The notes under the pieces: model-generated
What the model saw: the letters and a program-made list of their open reading frames with translations, nothing else
What the model was told of the DNA's origin: nothing
The model's database searches: none
Source: Acidimicrobium ferrooxidans
Lineage (GTDB): Bacteria > Actinomycetota > Geothermincolia > Fen-727 > Anoxymicrobiaceae
Assembly (NCBI GenBank): GCA_020723485.1
Contig: DYIU01000004.1
Span: 91,057-155,056 of the forward strand
Direction of reading: 5' to 3'
Length of the DNA: 64,000 nt
Shown here: positions 1 to 64,000 of the stretch, in pieces
Layout: the number at the start of each line of letters is the position of its first letter
How positions within the stretch are numbered: position 1 is the first letter of the stretch
Position numbers and translations under genes: made by a program

Positions 1-474
1 TTCGAGAACGGCATACCGATTCCGCAGTCGGTCGGCCTGGTGACGAGCCCCACGTTCATGGACCCCTCGATGGCCCCGCCGGGGTGCGGGAGCCTCGCCT
101 TCATGACCGTGGCGCCTCCGCGGCCCGCGGGCGGAAGCTGGAGCGAGATCAAGTGGGACTACCTGGACAAGGGCATCGACATGCTCGACGCGGTCTTCAT
201 GCCCAGGGTCAAGGACCACATCGTGACGAAAACCATAGCAACGCCGGAGGACTTCGAGACCAGGCTCTCCCTGCCGTGGGGGAACATCTACGGATTCTCG
301 ATGTCCATGCTCAGCCAGATGGCGTTCAGGCCGGGGAACAGGTCGCGGTGCGTGAAGGGCCTGTTCCTCTGCGGGGGGAGCACCCATACGTGCTCGGTGC
401 CCGGCGCGGTGAACAGCGGGGTCATGGCGGCCGACCTCGCCAGTGAAGAAATCGAAAGGAGGCGGGCGGCATGA
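1..474 (+). CDS. FAD-dependent oxidoreductase, phytoene-desaturase-like, C-terminal part (5' end outside window)
   Basis: The reading frame is open from the first base, so only the last 157 residues or so are present. The tail 'GLFLCGGSTHTCSVPGAV' followed by 'GVMAADLA' is the FAD-binding C-terminal signature of the phytoene desaturase/amine oxidase family (NAD(P)/FAD-dependent oxidoreductases). The stretch before it, rich in prolines and aromatics, fits the substrate domain. Members desaturate or isomerise isoprenoid and other hydrophobic substrates at the membrane; the substrate cannot be told from this fragment. Its TGA overlaps the ATG of the next gene (ATGA), so the two are probably translationally coupled. 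Confidence 0.8.
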   Translation, partial: FENGIPIPQSVGLVTSPTFMDPSMAPPGCGSLAFMTVAPPRPAGGSWSEIKWDYLDKGIDMLDAVFMPRVKDHIVTKTIATPEDFETRLSLPWGNIYGFSMSMLSQMAFRPGNRSRCVKGLFLCGGSTHTCSVPGAVNSGVMAADLASEEIERRRAA

Positions 475-920
475 GAAAGTCCCTCGCGATAATGCTCTCG
501 ACATACCTGATACTGACCGGCCTGGCCCTAGAGGTCATCGCCGCCATGAACGGGCCCATCGGCTCGCTCGCGCAGCGAGGTCGGACGGTGTACCCGGTCC
601 TGGCATGTTTCCTCGTCCTGCTGCTGCTCGCGCTCGTCTTCCCGGCGTTGGCCGAGAGCGACTACAGGAAGGTGCTCAGGGTGATGCTGCTCCTCTCTGC
701 ACTGGGGATGTTCCTCATCTACGTGTTCCTGGGGTTCATGTGGATGTTCGCGGGGCGCTTCGCGATGAGCGTGCTGGTCGCGGTCTTCCTTGTGCTCTAC
801 GGAATAGCCCTGGTAATGCTGGGTGTGTTCAACTACTTCGCGGCCCAGGGCGGCTACCGGCCGTTCATCTACAGCATGGGCCGGGAGCTCCCCTACATCT
901 ATTACCGGTACAGGATATAG
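471..920 (+). CDS. Small integral membrane protein, four predicted TM segments
   Basis: 149 residues, almost all hydrophobic, with four likely membrane helices (about residues 5-27, 42-62, 68-95 and 99-125) and a tyrosine-rich basic tail ending 'YIYYRYRI'. I do not recognise the family. The start is well supported: AAGGAGG lies just upstream and the ATG overlaps the stop of the oxidoreductase. Coupling to that gene suggests a membrane partner for it, which is inference. Confidence 0.75.
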   Translation: MRKSLAIMLSTYLILTGLALEVIAAMNGPIGSLAQRGRTVYPVLACFLVLLLLALVFPALAESDYRKVLRVMLLLSALGMFLIYVFLGFMWMFAGRFAMSVLVAVFLVLYGIALVMLGVFNYFAAQGGYRPFIYSMGRELPYIYYRYRI

Positions 921-946
921 AATGAGACGAAGGATGGGAGGACCAC

Positions 947-1273
947 ATGAAGCGTGGCAAGGACGACGGCAGGAGCGCGGGAGCGGAGCGGCAGGGGGAT
1001 TTCCTCCAGGTCGCGGTCGGTCAGATGAACCCCGAGTTCCTGGGACAGCTCACCAGGCAGAGCCCGGACATGGTCTTCGAGATGCTGAAGGTAATGGACC
1101 CGGAGGTGCTCGCCTCAACGGTGAACGCTAACCCCGAGACGTTCGCGGGGATGTTTCAGAGCATGCCGCGGAGCCTTATGCGCCGGCTCCTCACCGAGGC
1201 GCCGGATGTCATCTTCGGGATGCTCAGGCGCATCGACCCCGAGATACTCATGGATATGATGGGCCTCGAGTAA
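947..1273 (+). CDS. Hypothetical helical-repeat protein
   Basis: 108 residues, start preceded by GGGAGG. After a charged N-terminus the protein is built of short amphipathic helices with recurring 'P(E/D).(L/V)....' steps: 'NPEFLGQL', 'SPDMVFEMLKVMDPEVL', 'NPETFAGMFQ', 'APDVIFGMLRRIDPEIL'. This is an internal repeat of about 21-23 residues. The flavour resembles the helical proteins at 60778-63485 ('WEDPEFFLSLL', 'APDVVNAG'), but I cannot demonstrate homology by eye. Function unknown. It follows the upstream pair by 26 bases in the same direction and probably ends that operon. Confidence 0.65.
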   Translation: MKRGKDDGRSAGAERQGDFLQVAVGQMNPEFLGQLTRQSPDMVFEMLKVMDPEVLASTVNANPETFAGMFQSMPRSLMRRLLTEAPDVIFGMLRRIDPEILMDMMGLE

Positions 1274-1287
1274 TAATTATGTGTGAT

Positions 1288-1448
1288 GCCGCAGGTTTGA
1301 ATAACTCTGACAACACTTGTTAACAGAAGTGAACACTGACCACGGAAATCAATCAAACTCGGGCACAAAAGCCGCATCGGGCGTTACTTCTGTTGTTGTG
1401 AATAACAAGTGCTAATTACTGTTAACAGTTGAGATTCAAACCTGCGGC
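1288..1448. mobile_element. AT-rich 161-bp element with perfect 15-bp terminal inverted repeats (MITE-like)
   Basis: The ends GCCGCAGGTTTGAAT (1288-1302) and ATTCAAACCTGCGGC (1434-1448) are exact reverse complements. Inside are further partial complements (CACTTGTTAACAG near 1313, CTGTTAACAG near 1418). The interior is much more AT-rich than the genes on either side and has no credible gene. It starts 15 bases after the stop of the preceding gene. No target-site duplication is obvious. A non-autonomous element is the simplest reading; a strong bidirectional terminator or small structured RNA is possible. Confidence 0.45.
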
Positions 1449-1564
1449 TCATGATCTCCGGCGGCTCATGATCTCCGGCGGCTCATGTTCTGAAGCGGCT
1501 CATGTTCTGAGGCGGCTCATGTCCTGAGGCGGCTCATGTTCTGAGGCGGCTCATTTTCTGAAGC
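1446..1564. repeat. 17-bp tandem repeat, seven units
   Basis: Seven consecutive 17-base units of the form GGCTCATGTTCTGAGGC run from 1446 to 1564. The first two carry ATGATCTCCG in place of ATGTTCTGAG and the last units are diverging; a decayed eighth unit follows. The array begins inside the right terminal repeat of the 161-bp element. With that element it fills the 345-base gap between the helical-repeat gene and valS. Confidence 0.85.
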
Positions 1565-1618
1565 GGGTCACTTCCTTCAAGCCCGGGCCCGGCCCTTGGG
1601 GGCGCACCGCATCCCGTG

Positions 1619-4267
1619 TCAGAGGGCGGCTATCTGGGCGCTGAGCTTGTCGCGCTGCTCGCGGAGCTCGGCTTCCTTCTCCCGCTCTTTAGCGATTATC
1701 TCGGGCGGGGCCTTGGCGAGGAACCCATCGCTTGCCAGCTTCGCCGTCGAGCGCTCGAGGTCGGCCTCCACCTTCGCGAGCCTGCGCCCGAGGCGGTCTA
1801 TCTCCTCGGCCGCGTTCACTCCGCTCTCTGAAGCCAGGTAGGCCTCGGCCCCTTCCACCACCACGCGCATCCCATAGCCGCCGTCCGGCGGCTCACCGGC
1901 GAAGCTCATCCCCGAAAGGCCGGCCATCGTCTCGACATAGGCACCCCGGCGCTCGAGCACCTCGCGCGCCCCGGGGGCGCACACCAGCACCGCGTCGAGC
2001 TTCGAACCCGGAGGTATGCCGTGCTCGGAGCGCGCCGCGCGGATGCCGACCGTGACCGACTGCACGAGCTCCATCTCCTGCTCGGCGGCGGCGTCTCTAT
2101 CAAAGTCCGCGGGCGACGGCCACTGGGCCTTCATCACGGACTCCCCCGCCCCGGGCAGCCTCTGCCAGAGCTCCTCGGTCACGAACGGCATGAAAGGGTG
2201 CAGAAGCCTCAGGGCGCACTCCAGGACGCGCCAGGCCACCCACTGGGCGGCGCGCTTCTGGCCGGGCTCACCCCGGTAGAGCCTTAGCTTGGCGAGCTCC
2301 AGGTACCAGTCGCAGAAGTCCCCCCAGAAGAACTGGTGCAGGGCCTTGCCCGCCACGCTGAAGTTGAAAGCCTCCATGCCCGCGTCGGCGCGCTCGATGA
2401 CCGAGGAGAGCCGGCTCATTATCCAGCGGTCGGCGAGCTCGAGGTCCTCGGCCGCGGGGGCGCCCCCGGCGGGGTCGAACCCCTCGAGGTTCATGATGAC
2501 GAGCCGCGCGGCGTTCCATATCTTGTTCACGAAGTTGCGGTTGCCGGCGATGCGCTCCTCGGAGAGGTTTATGTCGCGCCCCGGGACCGCTATCGAGGCC
2601 AGGGTGAAGCGCAGCGCGTCGGTGCCGTACACCTCGATTATGTCTATGGGGTCGATGACGTTGCCGCTCGACTTGGACATCTTCTTGCCCTCGTAGTCGC
2701 GCACCAGCGCGGTCATGAAGACGTCGCGGAACGGCACGTCGCCCATGAAACGAAGGCCGAGCATCATCATGCGCGCGACCCAGAAGAAGATTATGTCGTG
2801 GGCGGTGGTGAGCACCGACGTCGGGTAGAACTCCTCGAGCGTTCGGGTTTGCTCGGGCCAGCCCATGGTCGAGAAAGGCCAGAGCCCGGATGAGAACCAG
2901 GTGTCGAGCACGTCCGGGTCCTGCCGCAGTTTCTCTGAGCCGCACGGGCAGGCCTCCGGCGTCTCGATCTCCACCACCTGCTCTCCGCAGTCGTCGCAGT
3001 ACCACACCGGTATCTGGTGGCCCCACCAGAGCTGGCGCGAGATGCACCAGTCGCGGATGTTCTCCATCCAATCGAAGTAGATCCTGGTCCAGCGCTCCGG
3101 GGTGAACCGCGTCCGGCCATCGCGCACCGCGTCTATGGCAGGCCTGGCGAGCGTCTCCATCTTCACGAACCACTGCTGGGAGAGGTACGGCTCGACCTCT
3201 GTGGAGCACCGGTAGCAGTGCCCGACCGCGTGCTGGTGCTCCTCTATCTTCTCCAGGAGTCCCTGCGCCTCTAGGTCCGCCACCACGGCGTCCCGCGCCT
3301 CGTAGCGGTCCATCCCCTCGTAGCGGCCGCCGTTCTCGTTTATGGTCCCGTCCGGGTTAAGGATGTTCACCTGCTCCAGCGAGTGCCGCTCGCCGATGTC
3401 GAAGTCGTTGGGGTCGTGCGCCGGGGTCACCTTGACCGCGCCTGTGCCGAACCCGGGGTCCACGAACTTGTCCGTGATGACAGGTATGCGCCGCTCGACC
3501 AGCGGCAGGATGAGCGACTTTCCCACCACGTCCGCGAACCGCTCGTCGGAGGGGTTCACCGCCACCGCGGTGTCGCCGAGCATCGTCTCGGGCCGGGTCG
3601 TCGCAACCACCAGGTGGCCCGAGCCGTCGGCGTACGGGTAGCGTATGTACCAGAGGTGCCCGGTCTTGTCCTCGTGCTCGACCTCGATGTCGGAGAGGGC
3701 GGTATGGCAGCGGATGCACCAGTTGATTATGTACTTGCCCCGGTAGATGAGCCCGGCGTCGTAGAGCTCCTTGAATACCGTGCGCACGGCGAGCGAGCAC
3801 CCCTCGTCCATGGTGAACCGGGTGCGCTCCCAGTCGCACATGCACCCGAGGCGCTTGAGCTGGCTTATTATGGTGCCGCCCTTCTCCTCCTTCCACTGCC
3901 AGACCCGCTCGACGAACTTCTCGCGCCCGAGCTCGTGACGGTCCGTCCCCTCGGCCTCGAGCTGCCGCTCGACGACGTTCTGCGTGGCGATTCCGGCGTG
4001 GTCGGTGCCCGGCATCCAGAGTACCTCGTACCCCTGCATCAGCCTGCGGCGCGCGATGACGTCCTGCAGGCCGTTGTTGAGGGCGTGGCCCATGTGGAGG
4101 ACGCCCGTGACGTTGGGCGGCGGGATGACCTGCGAGAACCTCGGCCTGTCGCTCTCGGTGTCGGCGTGGAAGTAGCCGCGCTCCTCCCAGAACGGGTACC
4201 AGCGCTCCTCGACCTCGCGCGGGTCGTATGCGGTGCTCAGGGTGTCGCTTTTCTTCTCCTCGGGCAA
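1619..4267 (-). CDS. valS: Valyl-tRNA synthetase
   Basis: Class I aminoacyl-tRNA synthetase that charges tRNA-Val with valine in the cytoplasm. At 882 residues it has normal length. The HIGH signature appears as 'HMGH' at residues 58-61 after 'PPNVTGVL', and the KMSKS loop 'KMSKS' is at about 529-533. The connective editing domain lies between them ('[15 protein letters not shown]', '[15 protein letters not shown]'). The C-terminus has the anticodon-binding domain and then the ValRS coiled coil ('[19 protein letters not shown]'). The start is TTG with AGGTGG upstream. No T-box motif is visible in the leader, which instead holds GGGGTCA repeats. It is separate from its neighbours and likely monocistronic. 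Confidence 0.97.
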
Positions 4268-4360
4268 GGGTCCACCACCTGTAGGTCAGGATATCCTCCA
4301 AATTGTAACAGACTGACCCCGGCGTATAAGATTAGACCCGCACCGCGAAACCCTTTAAAC

Positions 4361-4455
4361 CGGGGTCAGGCCGCGGTTTAAGTCGGGGGTCAGGCCGCGG
4401 TTTAAGTCGGGGGTCAGGCCGCGGTTTAAGTCGGGGGTCAGGCCGCGATCCAAGT
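4361..4455. repeat. Four-unit 24-bp tandem array of the GGGGTCAGGCC repeat (type C)
   Basis: Four head-to-tail units of GGGGTCAGGCCGCGGTTTAA plus AGTC, the last one diverged (CGATCCAAGT), lie between the divergent starts of valS and the 2TM gene. The same arm occurs singly at 30398-30420 and 36086-36110, so a dispersed repeat has been amplified here. A related GACTGACCCCGG is at 4309-4316. Sitting upstream of valS on its strand, it could affect valS transcription. Confidence 0.85.
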
Positions 4456-4502
4456 CAGGCCGGGATGAAAGCTGACGGGCACCAGGACACGGGGAGGTCG
4501 CC

Positions 4503-4802
4503 ATGGAACCCGGGAACAACGGGAGCGACGAACTCAGGGAGAAGGCGGAACAGCGCGTAGACGAGGTGATCGAGTTCAGGAACCACCTACTCATCTACCT
4601 CGCCGTGAACGCCCTCCTCTTCACGATCTGGCTGGTCATAGCGCTGGTGGTAGGAGGGGCCGCGTGGTTCCCCTGGTTCCTCTTCCCGCTGCTCGGCTGG
4701 GGCATCGGCGTGTTCATGCAGGCCATGGACGTCTACGCGTTCTCGAGCTCGAGGCGCGAGAAGGCCGTTGCGAAAGAGCTCGAGAAGATGAAGAAAGAGT
4801 AG
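4503..4802 (+). CDS. 2TM-domain membrane protein
   Basis: 99 residues. An N-terminal amphipathic helix ('LREKAEQRVDEVIEFRNHLLIYLAVNALL') runs into two TM helices (about 28-52 and 58-75) joined by a tryptophan-containing turn, then a charged helical tail. This is the layout of the widespread 2TM domain, found alone or fused to histidine kinases and LytTR regulators. Biochemical role unknown. ATG preceded by GGGGAGG. The next gene follows in the same direction. Confidence 0.8.
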   Translation: MEPGNNGSDELREKAEQRVDEVIEFRNHLLIYLAVNALLFTIWLVIALVVGGAAWFPWFLFPLLGWGIGVFMQAMDVYAFSSSRREKAVAKELEKMKKE

Positions 4803-4855
4803 GCGGGGGTTGTGGTAGAATCCGCTGAAAGCGAGAGTACGGCCGGAGGTCCGAC

Positions 4856-5197
4856 ATGTGGGTCCTCATATACCTTCTGATATACCTGGTGCCGGTGGCG
4901 TTCATCCTGCTCGCGTTCTTCCTCATCGGCAGCGCCGGCGCGCGCGTCTACAGGTCCGGTAAACGTGCCTTCAAGGACGTAAAGCCCCTCGTCGACAAGC
5001 TCGCCTCGGACGCCCAGCGCGCCCAGGAGCGCGGGATGTCGTTCGCCGACCGCGGCCAGAAGATGGCCGAGGCCGTGGACGAGATGGGTGGGCGCTGGGC
5101 TTTCATCGTCGAGCAGTTCACCGAGTCGCAGAAGTCGCCGGTGGTAAAGCTCGCCGGGGTCGCAGGCAGGTTCATGGGCGAGCGCCCCTCCAAATGA
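4856..5197 (+). CDS. Single-pass membrane protein of unknown function
   Basis: 113 residues. One N-terminal TM helix (about residues 2-25) is followed by a cytoplasmic helical region of roughly 85 residues rich in Arg, Lys, Asp and Glu ('AFKDVKPLVDKLASDAQRAQERG'). The start has GGAGG in GCCGGAGGTCCGAC. Shape and size resemble small envelope or cell-division accessory proteins but I see no diagnostic motif. It shares direction with the 2TM gene 53 bases upstream. Confidence 0.65.
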   Translation: MWVLIYLLIYLVPVAFILLAFFLIGSAGARVYRSGKRAFKDVKPLVDKLASDAQRAQERGMSFADRGQKMAEAVDEMGGRWAFIVEQFTESQKSPVVKLAGVAGRFMGERPSK

Positions 5198-5260
5198 GCA
5201 AGCCGGGCACGAGAGGCCCGGCTCGAATCCGCGGTCCTTACCGCGTCCCACCTGTGCATA

Positions 5261-5286
5261 GAATCAGACGTGACCCCGATTATGAG
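5261..5286 (-). repeat. Dispersed GGGGTCA repeat, type D copy 1
   Basis: Read on the minus strand this is TCATAATCGGGGTCACGTCT, starting a few bases after the clpX stop codon. The same sequence with two changes follows the stop of the gene ending at 60778. Confidence 0.7.
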
Positions 5287-5288
5287 CG

Positions 5289-6572
5289 TCAGGCGGTCTC
5301 CTCCTCCTCGCCCTCTTCCTTGGGCTTTGCCTGAGACCGGGATGTGAGGAGTGTCGGCTTGAAGTTCTCTGAGACGACCTCCTTGGTCACCACGCACTTG
5401 ACGATGTCGGAGCGCGACGGCAGGTCGAACATGGTGCCGAGCAGCGCCTCCTCCATGATGGCCCGCAGGCCCCTGGCCCCGGTGGAGCGATCGAGCGCCT
5501 TCTCGGCTATCTGCTCGAGTGCGCCGTCGGTGAAAATGAGCTCCACCCCGTCGTATTCGAAGAACTTGCGGTACTGCTTGACCAGGGCGTTCTTGGGCTT
5601 GACCAGGATGTCGGTCAGGTGCTCCTTGGTGAGCGTGTGAAGCGTCGTGATGACCGGGAGCCTCCCCACGAACTCGGGGATGAGCCCGAACTTGAGCAGG
5701 TCCTCGGGCATTATCTCCGCCAGGACCTCGCCGAGGTCGAACTCGCTCTTGGACTTTACCTCGGCCCCGAACCCGACGCCGCCCTTGCCGATGCGGTCCT
5801 CGATGAGGTCCTCGACCCCGGAGAACGCTCCGCCGCAGATGAACAGGATATTGGTGGTGTCTATCTGCAGGAACTCCTGGTGCGGGTGCTTGCGGCCGCC
5901 CTGGGGCGGGACGCTCGCCACCGTGCCCTCCAGTATCTTGAGGAGCGCCTGCTGTACGCCTTCGCCCGAGACGTCGCGGGTGATACTGGGGCTCTCGGCC
6001 TTGCGGGCTATCTTGTCAATCTCGTCTATATAGATGATGCCGGTCTCGGCCTTCTTTACGTCGAGGTCGGAGGCCTGGATGAGCTTGAGGAGGATGTTCT
6101 CGACGTCCTCGCCCACGTAGCCCGCCTCGGTGAGGCTCGTCGCGTCCGCGATGGCGAACGGCACGTTCAAGAGGCGCGCGAGCGTCTGGGCGAGGAGGGT
6201 CTTGCCGCAGCCGGTCGGCCCGATGAGCATGATGTTGCTCTTCTGCAGCTCGACGTCGTCGTTGGACATCGCCCCGACCTGTATGCGCTTGTAGTGGTTG
6301 TAGACGGCCACCGACAGCACGGTCTTGGCGCGCTCCTGCCCGATGACGTACTCGTCAAGGAAGTCGTATATCTCCTTGGGCTTGGGGAGCGCCCCGAGCT
6401 GTACCTCGGGGGCCTCGGTGAGCTCCTCGGCGATTATCTCGTTGCAGAGCTCTATGCACTCGTCGCAGATGTAGACCCCGGGGCCCGCGATGAGCTTCTT
6501 CACGTGCCTCTGCGTCTTGCCGCAGAAAGAGCACTTCAGAAGGTCGCTTCCGTCAGAGAACTTGGCCAACAT
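5289..6572 (-). CDS. clpX: ATP-dependent Clp protease ATPase subunit ClpX
   Basis: AAA+ unfoldase that recognises substrates and feeds them into ClpP. 427 residues, normal length. The N-terminal zinc-binding domain has Cys14, Cys17, Cys36 and Cys39. The Walker A motif 'GPTGCGKT' is at about 118-125, the GYVG pore loop follows 'SLTEA', and Walker B is '[10 protein letters not shown]'. The ClpP-docking IGF loop reads 'GGVGFGAEV', so Ile is replaced by Val, a mild substitution. ATG with GGAGGTAA upstream. It lies 46 bases after clpP in the order tig-clpP-clpX. Confidence 0.98.
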
Positions 6573-6618
6573 TTACCTCCGTAAGCCGCCGGCGGCCCAG
6601 CGCCGCCGGTCGCCGACG

Positions 6619-7233
6619 TCACTCGGTCGGCTTGCGCTGCGTGATGACATCGTCGATGATGCCGTACTCCTTCGCGTCGGCCGGCACCATTATGAAGTCC
6701 CTCTCGGAGTCCTCGTGAATCCTGTCGACCGGCTGACCGGTGTGCTTAGCCAGGATGTCGTCCAGGAGCGCCCTGGTGCGCAGTATCTCCTTGGCGTGCA
6801 GCTCTATGTCCGTCGCCTGGCCCTGCGTGCCTCCCGCGGGCTGGTGTATGAGCACCCTCGCGTGCGGGGTGGCGAAGCGCTTACCCTTGGTGCCGGCCGC
6901 CAGGAGCACCGCCGCGCCGCTCGCCGCCTGCCCGATGCAGACGGTGGAGATATCGCAGCCCACGTACTGCATGGTGTCGTAGATCGCGAGCGTGGATGTC
7001 ACGACCCCGCCGGGCGAGTTTATGTAGATGTTTATGTCCTTGTCCGGGTTCTCGCTGTAGAGGTGCAGGAGCTGCGCCATCACGAGGTTCGCTATGTGGT
7101 CTTCTATCTCGGTCCCGATGAAGACCACCCGGTCCTTCAAGAGGCGTGAGTAGATGTCGAACGAGCGCTCCCCGCGGGGGGTCTGCTCGATGACTATCGG
7201 TACCAGCGTCTGGTTTCTTATCTTGTCGCTCAT
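6619..7233 (-). CDS. clpP: ATP-dependent Clp protease proteolytic subunit
   Basis: Serine peptidase that forms the 14-subunit proteolytic chamber served by ClpX. 204 residues. The catalytic triad is visible as Ser105 in 'GQAASG', His130 in 'VLIHQP' and Asp179 in 'SERDF'; the Ser-His and His-Asp spacings (25 and 49) match the family. No long propeptide. Its ATG overlaps the tig TGA (ATGA), giving translational coupling. Only one clpP is present here, although actinobacteria often carry two. Confidence 0.98.
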
Positions 7234-8702
7234 TGTCCTTCTGGGCCCTCCTCGCTGCCTTCCTCGAGCTCGGCTCCGACTTCCTCGGCCTCCACGACCT
7301 CGGCCTTCTCCTCATCGACGGCCGGCTCGGTCTCTATCTCGACCTCGTCTTCAGACCCTAAAACGCTCTCCTCCGACGCTTTGACGGGCTCGCCGCCCGC
7401 GTAGACGGCGTTCTCGACCAGGAAGTCGACCGCCTTGTTGAGCCTGAGGTTGGCCTTTATGGCCGGGAACCTTCCCCCGTCCCGGACCTGCTCGATGAGC
7501 TTCTCGGAATCCGCTCCCATCTGGACCGAGTTCTCACGGATGTACTGGACGACCTCCTCGTCTGAGACCTTTATGTCCTCCGCGGAGGCCACCGCTTCCA
7601 TCACGAGCTCGGCCTTGAGGCCTTCTACTACCTTGTCCCTGATACCCTTCTCTAACTGGTACCTCGTTCCCTTCATGGCTTCCAGATATTGGTCGAGGGT
7701 CACGCCGCGCTCCTCCAGCTCGGCCGCCATCTCCTCTATCTCGTGGTCTATCTGGCCCTGGACCATCGATTCGGGCAGGTCGATGTAGGTCTTGTCGGCC
7801 AGCGCCTTCACGACCTGGTCCTTGACCGCCCGCTCCCCCATCATCTGCTTTACCCGCCTGATGCGCTCGCGCAGGTCCTCCTTGAACTCGTCCAGCGTCT
7901 CGAAGCTCGATATCTCCCTGGCGAGGTCGTCGTCGAGGTCGGGCAGGACCTTGTGCTTGACCTCCTTGACGATGGTCCGGAAGGTGGCGGGCTTGCCGGC
8001 GAGCAGCGGCTCCCCGTAGTCGGGCGGGAAGTTTATGACCACGTCAAGGATGTCGCCCTTCCGGGCGCCCACCAGCTGAGTGTCGAAATCGGGCAGGAAG
8101 TCGCCGGAGCCTATCTCGGTCATCCGGTCTGAGCCCGAGGAGCCCTCGAGCGGCATGCCGTCGGTGAACACCTTGTAATCGAACATCACGAAGTCGCCCT
8201 GCTCCACCGGGCGCGACTCTACGACCTCGAGGGTGGCGAACCGGTCCCTGGCTTCGTCCAGGGCGGATTTTACGTCCTCGTCGGTGGGCTCGGTGTCGGG
8301 CTTCTCGACCTCGAGGCCGATGTAGTCCTTCATTTCGACCTCCGGCTTTACGTCCACCTTGGCCTCGAAACTGACGCTCCCGTCCTCGCCGATGTCCAGG
8401 ATGTTTATGTCCGGGTCGGAGACCGGGATGATACCCGCGTCGACGACCCCCCGCACGTAGAGGGTCGGAAGGCCGTTCTTGATGGCCTCGCCCCGCACGT
8501 AGTCGGCGCCCAGGTGGCTGTCTATGACCGCGCGGGGGACCTTCCCCTTGCGGAACCCCGGTATCTTGACCTGCTTTGCCAGGTCCTTGTAGGTCTCCTC
8601 GAGGATGTCCTCCAGGTCATCCGGCCCGGACTCGACCTTGAGCGTGACCTGGTGCCCTTCGCCCTTTGTCACTTCAGTCTTCAGGTGACTCTCCTCCCTC
8701 AT
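7230..8702 (-). CDS. tig: Trigger factor (ribosome-associated chaperone/prolyl isomerase)
   Basis: Binds ribosomal protein L23 and shields nascent chains. The ribosome-binding motif '[12 protein letters not shown]' lies in the N-terminal domain. The FKBP-type PPIase domain begins around '[14 protein letters not shown]', the helical C-terminal chaperone domain follows, and an acidic tail ends in Glu repeats. The frame stays open into tRNA-Leu, but that extension is not coding. ATG at 8702 has no Shine-Dalgarno sequence, whereas GGGAGGAG (8691-8698) lies six bases before an in-frame CTG at 8682-8684. That CTG would give the family-typical N-terminus '[13 protein letters not shown]'. The coordinates use the ATG; I suspect the CTG is the true start. 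Confidence 0.95.
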
Positions 8703-8752
8703 GATGAGAACTCGAAGCGCGCCTCTCGGGCGCGCCTGGTGACTGCTTGACC

Positions 8753-8841
8753 TGGTGCGAGAGGGGGGACTCGAACCCCCACGGTTTAAGAAAACCACGG
8801 GGTCCTAAGCCCCGCGCGTCTACCAATTCCGCCACTCTCGC
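8753..8841 (-). tRNA. tRNA-Leu (anticodon TAG)
   Basis: Acceptor arms GCGAGAG and CTCTCGC pair. The D arm GGCGGAATTGGTAGAC, the anticodon stem-loop GGGGCTTAGGACCCC, a long class II variable arm and the T arm GGGGGTTCGAGTCCCCC are all present. The loop CTTAGGA gives anticodon TAG. CCA is encoded. It lies 51 bases upstream of tig. Confidence 0.96.
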
Positions 8842-8931
8842 CCGGTTTATCTGACCCACGGTAGATTGTACCACAGGGCCCGGAGCCCGGATTTGACATT
8901 CGACAGCCCGGGGCCCCGGAAAAGCGTGTCC

Positions 8932-9738
8932 CTAGTGCCCCTTCCAGGTCTTGAGCGCGGTGTTGAGACGGAGGACCTTGGACATCAGGTACTTCATGGA
9001 GTCGGTCATGAGCGCGTTCATTATCGGCGTGAACTTGACTATGAACGGCTCGTATATGGTCAGCGTGTTCTTCTGGTAGCCCCTGTAGATCTTGTCAGCC
9101 ATGACCTCGGGCTCGACCCACGGGGAGAGTATCGGCGGCTTGCACCCCTCGAACATGCCGGTGTTGACCATCGAGGGGCACACCGTCGTGAACTTGACAC
9201 CTGGCTTGCCGAGAATCCGCATCTCCCAGCGCAGGGTGTCCTGGAAGTGCTTCACCGCGGCCTTGCTGGCTGCGTAGTCCGCCGAGTACGGGACCGGCGT
9301 GACGGCCGCCGCGCTCGCGAGCGCTATCACGTGCCCGTCGTTGCGGGCTGCCATGTCGCTCAGGAACGCCTTGCACGTCCACATCTGGGAGATGAAATTG
9401 ATGTTGAGAGTCCTGAAGTTCGACTCGTCGTCCGACTCGATGAACGGGGCCGCCTTTACCACGCCCGCGTTGTTCATCAGCACGTCGACCGGGCCGACCT
9501 CGGCCTTGACCTTCTTCGCGGCCTCGTACACCCTCTCACGGTCCGAGACGTCGATGACCTCTGTGTAGACCTCGTAGCCCCTGCCGCGAAACTCCTCCGC
9601 CGTCTTCTCGAGTGCCTCCGCGTTGAAGTCCCAGAGGACGACCTTCGCCCCGTCCCGCGCGAACCTCTCGGCGACCAGCTTGCCCATCCCCATCGCGCCG
9701 CCGGTCACCAGGAACACCTTGCCGCGTACGTTCTTCAT
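8932..9738 (-). CDS. Short-chain dehydrogenase/reductase
   Basis: 268 residues. The Rossmann cofactor motif 'TGGAMGMG' is at about 12-19, 'NNAG' around residue 90, a serine in 'ALASAAA', and the catalytic 'YAASK'. Asp in 'VVLWDFNAEAL' after the second strand suggests an NAD(H) preference. The C-terminal part is long and hydrophobic ('PFIVKFTPIMNAL'), as in SDRs acting on lipid or steroid-like substrates. The start ATG is chosen because GAGGGGG lies upstream; a longer frame exists but is unlikely. No operon partner on this strand. Confidence 0.92.
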   Translation of the reverse strand: MKNVRGKVFLVTGGAMGMGKLVAERFARDGAKVVLWDFNAEALEKTAEEFRGRGYEVYTEVIDVSDRERVYEAAKKVKAEVGPVDVLMNNAGVVKAAPFIESDDESNFRTLNINFISQMWTCKAFLSDMAARNDGHVIALASAAAVTPVPYSADYAASKAAVKHFQDTLRWEMRILGKPGVKFTTVCPSMVNTGMFEGCKPPILSPWVEPEVMADKIYRGYQKNTLTIYEPFIVKFTPIMNALMTDSMKYLMSKVLRLNTALKTWKGH

Positions 9739-9888
9739 GAGTACCCCCTCATTCGCCCGACCGAACGCCCGCCCCGGGGCGCCGGAAACCTCGCAGAAAA
9801 GCCACGGTTGATTATATAACCCCGGCGGCAATCTCACCGACCCGCGGGGTCGCTCCGCCTGCCTGACTTCAGGAAGGATTCGAGATTG

Positions 9889-9894
9889 TATAAT
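9889..9894 (+). promoter_or_regulatory. Likely -10 box of the tRNA-Lys promoter
   Basis: A perfect TATAAT lies 40 bases before the tRNA-Lys 5' end in an unusually AT-rich patch. The -35 region is weak: GACTTC at 9865-9870 is the best match at 18-base spacing. Confidence 0.45.
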
Positions 9895-9934
9895 GAAAAA
9901 GACAGTGTTAAACTGCGCTTTGCTTTTGAGACAA

Positions 9935-10010
9935 GGGCCGTTAGCTCAGCAGGCAGAGCAGGGGACTCTTAATCCCAAGGTCGCAGGTTCGATTCCTGCA
10001 CGGCCCACCA
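9935..10010 (+). tRNA. tRNA-Lys (anticodon CTT)
   Basis: 76 bases including an encoded CCA. Acceptor arms GGGCCGT and ACGGCCC pair, the D arm is TAGCTCAGCAGGCAGAGCA, the anticodon loop CTCTTAA gives CTT, and the T arm is GCAGGTTCGATTCCTGC. Its 3' end is echoed twice in the next 240 bases, and the following 6 kb has unlike base composition, so it looks like an integration target. Confidence 0.96.
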
Positions 10011-10032
10011 CTCCAAACACCCACCACCCTAC

Positions 10033-10056
10033 CCGTGCAGGAATCGGACCTGCGAC
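10033..10056 (-). repeat. Inverted copy of the tRNA-Lys T arm and acceptor 3' strand
   Basis: Read on the minus strand, 24 bases match tRNA-Lys (GTCGCAGGT.CGATTCCTGC then ACGG) with one mismatch. It starts 23 bases after the tRNA ends, in the opposite orientation, so transcripts running through could fold the two together. Confidence 0.75.
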
Positions 10057-10072
10057 AGGGGGGCCTATGTCT

Positions 10073-10158
10073 TTCGCGGGGGGAAGGTCCCCCCGCGAAT
10101 CTCATATGGGGGGTGACAGCGAGCGCGAGCGAGCGCCCTCAGGGGGGCTTGCCCCCCT
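10073..10158. other. Two G/C-block hairpins between tRNA-Lys-derived repeats
   Basis: CGCGGGGGG (10075-10083) pairs with CCCCCCGCG (10089-10097) around a five-base loop, extendable to an 11-bp stem. AGGGGGGC and GCCCCCCT (10141-10158) form a second perfect stem around TT. The stretch 10011-10258 has no gene and no U-tract after either hairpin. Confidence 0.6.
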
Positions 10159-10218
10159 AGGGGGAGCGGAATCCTGACCAGCGACTCCCCAATCACATCC
10201 CCGGCAGGATGAAGCGAC

Positions 10219-10249
10219 GTCGCAGGTTAGGATTCCTACCCGGCCTACC
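10219..10249 (+). repeat. Direct degenerate copy of the tRNA-Lys 3' end (att-like)
   Basis: GTCGCAGGTTAGGATTCCTA followed by CCCGGCCTACC aligns with the tRNA-Lys 3' end (GTCGCAGGTTCGATTCCTGC then ACGGCCCACC) over 31 positions with about four differences. A directly repeated tRNA 3' end is what site-specific integration leaves, but this copy is only 210 bases away rather than at the far side of the island. Confidence 0.6.
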
Positions 10250-10258
10250 GGCAACACA

Positions 10259-10603
10259 TTAGGGGCGGATCTTCTTGTCTCCTTCCGAAGCTATCATCTC
10301 TCGGTATGCTTGTTCACGAAGTGAAGAACATTCTGATATCAATTGCGGAGGAGTTTTGGAACCGACGGAAATTCCCTTTTCGTGGTATTTCATCAACTCC
10401 TTGGCATTGCCAATAATGTCATCAAGGCATTGAATTATCACACGGTAGTCAGTAGTAGCCTTCATATCTCTGACTCTCTGGGCAATCGCATCTGTCCGTG
10501 GCACTATGTCAGCCTCAAGAGTTCTTTGGCAATGCATGCATACCCCGTTCTCGGTAGTTTTGACGAGAAATCCTTTCCTGCCACACCATAAACATTGACC
10601 CAT
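10259..10603 (-). CDS. Zinc-ribbon protein with helical C-terminus
   Basis: 114 residues. An N-terminal zinc ribbon has 'CLWCGRKG' and 'CMHCQRTL' (two CxxC pairs about 20 residues apart). A helical domain follows, beginning near 'RTDAIAQRVRDM' and containing 'YRVIIQCLDDIIGNAKELMKYHEKG'-like long helices with no known motif. ATG at 10603 is preferred because GAGGAG lies eight bases upstream; an in-frame GTG at 10612 is less likely. AT-richer than the flanking genome. Function unknown. It follows the K+ channel gene by 21 bases and may be cotranscribed. Confidence 0.65.
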   Translation of the reverse strand: MGQCLWCGRKGFLVKTTENGVCMHCQRTLEADIVPRTDAIAQRVRDMKATTDYRVIIQCLDDIIGNAKELMKYHEKGISVGSKTPPQLISECSSLREQAYREMIASEGDKKIRP

Positions 10604-10624
10604 ATGTCCCACTCCTCGTTGGCC

Positions 10625-11680
10625 CTAGAGTACAGTTGCTGGGTGTGATTCAGACATTATGAAGAGCGCGTCTCCAGTGGCAATATTCTGACCAACTGCA
10701 TTGGTCGTAATGGCGTCGCCCGACTCTAAGGCCAGTATGGTATAGCCAACCTTCCTTTGAAGATAAGCAACGGCCTCGCTGTATTCCATTCCTACAAGGT
10801 CTTCATCAACTGGGATCTTGTATACTTGATTACCGAAGCCTGCACTCATTAGGTCATCCACCACCGTTATGATCCCGTGGTGGAGAGCGGACCGTGCAAG
10901 AACGTTACCCATTAGCTGGCACGGCACCAGTATCTCGGTAACATGAGCACCCTCCAGATGTGAGACGTTCAGTGGGTCAAGAATTTCGGCAGCCATTTCT
11001 ATTTCGGGGTTCAGTTTCCTGATTGCCAGTGCAGATAGCACGGTCATGGCATCTATCTCATCGATCTCAGAGTGGTCAGAGTCAACAGCCATAAGAACAG
11101 CAACATGGGCTTTCTTGATATTTGCCTTCTCTAGGTCGTGAACGTTTATCGGACTGCCGTGAACAAAGAACACGTCATCGTCCTCGGTTGGCTTCTGCTC
11201 CTCATTGGCTAGCAACACAATGGGGACCCGAGCACCTTCCTGCTCAAGCTTTAGCTCATTAATCAAGTGAGGGCAGCGGCTGTTCCAGCCGCATATCACG
11301 ATGTGGTCATTGAACAGCGCAGGCTTCATTCCCTTCCCCTCTTTCAGCATCCTTTCAACCAGAACAGTCGCAATGGTTGCGGTAAACAGGCCTATAAATC
11401 CTATGCCGATAATTGAGGTGAATATCCCTAGAGCCTTTCCGCCGTTTGTCATCGGTGAGACATCTCCATAACCAACAGTAGTCATCGTTATAAAGGAAAG
11501 CCATATCGCGTCCCAATATGTCTTCACGTCTGGGTTGACCCTATGCTCGAAGCCCCAAGTGATTGCTGACCCAATGAGGATTACCGCAACAGAAACTAGG
11601 AACAAGCTGGGTAGGACTTGCCGGGTAAGTTTCAAACGAAGCTTCGAGATCCAATAGTAGAGGTTCTGAAATAAGCTCAA
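10625..11680 (-). CDS. Two-TM potassium channel with RCK (TrkA-N-type) regulatory region
   Basis: 351 residues. Two TM helices (about 22-43 and 82-108) flank a pore loop whose selectivity filter is 'TVGYGD' at 68-73. From about residue 125 the cytoplasmic part begins 'DHIVICGWNSR', the Rossmann start of an RCK/TrkA-N domain. A second alpha/beta half follows ('YKIPVDEDLVGMEYSEAV'), resembling TrkA-C. Such MthK/Kch-type channels gate K+ flow in response to ligand binding at the RCK domain. TTG start with only a weak AGAGAG. AT-richer than the surrounding genome. Confidence 0.92.
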   Translation of the reverse strand: MSLFQNLYYWISKLRLKLTRQVLPSLFLVSVAVILIGSAITWGFEHRVNPDVKTYWDAIWLSFITMTTVGYGDVSPMTNGGKALGIFTSIIGIGFIGLFTATIATVLVERMLKEGKGMKPALFNDHIVICGWNSRCPHLINELKLEQEGARVPIVLLANEEQKPTEDDDVFFVHGSPINVHDLEKANIKKAHVAVLMAVDSDHSEIDEIDAMTVLSALAIRKLNPEIEMAAEILDPLNVSHLEGAHVTEILVPCQLMGNVLARSALHHGIITVVDDLMSAGFGNQVYKIPVDEDLVGMEYSEAVAYLQRKVGYTILALESGDAITTNAVGQNIATGDALFIMSESHPATVL

Positions 11681-11730
11681 AGCGGACTCTCTTTCAAGGA
11701 CTCCCTTGGCTTGGCTCCCAATTAGACCAT

Positions 11731-13272
11731 CTAAGGCAGAGGTGGATTACAGATAGCGCAAGGATGATAACCTGCATTCACAGCTTCCTGAGCATTGGCA
11801 AAATATCTCAGGTTCTGCGGCAGGATGTTTTGTGCCGCTGAGCAACTCGGCCAGTGGTAGACGTTGCTATTCTTTGAGCCCACGAACGGTCCTTGGGTCG
11901 GCGTAGGGGTGGGTGGCGGAGGCAGGTTGGGTCCCTTCCCCGCATAATCGAAGTACATAGGGCGTTCTACTACAAGCCCCAAAGCCGAGGTGATTATCGT
12001 GCTGAAGTCACAATCAGGCCCTACAGCAAGGTTTGAATCAATCGTAACCCTGGAGTTCGCGGCTACTGGTACAATCTTCTGAACTTGACCCCCACCCTGC
12101 TTTGAAAAAACGACAGTGGCATCAACGGCTAGGTTGTTTGGATTTTGAATCGTGAGCCATGTTTCAAACCCGCCCCTGCTACAACCTTCAGCGAACAACC
12201 AGGTGGTCTGGGGCGTCGTAGCACCGAACGAATCGGAGCCTCCATCCCACTTGTCCCGGTAGAAGAAGTACACAGAGCGCTCGGCGGCGACCGCCACATT
12301 GCTACGCACCCAGATGCTCACGTCCTGCCCACTTCCCACATCCGAGGCCACACTAACCGTCTTTCGAGAAGTGGCTAGCATTGGGTACTTCTTCTCCACG
12401 TTCTGCCCAGAAGCGAGGCGGTAAGTGACTTCAACAGCGGCCGGTTCTGAATTTGGGTTCTGGATAGTGAGCCAAGTATCAAAACCGGACCGCGTGCAGC
12501 CCTCGCCAAAGTACCAGTCCAGCGAGAGGGTATTCGTGCCGACGGCGTTATGCCCACCGTCCCACTTGCCCTGGTAGTTAAAGTACATGGGACGCTCAGC
12601 CACAACCTTATCGTTAGTGGTCACCCCCACTATCTTGACCGAGATGTTCTTGTTGTCCCCTATGAACGATCTCACGTTGCGTGTGAATCTCTTGTTCGAT
12701 GCAATTGAGATCCTCTCAGACGCTACTTCACCAGTTTCTGACATGTACTGAATATCTTCCGTCACTGTCGTGTCACTGGGATTGAGCAGGCATACCCATT
12801 CGTCGAAACCTGGCTGTGTACAGCCCTCCGCAAAATACCAGGTTTGCTGAGTCTGCCCGACGCCCATAGCTACATGCCCACCTGTGCGTCCATTACTGTC
12901 AAAGTAGACCGACCGCTCAACCACAACCGGACTACTGCAGGTCACCCTACAGCCAACATCGTGCTCGCCATAAAACGCCTCGTTCACATAGACAGTGGTG
13001 CGGGAATATGGGTCTACAGTTGTGTTCCGGCCCTGCACTGTTCCGTCCTCAAAGAAGTAGCTGATGGAAGGACTTAGTGTGCTTGCCCCTGGGTTATAGA
13101 TACATAGATAAGTGTTATAACCAGCCCTGGTACACCCCTCGGCAAAATACCACGAGGTCTTACCCTGAGATGTACCCATGACAACATGACCGCCATCCCA
13201 CGAAGCCTCAGCTAATGGGGCCGACAAGAGTAGAAGCAGGATTACAATGACCAGCGTAAGGGTCTTCTTCAT
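11731..13272 (-). CDS. Secreted protein with tandem ~95-residue repeats and C-terminal Ada-like metal-binding domain
   Basis: 513 residues. A signal peptide (residues 1-23, cleavage near 'APLAEA') is followed by repeated units of about 95 residues, each starting 'WYFAEGCTR.G(Y/F)', then 'IQNPN' or similar, and ending 'V(V/A)ER(S/P)(V/M)YF'. The same unit occurs in the proteins at 22507, 36556 and 49023. A Pro/Thr linker leads to a C-terminal module with 'VYHWPSCSAAQNI' and 'AGYHPCAICNP', the pattern of the small Ada/nuclease-type zinc domain. ATG with GGGGGAAG upstream. Probably a cell-surface or adhesive protein. Its AT-rich codons fit the island. Confidence 0.8.
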   Translation of the reverse strand: MKKTLTLVIVILLLLLSAPLAEASWDGGHVVMGTSQGKTSWYFAEGCTRAGYNTYLCIYNPGASTLSPSISYFFEDGTVQGRNTTVDPYSRTTVYVNEAFYGEHDVGCRVTCSSPVVVERSVYFDSNGRTGGHVAMGVGQTQQTWYFAEGCTQPGFDEWVCLLNPSDTTVTEDIQYMSETGEVASERISIASNKRFTRNVRSFIGDNKNISVKIVGVTTNDKVVAERPMYFNYQGKWDGGHNAVGTNTLSLDWYFGEGCTRSGFDTWLTIQNPNSEPAAVEVTYRLASGQNVEKKYPMLATSRKTVSVASDVGSGQDVSIWVRSNVAVAAERSVYFFYRDKWDGGSDSFGATTPQTTWLFAEGCSRGGFETWLTIQNPNNLAVDATVVFSKQGGGQVQKIVPVAANSRVTIDSNLAVGPDCDFSTIITSALGLVVERPMYFDYAGKGPNLPPPPTPTPTQGPFVGSKNSNVYHWPSCSAAQNILPQNLRYFANAQEAVNAGYHPCAICNPPLP

Positions 13273-13443
13273 GACTTCCCCCTATTTGCCATCTCCTCAT
13301 TCTCGGTGCCACATCGAGGATGAGATAATTGTGCTGCCCCCTGGATTGCTTGCCGCTTGCCTCAAAGATTTTATCACTAGGGCTCACTGAGAAGACCCGC
13401 AAGAGCCAGATGAAGCAAGGCAACGGCAGAATTTGGCAAGCTG

Positions 13444-14523
13444 CTACTTAGAACCGGGCCCGGGAGACAGAGCGTCCAACTTCTCCTTGACGTCCTTGAA
13501 GTTGAAGTCCTCCGCAAGAATGGCTTGATACTGCTTTATAGCCATAGCTCTCTTGCCATCTTGCTCATAAGTCATCGCCATCAGATATCTTGCCTCATGA
13601 ATTAGGTCGGGATCACGGTCCTTCTTCTTTGAAACCGCTTTCTTAAGCACTTCTCTAGTGGCCTCTAGGTATCCCTTTCGTGCCATGGCCTGACCAAGGT
13701 AGAACATAATCGCTAGAGTAACGTTGTCGGTGTTTTCCGTTCCCTGGGCCAGTTCGATGATTTCGTCATCACGCTCAAGGTCGTTAAGAAGTTCCAGAAT
13801 TGAGACTTTCACCAGATTATCCGTATAACCACGGCCCATAGCGTGCTTCAGAAGGTCGATAGCATGTTCGGGGAAGCCCTGCTCTTGATAAACCTCTGCA
13901 AGTAACATATATGCTGTTCGCGTATCTGTTTCCAAAGTCCCTTTGATGTTTCCGGTAATTGGTACAACCAGGGATATGGTGCCGCTTCCAAGATATTTTT
14001 CTATGTACGGGTAAGAAACGTCACCGCCATGGACTATCTTCTCGAAGTACGTTCTTGCTGTGTTGGCGTCATCTGCCTTACATAGAAGAATTCCCGCAAT
14101 AAGGTATGCATCGTAACACTCCGGGTTGGCCCTGATTGCATCGTACAGGTGTGATAAACACCTGCTCTCATCGCCCTTTATTAGGCTCTGGCACCCGGTG
14201 ATGAACGACTTCTCGTCAGGTCGCTTGATTGCCTTAGCGATTGCTCCCATCTGCATTATCGGAGGGGTCGAGTGAGCGGGCGACGATTGTGGTGGAATCG
14301 CTTTCTTTCCGGCAGGAGGTCTTCCAGTTGTGCCGCTCTTCTGCGGGTAGCGCTTTTCATACCTTACGCCCGTACCAGGAATACCAACGGAGGTACGCGC
14401 CCCTCTTGGCCCAATACTCGCCTTGGCTCCCTTAGGGCCAGCGCTCAGGCCAAAACCGCTCTTGCTGATGTTCACGTTTAAGCCAGGAGCGATCTTTATC
14501 CTGCGTTGCAGCCGGAAGCCCAT
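13444..14523 (-). CDS. DUF4236 domain plus TPR-repeat protein
   Basis: 359 residues. The first 60 match the DUF4236 pattern ('MGFRLQRRIKIAPGLNVNIS', then 'GPRGARTSVGIPGTGVRYEK'), a glycine-rich beta motif of unknown function. After a low-complexity linker, residues 100-355 form TPR-like helix pairs ('DAIRANPECYDAYLIAGILL', 'AYMLLAEVYQEQGFPEHAID'), suggesting a protein-binding scaffold. ATG with GAGG upstream. AT-rich like its neighbours. DUF4236 with TPR is a common arrangement in bacterial accessory genes. Confidence 0.8.
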   Translation of the reverse strand: MGFRLQRRIKIAPGLNVNISKSGFGLSAGPKGAKASIGPRGARTSVGIPGTGVRYEKRYPQKSGTTGRPPAGKKAIPPQSSPAHSTPPIMQMGAIAKAIKRPDEKSFITGCQSLIKGDESRCLSHLYDAIRANPECYDAYLIAGILLCKADDANTARTYFEKIVHGGDVSYPYIEKYLGSGTISLVVPITGNIKGTLETDTRTAYMLLAEVYQEQGFPEHAIDLLKHAMGRGYTDNLVKVSILELLNDLERDDEIIELAQGTENTDNVTLAIMFYLGQAMARKGYLEATREVLKKAVSKKKDRDPDLIHEARYLMAMTYEQDGKRAMAIKQYQAILAEDFNFKDVKEKLDALSPGPGSK

Positions 14524-14747
14524 TGCATTACCTCACTCTAATCAGTGCCGCACATCGTTGGTTCTGAAGTTGTATCTCGCCACGATAAGCGCCCGGAGTG
14601 TCCAGACCCATTTGCACTCTCTCTGCGGGCTCAGCGCCTACGAATCTCGCCATTACTAGCGGATTCTTTACGCCACAGTAAAGACAGAAGGAATCAGACT
14701 TATTGTATTCTATGCACATTTGTAGCAGAACATTCTCGCTCCCAGTT

Positions 14748-15842
14748 CTACTGAACTACATCGATATACTTGGCCTCGACCAGCGGAAGTGTTATCTCGT
14801 AGTTTGCCTGTGACGTGTAGGTATGACTGCCTTTAACTGTCCCATATACAGTAATGATATTGTCCTCCACTGCCGGGGTTGTGCCTGCGTAGGTGACGTA
14901 TATCGTGTCAGTCCAGATGTCATATCCCATGTTCGTGATATCCATGCGTATATCTGTGGTTCCGCCACTCTCCATAGCCTGAACCACCTTGCCAGTGTAT
15001 TTGCACCGTGTGCCCGCAAATGAATCTGGATTCTTCTCCAGGTTAGCAAACGGCGGGCCGGCTGGACTGACTGCTTTGTAAGTCTCGGGGCTTAACACAC
15101 CTGTGACCGATAGGGCCTTACTGTAGTGCTTGCCCGAAGGGTCAGTAATATCAAAAGGTAGCGTATTTGGACCTTCATTGATATTGACCAAAGTTTCGAA
15201 CTGCTTCGTGTTGGGATCAGGGGATATGGGTTGTCCATTCAGTGTAACGGTACATTCAACTTTCACGGTCCCCCGCACAACCGCCGCTCCAGCGTTTACC
15301 TGCTGCCCGTTAACAATCTCCGTGGAAATGAAATCGTCACCGCTTCTCTGAAACTCGTATCCTTCCTCCTTGGCAGTCTCCACCTTCATCTGGGTTGTGC
15401 TGGTTTCAGTCGATTGGTCGTTGTCCGTCACTGTCGCCGCGATAACCGCGATCACGATGATGATGACTAGAACCGCAGCACCGGCACCGACCACCAGAGC
15501 CCGACCTTTGGTAGAAAGGTTACTCCAGAACTCAGTTGCGTTTGGGTGATGCTTTCCACCCGACGGTGTGGCATTCTTCTGAAGATCTACAGTCGATGCA
15601 GCCGGCGGTGATGTTGAATCAAGCGGAGGAGTTGGCTGAGTTTGCTTGGACCGCTTTGGAGGCGGGGGCGGAGGTGGCGGCCCAAGCTTGCTCGGCGGTG
15701 GAGGCGGGAGTGGTGGTGGTTCTGTCTTCATACTATCCGATGTTGCTTCAATGGGGTTGCCTTCATATGGGTTCTTTGTGCCACATTTGTTGCAGTGCAA
15801 CCAAGAGTCGTCGTATTCATTGCCGCATTTGGGACAAAACAT
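14748..15842 (-). CDS. Zinc-ribbon / proline-rich / TM / OB-fold-like envelope protein
   Basis: 364 residues. The N-terminal zinc ribbon is 'CPKCGNEYDD' plus 'CNKCGTKNP'. A cytoplasmic proline-rich stretch (about 43-85) with runs of 6-8 Pro follows, then one TM helix (about 117-141, 'LVVGAGAAVLVIIIVIAVIA') and an extracytoplasmic part. The final 100 residues ('FAGTRCKYTGKVV', 'VEDNIITVYGTVKG') look like the OB-type tRNA_anti-like fold found in many exported proteins. The start is placed at the zinc ribbon; the longer frame upstream has no family features. Role unknown; the layout resembles a sensor anchored across the membrane. Confidence 0.75.
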   Translation of the reverse strand: MFCPKCGNEYDDSWLHCNKCGTKNPYEGNPIEATSDSMKTEPPPLPPPPPSKLGPPPPPPPPKRSKQTQPTPPLDSTSPPAASTVDLQKNATPSGGKHHPNATEFWSNLSTKGRALVVGAGAAVLVIIIVIAVIAATVTDNDQSTETSTTQMKVETAKEEGYEFQRSGDDFISTEIVNGQQVNAGAAVVRGTVKVECTVTLNGQPISPDPNTKQFETLVNINEGPNTLPFDITDPSGKHYSKALSVTGVLSPETYKAVSPAGPPFANLEKNPDSFAGTRCKYTGKVVQAMESGGTTDIRMDITNMGYDIWTDTIYVTYAGTTPAVEDNIITVYGTVKGSHTYTSQANYEITLPLVEAKYIDVVQ

Positions 15843-16200
15843 GCCGCACCACTCCCATTGTTGAATTGCCAACAATATTTTACCACCCACCCAGGACATA
15901 CGAAGAAGCGAGTGGTCGCGCGCGTGTATTCTCTGGGGAGTCTTTTGCCTTAGGCCGGGGCAATATTTGACTTGAAGAAGCATGATTTCGGCCAATAAAC
16001 TTACTGAACGGTAAGTAACAAAGCGGTCACGACGGCATTTCCAACTCTGTTCGACTTCCGGGCTCGCCCTGGTGAAGAGGACAAGGGCAGACACCCCGGT
16101 ACCTCTCCAGGATGGAGGAATCCCGAGCCATCACCAGAACAAGAACCGCAGGGCATGAAGTGTTTGGTACTCAACACCTTCTTCGTCTGGAAGGAGCGGG
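15843..16200. other. 358-base gene-free interval between island and CDF gene
   Basis: I see no credible gene, tRNA or strong hairpin here. Composition returns from AT-rich to GC-rich across it, so it probably holds the right edge of the low-G+C region. The last bases (AAGGAGCGG) are the ribosome-binding site of the CDF gene. Confidence 0.5.
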
Positions 16201-17175
16201 GTGCAGGGTCACGGCGCACCAACAAATGTCAGAGCTCTCAAGATAAGCGCGGTACTCATACTCGCCTATTTTGTGGCTGAGATCACCATCGCGATAATCA
16301 ACGGGAGCCTCGCCCTGTTCGCCGACGCCGCGCATGAGCTCTCCACCGCCGTCGCCATAACGATATCCCTGGTTGCGATAAGGATTGCCGCCAGCGAGCC
16401 TACGCCGAAGCGCACATACGGGTTCCTAAGAGTCGAGACGATGGCCGCCCTGTTGAACGGGATTATCTTGCTCGGGATGGCGGTCTTTATAATTGTGAGA
16501 GGCGTGGACAGGATCATCGACCCGGTGGAGGTCAACGCCCTCCCGATGTACATCATGGCGTTCGGGGGAATCGGGCTCGAGATAGCTTCCCTCGTCCTCA
16601 TGTATCGCGGGCAGAAAGAGAGCTTGAACATACGGGGGTCCTTCTGGCACGTGATGAACGCCTTTCTGGGAAGCCTCGCCGTCATAATAGCGGCGGCCTT
16701 CATCTCGTTCGGCAAGATCTACTCGGCTGACGCGTGGGCCGGAATCGTGTTCGCGGTAGTCCTCATATGGGCGGCGTTCGGGATAATCCGAGACGCCTTC
16801 AACATCCTGGTCGACGCGACGCCCAAGGACATAGACCTCGTGGCTGTGGACAACGACCTGTCCGGCATTCGCGGTGTCCTCGGCGTACACCATATCCACG
16901 TCAGGACGATCAGCGGGAACATAAGGACCTTCAGCGCGCACATTGTTGTAGAAGACATGAAGGAGTCAGAGCGCATCCTGACCGAAGCCAAGAAGATACT
17001 CGACACGGAGTACAAGTTCTCGCTTTCGACTGTCCAGATCGAAAACCAGGAGCTGCGCGAGTCGGACCCGGGAGAACTGGAGTTCAAGGCCAGGCGAGAG
17101 CAGATGACATCCCCACACCCGGTTGAATACGCCTCAGGAGACGGCAACGCACACAGCAAGCGTCGAAAGCACTAA
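16201..17175 (+). CDS. Cation-diffusion-facilitator-family membrane protein with altered metal site
   Basis: 324 residues, six TM helices and a cytoplasmic C-terminal domain: the CDF fold ('NGSLALFADAAHE', 'YGFLRVETMAALLN', 'HHIHVRTI'). Family members exchange Zn2+ or similar ions for protons using HxxxD or DxxxD pairs in TM2 and TM5. Here TM2 reads H45-E-L-S-T49 and TM5 H150-V-M-N-A154, so both aspartates are replaced. The histidines, overall length and C-terminal domain are kept, so this is not a decayed gene. It may carry another ion or act as a regulatory partner. GTG start with AAGGAGCGG. Confidence 0.88.
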   Translation: MQGHGAPTNVRALKISAVLILAYFVAEITIAIINGSLALFADAAHELSTAVAITISLVAIRIAASEPTPKRTYGFLRVETMAALLNGIILLGMAVFIIVRGVDRIIDPVEVNALPMYIMAFGGIGLEIASLVLMYRGQKESLNIRGSFWHVMNAFLGSLAVIIAAAFISFGKIYSADAWAGIVFAVVLIWAAFGIIRDAFNILVDATPKDIDLVAVDNDLSGIRGVLGVHHIHVRTISGNIRTFSAHIVVEDMKESERILTEAKKILDTEYKFSLSTVQIENQELRESDPGELEFKARREQMTSPHPVEYASGDGNAHSKRRKH

Positions 17176-17290
17176 AGGGGCTGTACCTCGCAGGGTCTTC
17201 CACCTATCCGGGGGGGGCGGCATCCCGTCGGTCGCGGCCTCCGGCGATCTGTCCCCTGCGGATACTGAGTTCAGTAATGACTGAGGGGTA

Positions 17291-17536
17291 TCACGCAGGT
17301 CCGTCTGCGAGGGTCGTGTCCCACGTCGCGGCCTCTTCATCGTAGGACCTGGATGCTTCGGAATCAGCACGCATTCTCTGGAAGTCCTCGGCAACTCGCT
17401 GGAAGAATATCTTCTTCTTCAGCTCTTTCATGGAGAGTGCGACAACCTGGGATTGAGGAATACCGAGTTCCTTTGATGCATCTTCGATCTCCCTCTTTAC
17501 CTCCATGGGCATACGGACAGTCCCCATTTCAGTCAT
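17291..17536 (-). CDS. Ribbon-helix-helix antitoxin-like protein
   Basis: 81 residues. 'GTVRMPMEVKREIEDASKEL' then 'GIPQSQVVALSMKELKKKI' is a beta-strand plus two-helix RHH (CopG/MetJ-type) DNA-binding pattern. The acidic tail ('ADSEASRSYDEEAATWD') is typical of the toxin-neutralising end of type II antitoxins. AGGGGGACAA upstream supports the start. No toxin frame is recognisable on either side; 17176-17290 is too short and shows nothing. An orphan antitoxin or a small repressor. Confidence 0.65.
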   Translation of the reverse strand: MTEMGTVRMPMEVKREIEDASKELGIPQSQVVALSMKELKKKIFFQRVAEDFQRMRADSEASRSYDEEAATWDTTLADGPA

Positions 17537-17658
17537 TTGTCCCCCTCGTCAGGCTACAAGTTCAGGATTGAATATGTAGATATCTATGTCAACACAAGTA
17601 GCGATATATTTGTAACTACGATTGTGGCCACTTCTATTTTCGCAGCCTTTGGATTCCT

Positions 17659-18729
17659 TCAAGCCTGCTCGCCTTCTTCTGCTCCGCCCCCCGGCAGGCG
17701 GCTGAAGCCCAACCTACTGGCGTCCCGCGAAGCGAGCACGAACCCCACCCCGCTCACCGCGAGCGCCAGGTAGAAGTTGATGAAGCGCCAGGCAAGCGTC
17801 AGCACGCCGATGAGGCTCGCGGGCACGAACAGCGCGTAGACCCCGGCGAACGTCGCCTCGGCCATCCCGCTCTCGCCGGGCACCGGCATGAAAGGCAGGA
17901 GGTAGGCGACCACCAGTTGGGCGAGCACGGACTGCCAGAAGAGTTCGGGGTATCCCAGGCTCCAGAGTATCATCGCGGGGATGAAGACGGCCGAGGCCCA
18001 GACGACGACGGTCAGACCGGCCGCGGCCAGCAGCACCCAGATGCTGTAGCCGAGTATCGTGTGCAGGCTGTCGGAGAACTCTCCTATCGCACTGAAGAAC
18101 TTCTCGACCGCTCCCTCGAGCGACTTCCGTCTCTTGAGGAACGAAGGGGCCCTCTCCTCCACAAGGGACGCCGCCCGCCGCGGGTCGCGCATCGCGAACA
18201 CCGCGACAAGCAAGAGGAGGAGAGCGATGATACCCGCCAGCAGGAGGACGGTCCTGAAGCCGACGTGCATGTTTACCCTCGCGGCGGTCGCCGTCAGGAT
18301 GACCGGCATGGCGACCACGTACAGCAGGAGCGACATGGCCGAGCCGGTTGTGACTACCGCGGTGGCGGAGGCGGTAGGAAGCCCGTAGACGTGGAGGAAG
18401 AATATCTCGACCGGGATTCCCGCTACCCTCAGGGGGGTGACCGCGCCGGCGAAGCTGCCCGAGAGTATGGTCTTGGTCGTCTTGCCTATCCCGAGCCTCT
18501 CCCCCGCGGCCCGAACCAGGAGGACGGTCCGCGCGACGTGGGCGACCCACCTGAGCGCGAGCAGCACCAGGGCCACGAGCAGGAATACCGGCTTTATGTC
18601 GGCAACCGCCTTCCACGTGTCGCGGTCCATGGTGAGGAAGAGTATCGCGAGGACCGCCGCGACACTGACCGAGACCGCGACGAAGAGGCCCCTTCTTATG
18701 GTCGTGCCCTTGAGCCCGGCACCTTCCAT
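17659..18729 (-). CDS. Flippase-like / lysylphosphatidylglycerol-synthase-type TM protein
   Basis: 356 residues, about eight TM helices. The family signature 'FMPVPGESGMAEATFAGVYAL' matches the 'P.PG..G..E' motif of the YbhN/AglD/LPG_synthase_TM superfamily. 'FAGAVTPLRVAGIPVE' is the conserved N-terminal segment. Members are linked to phospholipid or glycolipid transfer across the membrane; substrate unknown. It ends a four-gene minus-strand run (20802 to 17659) and is 26 bases after the preceding gene. A second member lies at 33133. Confidence 0.85.
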   Translation of the reverse strand: MEGAGLKGTTIRRGLFVAVSVSVAAVLAILFLTMDRDTWKAVADIKPVFLLVALVLLALRWVAHVARTVLLVRAAGERLGIGKTTKTILSGSFAGAVTPLRVAGIPVEIFFLHVYGLPTASATAVVTTGSAMSLLLYVVAMPVILTATAARVNMHVGFRTVLLLAGIIALLLLLVAVFAMRDPRRAASLVEERAPSFLKRRKSLEGAVEKFFSAIGEFSDSLHTILGYSIWVLLAAAGLTVVVWASAVFIPAMILWSLGYPELFWQSVLAQLVVAYLLPFMPVPGESGMAEATFAGVYALFVPASLIGVLTLAWRFINFYLALAVSGVGFVLASRDASRLGFSRLPGGGAEEGEQA

Positions 18730-18755
18730 CGTTTACCACGACCTCTGTCGGATGG

Positions 18756-19271
18756 TCAGCGAGCAGATATAGATTCCCAGACCTCTCGGCCGAGGTCGGC
18801 GTTGAGCCTGACAAGCGGGGGGAGCGCCGCCGGGTCGAGGGGCACCGCTGTCGCCCGCTCGATCGCCTTCCTGACTTCAGCGGGCAGCCTCTCGGGCTTC
18901 CTGACCGACTTGAAGTCGAACGACAGTCCGGAGAGCATGGCGTTGTCGTTGCCGAAGAGCTTGGTCCTGTGGTCGCGCTTGTAGAGGACTACCGGCTTGC
19001 CGAGGGTGAAGGCGACAGCCGCGAGGAAAGCGCCGCTGTCGTCGGGTACCCGGCCGTTCATGTTGAAGACGAGGCAGTCGCACCTCGTGACCTGGAAGAC
19101 CTCGAGGGCGAACGCCGCGCTCTCCGCCGCGGTATCGTTGCGCTGCTGGAGATAGACCTCGAAGCCGCCTGCCTCGAGCAGGGCGGCGAGGTAGGCCATC
19201 CCCTCTCGCTCCTCGGGGCTGTAAGCCGGGCCCACAAGGTGGACGCAGCCGCGCCAGTCGCACTCGTTCAT
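18756..19271 (-). CDS. Nucleoside 2-deoxyribosyltransferase-like protein lacking the catalytic glutamate
   Basis: 171 residues. The nucleotide-sugar hydrolase/transferase fold is suggested by 'VHLVGPAYSPEEREGMAYL', 'GFEVYLQQRN', 'CDCLVFNMNGRVPDDSG' and 'FTLGKPVVLY'. In active family members the loop after the Asp/Gly reads GTxxE, the Glu being the nucleophile. Here it is G80-A-F-L-A84, so the Glu is missing, while the neighbouring paralogue keeps it. ATG overlaps the upstream stop (ATGA). Probably a non-catalytic partner or a ligand-binding protein. Confidence 0.75.
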   Translation of the reverse strand: MNECDWRGCVHLVGPAYSPEEREGMAYLAALLEAGGFEVYLQQRNDTAAESAAFALEVFQVTRCDCLVFNMNGRVPDDSGAFLAAVAFTLGKPVVLYKRDHRTKLFGNDNAMLSGLSFDFKSVRKPERLPAEVRKAIERATAVPLDPAALPPLVRLNADLGREVWESISAR

Positions 19272-19894
19272 ACCGACATCACATTCTCTGGTCTAAAGAA
19301 TGAGGCCAGGCGGAGCACCCGGTCGACCAGCCCGCCGAACCTTGCCACTCGGCGGACATGCCGCGGCATGTCGCGCTCACCGGCAGCGCTCCCGCCAAGC
19401 GAGCGCAGGTGTCTCTCTGCGCTCTCGAGAGCTGCCGGGATGTCCTCAATCCTCTTGATGGTCTCGAACGTTCCTGTCGCTCCCAGGAGCAGGTGGTTGG
19501 GGCAGCCTGTCTCCCGGCGCGTGTCATCCATGTAGACGACCACGGGCTTTCCAGCCGCGAAGGCGACCCCCGTCTCCACCACTCCCCCCTCGTCGGGGAC
19601 GGCGCCGTTCATGTTGAAGACGAAGTAACCGCACTGAAAAATCTTGAAGATGTCGAGCGCGAACGTCGCCCTGCTGATGAACCGCACGATCGGCCGGAAG
19701 ACCAGCAGGTTGGCCAGGGGGTTGTTGACCGAATTGAGCGCGAACGCCTCCACGCCGTCACGGTGCGGCAGGTACGTCTTGAAGCCGGCGCCCTCCAGAG
19801 TGCCGGCAATATCGGCCATCGCCTTTACTTCCTCGAGGCAGAAGAGCGCCCCGGAGCAGTACACGCTTTGCTGTTCCACTTTGCGGTTGCTCAC
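19268..19894 (-). CDS. Nucleoside 2-deoxyribosyltransferase-like protein
   Basis: 208 residues, paralogue of the next gene. 'VYCSGALFCLEEVKAMADIA', 'GFKTYLPHRDG', 'CGYFVFNMNGAVPDEGG' and 'GVAFAAGKPVVVY' follow the family pattern. The catalytic position is Glu107 in 'GGVVETGVA'. Such enzymes cleave or exchange the base of deoxynucleosides; some relatives act on modified nucleotides. The start is GTG, overlapping the upstream gene's TGA (GTGA); the longer open frame upstream is a shadow. An extra loop ('RRETGCPNHLLLGATG') differs from standard members. Confidence 0.78.
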   Translation of the reverse strand: MSNRKVEQQSVYCSGALFCLEEVKAMADIAGTLEGAGFKTYLPHRDGVEAFALNSVNNPLANLLVFRPIVRFISRATFALDIFKIFQCGYFVFNMNGAVPDEGGVVETGVAFAAGKPVVVYMDDTRRETGCPNHLLLGATGTFETIKRIEDIPAALESAERHLRSLGGSAAGERDMPRHVRRVARFGGLVDRVLRLASFFRPENVMSV

Positions 19895-20802
19895 CTTGCT
19901 TTGAGCCACTTGTTGGTACGAACCGATACCAGGAGGATGGCCAGGCCGAAGAAGAAGAACTGAACACTGATGATCAATATGGCGAAACCGGCCGCGAGGT
20001 AGTCTCCCGAGCCTGTCTGGGCCATTTGTGGACCGGCTATGACAAAGAGCATCCCGATCATCATTGCCGCCAGTCCGAGGTATACGTTCAGTTTCACGAA
20101 AGACCACGGCCTTACGGCCGAACAGATCCCGACTCCCAGGGTCGTGACCGCGAGAAAGAAGGCAATCCAGAAAAATACAGCGAGCGCGACCTCGCTCTCC
20201 ACGTACGGGAATTCTCTGGGAAAGATAGCGAACAGGATCGCGTTGATCGCGAGTATCAGACTGAGGGTCACGACGACGACGGGCCTGGCCTTCGCTGACA
20301 GGGGAAGCTTTTCGCTCTCTTCTATGGTTCCGGAAGGTCTTATGAAGATACCCGCAGCGGTCAGGATGATCCCCGCTACTGCCAGGACTAGAGCGGCTTT
20401 CAATACCCAGGCCGGCCTGAGGACATAACTGAATAGAAAGAGGGCCAGGCCCGCGCTCAACGCGGTTATTCCGAAGATCAGGAGCTGTGTCTTTGCGCGT
20501 CCGCTCACGCCCGTCCTCAACCGTGCAAGACTCCATCCTCTCCCCCCTGCCGCCCGCACGCGGTCAGCGACTGAGCCCGGCATAAGACCGACCGCGATCA
20601 CTATGACTCCCGTGGTGACAAGGGCGATAGCAATATAGGGCACCGCGCGGAACAGGCCATCGACCGCGCCGGGTCTCGACCAGAAGAACCTCCATTCCGC
20701 TTCAGTCCACGCATACTTGGCAAACAGCCCGGCCAGGCCGAGAACGATGAGGAGAATCCCGATTCCGACCGTGTTTCTTTTTACTCCAGTAGCCTTCTTC
20801 AC
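19891..20802 (-). CDS. Integral membrane protein, unknown function
   Basis: 303 residues, about eight TM helices in pairs: 'NTVGIGILLIVLGLAGLFA', 'AVPYIAIALVTTGVIVIAVG', 'LIFGITALSAGLALFLFSYV' and so on to the C-terminus. The recurring 'GI.L...G' helix pattern suggests internally repeated two-helix units. GTG at 20800-20802 is chosen since GGGGG lies eight bases before it. It heads an operon with the two deoxyribosyltransferase-like genes and the flippase-like gene. Family not recognised. Confidence 0.72.
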   Translation of the reverse strand: MKKATGVKRNTVGIGILLIVLGLAGLFAKYAWTEAEWRFFWSRPGAVDGLFRAVPYIAIALVTTGVIVIAVGLMPGSVADRVRAAGGRGWSLARLRTGVSGRAKTQLLIFGITALSAGLALFLFSYVLRPAWVLKAALVLAVAGIILTAAGIFIRPSGTIEESEKLPLSAKARPVVVVTLSLILAINAILFAIFPREFPYVESEVALAVFFWIAFFLAVTTLGVGICSAVRPWSFVKLNVYLGLAAMMIGMLFVIAGPQMAQTGSGDYLAAGFAILIISVQFFFFGLAILLVSVRTNKWLKAR

Positions 20803-20878
20803 CCTCAATACCCCCAGTGCAATTCTAGCACGGCACCGGAAATCAGCCTCATGTACTGACAGCAATGTTGCGATTAAG

Positions 20879-21508
20879 CTAGATGGTAAGCGAGTAGATG
20901 TAGCCGGTGACGTCCCTGTCGGGGAGCGAGTAGTCATAGATGTGCAGCGGGAACTCCCTGACCCGCTGGAACCCGTACCTCTCGTAGAAGCCCCAGGCGA
21001 GCTCGGTGTCCGTGCCGACGTCAACGCGGTTAAGGCCCGCGCGGCGCGCCTCCTCGACGAAGGCGTCCACCAGCGCGCGGCCGAGGCCGCCCCTGTATCC
21101 CTCCATCGTGGTGAGGTCGTATATCTCCGCCGACTCCCCGCGCGGGGAGTGGATGTAGTAGGGTATCTCGCCGATGAGGGTGCGCCGCAGGGCCGCCCGG
21201 GCGAACGGGCGCATCGCCGGTCGGTCGGTCACCCAGCGCCTGTAGATGAAGGCGAAGAGGTAGGGAAGCGTCCGCAGCTCACTCCCCGGCCCGGTGCGCG
21301 TGCTGCCGAGCAGGACGCCGCGCGCGATGCCGTCGATATCGGCGACAAGGCTGACGTTACACGACTTGACGTCCACCTCTATCATGTCGTCTATCGCCCG
21401 CGGCTCCGAGTACTTCACGATGGGCCACATGGTGCGGCCGAACCCGCTCTCGAAGCACGCCCTGACCGCGTCGCGGTCGCGCTCCGGGTCGTATGCTCGT
21501 ATCTCCAT
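20879..21508 (-). CDS. GNAT-family N-acetyltransferase
   Basis: 209 residues. The start 'MEIRAYDPERDRDAVRACFE' is a GNAT motif C/D beginning. The acetyl-CoA pyrophosphate loop is around 'TTMEGYRGGLGRALVDAFVE' (R-G-G-L-G-R-A), and 'GFYERYGFQRVREFPLHIYDY' is the C-terminal motif B. Substrate unknown. Separated from the membrane-protein gene downstream by 76 bases. Confidence 0.88.
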   Translation of the reverse strand: MEIRAYDPERDRDAVRACFESGFGRTMWPIVKYSEPRAIDDMIEVDVKSCNVSLVADIDGIARGVLLGSTRTGPGSELRTLPYLFAFIYRRWVTDRPAMRPFARAALRRTLIGEIPYYIHSPRGESAEIYDLTTMEGYRGGLGRALVDAFVEEARRAGLNRVDVGTDTELAWGFYERYGFQRVREFPLHIYDYSLPDRDVTGYIYSLTI

Positions 21509-21731
21509 CAGACCGTCCTCACATCACTCGTTGCCCCGCCTCTCGCGGGTGGGGACTCAGTCTACCAGTCTGGTTCTTCAGATACAGCAGACGGGCTCCC
21601 TTTCCTTCCGGCTCCCGCGGCGCGGGGGCTCCAGGGCAGGCGCGTCAGCGGCGCCCGGAAGGTTCGCTCCGGTCATTGGCAGAAAAAAGAAATGAGATGT
21701 CGGCACACCCCGGCGGAACCGGTTGGTGGGT

Positions 21732-22394
21732 ATGAGCGATACGGCAGTGCAGATAGTCCTCAGGGTCCTCATGGCCCTGCTCTGTGGAGGGCTCATCGGT
21801 CTCGAGCGCGAGCTCACGGACCACCCGGCCGGAATGCGCACGCACATACTGGTCGCGGTAGGCGCCTGCGTCTTCACCACGATGTCCATCTACGGCTTCC
21901 CGGGAGCGCCGGGCAGCGACAGGGTCGCCGCCGCGGTGGTGACCGGGATAGGCTTCATCGGCGCGGGTGCCATCCTGGTGAGCAGGGGCGGCTTCGTAAC
22001 GGGCCTCACGACCGCTGCCAGCCTGTGGAGCTCGGCCGCCATCGGCATGGTCCTCGGTGCCGGATACTTCGTAGTCGGGCTCATCATCACCGGGATAATA
22101 CTGGTGATACTCGAGGTGCTCCACTGGCTGGTCGAGCTCGCGGCCCCGAGGATAAGGACAAGGACGTTCACTCTCAGCGTCTCCGGCGCCTACTGGAAGG
22201 ACTGCGTCCAGGAGATAATGCGCAGGCTCGGAGAGTGCCGCTGCAAGGTGGAGCTGATGCGCTTCGGGCTGACCGGAGGCGGCGAGGAATTCGAGCTGGT
22301 CCTCACCTCCAGGATATCCGTGAAGGAAGACCTCCCCGAGCTCAGCAGAAGACTGCTCGAGCTGGAGGGGCTGAAGGCCGTGTCCTGGGAGTAG
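21732..22394 (+). CDS. MgtC/SapB-family membrane protein
   Basis: 220 residues. The MgtC motif set is clear: 'GLIGLERELTDHPAGMRTHI', 'VGACVFTTMSIYGF', 'AAVVTGIGFIGAGAIL' and 'VTGLTTAASLWSSAAIGM'. About five TM helices are followed by a soluble ACT-like C-terminal domain (residues 145-220). MgtC proteins are linked to Mg2+ limitation and F-type ATPase control. ATG at 21732 is chosen; an in-frame GTG nine bases upstream is possible. Single gene on this strand. Confidence 0.9.
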   Translation: MSDTAVQIVLRVLMALLCGGLIGLERELTDHPAGMRTHILVAVGACVFTTMSIYGFPGAPGSDRVAAAVVTGIGFIGAGAILVSRGGFVTGLTTAASLWSSAAIGMVLGAGYFVVGLIITGIILVILEVLHWLVELAAPRIRTRTFTLSVSGAYWKDCVQEIMRRLGECRCKVELMRFGLTGGGEEFELVLTSRISVKEDLPELSRRLLELEGLKAVSWE

Positions 22395-22506
22395 CGCGGG
22401 GAGATCCCCGCCAGGCGAATCAAGCGGCGAAGCGGTACTGCCGATACAAGCAAAGGCCGCTCTGTGCGGTGACTGACTGGTTCAGACTAGTCGAGGGGAG
22501 AAGCTC

Positions 22507-24792
22507 ATGGGTCCTGTCTTTGCCCGCCGTCGTATCACTGTTGCACTGGTCGCACTCCTGCTGCTGACGCTGTCGTTGTTCATGCTGTCGGGTCCCGCGC
22601 TCGGGGCTGAGGCATGGAGCCAGGTCGGTTCCAACAGCCTCGGGGTTCCGATACTGGCGGTCTGTTACGCGAACGGCACGCTCTATGCGGGGACCAGCAC
22701 CGGTAACGTCTCACAGAACGCGCTCGATGGCGGGGCGTGGACGAATACCGGGACGGGCACTCCCGGTGGCGCGGTCCGCTGCCTCGCCTACGCTGGTGGC
22801 AAGGTCTATGCCGGGTGCAACGACGGATTTATCTATGAAAACGCGCTCAGTGGCGGGCCGTGGAGCGTGACCGGAGGAGGAACCCCTGGCGGCGGCTTTG
22901 TGTATGCACTCCTTTACGCGAACGGCAAGCTCTACTCGGCCGGCAACAACGGCACCGTGTACGAGAACGCCCTGGCGGGCGGGCCCTGGAGCCAGACCGG
23001 GTCCAACGCGCCGGGGTCCCTTATATACAACCTGGCTTACGGCGGCGGCAAGCTTTACGCGGGGTGCGCAAACGGGACGGTGTACGAGAACGCGCTCGCG
23101 GGCGGCACGTGGAGCCAGGCCGGTTCAAACACTCCAGGCGCCTACGTTAGAGACCTTGCTTACGGAGGTGGAATCCTGTACGCGGCCTGCAACAACGGAA
23201 TCGTTTATCAGAACGCGCTGGCGGGCGGCGCGTGGAGCCAGACCGGGTCGAACACGCCCGGGTCTACCCCCGAGCGCCTTGCTTACAACGGGAAGCTGTA
23301 TGTGGGAACCACTGGTGGGGCGGTGTACGAGAACGAGCTGACCGGCGGGGCCTGGACCCAGGCTGGCTCCAACACCCCCGGTGTTTACGTCGAGGATATG
23401 GTTTTCGGCGGGAACATGCTCTACGCCGGATGCTATGACAACTCGATCTCCCAGCTCGCTACGGCCGCCCCGGTATTTTCCGTCTATCTTGCCGAGGGCT
23501 CGACCGCCTGGGGGTTCGAGACGAGCGTCAACATACAGAACCCGAACACGGAAGCGGTCACGGCGCGCCTGACCTACATGGACCCGGCTGCGGGTGACGG
23601 CGCGGGGGTGATCAAAACCACCGACGTCACGATGCAGGCGCAGAGCCGGGCGACCGTCAACGTGAACGAAGACCTGGGATTCGCGACTGACGTGGCCACC
23701 CGGGTGGACTGCCTCGAGGGAAAGTTCATTGCCGCGGACAGGACGGTCCTCTTCCCAACCGCGCTGGGGATGAGCCACCCCGGTTCGACCAACTCCATCG
23801 GGGTGAACGAGCCTGCCAACGCGTGGTACTTTGCCGAGGGCTCATCCGCGTGGGGGTTCGAGTGTTGGACCTCCGTCCTGAATCCAAACGCGACGGACGC
23901 TGCCGTCGAGCTCACCTACATGCTGGAGGGTGGCGGGGCCGCCTCGTTCATGAAGAGCGTGCCCGCCTACTCGCGGGCGAGCTTCAACATGGCCGACGAC
24001 ATCGGGCAGCAGGACGCTGCCATCCGGGTGGAGAGCGACGTGCCGGTGGTGCCCGAGCGCTCGATGTACACATACTCCAGGTCCGGGACAGAGGAGCTGG
24101 TGAGACGCGACGGGCACTGCTCTATCGGGACGACCGCTCCCGCCAAGGACTTCTACCTGGCGGAGGGCACGACGGCCTGGGGCTTCACCACGTACGTCGT
24201 GGTGCAGAACCCCAACGCCGACGAGACCAAGGTCGAGGTCACCTACAACACGCCCGACGGCCCGGTCTCCCAGGAACCGTTCACGATGCCCGGGCGCTCA
24301 CGAGAGACTATACGGGTGAACGACCTCTACCCCGGTACCGACCTCTCCACGCACGTCTCCGCCGACCTGCCTGTAGTCGCGGAGCGCGCCATGTACTGGG
24401 CGAACGCGGAAGGGCCCGGTGAGGGCATGACCGGCTCGGTCGGGGTCGACGCTCCCCACAACTCGTGGTACCTGCCTGCGGGCACCACCAACGGGAGCAC
24501 CGAGACGTTCACCGTCATACAGAACCCGGGTGCGGACCCGATCGACCTCACCATCCAGTACCAGACGCCGACCGGCGTCGGGAACGTGAGCGTCGCGGCG
24601 ACCATCCCGGCTCGTTCGCGGAGGACCTTCGATATGGCCGATGTTGCTGGGGACCTTCCCGCGCCGGACGCGGCCATATGGGTGGTCTGTTCGGTCAACC
24701 CCTCAGACCAGGTCATCGTGGAGCGCGCGATGTACTATGCCGGCCGCTGGAGCGGGTCCGACACCATCGGGTCGTTCATGGACGTGTACTGA
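22507..24792 (+). CDS. Secreted protein: beta-propeller-like repeats plus AEG.TAWGF repeats
   Basis: 761 residues. A signal peptide (about 1-34) leads to seven or eight units of about 38 residues ('YENALAGGPWSQTGSNAPGS', 'YNLAYGGGKLYAGC.NGTV'), the spacing of a beta-propeller. From residue 320, five units of about 90 residues begin '(Y/F)LAEGSTAWGFET' and end near 'ERAMY', as in the proteins at 11731, 36556 and 49023. No sortase or TM anchor is visible. GGGGAGAAGCTC precedes the ATG. Likely a cell-surface or matrix protein; ligand unknown. Confidence 0.82.
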   Translation: MGPVFARRRITVALVALLLLTLSLFMLSGPALGAEAWSQVGSNSLGVPILAVCYANGTLYAGTSTGNVSQNALDGGAWTNTGTGTPGGAVRCLAYAGGKVYAGCNDGFIYENALSGGPWSVTGGGTPGGGFVYALLYANGKLYSAGNNGTVYENALAGGPWSQTGSNAPGSLIYNLAYGGGKLYAGCANGTVYENALAGGTWSQAGSNTPGAYVRDLAYGGGILYAACNNGIVYQNALAGGAWSQTGSNTPGSTPERLAYNGKLYVGTTGGAVYENELTGGAWTQAGSNTPGVYVEDMVFGGNMLYAGCYDNSISQLATAAPVFSVYLAEGSTAWGFETSVNIQNPNTEAVTARLTYMDPAAGDGAGVIKTTDVTMQAQSRATVNVNEDLGFATDVATRVDCLEGKFIAADRTVLFPTALGMSHPGSTNSIGVNEPANAWYFAEGSSAWGFECWTSVLNPNATDAAVELTYMLEGGGAASFMKSVPAYSRASFNMADDIGQQDAAIRVESDVPVVPERSMYTYSRSGTEELVRRDGHCSIGTTAPAKDFYLAEGTTAWGFTTYVVVQNPNADETKVEVTYNTPDGPVSQEPFTMPGRSRETIRVNDLYPGTDLSTHVSADLPVVAERAMYWANAEGPGEGMTGSVGVDAPHNSWYLPAGTTNGSTETFTVIQNPGADPIDLTIQYQTPTGVGNVSVAATIPARSRRTFDMADVAGDLPAPDAAIWVVCSVNPSDQVIVERAMYYAGRWSGSDTIGSFMDVY

Positions 24793-24814
24793 GAACAAGC
24801 GGGAATCAGTCGGG

Positions 24815-24847
24815 AGCGCCCGCCTCGGAGGTGGGCGCTTCTCTTTT
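24815..24847 (+). terminator. Rho-independent terminator
   Basis: AGCGCCCGCC (24815-24824), loop TCGGA, GGTGGGCGCT (24830-24839), then TCTCTTTT. A ten-pair stem with one G-T pair, placed 23 bases after the secreted-protein stop and just before the convergent dehydrogenase gene ends. Confidence 0.8.
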
Positions 24848-25787
24848 AGATCTGCTCGAAAGCCCCCATCTCTTTGAGGCGCCCCAGCATCTCGAGGAAC
24901 AGCCTGTCGCGCTTCTCGCAGATCTCGAGCTCGCCGCGGCCGCCGTAGTCGTAGAACCCCTTGCCAGCCTTCGCCCCGAGCTCGCCCTTCTCGACCTTCT
25001 CGTCGATGACCGCGTTGGTCAGCCCGAAGCTCGCCGCGATGTCCCTGGTCAGGTCGAGGCCGGTGAAGTCGAGCGACTGGACGACGCCGATGATAGGCAG
25101 GCGGATGCCCAGGCTGTTCTTGACTGCCTTGTCTATGTCCTCGGGGGTGACAAGACCGCTAGACAGCAGGTCGAAGATGGCGAGCGACATCATGTTCTGG
25201 ATCTTGTTCACGATGAATGAGCGGGTGAACCCCTTCATAACCACTGGGACCTTGCCGAGCCTCTGCATCAGCGCGGCGGTGAGCTCGACCACCTCCGGGT
25301 CCGTTTCGGGGCCCGGTACCACCTCCACCAGCGGGATGATGTGCGGCGGGTTGTACCAGTGGGCGATGACCAGGCGCCCGGGCCTCTCGAGCTCCGCGAA
25401 GCTGTAGATGTCGAGCCCGGAGGTGTTGCTCGCGATCACCGCGTCGTCCGCGACGGCCGCCTCCAGCCTGGAGAATATCTCCTGTTTGACCTCGGGGACC
25501 TCGGGAACGGCCTCTACGATGAACTGTGCGCCGGTTGAAGCCGCCTCGAGGTCGGTCGAAGGACGCACCCTGGCGACGATATCCTCTGTGTCCCCGCCGT
25601 CCGCCTCGCCGGCGCCGGCCAGCACCGACAGGCTCGAACGGATGGAGTCGAGTGCGTGCTCGAGCCGCGCCTCGTCCACGTCCACGAGGGCCGTCTCGAT
25701 GCCCGCCCGCGCGAAAACCAGTGCAATCGAGCTGCCCATCACGCCCGCGCCGATGACGACCGCCCGCTTTATCTCCTCCGCGTTCAC
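24846..25787 (-). CDS. 3-hydroxyacyl-CoA dehydrogenase
   Basis: 313 residues, the single-domain form that oxidises (S)-3-hydroxyacyl-CoA to 3-ketoacyl-CoA with NAD+ in beta-oxidation or butanoate-type pathways. The NAD motif 'GAGVMG' is at 13-18, and 'VIASNTSGLDIYSFAEL' and 'RLVIAHWYNPPHIIPLVEVV' hold the catalytic His. The C-terminal domain is 'GKGFYDYG'-type. GTG start behind AGGAGGTAGGGGA. The enzyme fits the CoA-ester metabolism seen at the right end of the window but is not linked to it. Confidence 0.92.
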   Translation of the reverse strand: MNAEEIKRAVVIGAGVMGSSIALVFARAGIETALVDVDEARLEHALDSIRSSLSVLAGAGEADGGDTEDIVARVRPSTDLEAASTGAQFIVEAVPEVPEVKQEIFSRLEAAVADDAVIASNTSGLDIYSFAELERPGRLVIAHWYNPPHIIPLVEVVPGPETDPEVVELTAALMQRLGKVPVVMKGFTRSFIVNKIQNMMSLAIFDLLSSGLVTPEDIDKAVKNSLGIRLPIIGVVQSLDFTGLDLTRDIAASFGLTNAVIDEKVEKGELGAKAGKGFYDYGGRGELEICEKRDRLFLEMLGRLKEMGAFEQI

Positions 25788-25821
25788 TCCCCTACCTCCT
25801 GCCGCGCGTCCGCGGACGCTC

Positions 25822-26406
25822 CTACTCGACGCCGCCGTGCTGCCTCAGGACCTCCGCGGTCTCGTACTGGTTGTTCGCCACCGCTGCTTTCAGGGGGGTC
25901 GTCCCCGAGTTGTCCATCGCGTTGACGTCCGCCCACTTCTTCAGGAGTGCCTCGACCACCGGCGTGTGCCCGTTTGCCGCCGCCAGGCGCAGGGGCGTCT
26001 GTCCCGCGTTGTCGCGCGAGTTGACGTCGGACCATTTCCCGAGGAGGAGCTTGACGACGTCGGCCTGGCCCGCCTCGGCCGCCACGTGGAGCGGGGTCTT
26101 GCCCTCGGGATCGCGCGCGTTAGGGTCGGCGCCCTTCGCCAGCAGCAGGCTGACCGCTCCCGTGTAACCGGCCTCCGCGGCGATGTGCAGCGGGCTCCGG
26201 CCGTCCTCGTCGCGAGCGTTCACGTCCGCCCACCCGTTGATGGCCTCCCTCACCGCCGCCGGGTCGTTCGCCTCGACGGCCGCGAAGAGCTTCTGGTCCA
26301 CCCCCGCCTCGCGGGCGGGCTTGTTCGCCTCCTCACCGCACCCGCCGAGCACCAGCCCCAGCGCCACGGCCAGGGCAGCCACGACTATCACTGTCAGTTT
26401 GCGCAT
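25822..26406 (-). CDS. Ankyrin-repeat lipoprotein
   Basis: 194 residues. A lipoprotein signal 'VALGLVLGGC' has the lipobox Cys at about 23. Five ankyrin repeats follow ('DEDGRSPLHIAAEAGYTGAV', 'DPEGKTPLHVAAEAGQADVV', 'DNAGQTPLRLAAANGHTPVV', 'DNSGTTPLKAAVANNQYETA'). Probably an outward-facing protein-binding scaffold on the cytoplasmic membrane. GGAG upstream. It shares strand with the dehydrogenase downstream (34-base gap) but not an obvious function. Confidence 0.9.
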   Translation of the reverse strand: MRKLTVIVVAALAVALGLVLGGCGEEANKPAREAGVDQKLFAAVEANDPAAVREAINGWADVNARDEDGRSPLHIAAEAGYTGAVSLLLAKGADPNARDPEGKTPLHVAAEAGQADVVKLLLGKWSDVNSRDNAGQTPLRLAAANGHTPVVEALLKKWADVNAMDNSGTTPLKAAVANNQYETAEVLRQHGGVE

Positions 26407-26502
26407 GATTCACTCCGGGTTGAAACGAATACTGCTGGTATCAGGGTAGCGGTCCGGTAACGCGTGGTAAAGGGGCTAATACATCATGAGGAGGGTGAGT
26501 CT

Positions 26503-27288
26503 CTATTCATTCATGTGAATCGAGCCGATGACTCGATTCCACTGGGCGTCCACGTCGCCCTGGTCTCTGACACCTACCATGAAAAGCAGGTATACCAGCC
26601 TTCCGCGATTGAATAGAAGCGCCTTGTACCGGTACGTGATTCCCATGTCCACTTCTGTTGTCGAAACTTCCAGTGCCGGTTCCCCGTCTGCCGTCACGTC
26701 TTTGAATTGGAGGGGTGTCCCAGCCCAGTCGGTGGAGAATTCCTTCGATAGTTCGTCGACCATGATTGGCTTGATCTCTTTCCAGTTGGTGTAGACCAGT
26801 CCAGAAATGGTTCCGGCCCCGAGCACCCACTCCGCGTCCTCAGAGATGGAATCCGAGAGCAGGACCTCGTTGACATCGCTCAGGTCCTCCATTGCAACCC
26901 CGAGTCTCTCGAGGATCAGGGCATCCTTAGTGTCCACTTCCTGCCATGATTTGGGGTATCTGAAACTGAGAGAGCTCTTCGTGCTGGAATAGGTCTCCGT
27001 GTTGAAGAACCAGGTGTAGCTGAGGTAGCCGAGCACCACGAGCCCGGCCAGGATGAGGAGCCATACCGTTGTCGTGAGGGCCTTTGCGGAGGACGCGCGC
27101 ATGCGCCGCCTGCGGCGCTTCGGCTGAACCAGCCCGAGTGAAGCGACGTAATCGGAGGGAGCCGCGTATACGGGCTCCCTGTACAGGCCGACGTCCGGGC
27201 TCGACTGGACGCCCTCGAGCGGGGTGCGACAGATCGCGCAGAAGGTTGCCGTCCTGGTGTTAGCCGCGCCGCAGTTGGGACATATCAA
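26503..27288 (-). CDS. Zinc-ribbon membrane-anchored protein
   Basis: 261 residues. The zinc ribbon 'CPNCGAANTRTATFCAIC' is at 3-20. A basic stretch ('PKRRRRRMRASS') precedes one TM helix (about 72-94), and a 165-residue extracytoplasmic domain begins 'SSLSFRYPKSWQEVD', resembling the PsbP/LpqN-type fold of exported proteins. TTG start, supported by GGAGGTG and by the zinc ribbon beginning immediately. Function unknown. Confidence 0.75.
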   Translation of the reverse strand: MICPNCGAANTRTATFCAICRTPLEGVQSSPDVGLYREPVYAAPSDYVASLGLVQPKRRRRRMRASSAKALTTTVWLLILAGLVVLGYLSYTWFFNTETYSSTKSSLSFRYPKSWQEVDTKDALILERLGVAMEDLSDVNEVLLSDSISEDAEWVLGAGTISGLVYTNWKEIKPIMVDELSKEFSTDWAGTPLQFKDVTADGEPALEVSTTEVDMGITYRYKALLFNRGRLVYLLFMVGVRDQGDVDAQWNRVIGSIHMNE

Positions 27289-27410
27289 ATACTCTCACCT
27301 CCGCCCAAAGGTAAGAATTGTTGCCGGCTGCCGCTTGATGTCATCGCCGGTGCTACCGCGTACCCTCTGATGATTATACAAAGCAAGGGACGGCGTGTCG
27401 ACGTGCACAT

Positions 27411-27435
27411 CGGGGTCAGGTCAATTGTTGCATTT
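27411..27435 (+). repeat. Type A GGGGTCA half-palindrome, left half of a split pair
   Basis: GGGGTCAGGTCAATTGTTGC then ATTT (27412-27435). Its CAATT variant is shared only with the inverted arm at 29678-29709; intact type A palindromes have CATTT or CACTT there. Confidence 0.75.
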
Positions 27436-27489
27436 GACGTGGTCGCCGGAAGATGGGGAGCCGACCGGAGGTCGGCGCTACGGTCGGCG

Positions 27490-27810
27490 CTACACGAGCC
27501 AGTGGACGAACGGGGTGTAGAGCAGGAGGGAGCTGACTGCTATGGACGAGTAGAGCACAACCGTCCAGGCGACCAGGCTCTGGCGCCCGACCGACTTGAT
27601 GCGGAAGAGCGCGAAGAAGACCAGCAGGCCCAGGGCGTACGCCAGGGTCACCTTGCCTGAGAGCGAGCCCATGCCGTTCCAGAACGTCATGAAATCCTTG
27701 AAGCCTTCCGAGGCTTCGCCGGCGAAGTTGAGCGCGCCTATCGCCAGTATGGTGACCGACGCCCCGATGAGCGCCGCTATTACCGTGCTCCTGCCTTTCT
27801 CAGTACCCAT
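27490..27810 (-). CDS. Small membrane protein, three to four TM helices
   Basis: 106 residues with hydrophobic segments at about 9-30, 50-70 and 76-100, and a His near the end ('YTPFVHWLV'). It follows the next membrane gene by seven bases, so it belongs to the membrane redox-like operon at 27490-28938. No family recognised; it may be a small subunit. Confidence 0.65.
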   Translation of the reverse strand: MGTEKGRSTVIAALIGASVTILAIGALNFAGEASEGFKDFMTFWNGMGSLSGKVTLAYALGLLVFFALFRIKSVGRQSLVAWTVVLYSSIAVSSLLLYTPFVHWLV

Positions 27811-27817
27811 GTCACTC

Positions 27818-28279
27818 TCACTTCACCGGGGCGGTGCTGGTCAGCAGCGCGCCCATGAACAGGGCCGCGAGCGCCAGGACGAGCGAGACCGCGAACAGCG
27901 AGACCGCGACGCGCCTTGCCGTCCTGTTCTCGGGCGCGCGGATGTCATAGACGAATACGACGGCCACTGCCACCAGAAGTATCGCCGGGAGGAAGTGGGC
28001 CATGTGCTCCTTGTACTCCATGACTATCTCGTGGACCCAGGGCCGCGAGCCGGCGAGAATCAGGCTCCTCGCGCTGGACGGGATGTCCTTCCGGTAGGTC
28101 ACATAGACGATGTCACCGAGGAAGTCCTTCACCGTCACCAGGACGGTGAGGAGTATAGCGTTCACCTGCAGGGGCCTGAGGCTCCGGTGCGCGGGGAACT
28201 GGGCCTGCCATATGGCGATGGCGAGCCCCATCGCGAACAGGGTGCCTAGGAATCCATGGATGACCGCCCAGGCTATCAT
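27818..28279 (-). CDS. Polytopic membrane protein with conserved-looking histidines
   Basis: 153 residues, four TM helices (about 4-23, 35-55, 88-108 and 123-146). Histidines lie near membrane faces ('VIHGFLG', 'HEIVMEYKEHMAHFLP'), which would suit haem b binding. The ATG overlaps the previous stop (TGATG). Neighbour of a ferric-reductase-like protein, so a membrane electron-transfer subunit is plausible; this is inference. Confidence 0.7.
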   Translation of the reverse strand: MIAWAVIHGFLGTLFAMGLAIAIWQAQFPAHRSLRPLQVNAILLTVLVTVKDFLGDIVYVTYRKDIPSSARSLILAGSRPWVHEIVMEYKEHMAHFLPAILLVAVAVVFVYDIRAPENRTARRVAVSLFAVSLVLALAALFMGALLTSTAPVK

Positions 28280-28938
28280 CACGCCGCTCCCTTTGTGACG
28301 GCCGCTCCACGGCCGCGGTACTGCTTCCATTCGCGCGTGGAGACCGCCCTGTAGACCAGGCCGCCGAGCGCCACGGCCAGGTACCCGTACATGAGCAGGT
28401 TGAACGCCAGCATGTGGTTGTTGTCGCCGATGACCAGCGCGTGTATCACCGCTATCACGAAGATGAAGTAGTTGACCAGGTGGAAGAGCCTCCACGACTT
28501 CGAGAACCTCTTCGGGAGAAGCGCTGTGACGATGGTCGCCGGGAGGAGGACCAGGGCGAGCGCTCCGACAACTATGAAAACATCGTTGTAACCGGAGATG
28601 TACTCGGAGAAGTGCGGTATCAGAAGGACGAAGTGGGCCAGGGCGAACGAGAGCCCCGCGACGCCGAAGAATATGTGCGCGGCGTGAAGAGTGGTGCGCT
28701 TGAAAACGCGGGCGAGCAGCGGGCGGAAGCTCCCGGTCACGACATCGAGGAACAGGAAACTGATTGCGATGAGGGCAGTCAGGCTGTGCAGGATGTCGAG
28801 GCTCTCCTCGGCGTTGGTGAATATGTCATCGAAATGATGCGCGGTTATCCCGAACGGCGCAAGGAGTACCGCGAGCGCCAGCGCCACGAGAAGTACCTGT
28901 ATCAACCTGTCGCTCGCACTCTCGTCAGAGCTTTCCAT
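28279..28938 (-). CDS. Ferric-reductase-like transmembrane (b-type haem) protein
   Basis: 219 residues, six TM helices. Paired histidines on two helices ('TLHAAHIFFGVAGLSFALAH' and 'RLFHLVNYFIFVIAVIHALV') match the haem-binding pattern of the ferric-reductase/YedZ-type membrane domain. The first helix adds 'GITAHHFDD'. No FAD/NAD module is present, so electrons would come from a partner. ATG behind AAAGGGG; coupled to the next gene by TGATG. Role: transmembrane electron transfer, partner unknown. Confidence 0.75.
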   Translation of the reverse strand: MESSDESASDRLIQVLLVALALAVLLAPFGITAHHFDDIFTNAEESLDILHSLTALIAISFLFLDVVTGSFRPLLARVFKRTTLHAAHIFFGVAGLSFALAHFVLLIPHFSEYISGYNDVFIVVGALALVLLPATIVTALLPKRFSKSWRLFHLVNYFIFVIAVIHALVIGDNNHMLAFNLLMYGYLAVALGGLVYRAVSTREWKQYRGRGAAVTKGAA

Positions 28939-28976
28939 ACGGCCCCTTTCGGGGCCGCAGGGCTCATTCCTGCCCG

Positions 28977-29585
28977 CTACTTGGTGGAGCCTGAGGGCGC
29001 CGAGTCCTCGGTCTCCTCCTCCACCGGCCCGAGGTTGTTCTCTTCCTTTATCTTCTCTGCGCTGCGCCAGCTCGAGAACGCCTTGACCGCGTCCACTGTC
29101 ACCTCGAGGTTTGACTTCGCCCACTGCGCGATGGTGTCGCTGATGGATGCCTTGTTCTCCGGGTCGCCGATCTTGTCGAGCAGGCCCTGCACGGCCTCGA
29201 GGACGGCGATGGTGCTGTCGATGGCGGCGATTCGCTGCCGCGCGTAGTCCTTGTACGCCTCGACGTCGTTGAGGTCGAGTATCTTCTCGTATTCGGCCTT
29301 GGCCTTCTCGCCGTTGGCTATGGTCTTGTCCAGCCGCTTGTTGGCCGCGTCGGTCACGGTCTGAGGGTCGATGGTGCCGGTCTCGCTCACCTCGATGCCG
29401 AGCTCCGCAAGGAGCGCAGCGGCGTTGAAGACGGCCTCGTCGGTGAGCGTGCTCATCTGCCTGGAGAGCTCGTCGCCCTCATCCATGTACGTCTTCGCCT
29501 GGTCGGCGGCGCCACCGCATCCCAGCGCGGCCAGTGCGCCCACCAGCACGGACGCGACAAGCAGCGCGGCTACTATCTTCTTCAT
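28977..29585 (-). CDS. Lipoprotein with helical domain
   Basis: 202 residues. The signal 'MKKIVAALLVASVLVGALAA' has its lipobox Cys at residue 23 ('LGCGG'). The mature part is nearly all helical and charged, with long coiled-coil-like helices ('KAKAEYEKILDLNDVEAYKD') and an acidic tail. ATG at 29585 is preferred over 29591 because AGGAAGGAG (29592-29600) is six bases before it. It precedes the membrane redox genes on the same strand (38-base gap). Confidence 0.75.
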   Translation of the reverse strand: MKKIVAALLVASVLVGALAALGCGGAADQAKTYMDEGDELSRQMSTLTDEAVFNAAALLAELGIEVSETGTIDPQTVTDAANKRLDKTIANGEKAKAEYEKILDLNDVEAYKDYARQRIAAIDSTIAVLEAVQGLLDKIGDPENKASISDTIAQWAKSNLEVTVDAVKAFSSWRSAEKIKEENNLGPVEEETEDSAPSGSTK

Positions 29586-29677
29586 GGCCATCTCCTTCCT
29601 GTGGGGCGGGACCGGCGCACGCCGTTCATGCCGACCCGGGTCGGCTACGTACCTACCGGCCGGGGTCTGCTTGAAAA

Positions 29678-29709
29678 TGCACAAATTGACCTGACCCCAT
29701 GTTGCGTTT
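29678..29709 (-). repeat. Type A GGGGTCA half-palindrome, right half of a split pair
   Basis: On the minus strand: AAACGCAACATGGGGTCAGG, TCAATTTGTGCA. It follows the GDPD stop codon directly. It pairs with 27412-27435 across 2.2 kb containing four genes. Confidence 0.75.
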
Positions 29710-29712
29710 ATT

Positions 29713-30372
29713 CTAACCGCCGTCGAGGAGGGCGACCATGTCCACGTACCTGTCCGTGATGAGTACGTCGACCCCCATGTCACGGAGCTCCAGCACCTCT
29801 TCCTCCTCGTTCACGGTCCAGGCGTAGGCTTCCAGGCCGGCGGCGTGCATCATCTCGACGCGCTCCCGGGTGAACTGCTTGTAGTGGAGCGCGATGAGCT
29901 CTGCCCCGTCCTTGCCGGCCTTTTCGAGCACCAGGTGCCCGGCCAGCAGGGTCCACCGCAGGGGCCCGGCCCGGGCGACCGGGCGCTCCACCTTGAGCTC
30001 GGTGATGAGCTCGTGACGGAAGGACGTAAACACTGTCTGCTCGAGGGCGCCGTACGAATCCACGATCGCCGCGACCTCCGCGGGCGGGGCGAGCTTTATC
30101 TCAACGTTGAACGCCACCCGGTCCGCGAGAGCGTCCAGCACCTCGCGCAGGAGCGGGCGGTCGGGGTGGTCCCTGCGGATGTCCGCGAAATCGGCGTGCT
30201 TTATCGTGTGCTTGCCGACCACGGGGTCGTGGCTTATCAGGAGCTCGCCGTCCGCCGTCGAGCGCACGTCGGTCTCTATCGCGAGGACGCCCGCCGAGGC
30301 GGCCGCCTCCATCGCCTCCAGGGTGTTGTCCTCACCGAACCCCCGCCCTCCCCTGTGGCTGTATACCTTCAT
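29713..30372 (-). CDS. Glycerophosphodiester phosphodiesterase
   Basis: 219 residues, the usual size of soluble bacterial GDPDs. Hydrolyses glycerophosphodiesters to glycerol-3-phosphate and an alcohol. Metal and catalytic residues are in place: His6-Arg7, Glu14 and Asn16-Thr17 ('GEDNT'), Glu33 and Asp35 ('IETDV'), His48-Asp49. A TIM barrel follows, ending 'AWTVN' and 'GVDVLITDRY'. No signal peptide, so cytoplasmic. ATG behind AGGAGATAAGG. Confidence 0.93.
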   Translation of the reverse strand: MKVYSHRGGRGFGEDNTLEAMEAAASAGVLAIETDVRSTADGELLISHDPVVGKHTIKHADFADIRRDHPDRPLLREVLDALADRVAFNVEIKLAPPAEVAAIVDSYGALEQTVFTSFRHELITELKVERPVARAGPLRWTLLAGHLVLEKAGKDGAELIALHYKQFTRERVEMMHAAGLEAYAWTVNEEEEVLELRDMGVDVLITDRYVDMVALLDGG

Positions 30373-30397
30373 CCTTATCTCCTGTCCTCATCGGCCG

Positions 30398-30420
30398 CTT
30401 AAAGTGCGGCCTGACCCCGG
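30398..30420 (-). repeat. Type C GGGGTCAGGCC repeat, single copy
   Basis: Minus-strand reading CCGGGGTCAGGCCGCACTTT, four bases after the CPBP gene's stop codon. Same arm as the tandem array at 4361-4455. Confidence 0.75.
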
Positions 30421-30422
30421 AT

Positions 30423-31151
30423 TCAAGTTGGGCCGACGATGCGCCCCGCCAGGTACGATAGCGAGTTGAGCGACGCGTGGGCGAGCCATGGCGCGGCGAT
30501 GCTCCCCGACTTGAGCCGGAGCCACGCGAGCGCCGCCCCGGCCGCCGCGGTCGCGGCCACCACCGCGGCCACTATGCCCGCCGCCGCGAGCGGCCCCGAG
30601 GCCGCGCTACCCGCCGCGGCGTTCGTCGAGAGCGATTTTATGGTCGGCGATATGTGCCAGAGGCCGAATACCACCGAGGAGAGCGCGACCGCCGCCGCCG
30701 TGGAACGCCTCCGCAGGAACAGTCCCATCAGGGCTCCCCGGAAGATGAGCTCCTCGGCGAGCGCCGTTCCCAGGGGTATCCGCACGAGCATCTCGTAGAG
30801 GGCGCGCCCGCTGCTCGCGCCGGTGACCGCGCTGTCCACGAAGAACTCCCGCGTCCAGGGCACGGCCGCGCCCACCGCGACGACAGCAGCTATGGGCGCC
30901 ACCGTGTAGAGCCCGACCTTGAGCCCCCGGACGAGGTTCTCTTTCTCGAGGCCCATGTCACGCACGCTCGCTCCCGCCAGGCCGGCCAGGTAGACCGCCA
31001 GCGCAGCGGCTGCAAGGTTAACCGGAACGTGGCTCAGGTCGGGCAGGACCCGGTCGAGCAGGACCCCGTACCCGAGGACCAGGGTCGACGCCGCCACCTC
31101 CACCCCGGCTCCCTTGAACGTGGAGGACCCTTCCGCCCCGGGGGCGCTCAA
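30423..31151 (-). CDS. CPBP-family intramembrane metalloprotease
   Basis: 242 residues, about eight TM helices. The CAAX-protease/Abi signature is complete: 'EELIFRG' (two Glu and Arg), 'FGLWHISP' (His) and 'HASLNSLSYL' (His, Asn). Substrate unknown; bacterial members process small peptides or support bacteriocin immunity. TTG start at 31149-31151, overlapping the upstream stop (TTGA) with GAGGAGG at ideal spacing. Last gene of a three-gene envelope operon (34293 to 30423). Low-complexity Ala-rich TM region. Confidence 0.88.
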   Translation of the reverse strand: MSAPGAEGSSTFKGAGVEVAASTLVLGYGVLLDRVLPDLSHVPVNLAAAALAVYLAGLAGASVRDMGLEKENLVRGLKVGLYTVAPIAAVVAVGAAVPWTREFFVDSAVTGASSGRALYEMLVRIPLGTALAEELIFRGALMGLFLRRRSTAAAVALSSVVFGLWHISPTIKSLSTNAAAGSAASGPLAAAGIVAAVVAATAAAGAALAWLRLKSGSIAAPWLAHASLNSLSYLAGRIVGPT

Positions 31152-33136
31152 GGGGCCGCCTCCTCGTGCGTGTCGCCCTTCTCCTCGCGCGTATCGCCCT
31201 TCACCTCGCGCTTGTTGTTGTGACGGTCCTTCTTCTCCTTCGGCGGCTTGTCGAGGGAGTTGATCCATACCTCGCGCGCGGACTCGTACTCCCTGAGCGC
31301 CTTCACCACGTGGTCCAGGCGCTCGTCCCCGCACCTGAGCGCGTACACCTCGCGGACGAACGGGGCCAGGTCCTTGCGGTAATCGTGGCCCTTGGCCTCG
31401 AACTTCCCGGGGATGACGTTGGCGGAGTTCTTCATGTCGAAGAGGGTCAGAACGAAGGTGATTAGCGGCAGGTAGACCTCGGTGGTCGGCACCGTGGGCG
31501 GCCTCAGGTCGGGGTCGCCGAGCCACTCCGGCTCCCGCACCAGCAGGTCGAGCCCGAACTGCGCGACCGCGTCGTTGTAGTGGGTGATCATGACATAGCG
31601 GAGCTTCTCCCGCTCTTCAGGGGAAAGCGCCTCGACCTGCCCGAAATCGTTGAACGCCCTGACGAGCGAGCGGTCCACGTCGTCCCGCGGGGGCCCCAGA
31701 ACCTCGTCCTTCCACTTGGTGGCGTGGGGCGTCCCGATCCAGAGGCCGCGGTCCACCCCGAGCGCTATCATCCCCTCGGTGCCCCGCCCCTCGAAAGCGT
31801 CCTCGCTGGTCCAGGCGCCGAGGCTCTCGCCGAACAGCACCACCCGCGGCCTGGCCTCCGGCGCTAGCTCCTCGAGCCTGGCGTGGAGGGCCTCCATGAA
31901 CATCCTGTACTGCCGCACCCCCTCGGGCACCCTGTCCATCGAGAGCACGGACGGGCGCTTCGAGTACTGGAGCGCTACCGAGGCCATGTCGCCCAGGGTG
32001 AGGTACTCGGCCGCCTCGACGGCCACGTAGTTCACGTAGCCGGTCCCCGTCGGGGATATGACCATCAGCAGCGAGCGGTCGAAAGCGCCGGTGCGCTCGA
32101 GCTCGTCCAGGGCCAGCTTCACCCTGTCCTCGTCCGAGGAGACGGTGTCGAACGCCGCGAAGACCCTTATCGGCTCCGCCACTACGGGCTCTCGCATCAC
32201 GCGCTCTATCCATTCCTCCCGCAGCCGGGTGCTCACGAACCGCCTTCCCTGCTTGGAGAGGGTCTCCCAGGGGATGAGGCTGCCGGGCCCTCCGCTGACG
32301 AGGGGAGTGTCTGGAGGCGTATTGAAGGCGGGCTCGATCTTGCTCGCTACCTCCTCGATGCGTCCGTACACAAGCTTGACCAGCAGGCCCAGGCAGAACC
32401 CGAACACCCCGACCGCCGCCACGTGCCCCATGGGCCTCCACAGCCTCTCGTGACCGTCGAAGAAGCGGGCCAGCAGGTGAGACACCACCCTCGCGAACGC
32501 CCGCTCGCCCGCCGACAGCCCGGCGAGGGCCACGGCTATGGACGGGCTCAGGCTCAGCGCCTCCCATTCCTGTCTGGAGCTCATCGGGCCGGGCCCGGAG
32601 GTGCGCTCTACGCTCTTGCGGCGCGAGTCCAGGATGCCCGCCAGCACCACGCCGCCGGGAAGGGCGAAGGGAAAGGAGCGCATTCTGCGCAGGTGCAGGT
32701 CGTCCACGGCCTCCTGGTACACCGCGACGGTCAGCCCGGCGAAAGAGCCGTTCACCATGAGCGTCCCGACAAGGCGCGCCCAGGAGCGCGCGACGGTCTC
32801 ACCCTTCTTCTGCTTGAACGCGTTCTTCAGGAATACGCCCAGCGCGATGGTGGTGACGTCGGTGGCGATGGCAAACCTGCGCCAGGTACGGTCCTCCAGC
32901 TCGTTCCCGTGTTCGTGCGCGTTCGCCGCCCACGCGGCCGCCGCCTCCACCGTTTCCTGCACCAGCGCCCCCACGGCGTACTCGAGCGCCATCACGATGC
33001 CGGTCGCGAGCGCCTGGTCCAGGACGCTCCTCGGCATGAGGGTCTGCTGGAATGTGTAGGGGACGCCCGCTCCCGCCAGGAACATCCCGGCCTGCTCCGC
33101 CCGCCCGCTCGGCGCGAGCCATTCTCTCAGGCTCAA
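31148..33136 (-). CDS. Membrane alpha/beta hydrolase (actinobacterial Abhydrolase_9 type)
   Basis: 662 residues. The N-terminal half has several TM helices. The C-terminal hydrolase region contains 'PTGTGYVNYVAVEAAEYLT', the nucleophile elbow 'FGESLGAWTS' (Ser) and 'ITHYNDAVAQFG' (His/Asp). This matches a membrane hydrolase family common in actinobacteria, with proposed lipid esterase activity. A charged Lys/Glu-rich tail ends the protein. TTG start with GGAGGAGGAGAG, overlapping the flippase-like stop. Adjacent flippase-like and CPBP genes suggest a role in envelope lipid handling. Confidence 0.85.
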   Translation of the reverse strand: MSLREWLAPSGRAEQAGMFLAGAGVPYTFQQTLMPRSVLDQALATGIVMALEYAVGALVQETVEAAAAWAANAHEHGNELEDRTWRRFAIATDVTTIALGVFLKNAFKQKKGETVARSWARLVGTLMVNGSFAGLTVAVYQEAVDDLHLRRMRSFPFALPGGVVLAGILDSRRKSVERTSGPGPMSSRQEWEALSLSPSIAVALAGLSAGERAFARVVSHLLARFFDGHERLWRPMGHVAAVGVFGFCLGLLVKLVYGRIEEVASKIEPAFNTPPDTPLVSGGPGSLIPWETLSKQGRRFVSTRLREEWIERVMREPVVAEPIRVFAAFDTVSSDEDRVKLALDELERTGAFDRSLLMVISPTGTGYVNYVAVEAAEYLTLGDMASVALQYSKRPSVLSMDRVPEGVRQYRMFMEALHARLEELAPEARPRVVLFGESLGAWTSEDAFEGRGTEGMIALGVDRGLWIGTPHATKWKDEVLGPPRDDVDRSLVRAFNDFGQVEALSPEEREKLRYVMITHYNDAVAQFGLDLLVREPEWLGDPDLRPPTVPTTEVYLPLITFVLTLFDMKNSANVIPGKFEAKGHDYRKDLAPFVREVYALRCGDERLDHVVKALREYESAREVWINSLDKPPKEKKDRHNNKREVKGDTREEKGDTHEEAAP

Positions 33137-34293
33137 CTCTCCTCCTCCACGGCGAGGCCGGCCTCAGGGACCGGCTCGGGTTCCGCCAGGGCGCCGGCGC
33201 GCCTGTGCTCGCGTATCCACCACGAGGCGTATGCCGGCAGCCCCATGGCTATCGGCATGAGCCAGGTGAGCGCGCGGAAGAGCAGGACGCCCGCCACGAC
33301 CTCGGGCTCGGAGCCGCCGGCGGCCACCAGGAGGCCGGTGTACCCGGCCTCGGCGATGCCCACCGCCCCGGGCGTTATCGGTATTGCCGAGATGAGCCGG
33401 ACCACGGCGAATATGCCGAAGGCGACCACCCACGACACCCCGTGCTCCCCGCTGGCCGGCACGCCCGAGAAGCGCAGCGCGTAAAGGAACACCCAGAATG
33501 TGCTCAACTGGTAGAGCACCGCTATCAGGGTGAGCGCGAGCCAGCGGGTCCGGGCGACGGTCAGGGTCTGGTCGCGGAACTTCGCGACCGACTCCCCCCA
33601 CGTCGTGACGGGGTCCTTGTGGAAAAGCTTCAGCAGCCGGGAGACCAGCTTTCCCGCCAGGTTCCCCACCCGGACCGCGAAGCTGCGTTTCCAGAGGACG
33701 AGGGCGAACACACCCAGTGCGAGCAGGAGCGCCCCCACCCCCACCAGGGCCAGTATCCAGGTGCTGCTCGCGCTGTTTCCCGTCACCACCAGCAGGAGCA
33801 AGGCCACAACGGGCAGGGCGAACTTGGCGAATGTGTTCCAGACGCCCGAGACCCCGAGCATCAACGTGTATTCCGCGACGCCGAACCCGTAAGAGTGGAT
33901 GATGCCGTAACCGAGGCCCACCGACCAGGCCGCGCCGAGGGGGAGAGTGCTCGCGATGAGGTTCTGGGAGAGCATGAGCTGTCCCGCCTGCCAGTTCTTC
34001 ATGCCGGGCAGCGACACCTGGAACATCGTCCAGCCGCAGGCCAGGTTGAACAGCGCGACGATGAAGAGGAACACGAGCTGGGCGACGCTCATCTCGCCCA
34101 TGGCCTGGAAGACCTCCTGGTAGCTCGCGAACTTCGGGAGGATGAACGCGAACACCCCGACCACTATGGCGAGTGTCAGCACGCTCATCAGGATGCGCTT
34201 TACCGCGGCGTGCTTCTTCTTCTCCTTCGCGGAGGCCTGCGCCCCGGTTGTCTCTTTATCGGTGTCCTTCAACCGCTCTCCCTGTCTGCTCAC
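33133..34293 (-). CDS. Flippase-like / LPG_synthase_TM-family protein
   Basis: 386 residues, about eight TM helices. Signature 'AIPITPGAVGIAEAGYTGLL' with 'FRALTWLMPIAMGLPAY'. An N-terminal charged cytoplasmic extension ('KEKKKHAAVKR') precedes TM1. Second member in the window (other at 17659), with low similarity apart from the motif. GTG start without a clear Shine-Dalgarno sequence. First gene of the hydrolase/CPBP operon. Confidence 0.85.
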   Translation of the reverse strand: MSRQGERLKDTDKETTGAQASAKEKKKHAAVKRILMSVLTLAIVVGVFAFILPKFASYQEVFQAMGEMSVAQLVFLFIVALFNLACGWTMFQVSLPGMKNWQAGQLMLSQNLIASTLPLGAAWSVGLGYGIIHSYGFGVAEYTLMLGVSGVWNTFAKFALPVVALLLLVVTGNSASSTWILALVGVGALLLALGVFALVLWKRSFAVRVGNLAGKLVSRLLKLFHKDPVTTWGESVAKFRDQTLTVARTRWLALTLIAVLYQLSTFWVFLYALRFSGVPASGEHGVSWVVAFGIFAVVRLISAIPITPGAVGIAEAGYTGLLVAAGGSEPEVVAGVLLFRALTWLMPIAMGLPAYASWWIREHRRAGALAEPEPVPEAGLAVEEES

Positions 34294-34350
34294 ATGAGTC
34301 GGGCGCGCGGCGGCGCGCCCGTTCCGACAATGATATCAGCGTTCTGTGTG

Positions 34351-34731
34351 TCACCTTCGCCGCGGCCCGCCTAAGATGATGTATCCGAAACCCTGGTCCT
34401 CGACCATCTCCCAGGACCCGGAGGCCTTTCTCATCTGGAGGTCCTCTGGTGCAGCCTTGCCGTCTTCGAGGGCCTGGAGCTCCAGGACGGCGTAGGAGGC
34501 TTTGGGCATCTCCACCGAGACCACCTCGACCCTCATGAGCTCGGGGTTGGCCTCGTAGGCCTCTTCCAGGGCTTTTTCTGCGGCCTTCTGCACCTGGGCC
34601 TTGTCCTCGATGGTTGCGGCGTACTCCGAGGAGCCCGCTCCGGCCGTGGTGCCGCTCCCGCCGCAGCCGACGAGGGCCGCCGACCCCAGGGCCAGCAGCA
34701 CCGCCAGTATCGTCACCAGTGTCCTTCGCAC
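34351..34731 (-). CDS. Small lipoprotein
   Basis: 126 residues. Signal 'MRRTLVTILAVLLALGSAAL' then 'VGCGG', the lipobox. The mature part is about 100 residues with a helix rich in Ala and Glu and a strand-rich C-terminus ('GFGYIILGG'). GTG start supported by CCGGAG eight bases upstream; an in-frame ATG at 34761 lacks a Shine-Dalgarno sequence. Function unknown. Confidence 0.72.
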   Translation of the reverse strand: MRRTLVTILAVLLALGSAALVGCGGSGTTAGAGSSEYAATIEDKAQVQKAAEKALEEAYEANPELMRVEVVSVEMPKASYAVLELQALEDGKAAPEDLQMRKASGSWEMVEDQGFGYIILGGPRRR

Positions 34732-34957
34732 GCTGTTAAACTCCGGAAAATCGACTTTCATTCATCAGTTGTATCGTCGTCGCGGCACCGATGCTTGATG
34801 GAACGGACGCGAATATTCGCCTTGTTTGCGACAGAGAGCTCCAGGCGACTCGGCCGACGGCACGGGTGGTATACTTCTCCTATCCGGGACACCGGTACCT
34901 GCCGGCGGGGCATGCGGCGTCGAGCGGGCTTCGAGGCGGCTGAAGCGGAGGGGGAAC

Positions 34958-36085
34958 ATGTCCGATATCGAGAGATGCCCGGCATGCGGCGTGCCGCGCA
35001 TCATAAGCGGGTCATTCGAGTGGACGGACGGTGGCATCATATCCATTAAGCACTCCCCGAAAGCCCGGATGGTCTTCTACGAATCGGGCAACATCGACAA
35101 CGTCTTCAGGGGCATCGAAGAGCTCATCGGCGTGCCCATCGAGCACATAGCGGTCGAGAGGAAGCGCCGGGACACAAGGCGGTTCATGGAGCGCGTCTTT
35201 CCCGAGCTGATAGAAAGACTCGGCACCATCCTGGGCGAGGAGCGGCCGGACAGGGTCTCCTCCATCGAGCCGGCCAGGCTCGAGGAGGTGCTCGAGATAG
35301 GCGCTGTGAGCAACCGCCAGGCCACGGCCATCGGGACGGCCTACGGGTACGGGAGGATAAGGTTCAGCGACCTCTGGGAGCTCTGGGACGCGTTCCCGTG
35401 GAGGACCCAGATAATCCGAAATCCCTACTCGGTGATATTCTTCTCGGCCGACATGCTGGCCACCGTCGAGGCGTTCGAGCAGCGGGACCTGCAGGTCAGG
35501 TACGAAGAGGTCTCAGACGACACCTTCCTTCTTGCCACCGTGCCCGGCGAGCACCCGATAGAGCTCGCCGAGAGGCTCAAGAGGCGCTCGTACGACGTCA
35601 AGGCGGGCGACATAACCTTCGAGACGTGCGCCGAATGCGGCGTGCCGGTGAGCGTCGGCCTGTGCCGGTGGGACCTCGATGCCGGCACGATCACGGACCC
35701 TGAAACGGGGCGCAGGATGGCGTTCTTCGACCCCGCAGCCATTGACACGGTCTTCGAGGACCTGGAGGCCGAGCTCGGCGAAGACGTGCCCGAGGCCATC
35801 ATCGAGGCGCAGAGGCGTTACGGAAAGCTCAGCATGAGCGCGGAGAACTGGCGGCGGAGCGGCTACGACTTCAAGAGCTGGAACGCCACGCGCGGGCTAG
35901 GGAACATGACCGCTTTCAAGGCCGACTCGAAGCAGGTGTCTCTGACGCTTGCCAACCCGAGCATGCACCTCGCGATGGTAGGGATGGCCAAGGCCCTTTA
36001 CGAGCTGGCGTGGGGGGCCGAGAGCTCGACGCACGAGTGGCACCGGACTGATGAAGGCGACCTGGTCATCCACATCGAGCTTTAA
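34958..36085 (+). CDS. Hypothetical protein with two duplicated CxxCG modules
   Basis: 375 residues. The N-terminal module begins 'RCPACGVPRIISGSFEWTDG' and the middle one 'TCAECGVPVSVGLCRWDLDA' (about residue 225). Both continue with a strand, '(R)M.F', then 'ID(N/T)VF..(I/L)E..(I/L)G' and a helix with 'QRRYGK'- or 'ERKRRD'-like ends. So the protein carries an internal duplication, with one Cys pair in each half. The last 70 residues form a separate domain ('GNMTAFKADSKQVSLTLANP'). Start with GGAGGGGG. Family not recognised; it may bind metal. Confidence 0.7.
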   Translation: MSDIERCPACGVPRIISGSFEWTDGGIISIKHSPKARMVFYESGNIDNVFRGIEELIGVPIEHIAVERKRRDTRRFMERVFPELIERLGTILGEERPDRVSSIEPARLEEVLEIGAVSNRQATAIGTAYGYGRIRFSDLWELWDAFPWRTQIIRNPYSVIFFSADMLATVEAFEQRDLQVRYEEVSDDTFLLATVPGEHPIELAERLKRRSYDVKAGDITFETCAECGVPVSVGLCRWDLDAGTITDPETGRRMAFFDPAAIDTVFEDLEAELGEDVPEAIIEAQRRYGKLSMSAENWRRSGYDFKSWNATRGLGNMTAFKADSKQVSLTLANPSMHLAMVGMAKALYELAWGAESSTHEWHRTDEGDLVIHIEL

Positions 36086-36110
36086 TCGGGGTCAGGCCGC
36101 GGTTCAAGCA
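36086..36110 (+). repeat. Type C GGGGTCAGGCC repeat, single copy
   Basis: TCGGGGTCAGGCCGCGGTTC follows the stop codon of the preceding gene with a two-base gap. Matches the arms at 4361-4455 and 30398-30420. Confidence 0.75.
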
Positions 36111-36129
36111 GGCGGCTTCACGCCGGTCT

Positions 36130-36342
36130 TCAGGCCTCTTCCTCGCTCTTCTGCACGAGGCGCGCCAGCAGCGACACCACGATGAAAAGCATGTACAGCG
36201 CCGAGAGCATGAACCAGTCGTCGGCGTCCATGTTCAAGATGTCGTCGTCCTTCACTGCGGAAGCCAATCCCGCGAGCGCGGACAGTTTGGCGCATACGAT
36301 GCCCCCCCAGGCATAGAAGGGGCTGGCCAGCAGTTTTATCAT
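36130..36342 (-). CDS. Small membrane protein
   Basis: 70 residues, two hydrophobic stretches ('LLASPFYAWGGIVCAKLSAL' and 'FMLSALYMLFIVVSLLARLV') around an acidic loop 'KDDDILNMDADDW'. Excellent ribosome-binding site AGGAGGAAAG. The combination of strong site and TM composition argues for a real gene although I know no relative. Confidence 0.62.
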   Translation of the reverse strand: MIKLLASPFYAWGGIVCAKLSALAGLASAVKDDDILNMDADDWFMLSALYMLFIVVSLLARLVQKSEEEA

Positions 36343-36555
36343 CTTTCCTCCTCTTCGGTCACCGTTGCGGTCAGTCTATGGAGTTCTCCGGGGCGGGCCT
36401 ATCCCCTGTTCGCCCGATTGAGCCCACCGCCGCCACCCCGTAGAATATCGGCTTGGAACGCGGCGCGGAGCCTTTTTCAGGTTCATGCGTTAGTTATTAA
36501 GGAAGTACGCAGACTCGACCCAGGCCGGGCCGCCCGGCCGCCGGAGGTGTCATAT

Positions 36556-39117
36556 ATGAAACCCGTCCACGGGGCGCTTGCCCTCCTGCTCGTTTGCCTG
36601 CTCGCAGCAGGCCTGGCGCCGGCCGCGGCGGCCGCGCAGAGGACCGCGGACGCGGAGGCAACCGGTCCTTACTGGTCCTGGAGCCGCGACGTCCTCCCCG
36701 GATTCGGCTCCGGGTCGGCGAGCAGCGTGGCGATTCCACTGGTGGAGTTCAACGGGAAGCTGTACGCGGGAGTGGCCGCCTCCGACGGCGCCCAGATATG
36801 GGCCAAGGGTGCCGGCGGCTGGAGCCGCGAGACGACCGGCGGATTCGGCGATTCCGACAACGCAGCCATCGTGAGGATGCAGGAGTACGGGGGGTACCTG
36901 TACGCGGGCACGGCCAACATCGAGACCGGCTGCAACGTGTATCGCACCAACGGAGACGGCACGTGGGCTCCGGCTACCACCTTGGGTGCATCCCCCCCGG
37001 GCCAGGGATTCGGCTCGAAATACAATCTTGCCGTAACAGCGATGGAAGTGTTCAACGGCGAACTCTACGTGGGGCTCACGAACTACATACTTGATCAGCT
37101 CCCGTTCGTGCTGAAAAGCGAGGGAACGTTCATATGGAAGTTCAACGGCTCGGACTGGGTGAGGGTGGACAACGATGCCTTCCAGGAGGCCGAGCAGCGG
37201 GACATCGGCATCGGCGACTTCGAGGTGTACGGCGGCAAGCTCTACGCGAGCACTATCAGGGCGTACTACGGGCTCTCGTTCTTGAGCATCACCGAGATTA
37301 AGGTCGACATTAAGCCCGATGGGTGCGAGTTGTGGCGGACGGACGGCGGCCCGGGATACGCCTGGAACAAGGTCGTCGATAATGGTTTCACCAACCTCGA
37401 TAACATGGCGGCCTTCTGCATGAAGTCGTACAACGGCAGGCTGGTTATCGGCACGGTGAACGCAACCGCGAGTGTCATCGTTGACCTCTCGCAGATGAAG
37501 ATAACCGAGTTCTCCGTTGACTCCGACGGGCTATACGTATACGACTACGACGGCAGCACGGTGAGAACACTGGTGAGCGGCGGCTTCGGCAGTACGTACG
37601 ACGTCGCGGCGCTCTGCATGGACACAGTCTCTTACGACGGCAGGACCCAGCTGCTGGTGACCACCGGCAACCCGATGGGGGTCGGAAAGCTCGAGGTATA
37701 CGACGGCTCGAAGTGGTCCTCCTGGGCCCACGACGGCTTCGACGACCCGAACAACTTCGCTATCACGGGCCTGGAGGTGCGCGACGAGGGCGGGAAGCAG
37801 ACCATCTACGCCGGCACCGGAAACCGTGAGACCGGGTGCGAGGTGATGAAGGGACAGCTTGGATACTGCTCCTGGTACCTGGCTGAGGGCACCAGCAACT
37901 GGGGCTTCGACACCTACATCACCATCGAGAACCCCAACGCGGTCCAGGTCACGGCCAAGGTGACGTACATGCTCCAGTCCGGGGCGAAGATCAGGCCCAA
38001 CCTGACTTTGCCGCCGAAGTCGCAGACCGTCTTCAACCCGCGCGAGGACCTGGGGGCCGTAGATTTCTCGACCCAGGTCGAGTGCCTGAATCCCGGCAAG
38101 TACATAAGCGTCGACAGGCGCATGACGTGGACCGGGCAGGGAGCGGCCTCCTCGGAGGGCCACTCGTCGGTGGGCGTGCTGTCCCCGGCGAACACGTGGT
38201 ACCTGGCCGAGGGCTCGTCGCAGTGGGGCTTCGAGACGTGGCTCCTCATCCAGAACCCCAACGCCACGAAGGCAACCTGCAAGGTCACCTACATGATAGA
38301 GGGCGCGGGGCCGCACACAGTCGAGAAGCAGGTGCCGGCGCGGTCGCGGGCCACCTATAACATGTTCGACGACATCGGGGCCAAGGACGCGGCCATAAAG
38401 GTCGAGTCGAACATCCCGGTCATCCCCGAGCGCTCCATGTACCGCAACAACAGGCGCGAGGGACATGACTCCGTCGGCACCACGATTCCCGCCAGGGACT
38501 ACTACCTCGCGGAAGGGACCACCGACTGGGGCTTCACAACCTACGTCGTCGTCCAGAACCCCAACGACGAGGAGAACACCGTAGAGATAACCTACATGAC
38601 GCCTGAGGGACCGGTGCCGCAGGCGGCGTTCACCATGCCCGCCAACTCGCGCAAGACCATCAGGGTCAACGACTCCCTTCCGTCAAAGGACCTCTCGACG
38701 CGCGTGCACGGGAGCGAGCCCCTCATCGCCGAGCGGGCGATGTACTGGGACAAGGGGACCGGGGAGGCGTGTCACGAGTCCATCGGCATGCCGACTCCGC
38801 ACACGACCTTCATGCTCCCGGACGGGGAGACCTACAACGGGATGGAGACATGGACGATGGTCCAGAACCCGAACTCCACGTCGGTGAAGATCGAGGTCTC
38901 GTACCTGAAGCCGGGCGGCACGGGCAACGTGGTTTTCACCGATACGGTCGCCGCCAACTCGCGCAAGACCTACGCCATGGGCGAGAGGATACCCGCCGGG
39001 CGGGCGGCCATCATGGTCCGCTGCACGACCTCGAAGAAGAAGATAATGGTCGAGCGCGCCATGTACTGGAACAACAGGGGCGCCGGGACCGACACCATCG
39101 GGGGCTACGCCGACTGA
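36556..39117 (+). CDS. Secreted protein: propeller-like N-terminus plus AEG...WGF repeats
   Basis: 853 residues. Signal peptide 1-27 ('LLAAGLAPAAAAAQ'). Residues 40-430 hold repeats with 'V.FNGKLYAG' or 'YGGYLYAGTAN.ETGC' and 'FG...NAAI', probably a beta-propeller sharing motifs with hydrolase-like surface proteins. From about 435 come five units starting 'WYLAEGTSNWGFDTY', 'WYLAEGSSQWGFETW', 'YYLAEGTTDWGFTTY' and so on, each closing near 'ERAMY'. GGAGGTG precedes the ATG; the longer frame upstream is unsupported. Closely similar C-terminal units to the protein at 22507. Confidence 0.83.
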   Translation: MKPVHGALALLLVCLLAAGLAPAAAAAQRTADAEATGPYWSWSRDVLPGFGSGSASSVAIPLVEFNGKLYAGVAASDGAQIWAKGAGGWSRETTGGFGDSDNAAIVRMQEYGGYLYAGTANIETGCNVYRTNGDGTWAPATTLGASPPGQGFGSKYNLAVTAMEVFNGELYVGLTNYILDQLPFVLKSEGTFIWKFNGSDWVRVDNDAFQEAEQRDIGIGDFEVYGGKLYASTIRAYYGLSFLSITEIKVDIKPDGCELWRTDGGPGYAWNKVVDNGFTNLDNMAAFCMKSYNGRLVIGTVNATASVIVDLSQMKITEFSVDSDGLYVYDYDGSTVRTLVSGGFGSTYDVAALCMDTVSYDGRTQLLVTTGNPMGVGKLEVYDGSKWSSWAHDGFDDPNNFAITGLEVRDEGGKQTIYAGTGNRETGCEVMKGQLGYCSWYLAEGTSNWGFDTYITIENPNAVQVTAKVTYMLQSGAKIRPNLTLPPKSQTVFNPREDLGAVDFSTQVECLNPGKYISVDRRMTWTGQGAASSEGHSSVGVLSPANTWYLAEGSSQWGFETWLLIQNPNATKATCKVTYMIEGAGPHTVEKQVPARSRATYNMFDDIGAKDAAIKVESNIPVIPERSMYRNNRREGHDSVGTTIPARDYYLAEGTTDWGFTTYVVVQNPNDEENTVEITYMTPEGPVPQAAFTMPANSRKTIRVNDSLPSKDLSTRVHGSEPLIAERAMYWDKGTGEACHESIGMPTPHTTFMLPDGETYNGMETWTMVQNPNSTSVKIEVSYLKPGGTGNVVFTDTVAANSRKTYAMGERIPAGRAAIMVRCTTSKKKIMVERAMYWNNRGAGTDTIGGYAD

Positions 39118-39127
39118 GCGCGCACAT

Positions 39128-39179
39128 CGGGGTCAGGTCACTTTGTTGCATTTTGATGCAACAAAGTGACCTGACCCCG
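39128..39179. repeat. Type A palindrome, 24-bp perfect stem, 4-base loop
   Basis: CGGGGTCAGGTCACTTTGTT then GCAT (39128-39151) is exactly complementary to 39156-39179. It fills the gap between two convergent genes, ten bases after one stop and eight after the other, so it could terminate both. Confidence 0.92.
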
Positions 39180-39187
39180 GTTTTGCA

Positions 39188-39373
39188 TCAGCCTTCTATC
39201 TTCTCCACCTTGCGCAGGCGCAGCATTATCGGGAACCCGATGAAGAGCGTGAGGACGAAGTAGAGGGCCGGGCTCTTTCCACGCTTCCTGGCCATGCGCT
39301 TCGCGAGAAGAGCCTCCATCGAGTGAAGAACGGCTATCACGATAAAAGTCTGCTTGAGCTTCTTGCTGTCCAT
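39188..39373 (-). CDS. Small membrane protein
   Basis: 61 residues. Two hydrophobic segments ('TFIVIAVLHSMEALLA', 'ALYFVLTLFIGFPIMLRL') are separated by the basic loop 'KRMARKRGKS', with a charged C-terminus. Ribosome-binding site AGGAGGAGCG. Its stop codon is followed by the type A palindrome. Function unknown; the short helical hairpin layout resembles other small actinobacterial membrane proteins. Confidence 0.6.
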   Translation of the reverse strand: MDSKKLKQTFIVIAVLHSMEALLAKRMARKRGKSPALYFVLTLFIGFPIMLRLRKVEKIEG

Positions 39374-39534
39374 CGCTCCTCCTTGGCCTCGGGTATGGTG
39401 AGATATTCTACCTTATCAAGCTGTTGGGCGCTCACCCGTGCGGAGAGTGGACTGTCGGGAGGACCGCTGGAAACCCACCGGCCTTGCGGCATGGTAGAAT
39501 AGCCGGGCAAGCGGCGACAAACAGGAGGGTTGGC

Positions 39535-39936
39535 ATGGCAGTAGCTCAGGACACTGTCTATAAGCTGGAGATAGAAGACACGCCGGGAGCGCTCCACGAG
39601 GTGCTCGCCACCACCGCGGAGGCCGACTCGAACGTGGTCTTTCTCACCGCTCTCGCCACGGGCGGCGGCAAGGGCGCCGCGTATGTCATCACCGACGACC
39701 CGGAGGTCCTCATCGATTTCGCGAAAAAGCGCGGGATAGGCGTCGAGGAGTACCACGGCTTCCTCATGGGAGGGGAAGACCGGGTCGGCGTCGGGAGGGA
39801 CGTGACCAAGCCGCTGGCGGATGCCGGCATAAACGTGGCGCTTAGCGCAGCGACGGTCGTCGCCGGCACGTACCAGCTGTTGATCATGGTCAACACGAAG
39901 GACGCCGGAGCGGCCGCGAAAGCGCTGGGCGTCTAA
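39535..39936 (+). CDS. Tandem ACT-domain protein
   Basis: 133 residues. 'YKLEIEDTPGALHEVLATTA' is a typical ACT start (D-x-P-G-x-L), and a second beta-alpha-beta half follows from about residue 75 ('VTKPLADAGINVALSAATVV'). ACT domains bind amino acids or other small ligands. With no catalytic domain this is probably a free-standing regulatory or ligand-binding protein. AGGAGGG upstream of the ATG. It starts a three-gene plus-strand run with the membrane protein and HTH gene. Confidence 0.82.
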   Translation: MAVAQDTVYKLEIEDTPGALHEVLATTAEADSNVVFLTALATGGGKGAAYVITDDPEVLIDFAKKRGIGVEEYHGFLMGGEDRVGVGRDVTKPLADAGINVALSAATVVAGTYQLLIMVNTKDAGAAAKALGV

Positions 39937-39948
39937 CCCGGCGAGCTC

Positions 39949-40464
39949 ATGCGCTGCGACGACTGCGGTGAATGGCCCGGAGCCCGGTTCGGCCAGCAGG
40001 TCCTGCTCGCCGCGGCTGCGCTCGCCTTCCTGGCAGCCGGCCGCCGCGCTCTCCGCAGGAACCGCCCGGGGTGGCTTCCGCTCTGGATAGCCGGCCTGCT
40101 CGGCTGGGTGACTGTACCCAAGTACTTCATCTGCACCCGGTGTGAGAACTACGGCAAGCCTTGTGACTTCTTCTACGGGGGCAGGTACGCGGCCCTTCTG
40201 TTCAAAGCCCAACCCGACAGGCCGTTCAATGCCGCCGGTTACTTCGCGGAGGGCGGCACGCTCGCCCTGCTCGGGTTCCTTCCCGCCCTGTCCGCCCGGA
40301 GGGACGCCGGATCCCTCGCGCTCTATGCGCTTGGCGCCGGCCTGTTCCAGGGAACGCTCATCTCGGTGTGCTGCGTGAAGTGCGTCCACAGGGCGACCGA
40401 CCCCTGGAAGCGTAAATACTGTCCCACGTTCAAGATCACGGAGGGCATCCTGCGTCATGTCTGA
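39949..40464 (+). CDS. Cysteine-rich membrane protein
   Basis: 171 residues with about four hydrophobic segments. 'CDDCGEW' sits at the N-terminus, 'CTRCENYGKPC' after TM2, and 'CCVKCVHRATDPWKRKYCPT' near the C-terminus. Cys pairs on both ends suggest a metal or Fe-S site or disulfides at the membrane. No family recognised. Twelve bases after the ACT gene and overlapping the HTH gene, so cotranscribed. Confidence 0.65.
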   Translation: MRCDDCGEWPGARFGQQVLLAAAALAFLAAGRRALRRNRPGWLPLWIAGLLGWVTVPKYFICTRCENYGKPCDFFYGGRYAALLFKAQPDRPFNAAGYFAEGGTLALLGFLPALSARRDAGSLALYALGAGLFQGTLISVCCVKCVHRATDPWKRKYCPTFKITEGILRHV

Positions 40465-40699
40465 GGAGGACCCGGGAGGACCAATGGCCGTAGAAGGCAT
40501 GAAGCCCAGCGACGAGGGCGCAACGGATTTCATGGACCTGGAGCAGGTATCCAGGTACCTGGGCCTCGACGAGTCCCTGGTCCTCCAGCAGGTAGAGCAG
40601 GGCAAGATGCCGGCCATCAAGCTGGGCGAGACCTGGAGGTTCTCACGCGCGGGCCTGATGGCCTGGGCGGTCGAGGCCGGTTTCCGCAACCTGCGTTAA
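40457..40699 (+). CDS. Excisionase-type helix-turn-helix DNA-binding protein
   Basis: 80 residues. 'MDLEQVSRYLGLDESLVLQQ' then 'VEQGKMPAIKLGETWRFSRA' is the MerR-like/HTH_17 fold of excisionase-family DNA-binding proteins: helix-turn-helix, then a strand with the K-x-G-x-x-W-R-F wing. The 25-residue N-terminus is acidic and disordered-looking. It overlaps the preceding gene by eight bases. A type B palindrome begins two bases after its stop. No integrase nearby, so a small regulator is as likely as an excisionase. Confidence 0.82.
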   Translation: MSEEDPGGPMAVEGMKPSDEGATDFMDLEQVSRYLGLDESLVLQQVEQGKMPAIKLGETWRFSRAGLMAWAVEAGFRNLR

Positions 40700-40701
40700 A
40701 T

Positions 40702-40784
40702 GGGGTCAGACCATTTTCGTTCCATCAGCAACTCTATTGAACATGTTGAACATGTGGCTGATGGAACGAAAATGGTCTGACCCC
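40702..40784. repeat. Type B palindromic element, copy 1 (83 bp, 28-bp perfect arms)
   Basis: GGGGTCAGACCATTTTCGTT then CCATCAGC pairs exactly with 40757-40784. The 27-base interior is the reverse complement of the interior of copy 3 (52112-52138), so the unit is oriented and conserved as a whole. It fills the gap between convergent genes; the right flank ATTCGTTAC supplies the stop codon of the minus-strand gene. Confidence 0.93.
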
Positions 40785-40789
40785 ATTCG

Positions 40790-41908
40790 TTACACTTCGA
40801 GGGGGGTCGTCATGTCGTCGCCCTCGAATATGCGAACGCCGCCGGCGACGAGCCTCTTCAGGAATTCCTTCGGATCGACGCACGCCTCCGGGGCCATCGC
40901 GCCCTTCTCGGTGATGAGGCCCTCGCCCACCATCTGCACCACGATCGATGACGGCAGGCACGTGAGCATGTCCATGTGCGCCGCGGCTCCGTAAGCCAGG
41001 TGCACCCACTTGCCCTTCTTCTTGCCGGTCACGTCCGTGCGGCACGCCGAGCACGTCTCCGGCGGCTTGCCGAAGCTCTCCAGGGCGGGCAGCAACGCGT
41101 TGAACAGGGCCCCCATGAGGTCCTTCTTGCGCTCGGTGTTGGTGAGGCGCATCTTGACCAGGAGGTTCGTGAGCCCCACCAGGAACGGGTCGGTAAGGCC
41201 GCCCTTGAGTGAGACCGTCCGGGCGTTTATGTACCTGGGTATGGTGACCGGCTCGGGGTGCCCAGCGTGGAAGATGCTGCAATCCCCGACCGTGGGCGGG
41301 AAAGTTATCTTCTCGAGCCCCGAGCCCGCCGGGATGTTCTGCAGGCGCCCGTCGATGAACGACGGAATCATCCCGGTCACCGCGTGGATGTAGTGCAGGG
41401 TGACCGCCTTGCCGGCTGTGTCGGCCGGGTCGCATGCCCATGAGGTCGCTATCTCGTCGACCTCGTCTAGCTGGTCCGCCCCCATCCGCGCGAAGATGTT
41501 GGTTATTCCCGGCGTCCAGCCAACCCCGGTGATGGCGGTGATCCCGGCCTTCTTCGCGGCGTCGTCGAACTCGAGGAAAGCAGCGGCGGCGTCGTAGTCG
41601 TCGCAGATGCTGACGTAGTTGACCCCGGCGTCGATGCAGGCGCTTGCCACCTTCTTCTCGTACTTGTAGAAAGGACCGATGGTGCCCATAGCCACGTCGA
41701 AGCCCTTGATGGCCTCGACCATCCCCGCGTGGTTGTTCGCGTCGACCTGGCGGGCGCTGCACTTGCTTCCCAGCTCACGCGCGAGCGCCTCGGCCTCGGC
41801 CACGTCATAGTCCGCGATCATGACCTCTTCCACGCTGTCCTTGGACACGAGGTCCTTCACCCCGAACCGGCCCATGACGCCGGCTCCTCCCAGCGCGATC
41901 ACTTTCAT
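40790..41908 (-). CDS. Saccharopine-dehydrogenase-family oxidoreductase
   Basis: 372 residues. The NAD(P) motif 'GGAGVMGRFG' is at 7-16, with 'IADYDVAEAEALARELGSK' carrying the cofactor-binding Asp. 'GVGWTPGITNIFAR' and 'TVSLKGGL' match saccharopine dehydrogenase/trans-acting enoyl reductase relatives. Cys residues at 'CSACRTDV' are unusual. Substrate unknown; relatives act in lysine, polyamine or lipid metabolism. Start with GAAAGGAGCGGGAAG. Its TAA stop lies within the flank of the type B repeat. Confidence 0.85.
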   Translation of the reverse strand: MKVIALGGAGVMGRFGVKDLVSKDSVEEVMIADYDVAEAEALARELGSKCSARQVDANNHAGMVEAIKGFDVAMGTIGPFYKYEKKVASACIDAGVNYVSICDDYDAAAAFLEFDDAAKKAGITAITGVGWTPGITNIFARMGADQLDEVDEIATSWACDPADTAGKAVTLHYIHAVTGMIPSFIDGRLQNIPAGSGLEKITFPPTVGDCSIFHAGHPEPVTIPRYINARTVSLKGGLTDPFLVGLTNLLVKMRLTNTERKKDLMGALFNALLPALESFGKPPETCSACRTDVTGKKKGKWVHLAYGAAAHMDMLTCLPSSIVVQMVGEGLITEKGAMAPEACVDPKEFLKRLVAGGVRIFEGDDMTTPLEV

Positions 41909-41940
41909 CTTCCCGCTCCTTTCATTCCTTGTGCAACGTT

Positions 41941-41990
41941 GGGGTCAGGTCATTTTGTTGCATTCTATTGCAACAAAATGACCTGACCCC
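41941..41990. repeat. Type A palindrome, 22-bp perfect stem
   Basis: GGGGTCAGGTCATTTTGTTG then CA (41941-41962), six-base loop, exact complement 41969-41990. It lies upstream of the saccharopine-dehydrogenase-like gene and ten bases after the TetR gene's stop; flanks GCAAC and TTGCG extend the symmetry. Confidence 0.92.
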
Positions 41991-42000
41991 GATCTTGCGT

Positions 42001-42615
42001 TTACCTGGTCAGGCTTGTCACCATCATCCGCATCGTCACCTCGAGGGCGTCGCGCATCGAGAACTCCTCCTCGTTCTCCAGCCACTCGACCTCCAGGCCC
42101 TCGGTGATGCCCAGGAGGATGAACGCCATGAGTCTGGGGTCCACCTCCCTGATCTCCCCGGCCGCGATACCCTGCTCGACCATCGCCTCGAGAGCCCCCC
42201 GTATCTTCACGTAATAGCTTGTGACCCTCTCCGTGTACTCCTTGCTGAAGATGAAGCTGCGGTCGGCCCGGAACTTCCACAGCAAGCGCAGGTAGTCGGT
42301 CTCCCTGTAATAGAGCTCCGCCACGTCGGCGACCAGGCGCTCGAGCCTGGCGATTACGGGGCCTCCTTCGTCCCGTGCGCGCTCGATGAGCTCCAGGAAG
42401 TCGCCCAGCATGTCCGAGACGAGCGAGAAGGCGACCTCTTCCTTGCTCTTGTAGTACCAGTAGAGGGTGCCCTTGGATACGCCCGCCGCCTCGGTCAGGT
42501 CCCTGGTGCTGGTCGCGTAGAACCCCTTCTCGGAGAAGAGCTTCAGCGCGGCGGCCTTGATCGCCTGTTCGTTCGCCGCCTTCTCCCGGCTCTTTTCGAC
42601 CTTGTCCTTCGCCAC
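42001..42615 (-). CDS. TetR-family transcriptional regulator
   Basis: 204 residues. N-terminal HTH: 'AIKAAALKLFSEKGFYATST' then 'RDLTEAAGVSKGTLYWYYKS'. The ligand-binding C-terminal domain is helical. GTG start. The divergent neighbour is the acyl-CoA-synthetase-alpha-like gene, 101 bases away, which is its likeliest target; the reductase downstream may be cotranscribed. Ligand likely acyl-CoA-like by analogy with FadR-type TetR proteins; that is inference. Confidence 0.92.
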   Translation of the reverse strand: MAKDKVEKSREKAANEQAIKAAALKLFSEKGFYATSTRDLTEAAGVSKGTLYWYYKSKEEVAFSLVSDMLGDFLELIERARDEGGPVIARLERLVADVAELYYRETDYLRLLWKFRADRSFIFSKEYTERVTSYYVKIRGALEAMVEQGIAAGEIREVDPRLMAFILLGITEGLEVEWLENEEEFSMRDALEVTMRMMVTSLTR

Positions 42616-42716
42616 GAGATTCAGTCCTCCGCTACCTCTCCCGCCCCCTAGACCGGGCGCCCAGTATGTAGCAGTCTATTTCGCCGCGTGGCGGATGTCA
42701 ATATAGAATTACCAGC

Positions 42717-44180
42717 GTGCGCGCCGGGGAGTCCGGCGTCGAGGGTGGTGCGTTCCCGCGTTCGACGAGAGGAGGACCGCTGGAAGGTAACAGCAGGACA
42801 CCTGGGGACCTGGGCGCTTTCTTCCGGCCCCGTTCGGTTGCGGTTGTGGGAGCTTCGCGTACCGAGTGGAAGTCCGGCTACAGGGTGCTGGCCAACATAA
42901 TAGAGGCTGGCTTCGCCGGAGGGCTCTACCCCGTCAACCCGGGGGTGGAAGAGATACTCGGAGTCAGGACCTACCCGGACCTCGCGAGCATCCCGGAGCC
43001 GCCGGAGCTCGTCATCGCCGTGCTGCCCCGGACCCAGACCAGGAGCCTCATGCTCGAGTGCGCGCAGGCAGGCGTACGCCACGTCATAGTGCCTGCCGCC
43101 GGCTTTTCGGACGCCGGGGAGGAGGGAAGGCGGCTGGAGGAAGGAGTGATGGAGGTCGCCCGTGACGCCGGCATAACCCTGATGGGGCCCAACAGCATCG
43201 GCACGGTCTGCCCGTCCTCCGGGCTGGCGACGTCAATTGTGTCCCTCGACCGGATGCGGCCGGGCATCGTGGCCCTCTTCGGCCAGTCGGGGCTGTTCTC
43301 GAGCGGGATCGCACGCTGGATAAACACCGGCGAGAAGTTCGGCGTGAGCAAGATAGCCTGCCTGGGGAACAAGGCGGGAGTCGACGAGGTCGACATGCTG
43401 GAATACCTCCGCGGGGACCCGGAGACCGGGGTCATCTGCATCTACACCGAGGGTGTCTCCGACGGCCGCGCGTTCGCCGAAGTGCTGAGGGAGGCCGCGC
43501 GGGAGAAGCCGGTAGTAGTGCTGAAGGGCGGGAGCACCGAGCAGGGGCGCGTGGCGGTCGCGAGCCACACCGGCTCGCTGGCCGGCAGCGATAAGATATA
43601 CGACGGCCTCGTCGCGCAGTCGGGAGCGGTAAGGGTCAACGACTTCGAGGAGATGCTGGACGTCGCGAAGGCTTTCGCCATGCTCCCGGCGCCCGCCGGG
43701 AACGGCGTCGGCGTGGTATCCATCACCGGCGCCGGGTGCGTGCTCTCCGCCGACGCGGCGGGACTTCTGGGCCTCGCCCTGCCGCAGCCGTCGAAGAGAT
43801 TCGCCGAGAGCATGAAGGAAGTCGCGCCGGAATGGGTGCCCTACCGGAACCCGGCTGACATCTGGGCCGCCATCGAGGCCAGCGGGCCCGAGCGCAGCTT
43901 CACCATCGCGTCGGCGGCGATGCTCGAGGAGGAGGGGGTCGACTCGCTGGCGGTCATCTTCACGGTCATCCCGGAGTCGCGTATGGACGCCGCCGGGATG
44001 TTCGCCTCACTGCGGGAGCGATACCCGGAGAGCCCGGTCACCGCGGTCCTGATGGGAGGAGATTCGGGAATGCTGGCGGATTGGAGGGATTCCATCGAGT
44101 CTGCGGGCGTGCCCGTCTACACGTCCCCCGCCCGCGCGCTGCGCGCCCTTGCCGCGCTTAAGTTCCGGGGTCGGCCCTGA
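42717..44180 (+). CDS. NDP-forming acyl-CoA synthetase alpha-subunit-like protein
   Basis: 487 residues. The CoA-binding domain starts 'FFRPRSVAVVGASR', a succinyl-CoA-ligase-like domain follows, and the phosphorylated-His region is 'VASHTGSLAGS'. This is the alpha part of ADP-forming acetate-CoA ligases, which interconvert acyl-CoA and acid with ATP formation. The ATP-grasp beta part is absent here and would have to be encoded elsewhere. Start uncertain: the GTG used has no Shine-Dalgarno sequence, while AGGAGG (42770-42775) precedes an in-frame CTG at 42780. Ends convergent with, and 23 bases into, the histidine kinase. Confidence 0.87.
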   Translation: MRAGESGVEGGAFPRSTRGGPLEGNSRTPGDLGAFFRPRSVAVVGASRTEWKSGYRVLANIIEAGFAGGLYPVNPGVEEILGVRTYPDLASIPEPPELVIAVLPRTQTRSLMLECAQAGVRHVIVPAAGFSDAGEEGRRLEEGVMEVARDAGITLMGPNSIGTVCPSSGLATSIVSLDRMRPGIVALFGQSGLFSSGIARWINTGEKFGVSKIACLGNKAGVDEVDMLEYLRGDPETGVICIYTEGVSDGRAFAEVLREAAREKPVVVLKGGSTEQGRVAVASHTGSLAGSDKIYDGLVAQSGAVRVNDFEEMLDVAKAFAMLPAPAGNGVGVVSITGAGCVLSADAAGLLGLALPQPSKRFAESMKEVAPEWVPYRNPADIWAAIEASGPERSFTIASAAMLEEEGVDSLAVIFTVIPESRMDAAGMFASLRERYPESPVTAVLMGGDSGMLADWRDSIESAGVPVYTSPARALRALAALKFRGRP

Positions 44181-45714
44181 TCCCGGAACTCGAGGGGATG
44201 GTGAAGTAGACGGTGGCCCCCCGGCCCGGCGCGCCCTCGGCCCAGACCCTGCCCCCGTGCCTGTGGACTATCTTCCGGACCAGCGCCAGGCCGACCCCGC
44301 TGCCCTCGTACTCCTCGGGGGAGTGCAGCCGCTGGAACACCCCGAACATCTTCTCCGCGTGGCCCTGGTCGAAACCCACGCCGTTGTCGCTCACGAAGTA
44401 GACCCTCTCACCGTCGTGTGAGTGCCCCCCTATCTCGACGACCGCCGGGTCCTTCTCCCGGGTGAACTTGACGGAGTTCGAGACGAGGTTGACGAAGACC
44501 TGCCGGAGCAGTGCCGCGTCCCCCTCGGCCGGGGGCATGTCACCGACCCGGAACTCGATGCTCCTGTCCCCGTTGAAGGAATCCATCTGTCGCGCTACCT
44601 CCCGCGCGAGCCCCGACATCTCCACCTCTCCGCGCCTGAGCTCGGCGCGGCCCATACGCGAGAAATCGAGCAGGCTCTCGATGAGACGGTCCATCTGCGT
44701 GGAGTTGGCGTGGATCATCTCCAGGAGCCGCCGGCCCTCGGCGTCCAGGGACCCGGCGTAGTCCGTGGCTACCATCTCGCTGAACCCGCGGATTGCGCGA
44801 AGCGGCGCCCGGAGGTCGTGCGAGACAGAATAGCTGAACGACTCCAGCTCGCTGTTCACGTTGCGAAGCTCGGCGACCTTCCCCCGCAGCTCGGTGTTGA
44901 GGACCCTTATCTGCTCCTCCGACTCCTTGCGCTCGGTCACGTCCCGCGCCGTCACCACCACCGATGCCACGATCGGGTCCTCGGTGAGGTTCTTGCCCTC
45001 GCAATCGAGGTACCTCCAGGACCCGTCGCTGCTCCGTACCCTGCACCGCACCCGGACAGCGAGCCCGGGATTCTCCATGCCGAACCGGAACTGCTCCATC
45101 ACCAGGCCCAGGTCCTCGGGGTGGAGGAACTCCACGATGTTACGGTCCAGCTCCCGCTCGGGTCTGTAGCCCAGCATGCGCTCGACGGATGGGCTTATGT
45201 ACTGCAGTGTGCCCAGCCCGTCGACCAGCAGTATCAGGTCGCCGACGTTCTCTATGAGCGTTTTGAAGTGTATCTCGCTCGCTTCACGGGCGGCCTCGGC
45301 CCGGCGCCTCTCCATCGTCTCGAGCTGCAGGAGTGAGTTGGCCTCCTGGAGCTCGGCGGTCCTTTCGAGGAAGCGGACCTCCAGCTCGTCGCTCGAGCGC
45401 TCGAGCGCCTCCTCCCTCTCGAGCCAGCTCCGTGATATCTCGCGGTACGCGATGACGCCCAGCGCGCCGAAAGCTGCCGTGTAGACGAGAAGGTCGATTA
45501 CGAAGAGCGTCCATGACCTGGTTCCGGAACCGATGTGAAGGAGCCCGCTGGTCACCGCGACGGCCAGCCCGACCAGGTAACCCAGCACCAGCCATCGCCT
45601 GAGGGAGGATACGGCGTAATGGTACTCGGCCTCGAGGCTCCCGGGTTCGTCATCCCCCCCGGAGACCCGGTACAGGGGCAGCATGCCCGGGAACCGGTCC
45701 TTAAGCGCGGCCAT
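44158..45714 (-). CDS. PAS-domain sensor histidine kinase
   Basis: 518 residues. Two TM helices (about 41-60 and 69-88), a coiled coil ('REEALERSSDELEVRFLERT'), a PAS domain (about 145-260, 'DLILLVDGLGTLQYISPSVE'), the H-box 'SYSVSHDLRAPLRAIRG' with His299, then N ('NLVSNSVKF'), G1 ('DNGVGF'), F and G2 ('GSGVGLALV') boxes. No receiver domain or response regulator adjacent: an orphan kinase. ATG at 45714 is chosen because GGGAGGAAGGG precedes it; an in-frame GTG at 45744 has none. Few residues before TM1, so sensing is probably by the membrane or PAS part. Confidence 0.92.
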   Translation of the reverse strand: MAALKDRFPGMLPLYRVSGGDDEPGSLEAEYHYAVSSLRRWLVLGYLVGLAVAVTSGLLHIGSGTRSWTLFVIDLLVYTAAFGALGVIAYREISRSWLEREEALERSSDELEVRFLERTAELQEANSLLQLETMERRRAEAAREASEIHFKTLIENVGDLILLVDGLGTLQYISPSVERMLGYRPERELDRNIVEFLHPEDLGLVMEQFRFGMENPGLAVRVRCRVRSSDGSWRYLDCEGKNLTEDPIVASVVVTARDVTERKESEEQIRVLNTELRGKVAELRNVNSELESFSYSVSHDLRAPLRAIRGFSEMVATDYAGSLDAEGRRLLEMIHANSTQMDRLIESLLDFSRMGRAELRRGEVEMSGLAREVARQMDSFNGDRSIEFRVGDMPPAEGDAALLRQVFVNLVSNSVKFTREKDPAVVEIGGHSHDGERVYFVSDNGVGFDQGHAEKMFGVFQRLHSPEEYEGSGVGLALVRKIVHRHGGRVWAEGAPGRGATVYFTIPSSSGIRADPGT

Positions 45715-45829
45715 CCCTTCCTCCCGCAGTCTATCCCCAGCCACCGACGACGAACGTCATACCTTCGCGGCATGGCCCGTACGCTGGATAAATACGGATA
45801 CGTTGGAATTAACCCGCGCGCGCAACAAT

Positions 45830-45906
45830 GGGGTCAGGTCATTTTGTTGCATTTCGATGGGCATTCTTATCAGGCGAATGCTAATGCAACAAAATGACCT
45901 GACCCC
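45830..45906. repeat. Type A palindrome with extended 31-base interior
   Basis: Arms GGGGTCAGGTCATTTTGTTG.. (45830-45852) and the exact complement (45884-45906). The interior TTCGATGGGC...CGAATGCTA is unique to this copy and has partial inner symmetry. It ends 17 bases from the stop of the ThDP enzyme gene. Confidence 0.88.
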
Positions 45907-45923
45907 GATTTGCGTTTTCGGCT

Positions 45924-47585
45924 TTAGAACTTGAAGCCCTCAGCGAACATGGCGGTTGCCGGGCTGAACACCGTGGGGTCCGTGATGACGTTCACGCAGG
46001 CGGGCCTCCCGCACTCGAGCGCGCGTTTCACCGCCGGCGCGATGTCTTCGTCCTTCTCCACGAACTCCCCGTATCCGCCCAGCGCCTCGACTATCTTCTC
46101 GTAGTGGATGACCCCGAGCTCGGTACCGCACACCCTGTCATCGGCGTAGCAGAGCTCCTGGTGATGCTTGACCATGCCCCAGCCCTGGTCGTTGCAGATG
46201 ACACAAACCAGCGGGATATCGTGACGGATCGCGGTCTCGAACTCCATCGCGTTCAGGCCGAAGGAGCCGTCGCCGGTGACCAGCACCACCTGCTTGTCCG
46301 GGAGCGCCACCTGGGCTCCCAGTCCGAACGGGACACCGGTGCCCAGGCACCCGAACAGCGTCCCCGAGCCTATGACTCCCGCCGTGCGCGTCGCCCTGAA
46401 GGTCATGAGCGAGAAATAGAGGGCGTCCCCGCCGTCCAGTATGTAGACGGCCTCGTCTCCCGCGGCCTGCCTTACCTGGTTCATGAGCCTGAACGGGTGT
46501 ATGGGTTCGCTCGGGTTCTCTCGCTGCTGCTTGTCGGCCTCGGTGAGCCCGGTGAAGATGGCCTTGAGCGAGCCGACCCACTCGCTGCGGTCCTTTTTCT
46601 CGACCGCTTCGTTCAGGAGCGCAAGCGTCGCCCGGGCGTCCCCGACCAGGCCTATGTCAGCGGGCCGGTTGCGGTCCACCTCGGCGGGGTCTATGTCCAG
46701 CCGCACCACCTTCGAGTTCACGAAGACGTCCCCGAAGTTCAGGACCCAGTTGAGCCTGATGCCCACCGTGAACACGACGTCCGCCATGGACGCTGCGGCG
46801 AGCAGGCCCATCAGCCCCCCGTCCCAGAGCGACTGGGGGTGTTCGTCCGGGACCGCGCCGCGCCCGTTGTCCATCAGGATGAACGGCATGCCGGTCTTCT
46901 CGAGGAACTCCGCTAGCTCGCTCTCCGCGCCGCTCGCAGCGATGCCGCTGCCGCCCAGCAGGAGCGGCTTCTCGGCGGCGTTCAGGAGCTCCGCGGCCCG
47001 GTCGAGGTCGTTCCTCTCCGGGACCACGGGGTACTTGGTCCACGGCTTTTCGGGCCACCGCAGGTCCTCTTCGGGAACCGGGATGTAGAGCTCGTCGGGG
47101 GGTATCTCCAGGAACACGGGGCCGGGTCGCCCCGACACGGCGTAGCGGAACGCCATCTCGAGGTACTCCGGGATGCGGGCGGCCTCGTAGCAGCGGCCCG
47201 CCCACTTGACCACCGGGCGTATCATGTCAACCTGGTTCATGTCCTGCAGGGCCCCCCGGTCGAGGTCGCGGATGGGGGCCATGCCCGAGAGCACCACCAC
47301 CGGTACGTTCTCCAGGAACGCGTTCGCCACCCCGGTGAGCGAGTTGGTGAAGCCGGGGCCCGCTGTCACGAGGCAGACGCCGGGTTTGCCGGTGTAGATG
47401 GACCAGGCGTGTGCCGCCATCACCGCGGCCTGCTCGTGGCGCACATCTATGTTGCGCACGTCGTAGTCAAGGCAGCCGTCGAAGATGGGCGCTATGTGGC
47501 CCCCGGACAGAGAGTAGATGGTGTCGATGCCCTCGACTTCCTTGATGTACTTCGCGACGATCTGTCCCCCGTAGATCTCCGGCAT
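45924..47585 (-). CDS. Thiamine-diphosphate-dependent lyase/decarboxylase, acetolactate-synthase-like
   Basis: 553 residues. The Pyr domain has catalytic Glu in 'RHEQAAVMAAHAWSIYTGKP' and 'GPGFTNSLTGVANAFLENVP'; a central domain follows, and the PP domain has the ThDP motif 'GDGSFGLNAMEFETAIRHDI' ... 'ICND'. The start 'IYSLSGGHIAPIFDGC' resembles 2-hydroxyacyl-CoA lyase/oxalyl-CoA decarboxylase relatives as much as acetolactate synthase, and no small regulatory subunit is nearby, so substrate is open. AGGAGG upstream of ATG. Ends near a type A palindrome. Confidence 0.88.
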   Translation of the reverse strand: MPEIYGGQIVAKYIKEVEGIDTIYSLSGGHIAPIFDGCLDYDVRNIDVRHEQAAVMAAHAWSIYTGKPGVCLVTAGPGFTNSLTGVANAFLENVPVVVLSGMAPIRDLDRGALQDMNQVDMIRPVVKWAGRCYEAARIPEYLEMAFRYAVSGRPGPVFLEIPPDELYIPVPEEDLRWPEKPWTKYPVVPERNDLDRAAELLNAAEKPLLLGGSGIAASGAESELAEFLEKTGMPFILMDNGRGAVPDEHPQSLWDGGLMGLLAAASMADVVFTVGIRLNWVLNFGDVFVNSKVVRLDIDPAEVDRNRPADIGLVGDARATLALLNEAVEKKDRSEWVGSLKAIFTGLTEADKQQRENPSEPIHPFRLMNQVRQAAGDEAVYILDGGDALYFSLMTFRATRTAGVIGSGTLFGCLGTGVPFGLGAQVALPDKQVVLVTGDGSFGLNAMEFETAIRHDIPLVCVICNDQGWGMVKHHQELCYADDRVCGTELGVIHYEKIVEALGGYGEFVEKDEDIAPAVKRALECGRPACVNVITDPTVFSPATAMFAEGFKF

Positions 47586-47775
47586 TGCGTACCTCCTGCT
47601 AGGTGTAGGCCAATTCTATCCGGATTCGGGCGACTTATTCCATGTCGTAGTCATCGGGGATGGTTTTCATCTGTGGTCGACGGCCTGCTCGTCCGGAATC
47701 CGGAGACCTAGCCCGGCCCGGTCAATGCGGCTATACTCCAGGTACTGAAGCGTCACCTCCGCAGAAGGAGCGTCC

Positions 47776-48933
47776 ATGACTACCGTCGGCGAATACCCCG
47801 GTGTTTCCACGGCCCATCTCGAGGTCGCACGCAACTATTCGAGCCCCCTGATGCAGGGACCCGCGATGTGCGACGAGCTGGTAGCGCTGGTCAGGCACAT
47901 GTACACAGATGAAGAGGCGGACATCGTCCGGCACCTCAAGCCGTGGAAGCCCAGGTCTGCTTCGGGACTGGCGAAGGCCGCGGGACGGCCCGTGGAAGAG
48001 GTCCGACCGGTGCTGGAAAGCCTCGCCCGCGAGAAGTTCCTCATCCTTGCCGTGGGCAGGGCCGGCAGGACATTCTACGGCATCATGCCCATCGTGCCGG
48101 GCACTTTCGAGAGCGTGCTGATACGCAGGTCGCCCGAGAGCGCTACCCCTTGGCACAGGAGGTTCGCCGAACTCTATGAAGAGCTGTTCGACACGGGCTA
48201 CGTCTCCGAGTACCTCCGCAAGCCCGTCGACCCGGTGCGCTACCTCCCCGTCGGAGAATCGATCGCGCACGAGCCGATGGCCCTTCCCTCGGACCGCCTC
48301 GAGGTGATAATGGAGAGGTTCGACGAGTTCGCCGTCGGCGTCTGTCAGTGCAGGCTCTCGAAAGAGCTCATTGGGAACGGGTGCGGGAGGATGCTCGAGA
48401 CCTGTACCGTGATGGGACCGGTGGCGAGGCCGCTCATCGCCGACGGGCGGATGAAGCAGGCCAGCAGGCGTGACGTGCTCGAGGTGAAGGCGGCCGCCGA
48501 AAAGGACGGGCTCATCACCTGGATGATGAACTCCGAGAGCAGCCGCTTCGGAAGCTGCGCCTGCTCCTGCTGCGGGTGCTGCTGCGGGGCGCTCAGGCAG
48601 ATATCTCAGTTCAATGCACCCGGCTTCATAGCCCCCCCGCACTTCATGCCGGACGTGGACCTCTCCGGCTGCAAGCAGTGCGAGAAATGCGTGGAGGCAT
48701 GCCAGATGGGCGCCCTGGCCATGCTCGGTGAGGGTAAGGCGAGGCTGCTGGTCCATAAGAGCGAGCGGTGCATCGGGTGCGGCCTGTGCTCGGTGGCCTG
48801 CCCGGACGGCAACCTCCCCATGAGGCCGGTATCCGGCTACAGGGAGCCTCCGCGAGGGTGGTTCACGTACCTCACGCGGTACGTGCCGCACTACATCAGC
48901 AACGTGAGGACGGTCCGGGCCGCGCGCAGATAG
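47776..48933 (+). CDS. 4Fe-4S ferredoxin-type redox protein with Cys-rich insert
   Basis: 385 residues. The N-terminal part looks like a winged-helix fold ('SASGLAKAAGRPVEEVRPVL') followed by a middle domain with 'CQCRL' and 'CGRMLETC'. From about 270 comes 'CACSCCGCCCG', then two 4Fe-4S motifs 'CKQCEKCVEACQMG' and 'CIGCGLCSVACPDG'. This is the arrangement of ferredoxin-fused proteins that pass electrons to radical or reductase enzymes; partner unknown. AAGGAG precedes the ATG. A type B element begins one base after its stop. Confidence 0.82.
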   Translation: MTTVGEYPGVSTAHLEVARNYSSPLMQGPAMCDELVALVRHMYTDEEADIVRHLKPWKPRSASGLAKAAGRPVEEVRPVLESLAREKFLILAVGRAGRTFYGIMPIVPGTFESVLIRRSPESATPWHRRFAELYEELFDTGYVSEYLRKPVDPVRYLPVGESIAHEPMALPSDRLEVIMERFDEFAVGVCQCRLSKELIGNGCGRMLETCTVMGPVARPLIADGRMKQASRRDVLEVKAAAEKDGLITWMMNSESSRFGSCACSCCGCCCGALRQISQFNAPGFIAPPHFMPDVDLSGCKQCEKCVEACQMGALAMLGEGKARLLVHKSERCIGCGLCSVACPDGNLPMRPVSGYREPPRGWFTYLTRYVPHYISNVRTVRAARR

Positions 48934-48934
48934 C

Positions 48935-49017
48935 GGGGTCAGACCATTTTCGTTTCACAAGCCACATGTTCAGCATGTTCACTAGAGTTGCTTATGGAAC
49001 GAAAATGGTCTGACCCC
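48935..49017. repeat. Type B palindromic element, copy 2 (83 bp)
   Basis: Arms 48935-48962 and 48990-49017 pair with two mismatches in 28. The interior CACATGTTCAGCATGTTCAC.. is the shared type B interior. It lies between convergent genes, one base after the first stop and five before the other. Confidence 0.92.
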
Positions 49018-49022
49018 ATTCG

Positions 49023-52000
49023 TTACTTGCTGTTGCCGTAGACCGCGCGTTCGGCGACGACCGGCTTGCTGCTTGTAACCCTGGTCGAGACGTCCCAGCT
49101 GCCCGGCACCGTCTCTCCAGCGTTGAAGTTGATGCGCGAGTTCGGCGGCAGCGTCACCTTCGGACCCTGGACCTCGCCCCAGGCGAGCAGGTAGTCGATG
49201 TCGAGCTGCGCGGCCTCAGTCCCGGGGTTCTGGACCAGCACCCACGTCTCGAAGCCCGGTCCGGTCGAGCCCTCCGCCATGTACCACGATGTGGCTGTGG
49301 CCTGCGCTCCCACCGAGTCGTGCCCCCAGACGCGGTTGTTACCGTACATGGCCCGTTCCACCACGACCGGCCTGTTCGAATCGACCCTCGTCGAGACCTC
49401 CCATGTGCTGTGCACCACGTTGCCCGCGTTGAACGACCTGCGGGCCCGCGCGGGTATCGTGTCGATGGTCTGCGCGGCGGCGCCAGACGGGGTCATGTAC
49501 GTGAGGGTCACGTCAGCGGGCTGCGCGTTGGGATTCTGGACCACTATCCAGGTCTCGAAGCCCGGTCCGGTCGAACCCTCCGCCAGGTACCAGGTCGCCG
49601 AGAGGGTCGAGGCGCCGATGGAGTCGGTCCCCCACGTCCTGTCGCTGCCGTACATGGCCCGCTCCACCACGACCGGCTTACCCGCGTCGACCCTGGTGGC
49701 CACGTCGAACGTGCCCGGGAGGGTGTCGGCTATGTTGAAGGTCCGCCGCGACCCGGCCGGTACGCTCGCCTGGGGCCCGGCGACGGGTCCGGACATCGTC
49801 ATATAGGTCAGAGTCACAGTGGCGGCCGTGGTGTTCGGGTTCTGCACCACGACCCAGGTCTCGAAGCCGGCACCAGTGGAGCCCTCGGCAAGGTACCACG
49901 TGTCAGCCGGGGCCGAGGCGCCGATCGAGTCGTGGCCCCAGGCCCTGCTGGCCCCGTACATCGACCGCTCCACTATCACCGGGCTCGGGCAGGTCACCCT
50001 GGTCGAGACCTCCCAGGTGTTGGGCACGGTCGCGGCTACGTTGACCGCAGTCCGCGCTTCGGCCGGGATGCGGACCGTAGGCCCGCTCACCGGTCCCGTG
50101 AGGGTCATGAAGTCGAGCTTGGCGTCCACCGCCGCCGCGTTCGGGTTCTGCACCACCACCCAGGTCTCGAACCCGGGGCCGGTGCAGCCTTCCGCCAGGT
50201 ACCACGAGGTGGCGGGCGCGGATGAGCCCACGGAGTCCGTGCCCCACGCCCTGCCCGTGGCCGGGACCACTACCTCACCGAGCAGTATGTTGCCGTCGTC
50301 GCCGCAGACCCAGATGTGGCCGCCGTCAGGCATGGCGATCCCGTTCAGGTTGTTGAGCGAGCCGGTGGTCTGCGCCGTCCAGGTATTCCCGTCGTAGTAA
50401 CGAGCGACGCCTCCCTCACCGACGGCCCAGACGCGGTCGGTGCCCGCCGCTGCCACAGCGAAGAGGTCGGAGGTGGTGCCACTCGTCTGCTGGCTTACGG
50501 TCGTGGGGCTGCTGATGAACAGCACGTACCCGTCCGGTCCGACCGCCCAGACATGCGTGGCGTCGAGAGCGAACACGGAGTTGAGACCGTTGACCGCGTC
50601 CGTGTTATAGGTCTTCCAGGACGAGCCGTCGTAGAAGAGGAGCGACTTGCCGCTCCCGACGGCCCAGACGTGCTTGCGGTCCGAAGCCGAGACCCCGTTC
50701 AGCCATTGGGTCGTGCCGGAGGTCTGGCCGGCCCAGGCGCTGCCGTTATAGAAACGAACTGTGCCGGACGCGCCCACCGCCCAGACGTGGGACGCATCGA
50801 CGGCGGTGACGCTGAAGAGAGAGCTCGAGGTCCCGCTGTTCTGCAGGGACCAGCCGGTGCCGTTGAAGAATGCTATCTTCCCTCCCTCTCCCACCGCCCA
50901 CACGTGGGTGGCGTCGAGAGCGAAGACATCGAAGAACGGCCCGGTGGCACCGCTCGGCTGGGCGGACCAGGCCGCCCCGTTGAAGTGCAGGATGTCCCCA
51001 CCGGCCCCGACAGCCCAGGCCCTGTTCTGGTCGTAGGCGGAGACCCCGTAGATGTTGAAGGTCTCGCCGTGAGTCTGCCTGTGCCAGGTCCCGTTGTAGT
51101 AGAGTATCTCCCCCCCGTCGCCGACCGCCCAGACGTGGGTGGCGTCGAGGGCGAAGACGCTGTGAAGCGTCTTGGAGGAGCCGGTGAGCTGCTCGGCCCA
51201 GGTCGTGCCCTTGAAGAACAGGGCGGTGCCGTCGCACCCTACCGCCCAGACGCTCGTGGCGCTGGCGGCGGATACGTCCGTGAGCCAGCAGTCCTCCCCG
51301 CTGGCCTGCGTCGACCAGGTGGAGCCGTTGAACGAGAGGACGAAGTAGGTGAGCGTATGGCCGACCTGCCGGTAGCCGACCGCCCAGGCATGGGAGGCGT
51401 CGGCGGCGGTGACGCCGTTTATCCAGGCGTCGCTCATCCCGCTCGACTGGCCTTCCCACCGGGTCCCATTGTAGAAGAGAATCGTACCGTTGAACCCTGC
51501 CGCCCAGGCGTGGGTGGCGTCAACGGCCGAGACCGAGAGCAGGGTGTTCGTGGTGCCGGTGGTCTGCGACGACCAGCTGGTGCCGTTGAAGAACAGGGCC
51601 GTGCCGCCGGAGCCCACAGCCCAGACGTGGGTGGCGTCCAGCGCGAAGACCCCGTTGAGGCTGTTGACGGTCCCGCTCGCCTGTGTGGCCCACGCGGAGC
51701 CGTTGTAGAACAGCACCGTGCCGCTGGCGCCGACCGCCCAGACGTGTGTCGCGTCGACCGCGGATACGTCGGCGAGCGAGCTGCCGGTGCCGCTCGCCTG
51801 CGGCAGCCAGTACGTGCCGTTGTTGAAGAGGATGGTCCCGCCGGCCCCGACGGCCCATACGTGGCTCGCGTCCGGGGACGTCACGCCATAGAGGTCGTTA
51901 CCCTGCGGCAACGGGTTCTGCCAGCTCCAGGCGTAGTTGTCGGCCGCAAGGGACCCTGATGGTACCAGCGCAATCAGCAGGACAGCGACTGCTATTACTG

Positions 52001-52034
52001 CAACGGACGAAGAAAGCTTCACGGGCGGACGCAT
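49023..52034 (-). CDS. Giant secreted protein: WAVG propeller repeats plus AEG..GFETW repeats
   Basis: 1003 residues. Signal peptide 1-30 ('VAVLLIALVPSGSLA'). About residues 35-570 contain roughly 13 units of 38-42 residues with 'DATHVWAVG.(S/G)GT.LF(F/Y)NG' and 'W..Q(T/A)SGT', a BNR/Ycf48-like propeller pattern that may form two propellers. The rest is four units of about 90 residues starting 'WYLAEG(C/S)TG.GFETW'. ATG at 52034 follows GGGGAGGGG; a longer frame exists but is unsupported. The TAA stop sits in the type B flank. Confidence 0.85.
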   Translation of the reverse strand: MRPPVKLSSSVAVIAVAVLLIALVPSGSLAADNYAWSWQNPLPQGNDLYGVTSPDASHVWAVGAGGTILFNNGTYWLPQASGTGSSLADVSAVDATHVWAVGASGTVLFYNGSAWATQASGTVNSLNGVFALDATHVWAVGSGGTALFFNGTSWSSQTTGTTNTLLSVSAVDATHAWAAGFNGTILFYNGTRWEGQSSGMSDAWINGVTAADASHAWAVGYRQVGHTLTYFVLSFNGSTWSTQASGEDCWLTDVSAASATSVWAVGCDGTALFFKGTTWAEQLTGSSKTLHSVFALDATHVWAVGDGGEILYYNGTWHRQTHGETFNIYGVSAYDQNRAWAVGAGGDILHFNGAAWSAQPSGATGPFFDVFALDATHVWAVGEGGKIAFFNGTGWSLQNSGTSSSLFSVTAVDASHVWAVGASGTVRFYNGSAWAGQTSGTTQWLNGVSASDRKHVWAVGSGKSLLFYDGSSWKTYNTDAVNGLNSVFALDATHVWAVGPDGYVLFISSPTTVSQQTSGTTSDLFAVAAAGTDRVWAVGEGGVARYYDGNTWTAQTTGSLNNLNGIAMPDGGHIWVCGDDGNILLGEVVVPATGRAWGTDSVGSSAPATSWYLAEGCTGPGFETWVVVQNPNAAAVDAKLDFMTLTGPVSGPTVRIPAEARTAVNVAATVPNTWEVSTRVTCPSPVIVERSMYGASRAWGHDSIGASAPADTWYLAEGSTGAGFETWVVVQNPNTTAATVTLTYMTMSGPVAGPQASVPAGSRRTFNIADTLPGTFDVATRVDAGKPVVVERAMYGSDRTWGTDSIGASTLSATWYLAEGSTGPGFETWIVVQNPNAQPADVTLTYMTPSGAAAQTIDTIPARARRSFNAGNVVHSTWEVSTRVDSNRPVVVERAMYGNNRVWGHDSVGAQATATSWYMAEGSTGPGFETWVLVQNPGTEAAQLDIDYLLAWGEVQGPKVTLPPNSRINFNAGETVPGSWDVSTRVTSSKPVVAERAVYGNSK

Positions 52035-52083
52035 CGCAACCCCTCCCCCAGTACTTCTCGCAATATTGCCGCTATTATACATC

Positions 52084-52166
52084 GGGGTCAGACCATTTTC
52101 GTTTCGTAAGCCACATGTTCAACATGTTCAATAGAGTTGCTTATGGAACGAAAATGGTCTGACCCC
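52084..52166. repeat. Type B palindromic element, copy 3 (83 bp), fused to a coding sequence
   Basis: Arms 52084-52111 and 52139-52166; interior CACATGTTCAACATGTTCAA.. equals that of copy 1. Its right arm encodes the last residues and stop codon of the metallophosphoesterase gene. Confidence 0.92.
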
Positions 52167-53286
52167 ATTCGTGCAGGCGCGGCTCGTCGGTGACCTCGAC
52201 GACGGTATACCTGGACCTGGGCTCATCCGAGTCGCCGGTGACGTCGCTCGGATTGTTGAACCAGCTGCCGCAGTTCACAGCCTGTGTCCCGGAGAGCGGG
52301 AGCTCGAGCATGCCGGCCCTGTGAGTGTGCCCGTAGATGAAGTAGGCGGGCTTCTCGTCGTAGAAATGGTCGAGAAGGGCCTCAATCTCGACCGCGTTCT
52401 GCTCAATCGACGTGTCGCGGAATGCGGACACCCTGTATTCCTTCTCGAAGCCGAGGAGCCTCGCGGTCCTGCTCACCGTCCGGTAGAAGCGGTACCTGCC
52501 GTCCACCACCCCGGGCACCGCGGTGCTCATCGCCACCATCTCGTAATACGGTGAGAGGAAAGTCTCCATGTCGTCGAGCCCCACGGAGGGGTTCCTCTTG
52601 AGGAGAAACGCATTGAGGAACCTCCCCCTGGGCCGCCAGAGAGAGCGCTCAAAGAACCCGAGGAGGTGACCGTGTGTGAGGAGAGCGGTCCTGCCGCGTA
52701 CCGAGACCTGGTGCCAGGGATAAGTCATGAATAGCGGGACTTTAGCTCCGTTAGGCCGGAGTGACTCGAGCGCGGGGCAGTCCGCGACGAGCGGGATGGT
52801 GAGCTCGGGGGGCTCGAGGTCTCCCGCGCGCAGCCTCTTCATTACCTCTTCCTCGTAGTACAGGCGCACCACGTGGTGGTCGTGGTTGCCAGGGATGTAG
52901 ATCACGCGCCCGACGTTGTCGAGCTTGAGAAGCCCGCCCACGAGCTCCCTCGCCTGTTCGAGCGCGTCGGAAAAAGTGGTGGTCCAGAAATCGAAGATGT
53001 CCCCCAGCAGCACCAGCTCGTCGATGGTGCCCAACCCTCTCAAGCCATCGACGAGCAGCTTCCTGTTGTCGGAGGTGCCCAGCGCTCCGTAGTCGTTGCC
53101 GAAATGCGTGTCGGACACGACGACCAGGCGGTCGGCAACCGCCTCGGGCAGGGGCGCCTTGACCAGCGCCCGTGCGCCGGGTATGCGCGACGCGATGAGT
53201 TCTATGCGCCTCCGCGCCTGTTCGGCTATCCGCCGGCGTGATTCGCCGCCGGGGCTTCGGCCGTTCTTTGAGTGCTCCTCTTGCAT
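52141..53286 (-). CDS. Metallophosphoesterase, UDP-diacylglucosamine-hydrolase-like
   Basis: 381 residues. The calcineurin-type dimetal site is complete: 'VSDTHFG', 'LLGDIFDFW', 'IPGNHDHH', 'THGH' and 'YGHTHRAG'. Similar to LpxH-type and related phosphohydrolases; the substrate here is unknown. The C-terminus 'EWGQTIFVP' is not family sequence: it is translated from a type B repeat arm that replaced the original stop codon. The longer frame upstream of Met at 53286 is unsupported. The adjacent 53287-53559 region is AT-rich and shows no gene. Confidence 0.88.
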   Translation of the reverse strand: MQEEHSKNGRSPGGESRRRIAEQARRRIELIASRIPGARALVKAPLPEAVADRLVVVSDTHFGNDYGALGTSDNRKLLVDGLRGLGTIDELVLLGDIFDFWTTTFSDALEQARELVGGLLKLDNVGRVIYIPGNHDHHVVRLYYEEEVMKRLRAGDLEPPELTIPLVADCPALESLRPNGAKVPLFMTYPWHQVSVRGRTALLTHGHLLGFFERSLWRPRGRFLNAFLLKRNPSVGLDDMETFLSPYYEMVAMSTAVPGVVDGRYRFYRTVSRTARLLGFEKEYRVSAFRDTSIEQNAVEIEALLDHFYDEKPAYFIYGHTHRAGMLELPLSGTQAVNCGSWFNNPSDVTGDSDEPRSRYTVVEVTDEPRLHEWGQTIFVP

Positions 53287-53559
53287 GACGGTACATGATT
53301 GTACCGCAACGCGCGGGGCGGGTCGCTCTGCCTTGAATCCGCCGCGCGGTCTGTTGAATTTGTTAACTATTGCGCAACTGGTGTCGGACATTTGCATCAC
53401 AAAAGATATCTTTCTTCTAAATTAACCACATAAACAACATGAGCAACAGGTCAGGGGGCTTCGAGAGTCTGGAATGCGCGGGTTCAGTTGGCGATGGTTC
53501 ATCAGTCGACTGTTGTTGATGCTGTTATGCAAACGTCTGACACCTGAGGGCGACCGGCC

Positions 53560-54303
53560 TTAGATGAGGCCGGTCTTCTCGAGCGCGGTGACAATCGCGG
53601 CGCGCGCCGGGCAGTCGGGAAGCTCCAGGAAAGAGAGCTCCTCGCCGTCGAACCTCCTGACGGTGTCGTCCTCGGGCACCCAGCCCAGCACGTCGAGGTC
53701 GGTGCCGCGCTCTACCGCCCCGGCCTCGTCCGCGTCGCGGGCCCTGTTAACCAGCAGGCCCGTCCCCTGGCCGCCTATCATCTGGTCGGCGACCCCTTTT
53801 ATCGTCCGTGCAACCTTGACTGCCTTCGCGGACGTATCGGACACCAGCAGCACGTAATCGACAGAGCTCAGCACCTTGCGGTTCACCTGCTCGATGCCCG
53901 CCTCGGCGTCGATTATGGTCGCGTCGAACCTGCCCGCCAGGCCCTCAATGGCGTCCTTCAGGATGACGTTGACCTTGCAGTAGCAGCCGGCGTCCTCGGG
54001 CCGGCCGATGGAGAGCAACGCCAGGTTCCCCTGCTCGGTCAGAGCCTCGGCCAGGAGGTAGTCGAGCGACACGGCGAGGTCTTTCTCGTCACGCCCACCC
54101 GCCTTGACCTCCTCGATTATCTCCTTGCGGACGTCGTTCAGCGTCTTTCGCGGCTCGAGCCCGAGCGCGACCGCGAGCCCGCCTGCCGGGTCCGCGTCGA
54201 CCACGAGCGCCCGCCGGCCGTCCTCGCGCGACAGGGCCTGGGCGGCGACGGCGGATACCGTGGTCTTGCCCACCCCGCCCTTTCCGCAGACCGACAGGAT
54301 CAT
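53560..54303 (-). CDS. CooC-type nickel-insertion ATPase
   Basis: 247 residues. MinD/SIMIBI P-loop 'CGKGGVGKTT' at 6-15, 'VDADPAGGL' (Asp motif) and 'DAEAGIEQVNRKVL'. Cys107-Tyr-Cys109 ('AGCYCKVNVI') corresponds to the CxC motif with which CooC1 dimers bind Ni or Zn. CooC proteins mature the nickel clusters of CO dehydrogenase/acetyl-CoA synthase. Coupled by ATGA to the acetyl-CoA-synthase-like gene. Last gene of the seven-gene operon. No CO dehydrogenase is in the window, so its client is likely the neighbouring protein. Confidence 0.85.
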   Translation of the reverse strand: MILSVCGKGGVGKTTVSAVAAQALSREDGRRALVVDADPAGGLAVALGLEPRKTLNDVRKEIIEEVKAGGRDEKDLAVSLDYLLAEALTEQGNLALLSIGRPEDAGCYCKVNVILKDAIEGLAGRFDATIIDAEAGIEQVNRKVLSSVDYVLLVSDTSAKAVKVARTIKGVADQMIGGQGTGLLVNRARDADEAGAVERGTDLDVLGWVPEDDTVRRFDGEELSFLELPDCPARAAIVTALEKTGLI

Positions 54304-55019
54304 CCGCTCCCCTTCCCTTCCGCGAGCTTCTGCCTTATCTTCTTCAGGTCCATCACTGTGTCGCAGACGTCCTGGTACTCGCAAGTCTCGCAGTCGTAGT
54401 TCTCCTCGGAGTACATTTTCATCATGGCGTCGACAATCCTCTGCGCTCCGGCCGCGGCGCCTGCGAGCTTCTTCACCTCGTCCACCCCGGCGGTGACGAA
54501 AACCACCTGCGCCCCGGACACCCCGTCGAGGCTCTTGAGCGAGTCGATGAGGGCGGCGCCGAGGTCGACGAGCGAGAAACCCCTGCCGGCCGCGTCCCGG
54601 GACACCCTGCACCAGACGCTCTGCCTGCTCGGCATGGTCCGGACCGAGAACCCCGCAAGCCTTGTGTCGTACACCGCGTCCCGGACGTCCCGGTACGACT
54701 CGTACTCGTCCGGGAACGTCCCCCCGGCGATGACCACCTGGCCGAACGGAACACTGGCGCTTGCGGCTTCAGCCACGTCGGGGCCCACCAGGGTGACCTT
54801 CCCGTCCTCCACTCCCCCGCCCTCGCTCCATATCAAGAGGGATATCGAAGCCGCCGACGGGTTGCCGAGCTCGAGCGCAGTCTCTTCCTCCAGGACCAGG
54901 GAGGGCCCGTCCGGCCAAGGCTCGCGCGCGGAGCAGTCGAAGTCGCGGCCGCTCCCGCTCCCGCGCCATCCGTCCAGGAGGTTCCTGACCTCGGTGAGCT
55001 GTTCTTCGAATAGGGCCAT
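54300..55019 (-). CDS. Stand-alone protein resembling a domain of acetyl-CoA synthase beta (CdhC/AcsB)
   Basis: 239 residues. 'VEDGKVTLVGPDVAEAASAS' and the following helix-rich region with 'SVWCRVSRDAAGRGFSLVDL' and 'AQVVFVTAGVDEVKKL' follow the pattern of the middle domain of CODH/ACS beta subunit. The A-cluster part of full ACS is absent. The C-terminus adds a Cys motif C210-x2-C213-x5-C219 ('CETCEYQDVC') and a short helix. Function unknown; the CooC partner and operon place suggest a metal-linked role with the dehydratase. Homology judged by motif only. Confidence 0.65.
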   Translation of the reverse strand: MALFEEQLTEVRNLLDGWRGSGSGRDFDCSAREPWPDGPSLVLEEETALELGNPSAASISLLIWSEGGGVEDGKVTLVGPDVAEAASASVPFGQVVIAGGTFPDEYESYRDVRDAVYDTRLAGFSVRTMPSRQSVWCRVSRDAAGRGFSLVDLGAALIDSLKSLDGVSGAQVVFVTAGVDEVKKLAGAAAGAQRIVDAMMKMYSEENYDCETCEYQDVCDTVMDLKKIRQKLAEGKGSG

Positions 55020-55054
55020 GTCGATCAGAACCGGGCCGCGGGAAAAGGCGGCCC

Positions 55055-55840
55055 TCAGGAATCGTCGAATTCATCCATCCCGGCGAGCAGCGCGGCCCCT
55101 ATGGCCGCCGCGAGCCTGGGATCGAACGGGAATTCGTAGTAAGTGCCTTCGAGTTTCTCCTTCACGCCCGCCGCCACCTTGTTGATCCTCGCGACACCAC
55201 CGGTCAGCGTGTACTTGTCCCCGCTCGAGAACCTGCGAGCCTGGGCCGCCACTATGCTCGAGACCGCGTCGCACAGGCCCGCCACTATGTCGGCCGGGTC
55301 CTCACCCTCGTTGACGTGGGTTATGACCTCGCTCTCGGCGAAGACCCCGCACTGGCTGCTGATGGACACGGGTTTCTGCGCGCCCTGCGCCGCCTCGTCT
55401 ATCTCGTCTATGCCTACCCCGACCGCGTGGCTCATCACCTCGAGGAACCGCCCCGACCCCGAGGCGCACTTGTCATTGCGCATGAAGTTGACCACGTCAC
55501 CGTCCTCGTCTATGAGTATCGACGCGATGCCCTGGCCCCCGACGTGCACTATCATATTTATCTCGGGGATCATGTACGCGCCGGCGGCCGCGACGCACGT
55601 CACCTCGTCCTCGGTGAAGTCGAGGTCCCGGAGCAATTCGGCCCCGCTGCCGGTGCCAGCCCGTGAGTCCACGCGGTCCATACCCATCCCCGCCTCGAGG
55701 AGGACCGAGCTCACCAGGGCGTCTATCTCGTTCGCCACGTTCCCGGTGGTGTCCATAACGCCGCTCGCCACGAGCTTGTCGTCGTCGAGTATCACGACCT
55801 TCGAGAGCAGGTTGCCGATGTCTATTCCCATCGTTATCAC
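55055..55840 (-). CDS. BadF/BcrA/HgdC-family activase 2 (CoA-enzyme activator), altered ATP site
   Basis: 261 residues. ASKHA fold: 'GIDIGNLLSKVVILDDDKLV', 'TGTGSGAELL' region. The Fe4S4 ligands are Cys125 ('NDKCASGSGRF') and Cys164 ('SSQCGVFAESEV'), one cluster per dimer, as in HgdC. The canonical DIGGQD ATP motif reads 'HVGGQG', both Asp changed. Such proteins use ATP to push an electron into the dehydratase/reductase. GTG start, overlapping the first activase's stop. Possibly the BcrD-like non-identical subunit. Confidence 0.88.
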   Translation of the reverse strand: MITMGIDIGNLLSKVVILDDDKLVASGVMDTTGNVANEIDALVSSVLLEAGMGMDRVDSRAGTGSGAELLRDLDFTEDEVTCVAAAGAYMIPEINMIVHVGGQGIASILIDEDGDVVNFMRNDKCASGSGRFLEVMSHAVGVGIDEIDEAAQGAQKPVSISSQCGVFAESEVITHVNEGEDPADIVAGLCDAVSSIVAAQARRFSSGDKYTLTGGVARINKVAAGVKEKLEGTYYEFPFDPRLAAAIGAALLAGMDEFDDS

Positions 55841-56655
55841 AGGGCACCACCCGCTCTCTGCGCGAACACCGCGGCGCCGTAAGCGCCCATAAGCTGCGGG
55901 TCGAGGTGGGGGGCGAACATCCGCACTCCCAGTGTTCTCTCGAGCTCTGACTTGACCGCCACGTTCTTCGCTACCCCGCCGGTCATCATCACTTCCTTCT
56001 CCCAGCCGACCCGGCGGACTAGCGCCATCACCCTGTCCGCCATCGACCGGCAGGTGCCGGCCGCCAGGTCGGCCACGTCATAGCCCTTCTGGAGGTAGTG
56101 GAGCACCTCCGTCTCGGCGAATATGCTGCAGCGCGAGCTGAGCTCGACCTTGTTCCTGGCCCGCAGCGCCACCCCGCCGAGGTCCTCGAAGGAGACGCCG
56201 AGCGTCCGGCTCATCACCTCGAGGAACCGGCCGGTGCCGGCCGCGCACTTGTCGTTCATGACGAAGTTGACCAGGTCTCCCCTCTCGTCCACGCGGATGA
56301 CCTTGGCGTCCTGTCCGCCGATGTCAATCACCGTGCGCACCTGGGGCGCCAGCGTGAACGCCCCCAGCCCGTGGCACGATATCTCGCTCACGTTGTCCTG
56401 GGCCATGCCCTCGCCCTGCACCTTGTCGCGCCCGTACCCGGTGCTTACGCAGTAGGTGATGTCGTCCCAGCCGAGGTCGTACTCCTCGAGAAGCTGCCCC
56501 ATCACGGTGCGCGCCGAGTCGAGCGGGTTCGGTTTCACCCGGATGCTCTTTGACAGCAGCCTGACGCCGATGGTCTTGAGCATCAGAGTCCGGCCGTCCT
56601 CTATGAGGACCGCCTGAGCGGTCAGTGAGCCGACGTCTATACCGGCATATGGCAT
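55837..56655 (-). CDS. BadF/BcrA/HgdC-family activase 1 (CoA-enzyme activator)
   Basis: 272 residues. All key motifs are canonical: 'GIDVGSLTAQAVLIEDGRT', 'STGYGRD', 'DIGGQDAKVI' (Asp111, Asp116), Cys137 in 'NDKCAAGTGRF', Cys176 in 'SSRCSIFAETEV' and 'MTGGVAKN'. Expected to form an ATP-driven [4Fe-4S] electron donor for 2-hydroxyacyl-CoA dehydratase or benzoyl-CoA reductase. Five bases after the second large subunit. Its pair with the altered activase resembles the two different ATPase subunits of benzoyl-CoA reductases. Confidence 0.92.
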   Translation of the reverse strand: MPYAGIDVGSLTAQAVLIEDGRTLMLKTIGVRLLSKSIRVKPNPLDSARTVMGQLLEEYDLGWDDITYCVSTGYGRDKVQGEGMAQDNVSEISCHGLGAFTLAPQVRTVIDIGGQDAKVIRVDERGDLVNFVMNDKCAAGTGRFLEVMSRTLGVSFEDLGGVALRARNKVELSSRCSIFAETEVLHYLQKGYDVADLAAGTCRSMADRVMALVRRVGWEKEVMMTGGVAKNVAVKSELERTLGVRMFAPHLDPQLMGAYGAAVFAQRAGGAL

Positions 56656-56660
56656 CCTTG

Positions 56661-58079
56661 CTACCCTTCCGTCCTGGCTCTTGCCCTGGGCTTTACCTTC
56701 TTCTTCTTCGCCACCACGTTCTTTATGAACTCGTCTATGTTAGCCTGGAGCGTGGCCACCGGGGTCATCCCGCTCAGCCACGCGTCACCCTGCAGGGTCA
56801 GCACCGGCGCCCCGATCCTGTCCATCAACTCCTTCTGGACGATCGAGATAACGCTCCAGGTCTGCTTGCAGGCGTGGTGCCCGCAGAAGACGCCGCAGTT
56901 GGCGTCGAGCATCTTCGCCATCGTTATCGCGTCGTCTATCCAGGCCAGCGACATCGATTCGGCGCCCATCTGCTTGGTCATGGGGAAGGTCCTGGCCTGC
57001 AGGCAGATGCCGTCGAGCATCGTCTCCCTGCTCTCGGTGGAGATAGGCTCGGGGAAGAAGAGGTCGAGCACGTCGAAGAGCTGCGTGTAGCCCTGCTCCT
57101 CCATCCAGTTGAACATCCCGCCGAAGTCTATGTAGTAGCTCGTGTACAGCCAGCCGACGCGGGCGACCTCCTTCTCGGCCGGGTACTCCCCGGATGCCAG
57201 GCGCCTCTTCGCCTCGTCCACCATGATCTGCATGGCCCTCTGCGCCTCCTCGCGCCCCCACTGGGTGAAGCGGCAGCCGTAGATGAACATGTTGTAGATG
57301 TTGGGTACGGGACACGGCGAATTCTTCTTCAGCTCCCAGAGCTGGTGGTGCAGCTCTGAGGACCGGTTGCAGTACTCCACTACCTCGCGAAGGCGGTCTT
57401 CCTTAATCTTCTCGCCCAGGAAGTCCTCGAGCTGTTCCACCAGCGCGAAGAAGTTCCTCCGGTACTGTTCGATGCCTCTCTCGGAGTCGTCCACCGGCTT
57501 CTCCAGGATGAACTGCGGGATGCCCAGGTAGTTCGAGACGAACTCGTGGATCTTGGAGTTCGCGTCGCAAGCCCCGGCCGTGCACGAGATTATCGCGTCG
57601 GCCTCGAAGTCGTGCCCGCTCAGCATCGAGCCCAGCTCGATGGTGCTGGCCGAGCAGAGGTGGTCGGGGATGCCGATGCCCATGGCGTAGTCCCAGTAAC
57701 GGTGTCCCTTACCCTCCGAGGCGTTGCCGGCCAGCGTGCTCAGTATCTCGCTGGTGAGCGGCACCGCGCTCTCGAACGCGTGCACCAGCTCAGGCACGAA
57801 GTTGAACGGCACCAGGATGACCTTCTTGCCCTTGGACTTTGCTTCCTTGGCGTTCTTCAGCCATACGCCGACCGTCTTCAGGAATGCCAGCGCAGCGGTG
57901 CGGACCCGCGGATGCAGGAAAGCCTCCAGGGTGTGAGCCACGTCCGGCGGCATCACGTCTATGACGCCGCGGGCCTCCTCGTCACTTATCTCGTCGGGGA
58001 CGTCGAGCACTATCTCGAACAGCCCCTGTATCCGCTCGAACAGCCCAGAGCCGGGCGGCAGCTTCGTATCAACCGGCAT
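56661..58079 (-). CDS. 2-hydroxyacyl-CoA dehydratase / benzoyl-CoA reductase family, large subunit 2
   Basis: 472 residues, paralogue of the next gene upstream. 'VPFNFVPELVHAFESAVPLT', 'DHLCSASTIELGSMLSG', 'CTAGACDANSKIHEFVSNYL', 'GIPQFILEKP' and 'CGVFCGHHACKQTWSVISI' are shared with it. Size fits HgdA/BcrB-type subunits. ATG at 58079 with AAGGAGGAG is clearly the start; it overlaps the paralogue's end by 11 bases. The C-terminus is Lys/Arg-rich. Likely binds a [4Fe-4S] cluster with the smaller subunit; the substrate cannot be told from sequence. Confidence 0.88.
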   Translation of the reverse strand: MPVDTKLPPGSGLFERIQGLFEIVLDVPDEISDEEARGVIDVMPPDVAHTLEAFLHPRVRTAALAFLKTVGVWLKNAKEAKSKGKKVILVPFNFVPELVHAFESAVPLTSEILSTLAGNASEGKGHRYWDYAMGIGIPDHLCSASTIELGSMLSGHDFEADAIISCTAGACDANSKIHEFVSNYLGIPQFILEKPVDDSERGIEQYRRNFFALVEQLEDFLGEKIKEDRLREVVEYCNRSSELHHQLWELKKNSPCPVPNIYNMFIYGCRFTQWGREEAQRAMQIMVDEAKRRLASGEYPAEKEVARVGWLYTSYYIDFGGMFNWMEEQGYTQLFDVLDLFFPEPISTESRETMLDGICLQARTFPMTKQMGAESMSLAWIDDAITMAKMLDANCGVFCGHHACKQTWSVISIVQKELMDRIGAPVLTLQGDAWLSGMTPVATLQANIDEFIKNVVAKKKKVKPRARARTEG

Positions 58080-59535
58080 TTGCTCCTCCTTCAACACGGT
58101 CCGCGGCGCGACGCCGCACTTTCCTCCTGTCAGAGCGTTTCGGAACTACCACGTTCCTTATGAATTCGTCTATCTCTTTCTGAATAACGGACATCGGCGT
58201 CGTCCTCTTGAGCCACGAATCGCCCTGAACCGAGAGCATCGGTATCCCAGCGCGGTTCATCAGCTCGCTGCGCAGGATGGAGGCTACGCTCCAGGTCTGC
58301 TTGCAGGAGTGGTGACCGGAGTAGATGGCGCAGTCGGCACCAAGGTCCTTCGAGGCCCAGAGGGCGTCCTCGAGCCAGCACATCGACATCGAATGGCCTC
58401 CGACCTGCCTGGTCATGGGCATGTTCCAGGCCTCGGTGGCCAGTCCGTAGATCATGGATTCGCGGCTCGAAGTGTCGATCATCCCGGGGAAGAGCAGGTC
58501 GAGGCCGTCGCCGAGGTACGTGTAGCCCCGCTCCTCCATCCAGTTGAAGAGACCTGCCAGGTCGAAGTAGTAGCTGGTGTACGTGAGGAGGCAGCGCGCC
58601 ACCTCACGGTCTGCCGGGTACGCGCCCTCCTTCAGGCGCCTCTTCGAGATTTCTATCATGGTCTGCACGCACTTTATGGCCTCTTCTGTCCCCCACATCG
58701 TGTACCTGGCGCCGTACGTGAAGAGGGCGAAGAGGTTCGGCACAGGGTCCGGGACCGCCTTGTGCAGGTCCCAGAGCTCCATCATCAGCGTGTTGCCCTG
58801 GTTCACTCTCTCGCACGTCCGCCGCAGCTTCTCCTCGGTCAGCTCCTCTCCCAGGAACTCCTCGAGGTCGGTGATCAGGGTCTCGAAGTTCTTCTGGTAC
58901 TGCTCGCGCCCGCGCTCGGTGTTCTCGACCGGCTTCTCCAGCACGAAGAGCGGGATGCCGTGATAGTTGGCGACCAGCTCGTGGGTCTTGGAGTTGATGT
59001 CGCACGACCCTACCGCGGCGCTGATGATGGCCTGGGGCTGGAAGTCGTCGCTCCCCAGCATAGAGCCCACCTCGACCGCGTTGGCGCTGCAGATGTGGTC
59101 GGGCAGGCCGAGCCCGAGCGCCATCTCGAAATAGCGCTCTCCTCTCCCCTCGAGCGCGATGACCCCCAGCGACGAGAGCACCTCACTCGTTATCGGGTAG
59201 GAGTTGTCGAAGCAGTGGACCAGTTCCGGCGGGAAGCAGAAAGGCACCAGGATCGACTTCTTGCCCTCCAGGGGGGCCGTCTTGGCGTCGGCGAGCCACT
59301 TGCACGCCATCTTCATGAACGCCAGGCTCCCCTCGCGGTTGCGTGGGATGAGCATCGCCTCGAGCGAGGCGCGCGCGTCCGCCGGAAGGACCGACATCAG
59401 CCCTTCGACCTCCTCGTCGCTCATCACGTCGGGAAGCTTCTCGATTATCTCGAACAGGCCGGTGACGCGGTCGAACAACCCCTGCTTGAAACCCCTGGCC
59501 AGCGCATCTTCCTTCCTGAGGACGGTCATGCTCAT
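58069..59535 (-). CDS. 2-hydroxyacyl-CoA dehydratase / benzoyl-CoA reductase family, large subunit 1
   Basis: 488 residues. Family motifs: 'VPFCFPPELVHCFDNSYPIT', 'DHICSANAVEVGSMLGSDDF', 'AVGSCDINSKTHELVANYHG', 'IPLFVLEKPVENTERG', 'CAIYSGHHSCKQTWSVASIL'. Basic Arg/Lys-rich C-terminal tail. It resembles the neighbouring large subunit throughout, so a gene duplication is likely. Overlaps the small subunit's stop at its start. Expected to form with it the oxygen-sensitive catalytic core. Confidence 0.88.
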   Translation of the reverse strand: MSMTVLRKEDALARGFKQGLFDRVTGLFEIIEKLPDVMSDEEVEGLMSVLPADARASLEAMLIPRNREGSLAFMKMACKWLADAKTAPLEGKKSILVPFCFPPELVHCFDNSYPITSEVLSSLGVIALEGRGERYFEMALGLGLPDHICSANAVEVGSMLGSDDFQPQAIISAAVGSCDINSKTHELVANYHGIPLFVLEKPVENTERGREQYQKNFETLITDLEEFLGEELTEEKLRRTCERVNQGNTLMMELWDLHKAVPDPVPNLFALFTYGARYTMWGTEEAIKCVQTMIEISKRRLKEGAYPADREVARCLLTYTSYYFDLAGLFNWMEERGYTYLGDGLDLLFPGMIDTSSRESMIYGLATEAWNMPMTRQVGGHSMSMCWLEDALWASKDLGADCAIYSGHHSCKQTWSVASILRSELMNRAGIPMLSVQGDSWLKRTTPMSVIQKEIDEFIRNVVVPKRSDRRKVRRRAADRVEGGANAG

Positions 59536-60683
59536 GACTTACCCCCGATCCTTTCGAGAAATGCCTGCACCCTGGTCCTTATGCGGCCTATGTCGGCGCG
59601 CGAGCCGTACTCCTTCTCGAGCTGGAGCACCGGTATGTCGCGCTTCTCGAGGTCGAGCCTGAGCTGGACGTTGTCCACCCCGTGGACGTCGCAGAACTTG
59701 TTGTGCATGACCATGACGCCGTCCACGTCCGCTTTCTTGATCTCGTTCAGCACGAAGTCGCGGCGGCGCGGGAAGTCCTCGTACATCCTCGGGCAGAGCA
59801 TGTCCTTGAGATAGGTGTCGGCGAGCGACTTGACGAGGTCGCCCTCGGTGCTGACCGGGCTCCAGAAGGCGCGGGCCCCGTAGCAGAGGGCATCCGTTAC
59901 CACCAGCGCTCCGACGTCCTCAATGGCGCGCACCAGGTCGAGCTCGTCGGTCGCGGCCCCGCAGAGCATCAGCCTGGCCCGGTAGCCGGTGACGCCCGTT
60001 CCCGTGCGCTCGGCGATGGCCTTGTCCGCGAGCTCGATGAAGTCATCGTACGGCACGGCCGACGCGAGCAGGAAGAGCGAGAGGGCCTCAGCGCCGGTGA
60101 ACGAGGGGCTGGAGCCCTCGCGCATCGAGTATATCTGGCGCAGGCGGTCCCGGATGGCCTCCTGCCTGGCGATGGCGGCCTTCAGCTTGTCATCGGTAAT
60201 CTCAACGCCGAAGTGCTTCTCGATGGCTTCCTTGAAGAAGACCAGCTCTTCGACGTAGTAGTTCATCGCATCCTCGGTGGTGAGGTGCGGTACCTTGACG
60301 TAGTGGAAGAAGTCGGCCGGCTTCACATACATCCAGTTCTCGAACATGCCTCGCAGGTGGTCGCACCCGTTGGTCTCGATGAACCCGTCGAGGAAATCGT
60401 AAGTGCCGTCGAGGCCCAGCTGGAGGCACGAGCGGCAGAAAGAGCAGTTGAAGCGAGCCAGGTGCGCGTCGGCTATCTCCGTGTTCGGGTTGCCGAGCGC
60501 CCTGATGCGGTACGGCAGTATGCCCGCAGCGTCGATTATCTCCGGCGGTGTGGTGACGCACGCGTACCCCAGCACCTTGCCGCCCGATTCCTTCCACTTC
60601 TTGACGTAGTCGTTCTCGACGACCTCCGAGACCTTGTTCACAGCGTCCATAGCGCTTCCGACCTTAACGCTTGCCACGTCCAT
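59532..60683 (-). CDS. 2-hydroxyacyl-CoA dehydratase / benzoyl-CoA reductase family, small (BcrC/HgdB-like) subunit
   Basis: 383 residues, the normal size for HgdB/BcrC. Cys80, Cys83, Cys86 ('NCSFCRSC') and Cys107 ('NGCDHLRGMFENW') include the likely [4Fe-4S] ligands; 'VVTDALCYGARAFW' and 'HNKFCDVHGVDN' are further family motifs. It is first in the operon. ATG at 60683 is used; AAGAGG is only two bases before it, so the in-frame GTG at 60677 (spacing eight) could be the real start. Confidence 0.88.
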   Translation of the reverse strand: MDVASVKVGSAMDAVNKVSEVVENDYVKKWKESGGKVLGYACVTTPPEIIDAAGILPYRIRALGNPNTEIADAHLARFNCSFCRSCLQLGLDGTYDFLDGFIETNGCDHLRGMFENWMYVKPADFFHYVKVPHLTTEDAMNYYVEELVFFKEAIEKHFGVEITDDKLKAAIARQEAIRDRLRQIYSMREGSSPSFTGAEALSLFLLASAVPYDDFIELADKAIAERTGTGVTGYRARLMLCGAATDELDLVRAIEDVGALVVTDALCYGARAFWSPVSTEGDLVKSLADTYLKDMLCPRMYEDFPRRRDFVLNEIKKADVDGVMVMHNKFCDVHGVDNVQLRLDLEKRDIPVLQLEKEYGSRADIGRIRTRVQAFLERIGGKS

Positions 60684-60758
60684 CACCTCTTATCCCGGAT
60701 TGCCTCCGATTGTAGCCTTCCAGGCGCCGAGCGCCTTGATCTGGGTCATGAGTCATAA

Positions 60759-60783
60759 AATAAGACGTGACCCCAGGTTATGA
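60759..60783 (-). repeat. Dispersed GGGGTCA repeat, type D copy 2
   Basis: Minus-strand reading TCATAACCTGGGGTCACGTC then TTATT. It includes the end of the helical-protein gene (its TAA stop is within it) and matches the copy after clpX. Confidence 0.7.
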
Positions 60784-62067
60784 TTTCTTTATAAGGCCGA
60801 ACAGGTTCTTCGCGACCTTCCATGCGTTGTGGCCCGCGACCTTCAATATCGCCAGGGCCGTGCCGGCGCTCGCGAACAGGCCGTCGATGACCCCGCCGCT
60901 GACGGTGCGGGCGGCCTTCTCGAGCTCGACCGCGTCCAGTGTCGAGAAGAGCCTCTTCAGGTAGTCCGCGACCCCCCCGGGGCTGGCCGACCTGTTGAAT
61001 CCCGCGAGCATCTCGTTCACCCTGCGTCCGACCTCCTCGGGACCGAGTGCGATCTGGATGCCCGAGTTGGCCAGGGCCGCCTGCTTGAGGTCGTTCATCG
61101 CTCCGCGGAGCACGAGCTCGAGCTGCTCGGTGTTGACCACCTTCAGCACGTCAGTGAGCATCTCCCTGCCCAGGTCGGGGTTCGCCTCCCTGAACCGCAG
61201 GGACAGCCCTATCAACGAGTCGACGACGTGCCCCATCTCGACCACGTCCAGGTCCTCGCGCGAGCGCTCACCGAGGCTCACCAGGAGCTCGTCGGACCAC
61301 GCCATCATCTCGCGTACGCCGGAACCGACGATGCGGGTCAGCGAGTTAACGAGCGAGTTGACCGCTTGCGCCAGCAGCAGCACCGCCGCGGGGTCCCGCG
61401 CGATGAGCTCCGCCAGGACGTCGGCCACTGTCTCGAGGTCCTCGCCCAGGGCCGCGAGTGCACCCGTGGCCTCCTCCATCTCGAGGTTGTCGAGGACCCG
61501 CTTCATGAAGTCGGAGAAGACCGCCCGGAAACGAGGCTCGTCGCCGCCCAGGATGTAGTTGCCGGCGTGCAGCAGGTTGACCTGCCTGGAGACCTCCGAG
61601 AGCACGTGGCCTATAGTCTCCGCGTCGAGCGCCGTAAGCACATTGAACAGTGCGCTGGCTAGTATCTCGGGCGGCAGGTCCAGGTTGTCCACCAGCGCGG
61701 CCAGCACCCTGACGATGCTGTTGACCACGGGCGGCAGGGCCCCCACCAGGTTCGCTATCACCACCGGGTTGGCAGTCACTTCCTCGAGCGCCTTCGACGC
61801 TCCGTCGGCGCCGTAGCCCGCCAGGGCGGAGACCGCCTCGCGCAGCTTGCCGAAGTCAATGTCGGCGAACGCCGCTTCCAGGGCCGGGTACGCGTCCCGC
61901 GCAAGGTCCGGGTACTCGCCGCGCGCCGCCATCATCGCCAGCGAGAACCTGTTGACCCGCTCCGCGAGCTCCTTGCCGTCGTAAGCGGAGACCGCTTCCC
62001 TGATGGCGGCCGCCGCCTGCTCCGGCGATAAGGTCCCAGCTTCCTTAACCGCCTCGTTTGCGCTCAA
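60778..62067 (-). CDS. Large helical protein, unknown function (group member 1)
   Basis: 429 residues, predicted almost wholly helical and rich in Leu, Val, Ala: 'YGADGASKALEEVTANPVVIANLVGALPPV', and repeated 'L..VL..V..L' helices. No TM pattern strong enough to call and no motif known to me. TTG start with GAGGTGATG. Followed on the same strand by two related smaller genes and, upstream, an acyl-CoA dehydrogenase. An ARM/HEAT-like or lipid-binding helical fold would fit; this is only inference. Confidence 0.65.
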   Translation of the reverse strand: MSANEAVKEAGTLSPEQAAAAIREAVSAYDGKELAERVNRFSLAMMAARGEYPDLARDAYPALEAAFADIDFGKLREAVSALAGYGADGASKALEEVTANPVVIANLVGALPPVVNSIVRVLAALVDNLDLPPEILASALFNVLTALDAETIGHVLSEVSRQVNLLHAGNYILGGDEPRFRAVFSDFMKRVLDNLEMEEATGALAALGEDLETVADVLAELIARDPAAVLLLAQAVNSLVNSLTRIVGSGVREMMAWSDELLVSLGERSREDLDVVEMGHVVDSLIGLSLRFREANPDLGREMLTDVLKVVNTEQLELVLRGAMNDLKQAALANSGIQIALGPEEVGRRVNEMLAGFNRSASPGGVADYLKRLFSTLDAVELEKAARTVSGGVIDGLFASAGTALAILKVAGHNAWKVAKNLFGLIKKS

Positions 62068-62088
62068 CTCACATCACCTCGCATCCAA

Positions 62089-62742
62089 TCAGATTGTGTC
62101 AGCCACGCCGCCCGCCCTGCGGCCGGCGAGGCCGGTGATACCTGATACAACCCACCGAACGGCCGAACGCGCGAGCGCGAGCGCCGCGCGCAGCACCTTG
62201 CGGCCTTCGACCTGCCCGAGGGTGTCCCTGAGAAGGTCCGGGTTCTTCTGCACGGCTTTCACGATGGCGTCCGCCCCCGCGTTCACCGCGTTTCCCACCC
62301 CTACCGCAGCGAGCTCGGCGAACCTGATGTTCTCGAGCAGGGGGCTGAAGACGGCGGGGTACTGTTTCAAGAGCTCGAGGTCGATGCCCGAACCGACCTG
62401 GGTCACGAACTGGTCGAGCAGTCCGCCGGGGAAGTTGTTCATCTGCGTCCCCAGCTCGAGCACCGCGGCGGCCAGGTAGTTGATCAACTCCGGGATGTTC
62501 CCTACGAAGCTCAGGGAAAGCTCGACGTCCTCCCAGACAAAGGTGCGCACGAGCTCGCGGGCGTCCTCCGGGTCGAAGCCCTTGGAGTTGGTCTTGATTA
62601 TCTCGAGGAACGCCGGTGTCCGGATTATCTCCCGCAGGACGCGGGCGCCCGCGCCGCCCCGGTTCTCTCCCGGCGCCTCGGCCGGCGACCCCCCACCGGT
62701 TACTGCAACAAAATGACCTGACCCCAATGTTGCGTTTTCCAT
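62089..62742 (-). CDS. Helical protein (group member 2) whose N-terminus is encoded by a GGGGTCA repeat
   Basis: 217 residues. Residues 1-13 ('MENATLGSGHFVAV') are translated from a type A repeat arm (62703-62738). From about residue 30, 'RVLREIIRTPAFLEII', 'FDPEDARELVRTFVWEDVEL' and 'MNNFPGGLLDQFVTQ' align with the next gene ('RVLRELLRTPRFKKTV', 'LDPENAGLLVKTLMWEDPEF', 'LSNFPPGLLASFI'). The ATG overlaps the upstream stop (TGATG). The longer open frame upstream is a shadow. Function unknown. Confidence 0.7.
   Translation of the reverse strand: MENATLGSGHFVAVTGGGSPAEAPGENRGGAGARVLREIIRTPAFLEIIKTNSKGFDPEDARELVRTFVWEDVELSLSFVGNIPELINYLAAAVLELGTQMNNFPGGLLDQFVTQVGSGIDLELLKQYPAVFSPLLENIRFAELAAVGVGNAVNAGADAIVKAVQKNPDLLRDTLGQVEGRKVLRAALALARSAVRWVVSGITGLAGRRAGGVADTI
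62703..62738 (-). repeat. Type A GGGGTCA half-palindrome inside a coding sequence
   Basis: Minus-strand reading AAAACGCAACATTGGGGTCA then GGTCATTTTGTTGCAG. A single complete arm without its partner, starting just after the upstream gene's stop, and giving the N-terminus of the following gene. Confidence 0.88.
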
Positions 62743-63485
62743 CAGGAAGCCTCCTGGGTTGTTCCGGCGCCCGCCAGGGCGTCCCTGCCGGCGTCGACCA
62801 GCGGGGCGACGACCGACTGCATGAAGTCGGGGTTCTCGGCCGCTATCCTTTTCACGCCTTCCGCGAGCCTGCCGACCGCGAGGTTCATCTCCGACCCCTC
62901 GCGCGACGCCTCCCGTCCCAGCGCCGCCGCCAGGGTCCCCACCGCGGGCAGCAGTGCCTCCACGAAGCCCTCGGCGGAGACCGGGGCCGAGCCCGGAGCC
63001 GCGGATACACCCGTAACGCCGGCGGCGAACCTCCGCAGGACGTCGGAGAGCGAGTCCAGGAGGGCCTCGCCGCCGCCCACCCGGACCTCGGCAAGGAGGC
63101 GCGCCGTGTCGCCCAGCGCGCGCCCGAGGCGCTCCGCGTCGATGCCGTCCAGGATTATACAGATGAAACTGGCCAGGAGCCCCGGCGGGAAGTTGGAGAG
63201 CTGCGCGACCAGCTCTCCGAGACCGTTCACCCCGGCGTTTACGACGTCGGGAGCGGCCCCGAGCAGGCTCAGGAAGAACTCGGGGTCCTCCCACATCAGA
63301 GTCTTGACCAGCAGCCCGGCGTTCTCCGGATCGAGCTCCCTTATCAGTATCCCGACAGTCTTCTTGAACCTGGGAGTCCGCAGGAGTTCGCGGAGGACCC
63401 TGCTGGTCCCCTCGATAGGTCCCCTGCGCGGCACCGTCGTCGCTTCCATATGCCCACCGCCTCTATCAGGTCGCGAGTCCGTCAT
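62742..63485 (-). CDS. Helical protein (group member 3), unknown function
   Basis: 247 residues, paralogue of the previous gene from 'SRVLRELLRTPRFKK' on. An N-terminal disordered stretch is followed by Leu/Ala-rich helices and a low-complexity linker ('GVSAAPGSAPVSAEG'). ATG with GGGGGTG upstream; another Met 12 residues in is possible. It is 19 bases after the acyl-CoA dehydrogenase, so the group probably forms one operon with that enzyme. Confidence 0.7.
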   Translation of the reverse strand: MTDSRPDRGGGHMEATTVPRRGPIEGTSRVLRELLRTPRFKKTVGILIRELDPENAGLLVKTLMWEDPEFFLSLLGAAPDVVNAGVNGLGELVAQLSNFPPGLLASFICIILDGIDAERLGRALGDTARLLAEVRVGGGEALLDSLSDVLRRFAAGVTGVSAAPGSAPVSAEGFVEALLPAVGTLAAALGREASREGSEMNLAVGRLAEGVKRIAAENPDFMQSVVAPLVDAGRDALAGAGTTQEAS

Positions 63486-63504
63486 GGCGTAACACCCCCG
63501 CTCG

Positions 63505-64000
63505 CTAGAGCGTCTCGCACTCGTAGAACCAGCGCGCCACCTCCATCTGGCAGAGCTGCTTTCCGCCCATCCACAGCTGGACTATCTTGAGGTCCCTCCA
63601 ATGCTTCTCCACGTCGTGGGCGCGGTCGCTCCCGTGCGCCCCCATAAGGTTCATGACCCTCTTCAGGTCCTCGACCGCCTTGTCGCACGCGAAGTACTTA
63701 TAGGCCCGTCCCTTGGCCACTATCTCGTCGGACCACCTGTCGCCGTAGAGGTCGGGCCGGTCCAGCATCCTCGCGTACTGGTAGGTCAGCACCCGGATGA
63801 TGTCCACGTCGCGGGCGAAATCGGCGAGGACGCCCGCCGCGTCGTCGTTCTCCTTGAGCGGCTTGCCGCGGAAGGTCGTCTCCTCGGCGAAATCCTTCAG
63901 TATCTCAAAGACGTTCATGAGCGAGCCGCTAACGAACGAGATGCTGCCTAGGTTGCCCAGCGATATGACCTCCTTGAAGTACATCGCGTCGAGGCCGGGG
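63505..64000 (-). CDS. Acyl-CoA dehydrogenase, C-terminal part (N-terminus outside window)
   Basis: The frame is open to the window edge, where it reads 'PGLDAMYFKEVISLGNLGSI'. The rest is the helical C-terminal FAD domain: 'ARDVDIIRVLTYQYARMLDR', 'GRAYKYFACDKAVEDLKRVM', 'LMGAHGSDRAHDVEKHWRDL', 'KIVQLWMGGKQLCQMEVARW'. It lacks the usual catalytic-Glu region, which lies upstream of the window. An FAD enzyme of CoA-ester oxidation, first in the minus-strand run that includes the helical proteins. Confidence 0.85.
   Translation of the reverse strand, partial: PGLDAMYFKEVISLGNLGSISFVSGSLMNVFEILKDFAEETTFRGKPLKENDDAAGVLADFARDVDIIRVLTYQYARMLDRPDLYGDRWSDEIVAKGRAYKYFACDKAVEDLKRVMNLMGAHGSDRAHDVEKHWRDLKIVQLWMGGKQLCQMEVARWFYECETL

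Follow-up and report, generated by a model that had tools for sequence, protein, structure and literature searches.

The seven adjoining genes A to G may well encode an ATP-driven double-cubane acyl-CoA reductase complex in which F and G, probably together with E, act as a shared maturation or activation module; we consider the chances of this reading to be about even. The family assignments, the operon, the conservation of the cluster ligands, the co-inheritance of the genes and the difference between a single-copy F and a multi-copy A are supported by sequence comparison. A search of open-access papers found no description of this gene combination, which has likely not been described before.

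Layout of the operon and its surroundings

The window, i.e. the whole 64-kb stretch of DNA that was analysed (64,000 nucleotides), lies on contig C2; the genome, that of an uncultured anaerobic actinobacterium, measures 3.36 Mb. Within it, the seven genes follow each other in the order A-B-C-D-E-F-G on the minus strand. A and B overlap by 4 bp and B and C by 29 bp, C and D are separated by 5 bp, D and E overlap by 4 bp, E and F are 35 bp apart, and F and G overlap by 4 bp. An earlier note on this DNA had predicted seven minus-strand genes of particular family types, with junctions that overlap or measure less than 40 bases. All of these types were found by means of Pfam and NCBIfam models (HGD-D, BcrAD_BadFG, CdhC, and ParA/MinD-type ATPase), and the measured junctions range from -29 to +35 bases. 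The same note had regarded these genes as a seven-gene operon. The seven genes are indeed there, but the unit is longer: it runs on upstream through up1, up2, up3, ACAD1 and ACAD2 and comprises about 12 genes, namely two acyl-CoA dehydrogenase-like genes, followed by up3 to up1 and then by A to G.

The three upstream genes, all on the minus strand, code for helical proteins. No Pfam family matches the product of up1 (60778..62067; 429 aa) over the cut-off; up2 (62089..62742) and up3 (62742..63485) are paralogues, with 38% identity between their products. Of ACAD1 (63505 to 64770, minus strand; 421 aa), only the 3' part (63505..64000) lies inside the window. ACAD2 (64797-66029) is located outside, as is a gene for a TetR-type regulator (66113-66793), which stands beyond ACAD2 at the upstream end of the operon.

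Three further genes are found on the other side of G. A calcineurin-like phosphoesterase gene (52141-53400, minus strand) comes after G; close relatives retain it there in six loci (L041-L044, L049, L051), which is no longer the case in more distant ones. Another gene (49023-52082, minus strand) codes for a 1019-aa protein that is built from many repeats with an HVWAVG motif and whose C-terminal half is repetitive; it is likely a beta-propeller protein, secreted or exposed at the surface. On the plus strand, a 385-aa protein (47776-48933) begins with a winged-helix-like segment and contains many cysteines of the 4Fe-4S type. Many relatives encode homologues of this protein near the loci of A or F (two copies in L041), so that a role in the pathway of the A-G operon is possible.

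The catalytic core

The product of A (59532..60686, minus strand; 384 aa; Pfam HGD-D, 5.9e-86) is a BzdN-like subunit. Its best match among solved structures is BzdN (8s02_B, 7.8e-58), followed by HadC (1.8e-39), MbdN and DCCP. In the BzdNO structure of 2025, the [8Fe-9S] cluster of BzdN is bound by the six cysteines C36, C73, C100, C263, C293 and C327 (PMC11971306). All six are present in A, where C43, C81, C108, C268, C298 and C332 align with them, and these double-cubane ligands are invariant in 16-17 relatives. Arg53, Arg267 and His330, which surround the distal sub-cluster, are also kept in A; according to the alignment, Arg290 of BzdN is not conserved. A possible selenocysteine, suggested by an in-frame TGA in A of four relatives, was rejected by a comparison of coordinates, as these matches end at the terminal stop.

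B (58069..59535, minus strand; 488 aa; PF06050 (HGD-D), 1.3e-45) and its paralogue C (56661..58097, minus strand; 478 aa; PF06050 (HGD-D), 6.8e-41) code for catalytic subunits of the HgdA/BzdO type. The two belong to a single family, whose members are extended at the N-terminus (by about 70-100 residues in C) and whose profile matches DCCP, HadB and BzdO. In B, the cysteines C149, C178 and C411 align with the ligands of the catalytic cluster, and the glutamate of HadB has its counterpart in E118; these four residues and N181 are invariant. C likewise keeps the three cysteines and the glutamate. Asn181 occupies, in B and C, the position of His131, the acid/base residue and proton donor of BzdO. 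The predicted structure of B (pLDDT 83) superimposes on HadB with a TM score of 0.82, on DCCP with 0.77-0.78, and on BzdO with 0.75.

As judged from these alignments, the core seems to be a member of the BCR/HAD superfamily, an ATP-driven double-cubane enzyme whose active-site chemistry is its own. Ligand-level conservation and synteny make the assignment of the A-B-C system to the reductase type a strong one. At the same time, the fold of B and C is nearer to that of HadB than to that of BzdO, and dehydration is therefore possible beside reduction. None of the curated cut-offs for named members of the superfamily was reached by A, B or C.

The system was also compared with the individual members of the superfamily. 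With the Bzd-type class I benzoyl-CoA reductase of Aromatoleum (BzdNOPQ), the system shares the six [8Fe-9S] cysteines in A/BzdN, two different ATP-binding activases, and a subunit with a three-cysteine catalytic cluster. The three cysteines of BzdO are kept, but of the two residues that are catalytic in that enzyme, Glu65 and His131, the latter is replaced by Asn in B and C. Moreover, the catalytic subunit frequently comes as two paralogues, which are extended at the N-terminus, and the acyl-CoA dehydrogenase-like pair, the helical proteins and F-G are added. The curated Bzd models TIGR03190, TIGR03191 and TIGR03192 yielded 194, 18.9 and 198 bits, which is below their cut-offs of 453.8, 448.6 and 380.2 bits, respectively. 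DCCP and DCCP-R resemble A and B in sequence and fold, and A in the six-cysteine cluster site. However, DCCP is a homodimer with one activase, whereas A and B/C are different subunits, B/C being always encoded beside A; the score of A with the DCCP model NF040772 is 187.7 bits compared to a cut-off of 350 bits.

The third relative, (R)-2-hydroxyisocaproyl-CoA dehydratase (HadBC) with its activator HadI, has in common with the system the fold of B/C, the three cysteines, the catalytic glutamate and the type of activase. In amino-acid fermenters, genes for HGD-D proteins, activases and acyl-CoA dehydrogenases are found together. Given this and the fact that B is nearest to HadB by fold, one might regard the cluster as an ordinary operon for a 2-hydroxyacyl-CoA dehydratase or enoyl-CoA reductase, similar to the reductive branch of HadIBC-AcdB, next to which F and G happen to lie without any relation to it. 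We judge this to be the least probable of the explanations considered. A carries the six-cysteine signature of BzdN, whereas HadC, in the alignment with A, has no cysteine at the positions of C43 and C268 and lacks the double-cubane set. The curated HadB and HadC cut-offs were missed (32-48 versus 750 bits for B/C; 150.7 versus 700 bits for A). Two activases and F-G are present, and the linkage and co-occurrence of F-G with these genes across phyla, which are described below, lie far above chance.

The two activases

D (55837..56655, minus strand; 272 aa; PF01869, 8e-63) and E (55055..55840, minus strand; 261 aa; PF01869, 5e-43) both code for activases of the BadF/BcrA type. D matches the structure of HgdC (1hux, 7e-61), and E that of a HadI-type activase (4eht, 1.4e-40). 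Both proteins keep the two cluster cysteines, which are conserved in relatives. E is the activase that travels with F-G.

A cut-down ACS domain and a CooC-like ATPase

The product of F (54300..55019, minus strand; 239 aa) matches the CdhC family PF03598 with an E-value of 5e-12 and a score of 46 bits, compared to a cut-off of 24 bits. With its AlphaFold model (pLDDT 87), Foldseek retrieved matches to acetyl-CoA synthase (ACS) only (E about 1e-11, TM(query) about 0.6), and the fold is that of A2, the middle domain of ACS. When F is aligned with 13 full ACS sequences (AcsB/CdhC), its CxxC coincides with the first CxxC of the A-cluster. A third cysteine follows five residues later, and then the protein ends. 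The three cysteines of this C-terminal CxxCx5C motif are invariant in 21 relatives, and so is R138, which stands at what we take to be the place of the ACS arginine linked to CoA. F has no A1 domain; in the ACS alignment, both F and all of its homologues also lack A3 and the A-cluster ligands of the GCGCF motif. In a phylogenetic tree, F forms a clade separate from true ACS. A complete ACS is encoded on another contig of the same genome, where it belongs to a normal Wood-Ljungdahl cluster that includes a CooC of its own. A function of F as acetyl-CoA synthase was consequently rejected: there is neither an A3 domain nor a full A-cluster, and the real ACS is found elsewhere. The description of F as "ACS-beta-like" in the earlier note thus applies to the fold and not to the enzyme, as only the middle domain is present. 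In one relative (G191), the full ACS gene carries an apparent intein exactly at the A-cluster GCGCF motif (L036).

G (53560..54303, minus strand; 247 aa) codes for a P-loop ATPase of the CooC/MinD type. Its likely start is position 54303, where an ATGA overlaps the stop codon of F, and not position 54612, at which the mechanically determined open reading frame begins. The best PDB match is CooC (3kje, 1.2e-13), with the CxC motif aligned. The deviant Walker A motif GKGGVGKT and the CxC (GCYC in G) are invariant in 26 out of 26 homologues. CooC proteins bring nickel to CODH (PMC6006190). In contrast to CooC and AcsF, the nickel-insertion ATPases with which G shares these motifs, G is encoded beside an HGD-D/activase operon and not beside CODH/ACS, the CODH/ACS cluster of the genome having a second CooC.

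The retained A2 domain with a CxxC at the A-cluster position, the invariant R138, and the membership of G in the family of nickel chaperones are consistent with a catalytic role of F. Loaded with metal by G, F would then act as a miniature ACS, whose nickel-thiolate site handles an acyl-CoA thioester, and would be the first nickel-dependent member of the superfamily. This is unlikely, since the A3 domain and the GCGCF ligands are absent. Furthermore, a single copy of F per genome stands against many catalytic modules, a ratio more readily expected of a helper than of a subunit. For the same reason of the missing catalytic domain, the extra metal-dependent step that the earlier note had considered for the ACS-like protein has become the less likely of its two suggestions.

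Conservation of the gene set

Relatives with these genes are recorded as Actinomycetota and include Candidatus Solincola, Geothermincola and Geohydrothermomicrobium, which suggests that the window comes from a Geothermincolia-like class. The synteny was assessed in 26 distinct loci, including that of the window. F adjoins G in 26/26 loci, and E directly precedes F in 24 of them. HGD-D genes belong to the same cluster as F-G in 18/26 loci, and two further loci are cut by contig ends. In the remaining six (family f4), F-G stand apart from HGD-D genes; all six genomes have A elsewhere. The grouping of the last two genes with the dehydratase genes, as proposed in the earlier note, is therefore borne out. 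The complete order ACAD2-ACAD1-up3-(up2)-up1-A-B(-C)-D-E-F-G stands in L043, and partly or as a whole in L044, L049, L059, L060 and L097. Homologues of up1 occupy the same position in all six of these loci, and occur in paralogous loci as well. Several genomes of the Solincola type encode a long-chain-type acyl-CoA ligase of about 615 residues near F-G (L046, L050, L054, L059), which is a hint to an acyl substrate. In L051 (10701-12030), a gene for a C-type catalytic subunit is split over several frames and represents either a decaying paralogue or assembly errors.

The co-occurrence of A (E <= 1e-60) and F (E <= 1e-40) was determined in all 31 genomes of the Geothermincolia-like class. A was found in 24 and F in 24 of these genomes; 23 contain both and six contain neither (Fisher p = 6.4e-5, uncorrected for relatedness). 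A occurs without F in G240 only, which is 82% complete, and F without A in G598 only, where the contig is cut inside B. Synteny and genome-wide co-occurrence with A rule out that F and G are chance neighbours.

The copy numbers of the two genes differ. Each F-bearing genome has a single F, whereas A is present in one to four copies. The additional A loci repeat the unit ACAD2-ACAD1-up-A-B/C, some of them with paralogues of D and E, and none of their clusters contains F or G. A single-copy F, a multi-copy A and extra A loci devoid of F-G suit a module that acts in trans. From this distribution we infer that F-G is a shared helper module and not a stoichiometric subunit.

Among 299 genomes of a phylum sample labelled Bacillota, F was detected in two only (G298 and G459), in both with E and G beside it. 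The corresponding loci are L098 and L097, respectively; G459 was reached via a genome recorded as Bacillota. The gene set thus recurs, as the earlier note had left to be examined, not only in relatives but also in a second, Bacillota-labelled phylum. In the tree, F of G298 and G459 nests with Geothermincola F (support 99/95). This position within the Geothermincola clade suggests that the whole cluster spread to the Bacillota-labelled lineage by horizontal transfer. A search of plasmid sequences gave no match.

The main rival to a maturation role starts from the pattern of linkage, which is tightest for E-F-G and not for A-F-G (24/26). It takes F as a redox partner whose CxxCx5C motif would hold a [4Fe-4S] cluster that relays electrons from ferredoxin to E or, conversely, accepts electrons of low potential from this activase. 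G would serve as a gate that depends on ATP, and E-F-G as a whole would be an electron-injection module. The invariant cysteines of F are of the Fe-S type and E is a separate, more divergent activase, which is in agreement with such a relay. On the other hand, a CooC-type protein with a metal-binding CxC is unexpected in a simple electron chain, and there are paralogous D-E operons without F-G. To our knowledge, the activases characterized so far accept electrons from ferredoxin without a partner resembling F. We regard the relay as possible but doubtful.

The acyl-CoA dehydrogenase-like pair and the metabolic context

ACAD1 matches the Pfam acyl-CoA dehydrogenase domains and acyl-CoA dehydrogenases in the PDB. 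No other member of the set is as well conserved from one phylum to the other (72-77% identity), and ACAD1 stands before A in distant relatives, including those of the second phylum. At the position of the catalytic Glu of MCAD, most members have Met or Leu, and one paralogous group has Glu; a second glutamate, E267, is nearly invariant. ACAD2 is divergent and has no recognisable base. It is possible that ACAD1 and ACAD2 form a two-subunit enzyme with one active subunit. The idea that electrons of this pair are forced to the reductase for want of an ETF was dismissed, as two EtfA genes are present elsewhere in the genome.

For the ring-opening hydrolase of benzoyl-CoA degradation (OAH/BamA), the best score with TIGR03200 in the genome was 83 bits compared to a cut-off of 464 bits, and the search returned general crotonases only. 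In view of this result and of the replacement of His131, classical benzoyl-CoA degradation is not supported. The genomes of the class otherwise look like those of acetogens.

Proposed role of the complex

In the proposed mechanism, the activases D and E would spend ATP to drive electrons into A, more precisely into its [8Fe-9S] double cubane. From there the electrons would reach the catalytic cluster of B (or C), a [4Fe-4S] centre held by three cysteines, at which a substrate bound to CoA would undergo reduction or dehydration. ACAD1, ACAD2 and the helical proteins, as parts of the same unit, probably handle the same acyl-CoA pool. F-G, probably with E, would constitute a maturation or activation module derived from the ACS/CooC system. 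G may be an ATPase that chaperones metal via its CxC, and F a cut-down ACS middle domain that presents CxxCx5C as a candidate metal or Fe-S site; together they would charge a metal centre in enzymes of this family, or repair it. The types of the clusters, the path of the electrons, the maturation role and the metal are inferred from these comparisons.

The role assigned to F-G is based on co-inheritance, on copy number, and on the known roles of CooC-type proteins. Of the possibilities raised in the earlier note, the evidence agrees best with a new assembly partner: F and G are adjacent to each other, follow E, and co-occur with A genome-wide. We know of no need of DCCP or Bzd-type enzymes for ACS- or CooC-like helpers; the need for F-G is therefore unexplained, which counts against the maturation role. 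BzdNO was produced in E. coli (PMC11971306).

A more specific proposal is that E-F-G is a dedicated heterometal module, probably for nickel, which was assembled from pieces of CODH/ACS and is needed by several paralogous double-cubane acyl-CoA reductases per cell. We put this forward tentatively and consider it rather unlikely. If true, it would be the first link between nickel-type metal chaperoning and the superfamily of ATP-driven Birch-type reductases.

Among the reductions in biology, those driven by this superfamily include some with the lowest potentials; how the double cubane of these enzymes is assembled is an open question. A conserved single-copy pair that is derived from ACS and CooC and co-inherited with these enzymes offers a candidate, concrete and testable, for a factor in maturation or activation. 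The repeated unit of acyl-CoA dehydrogenase-like, helical, A and B proteins suggests that the Geothermincolia-like class has an acyl-CoA pathway that has so far gone unrecognised.
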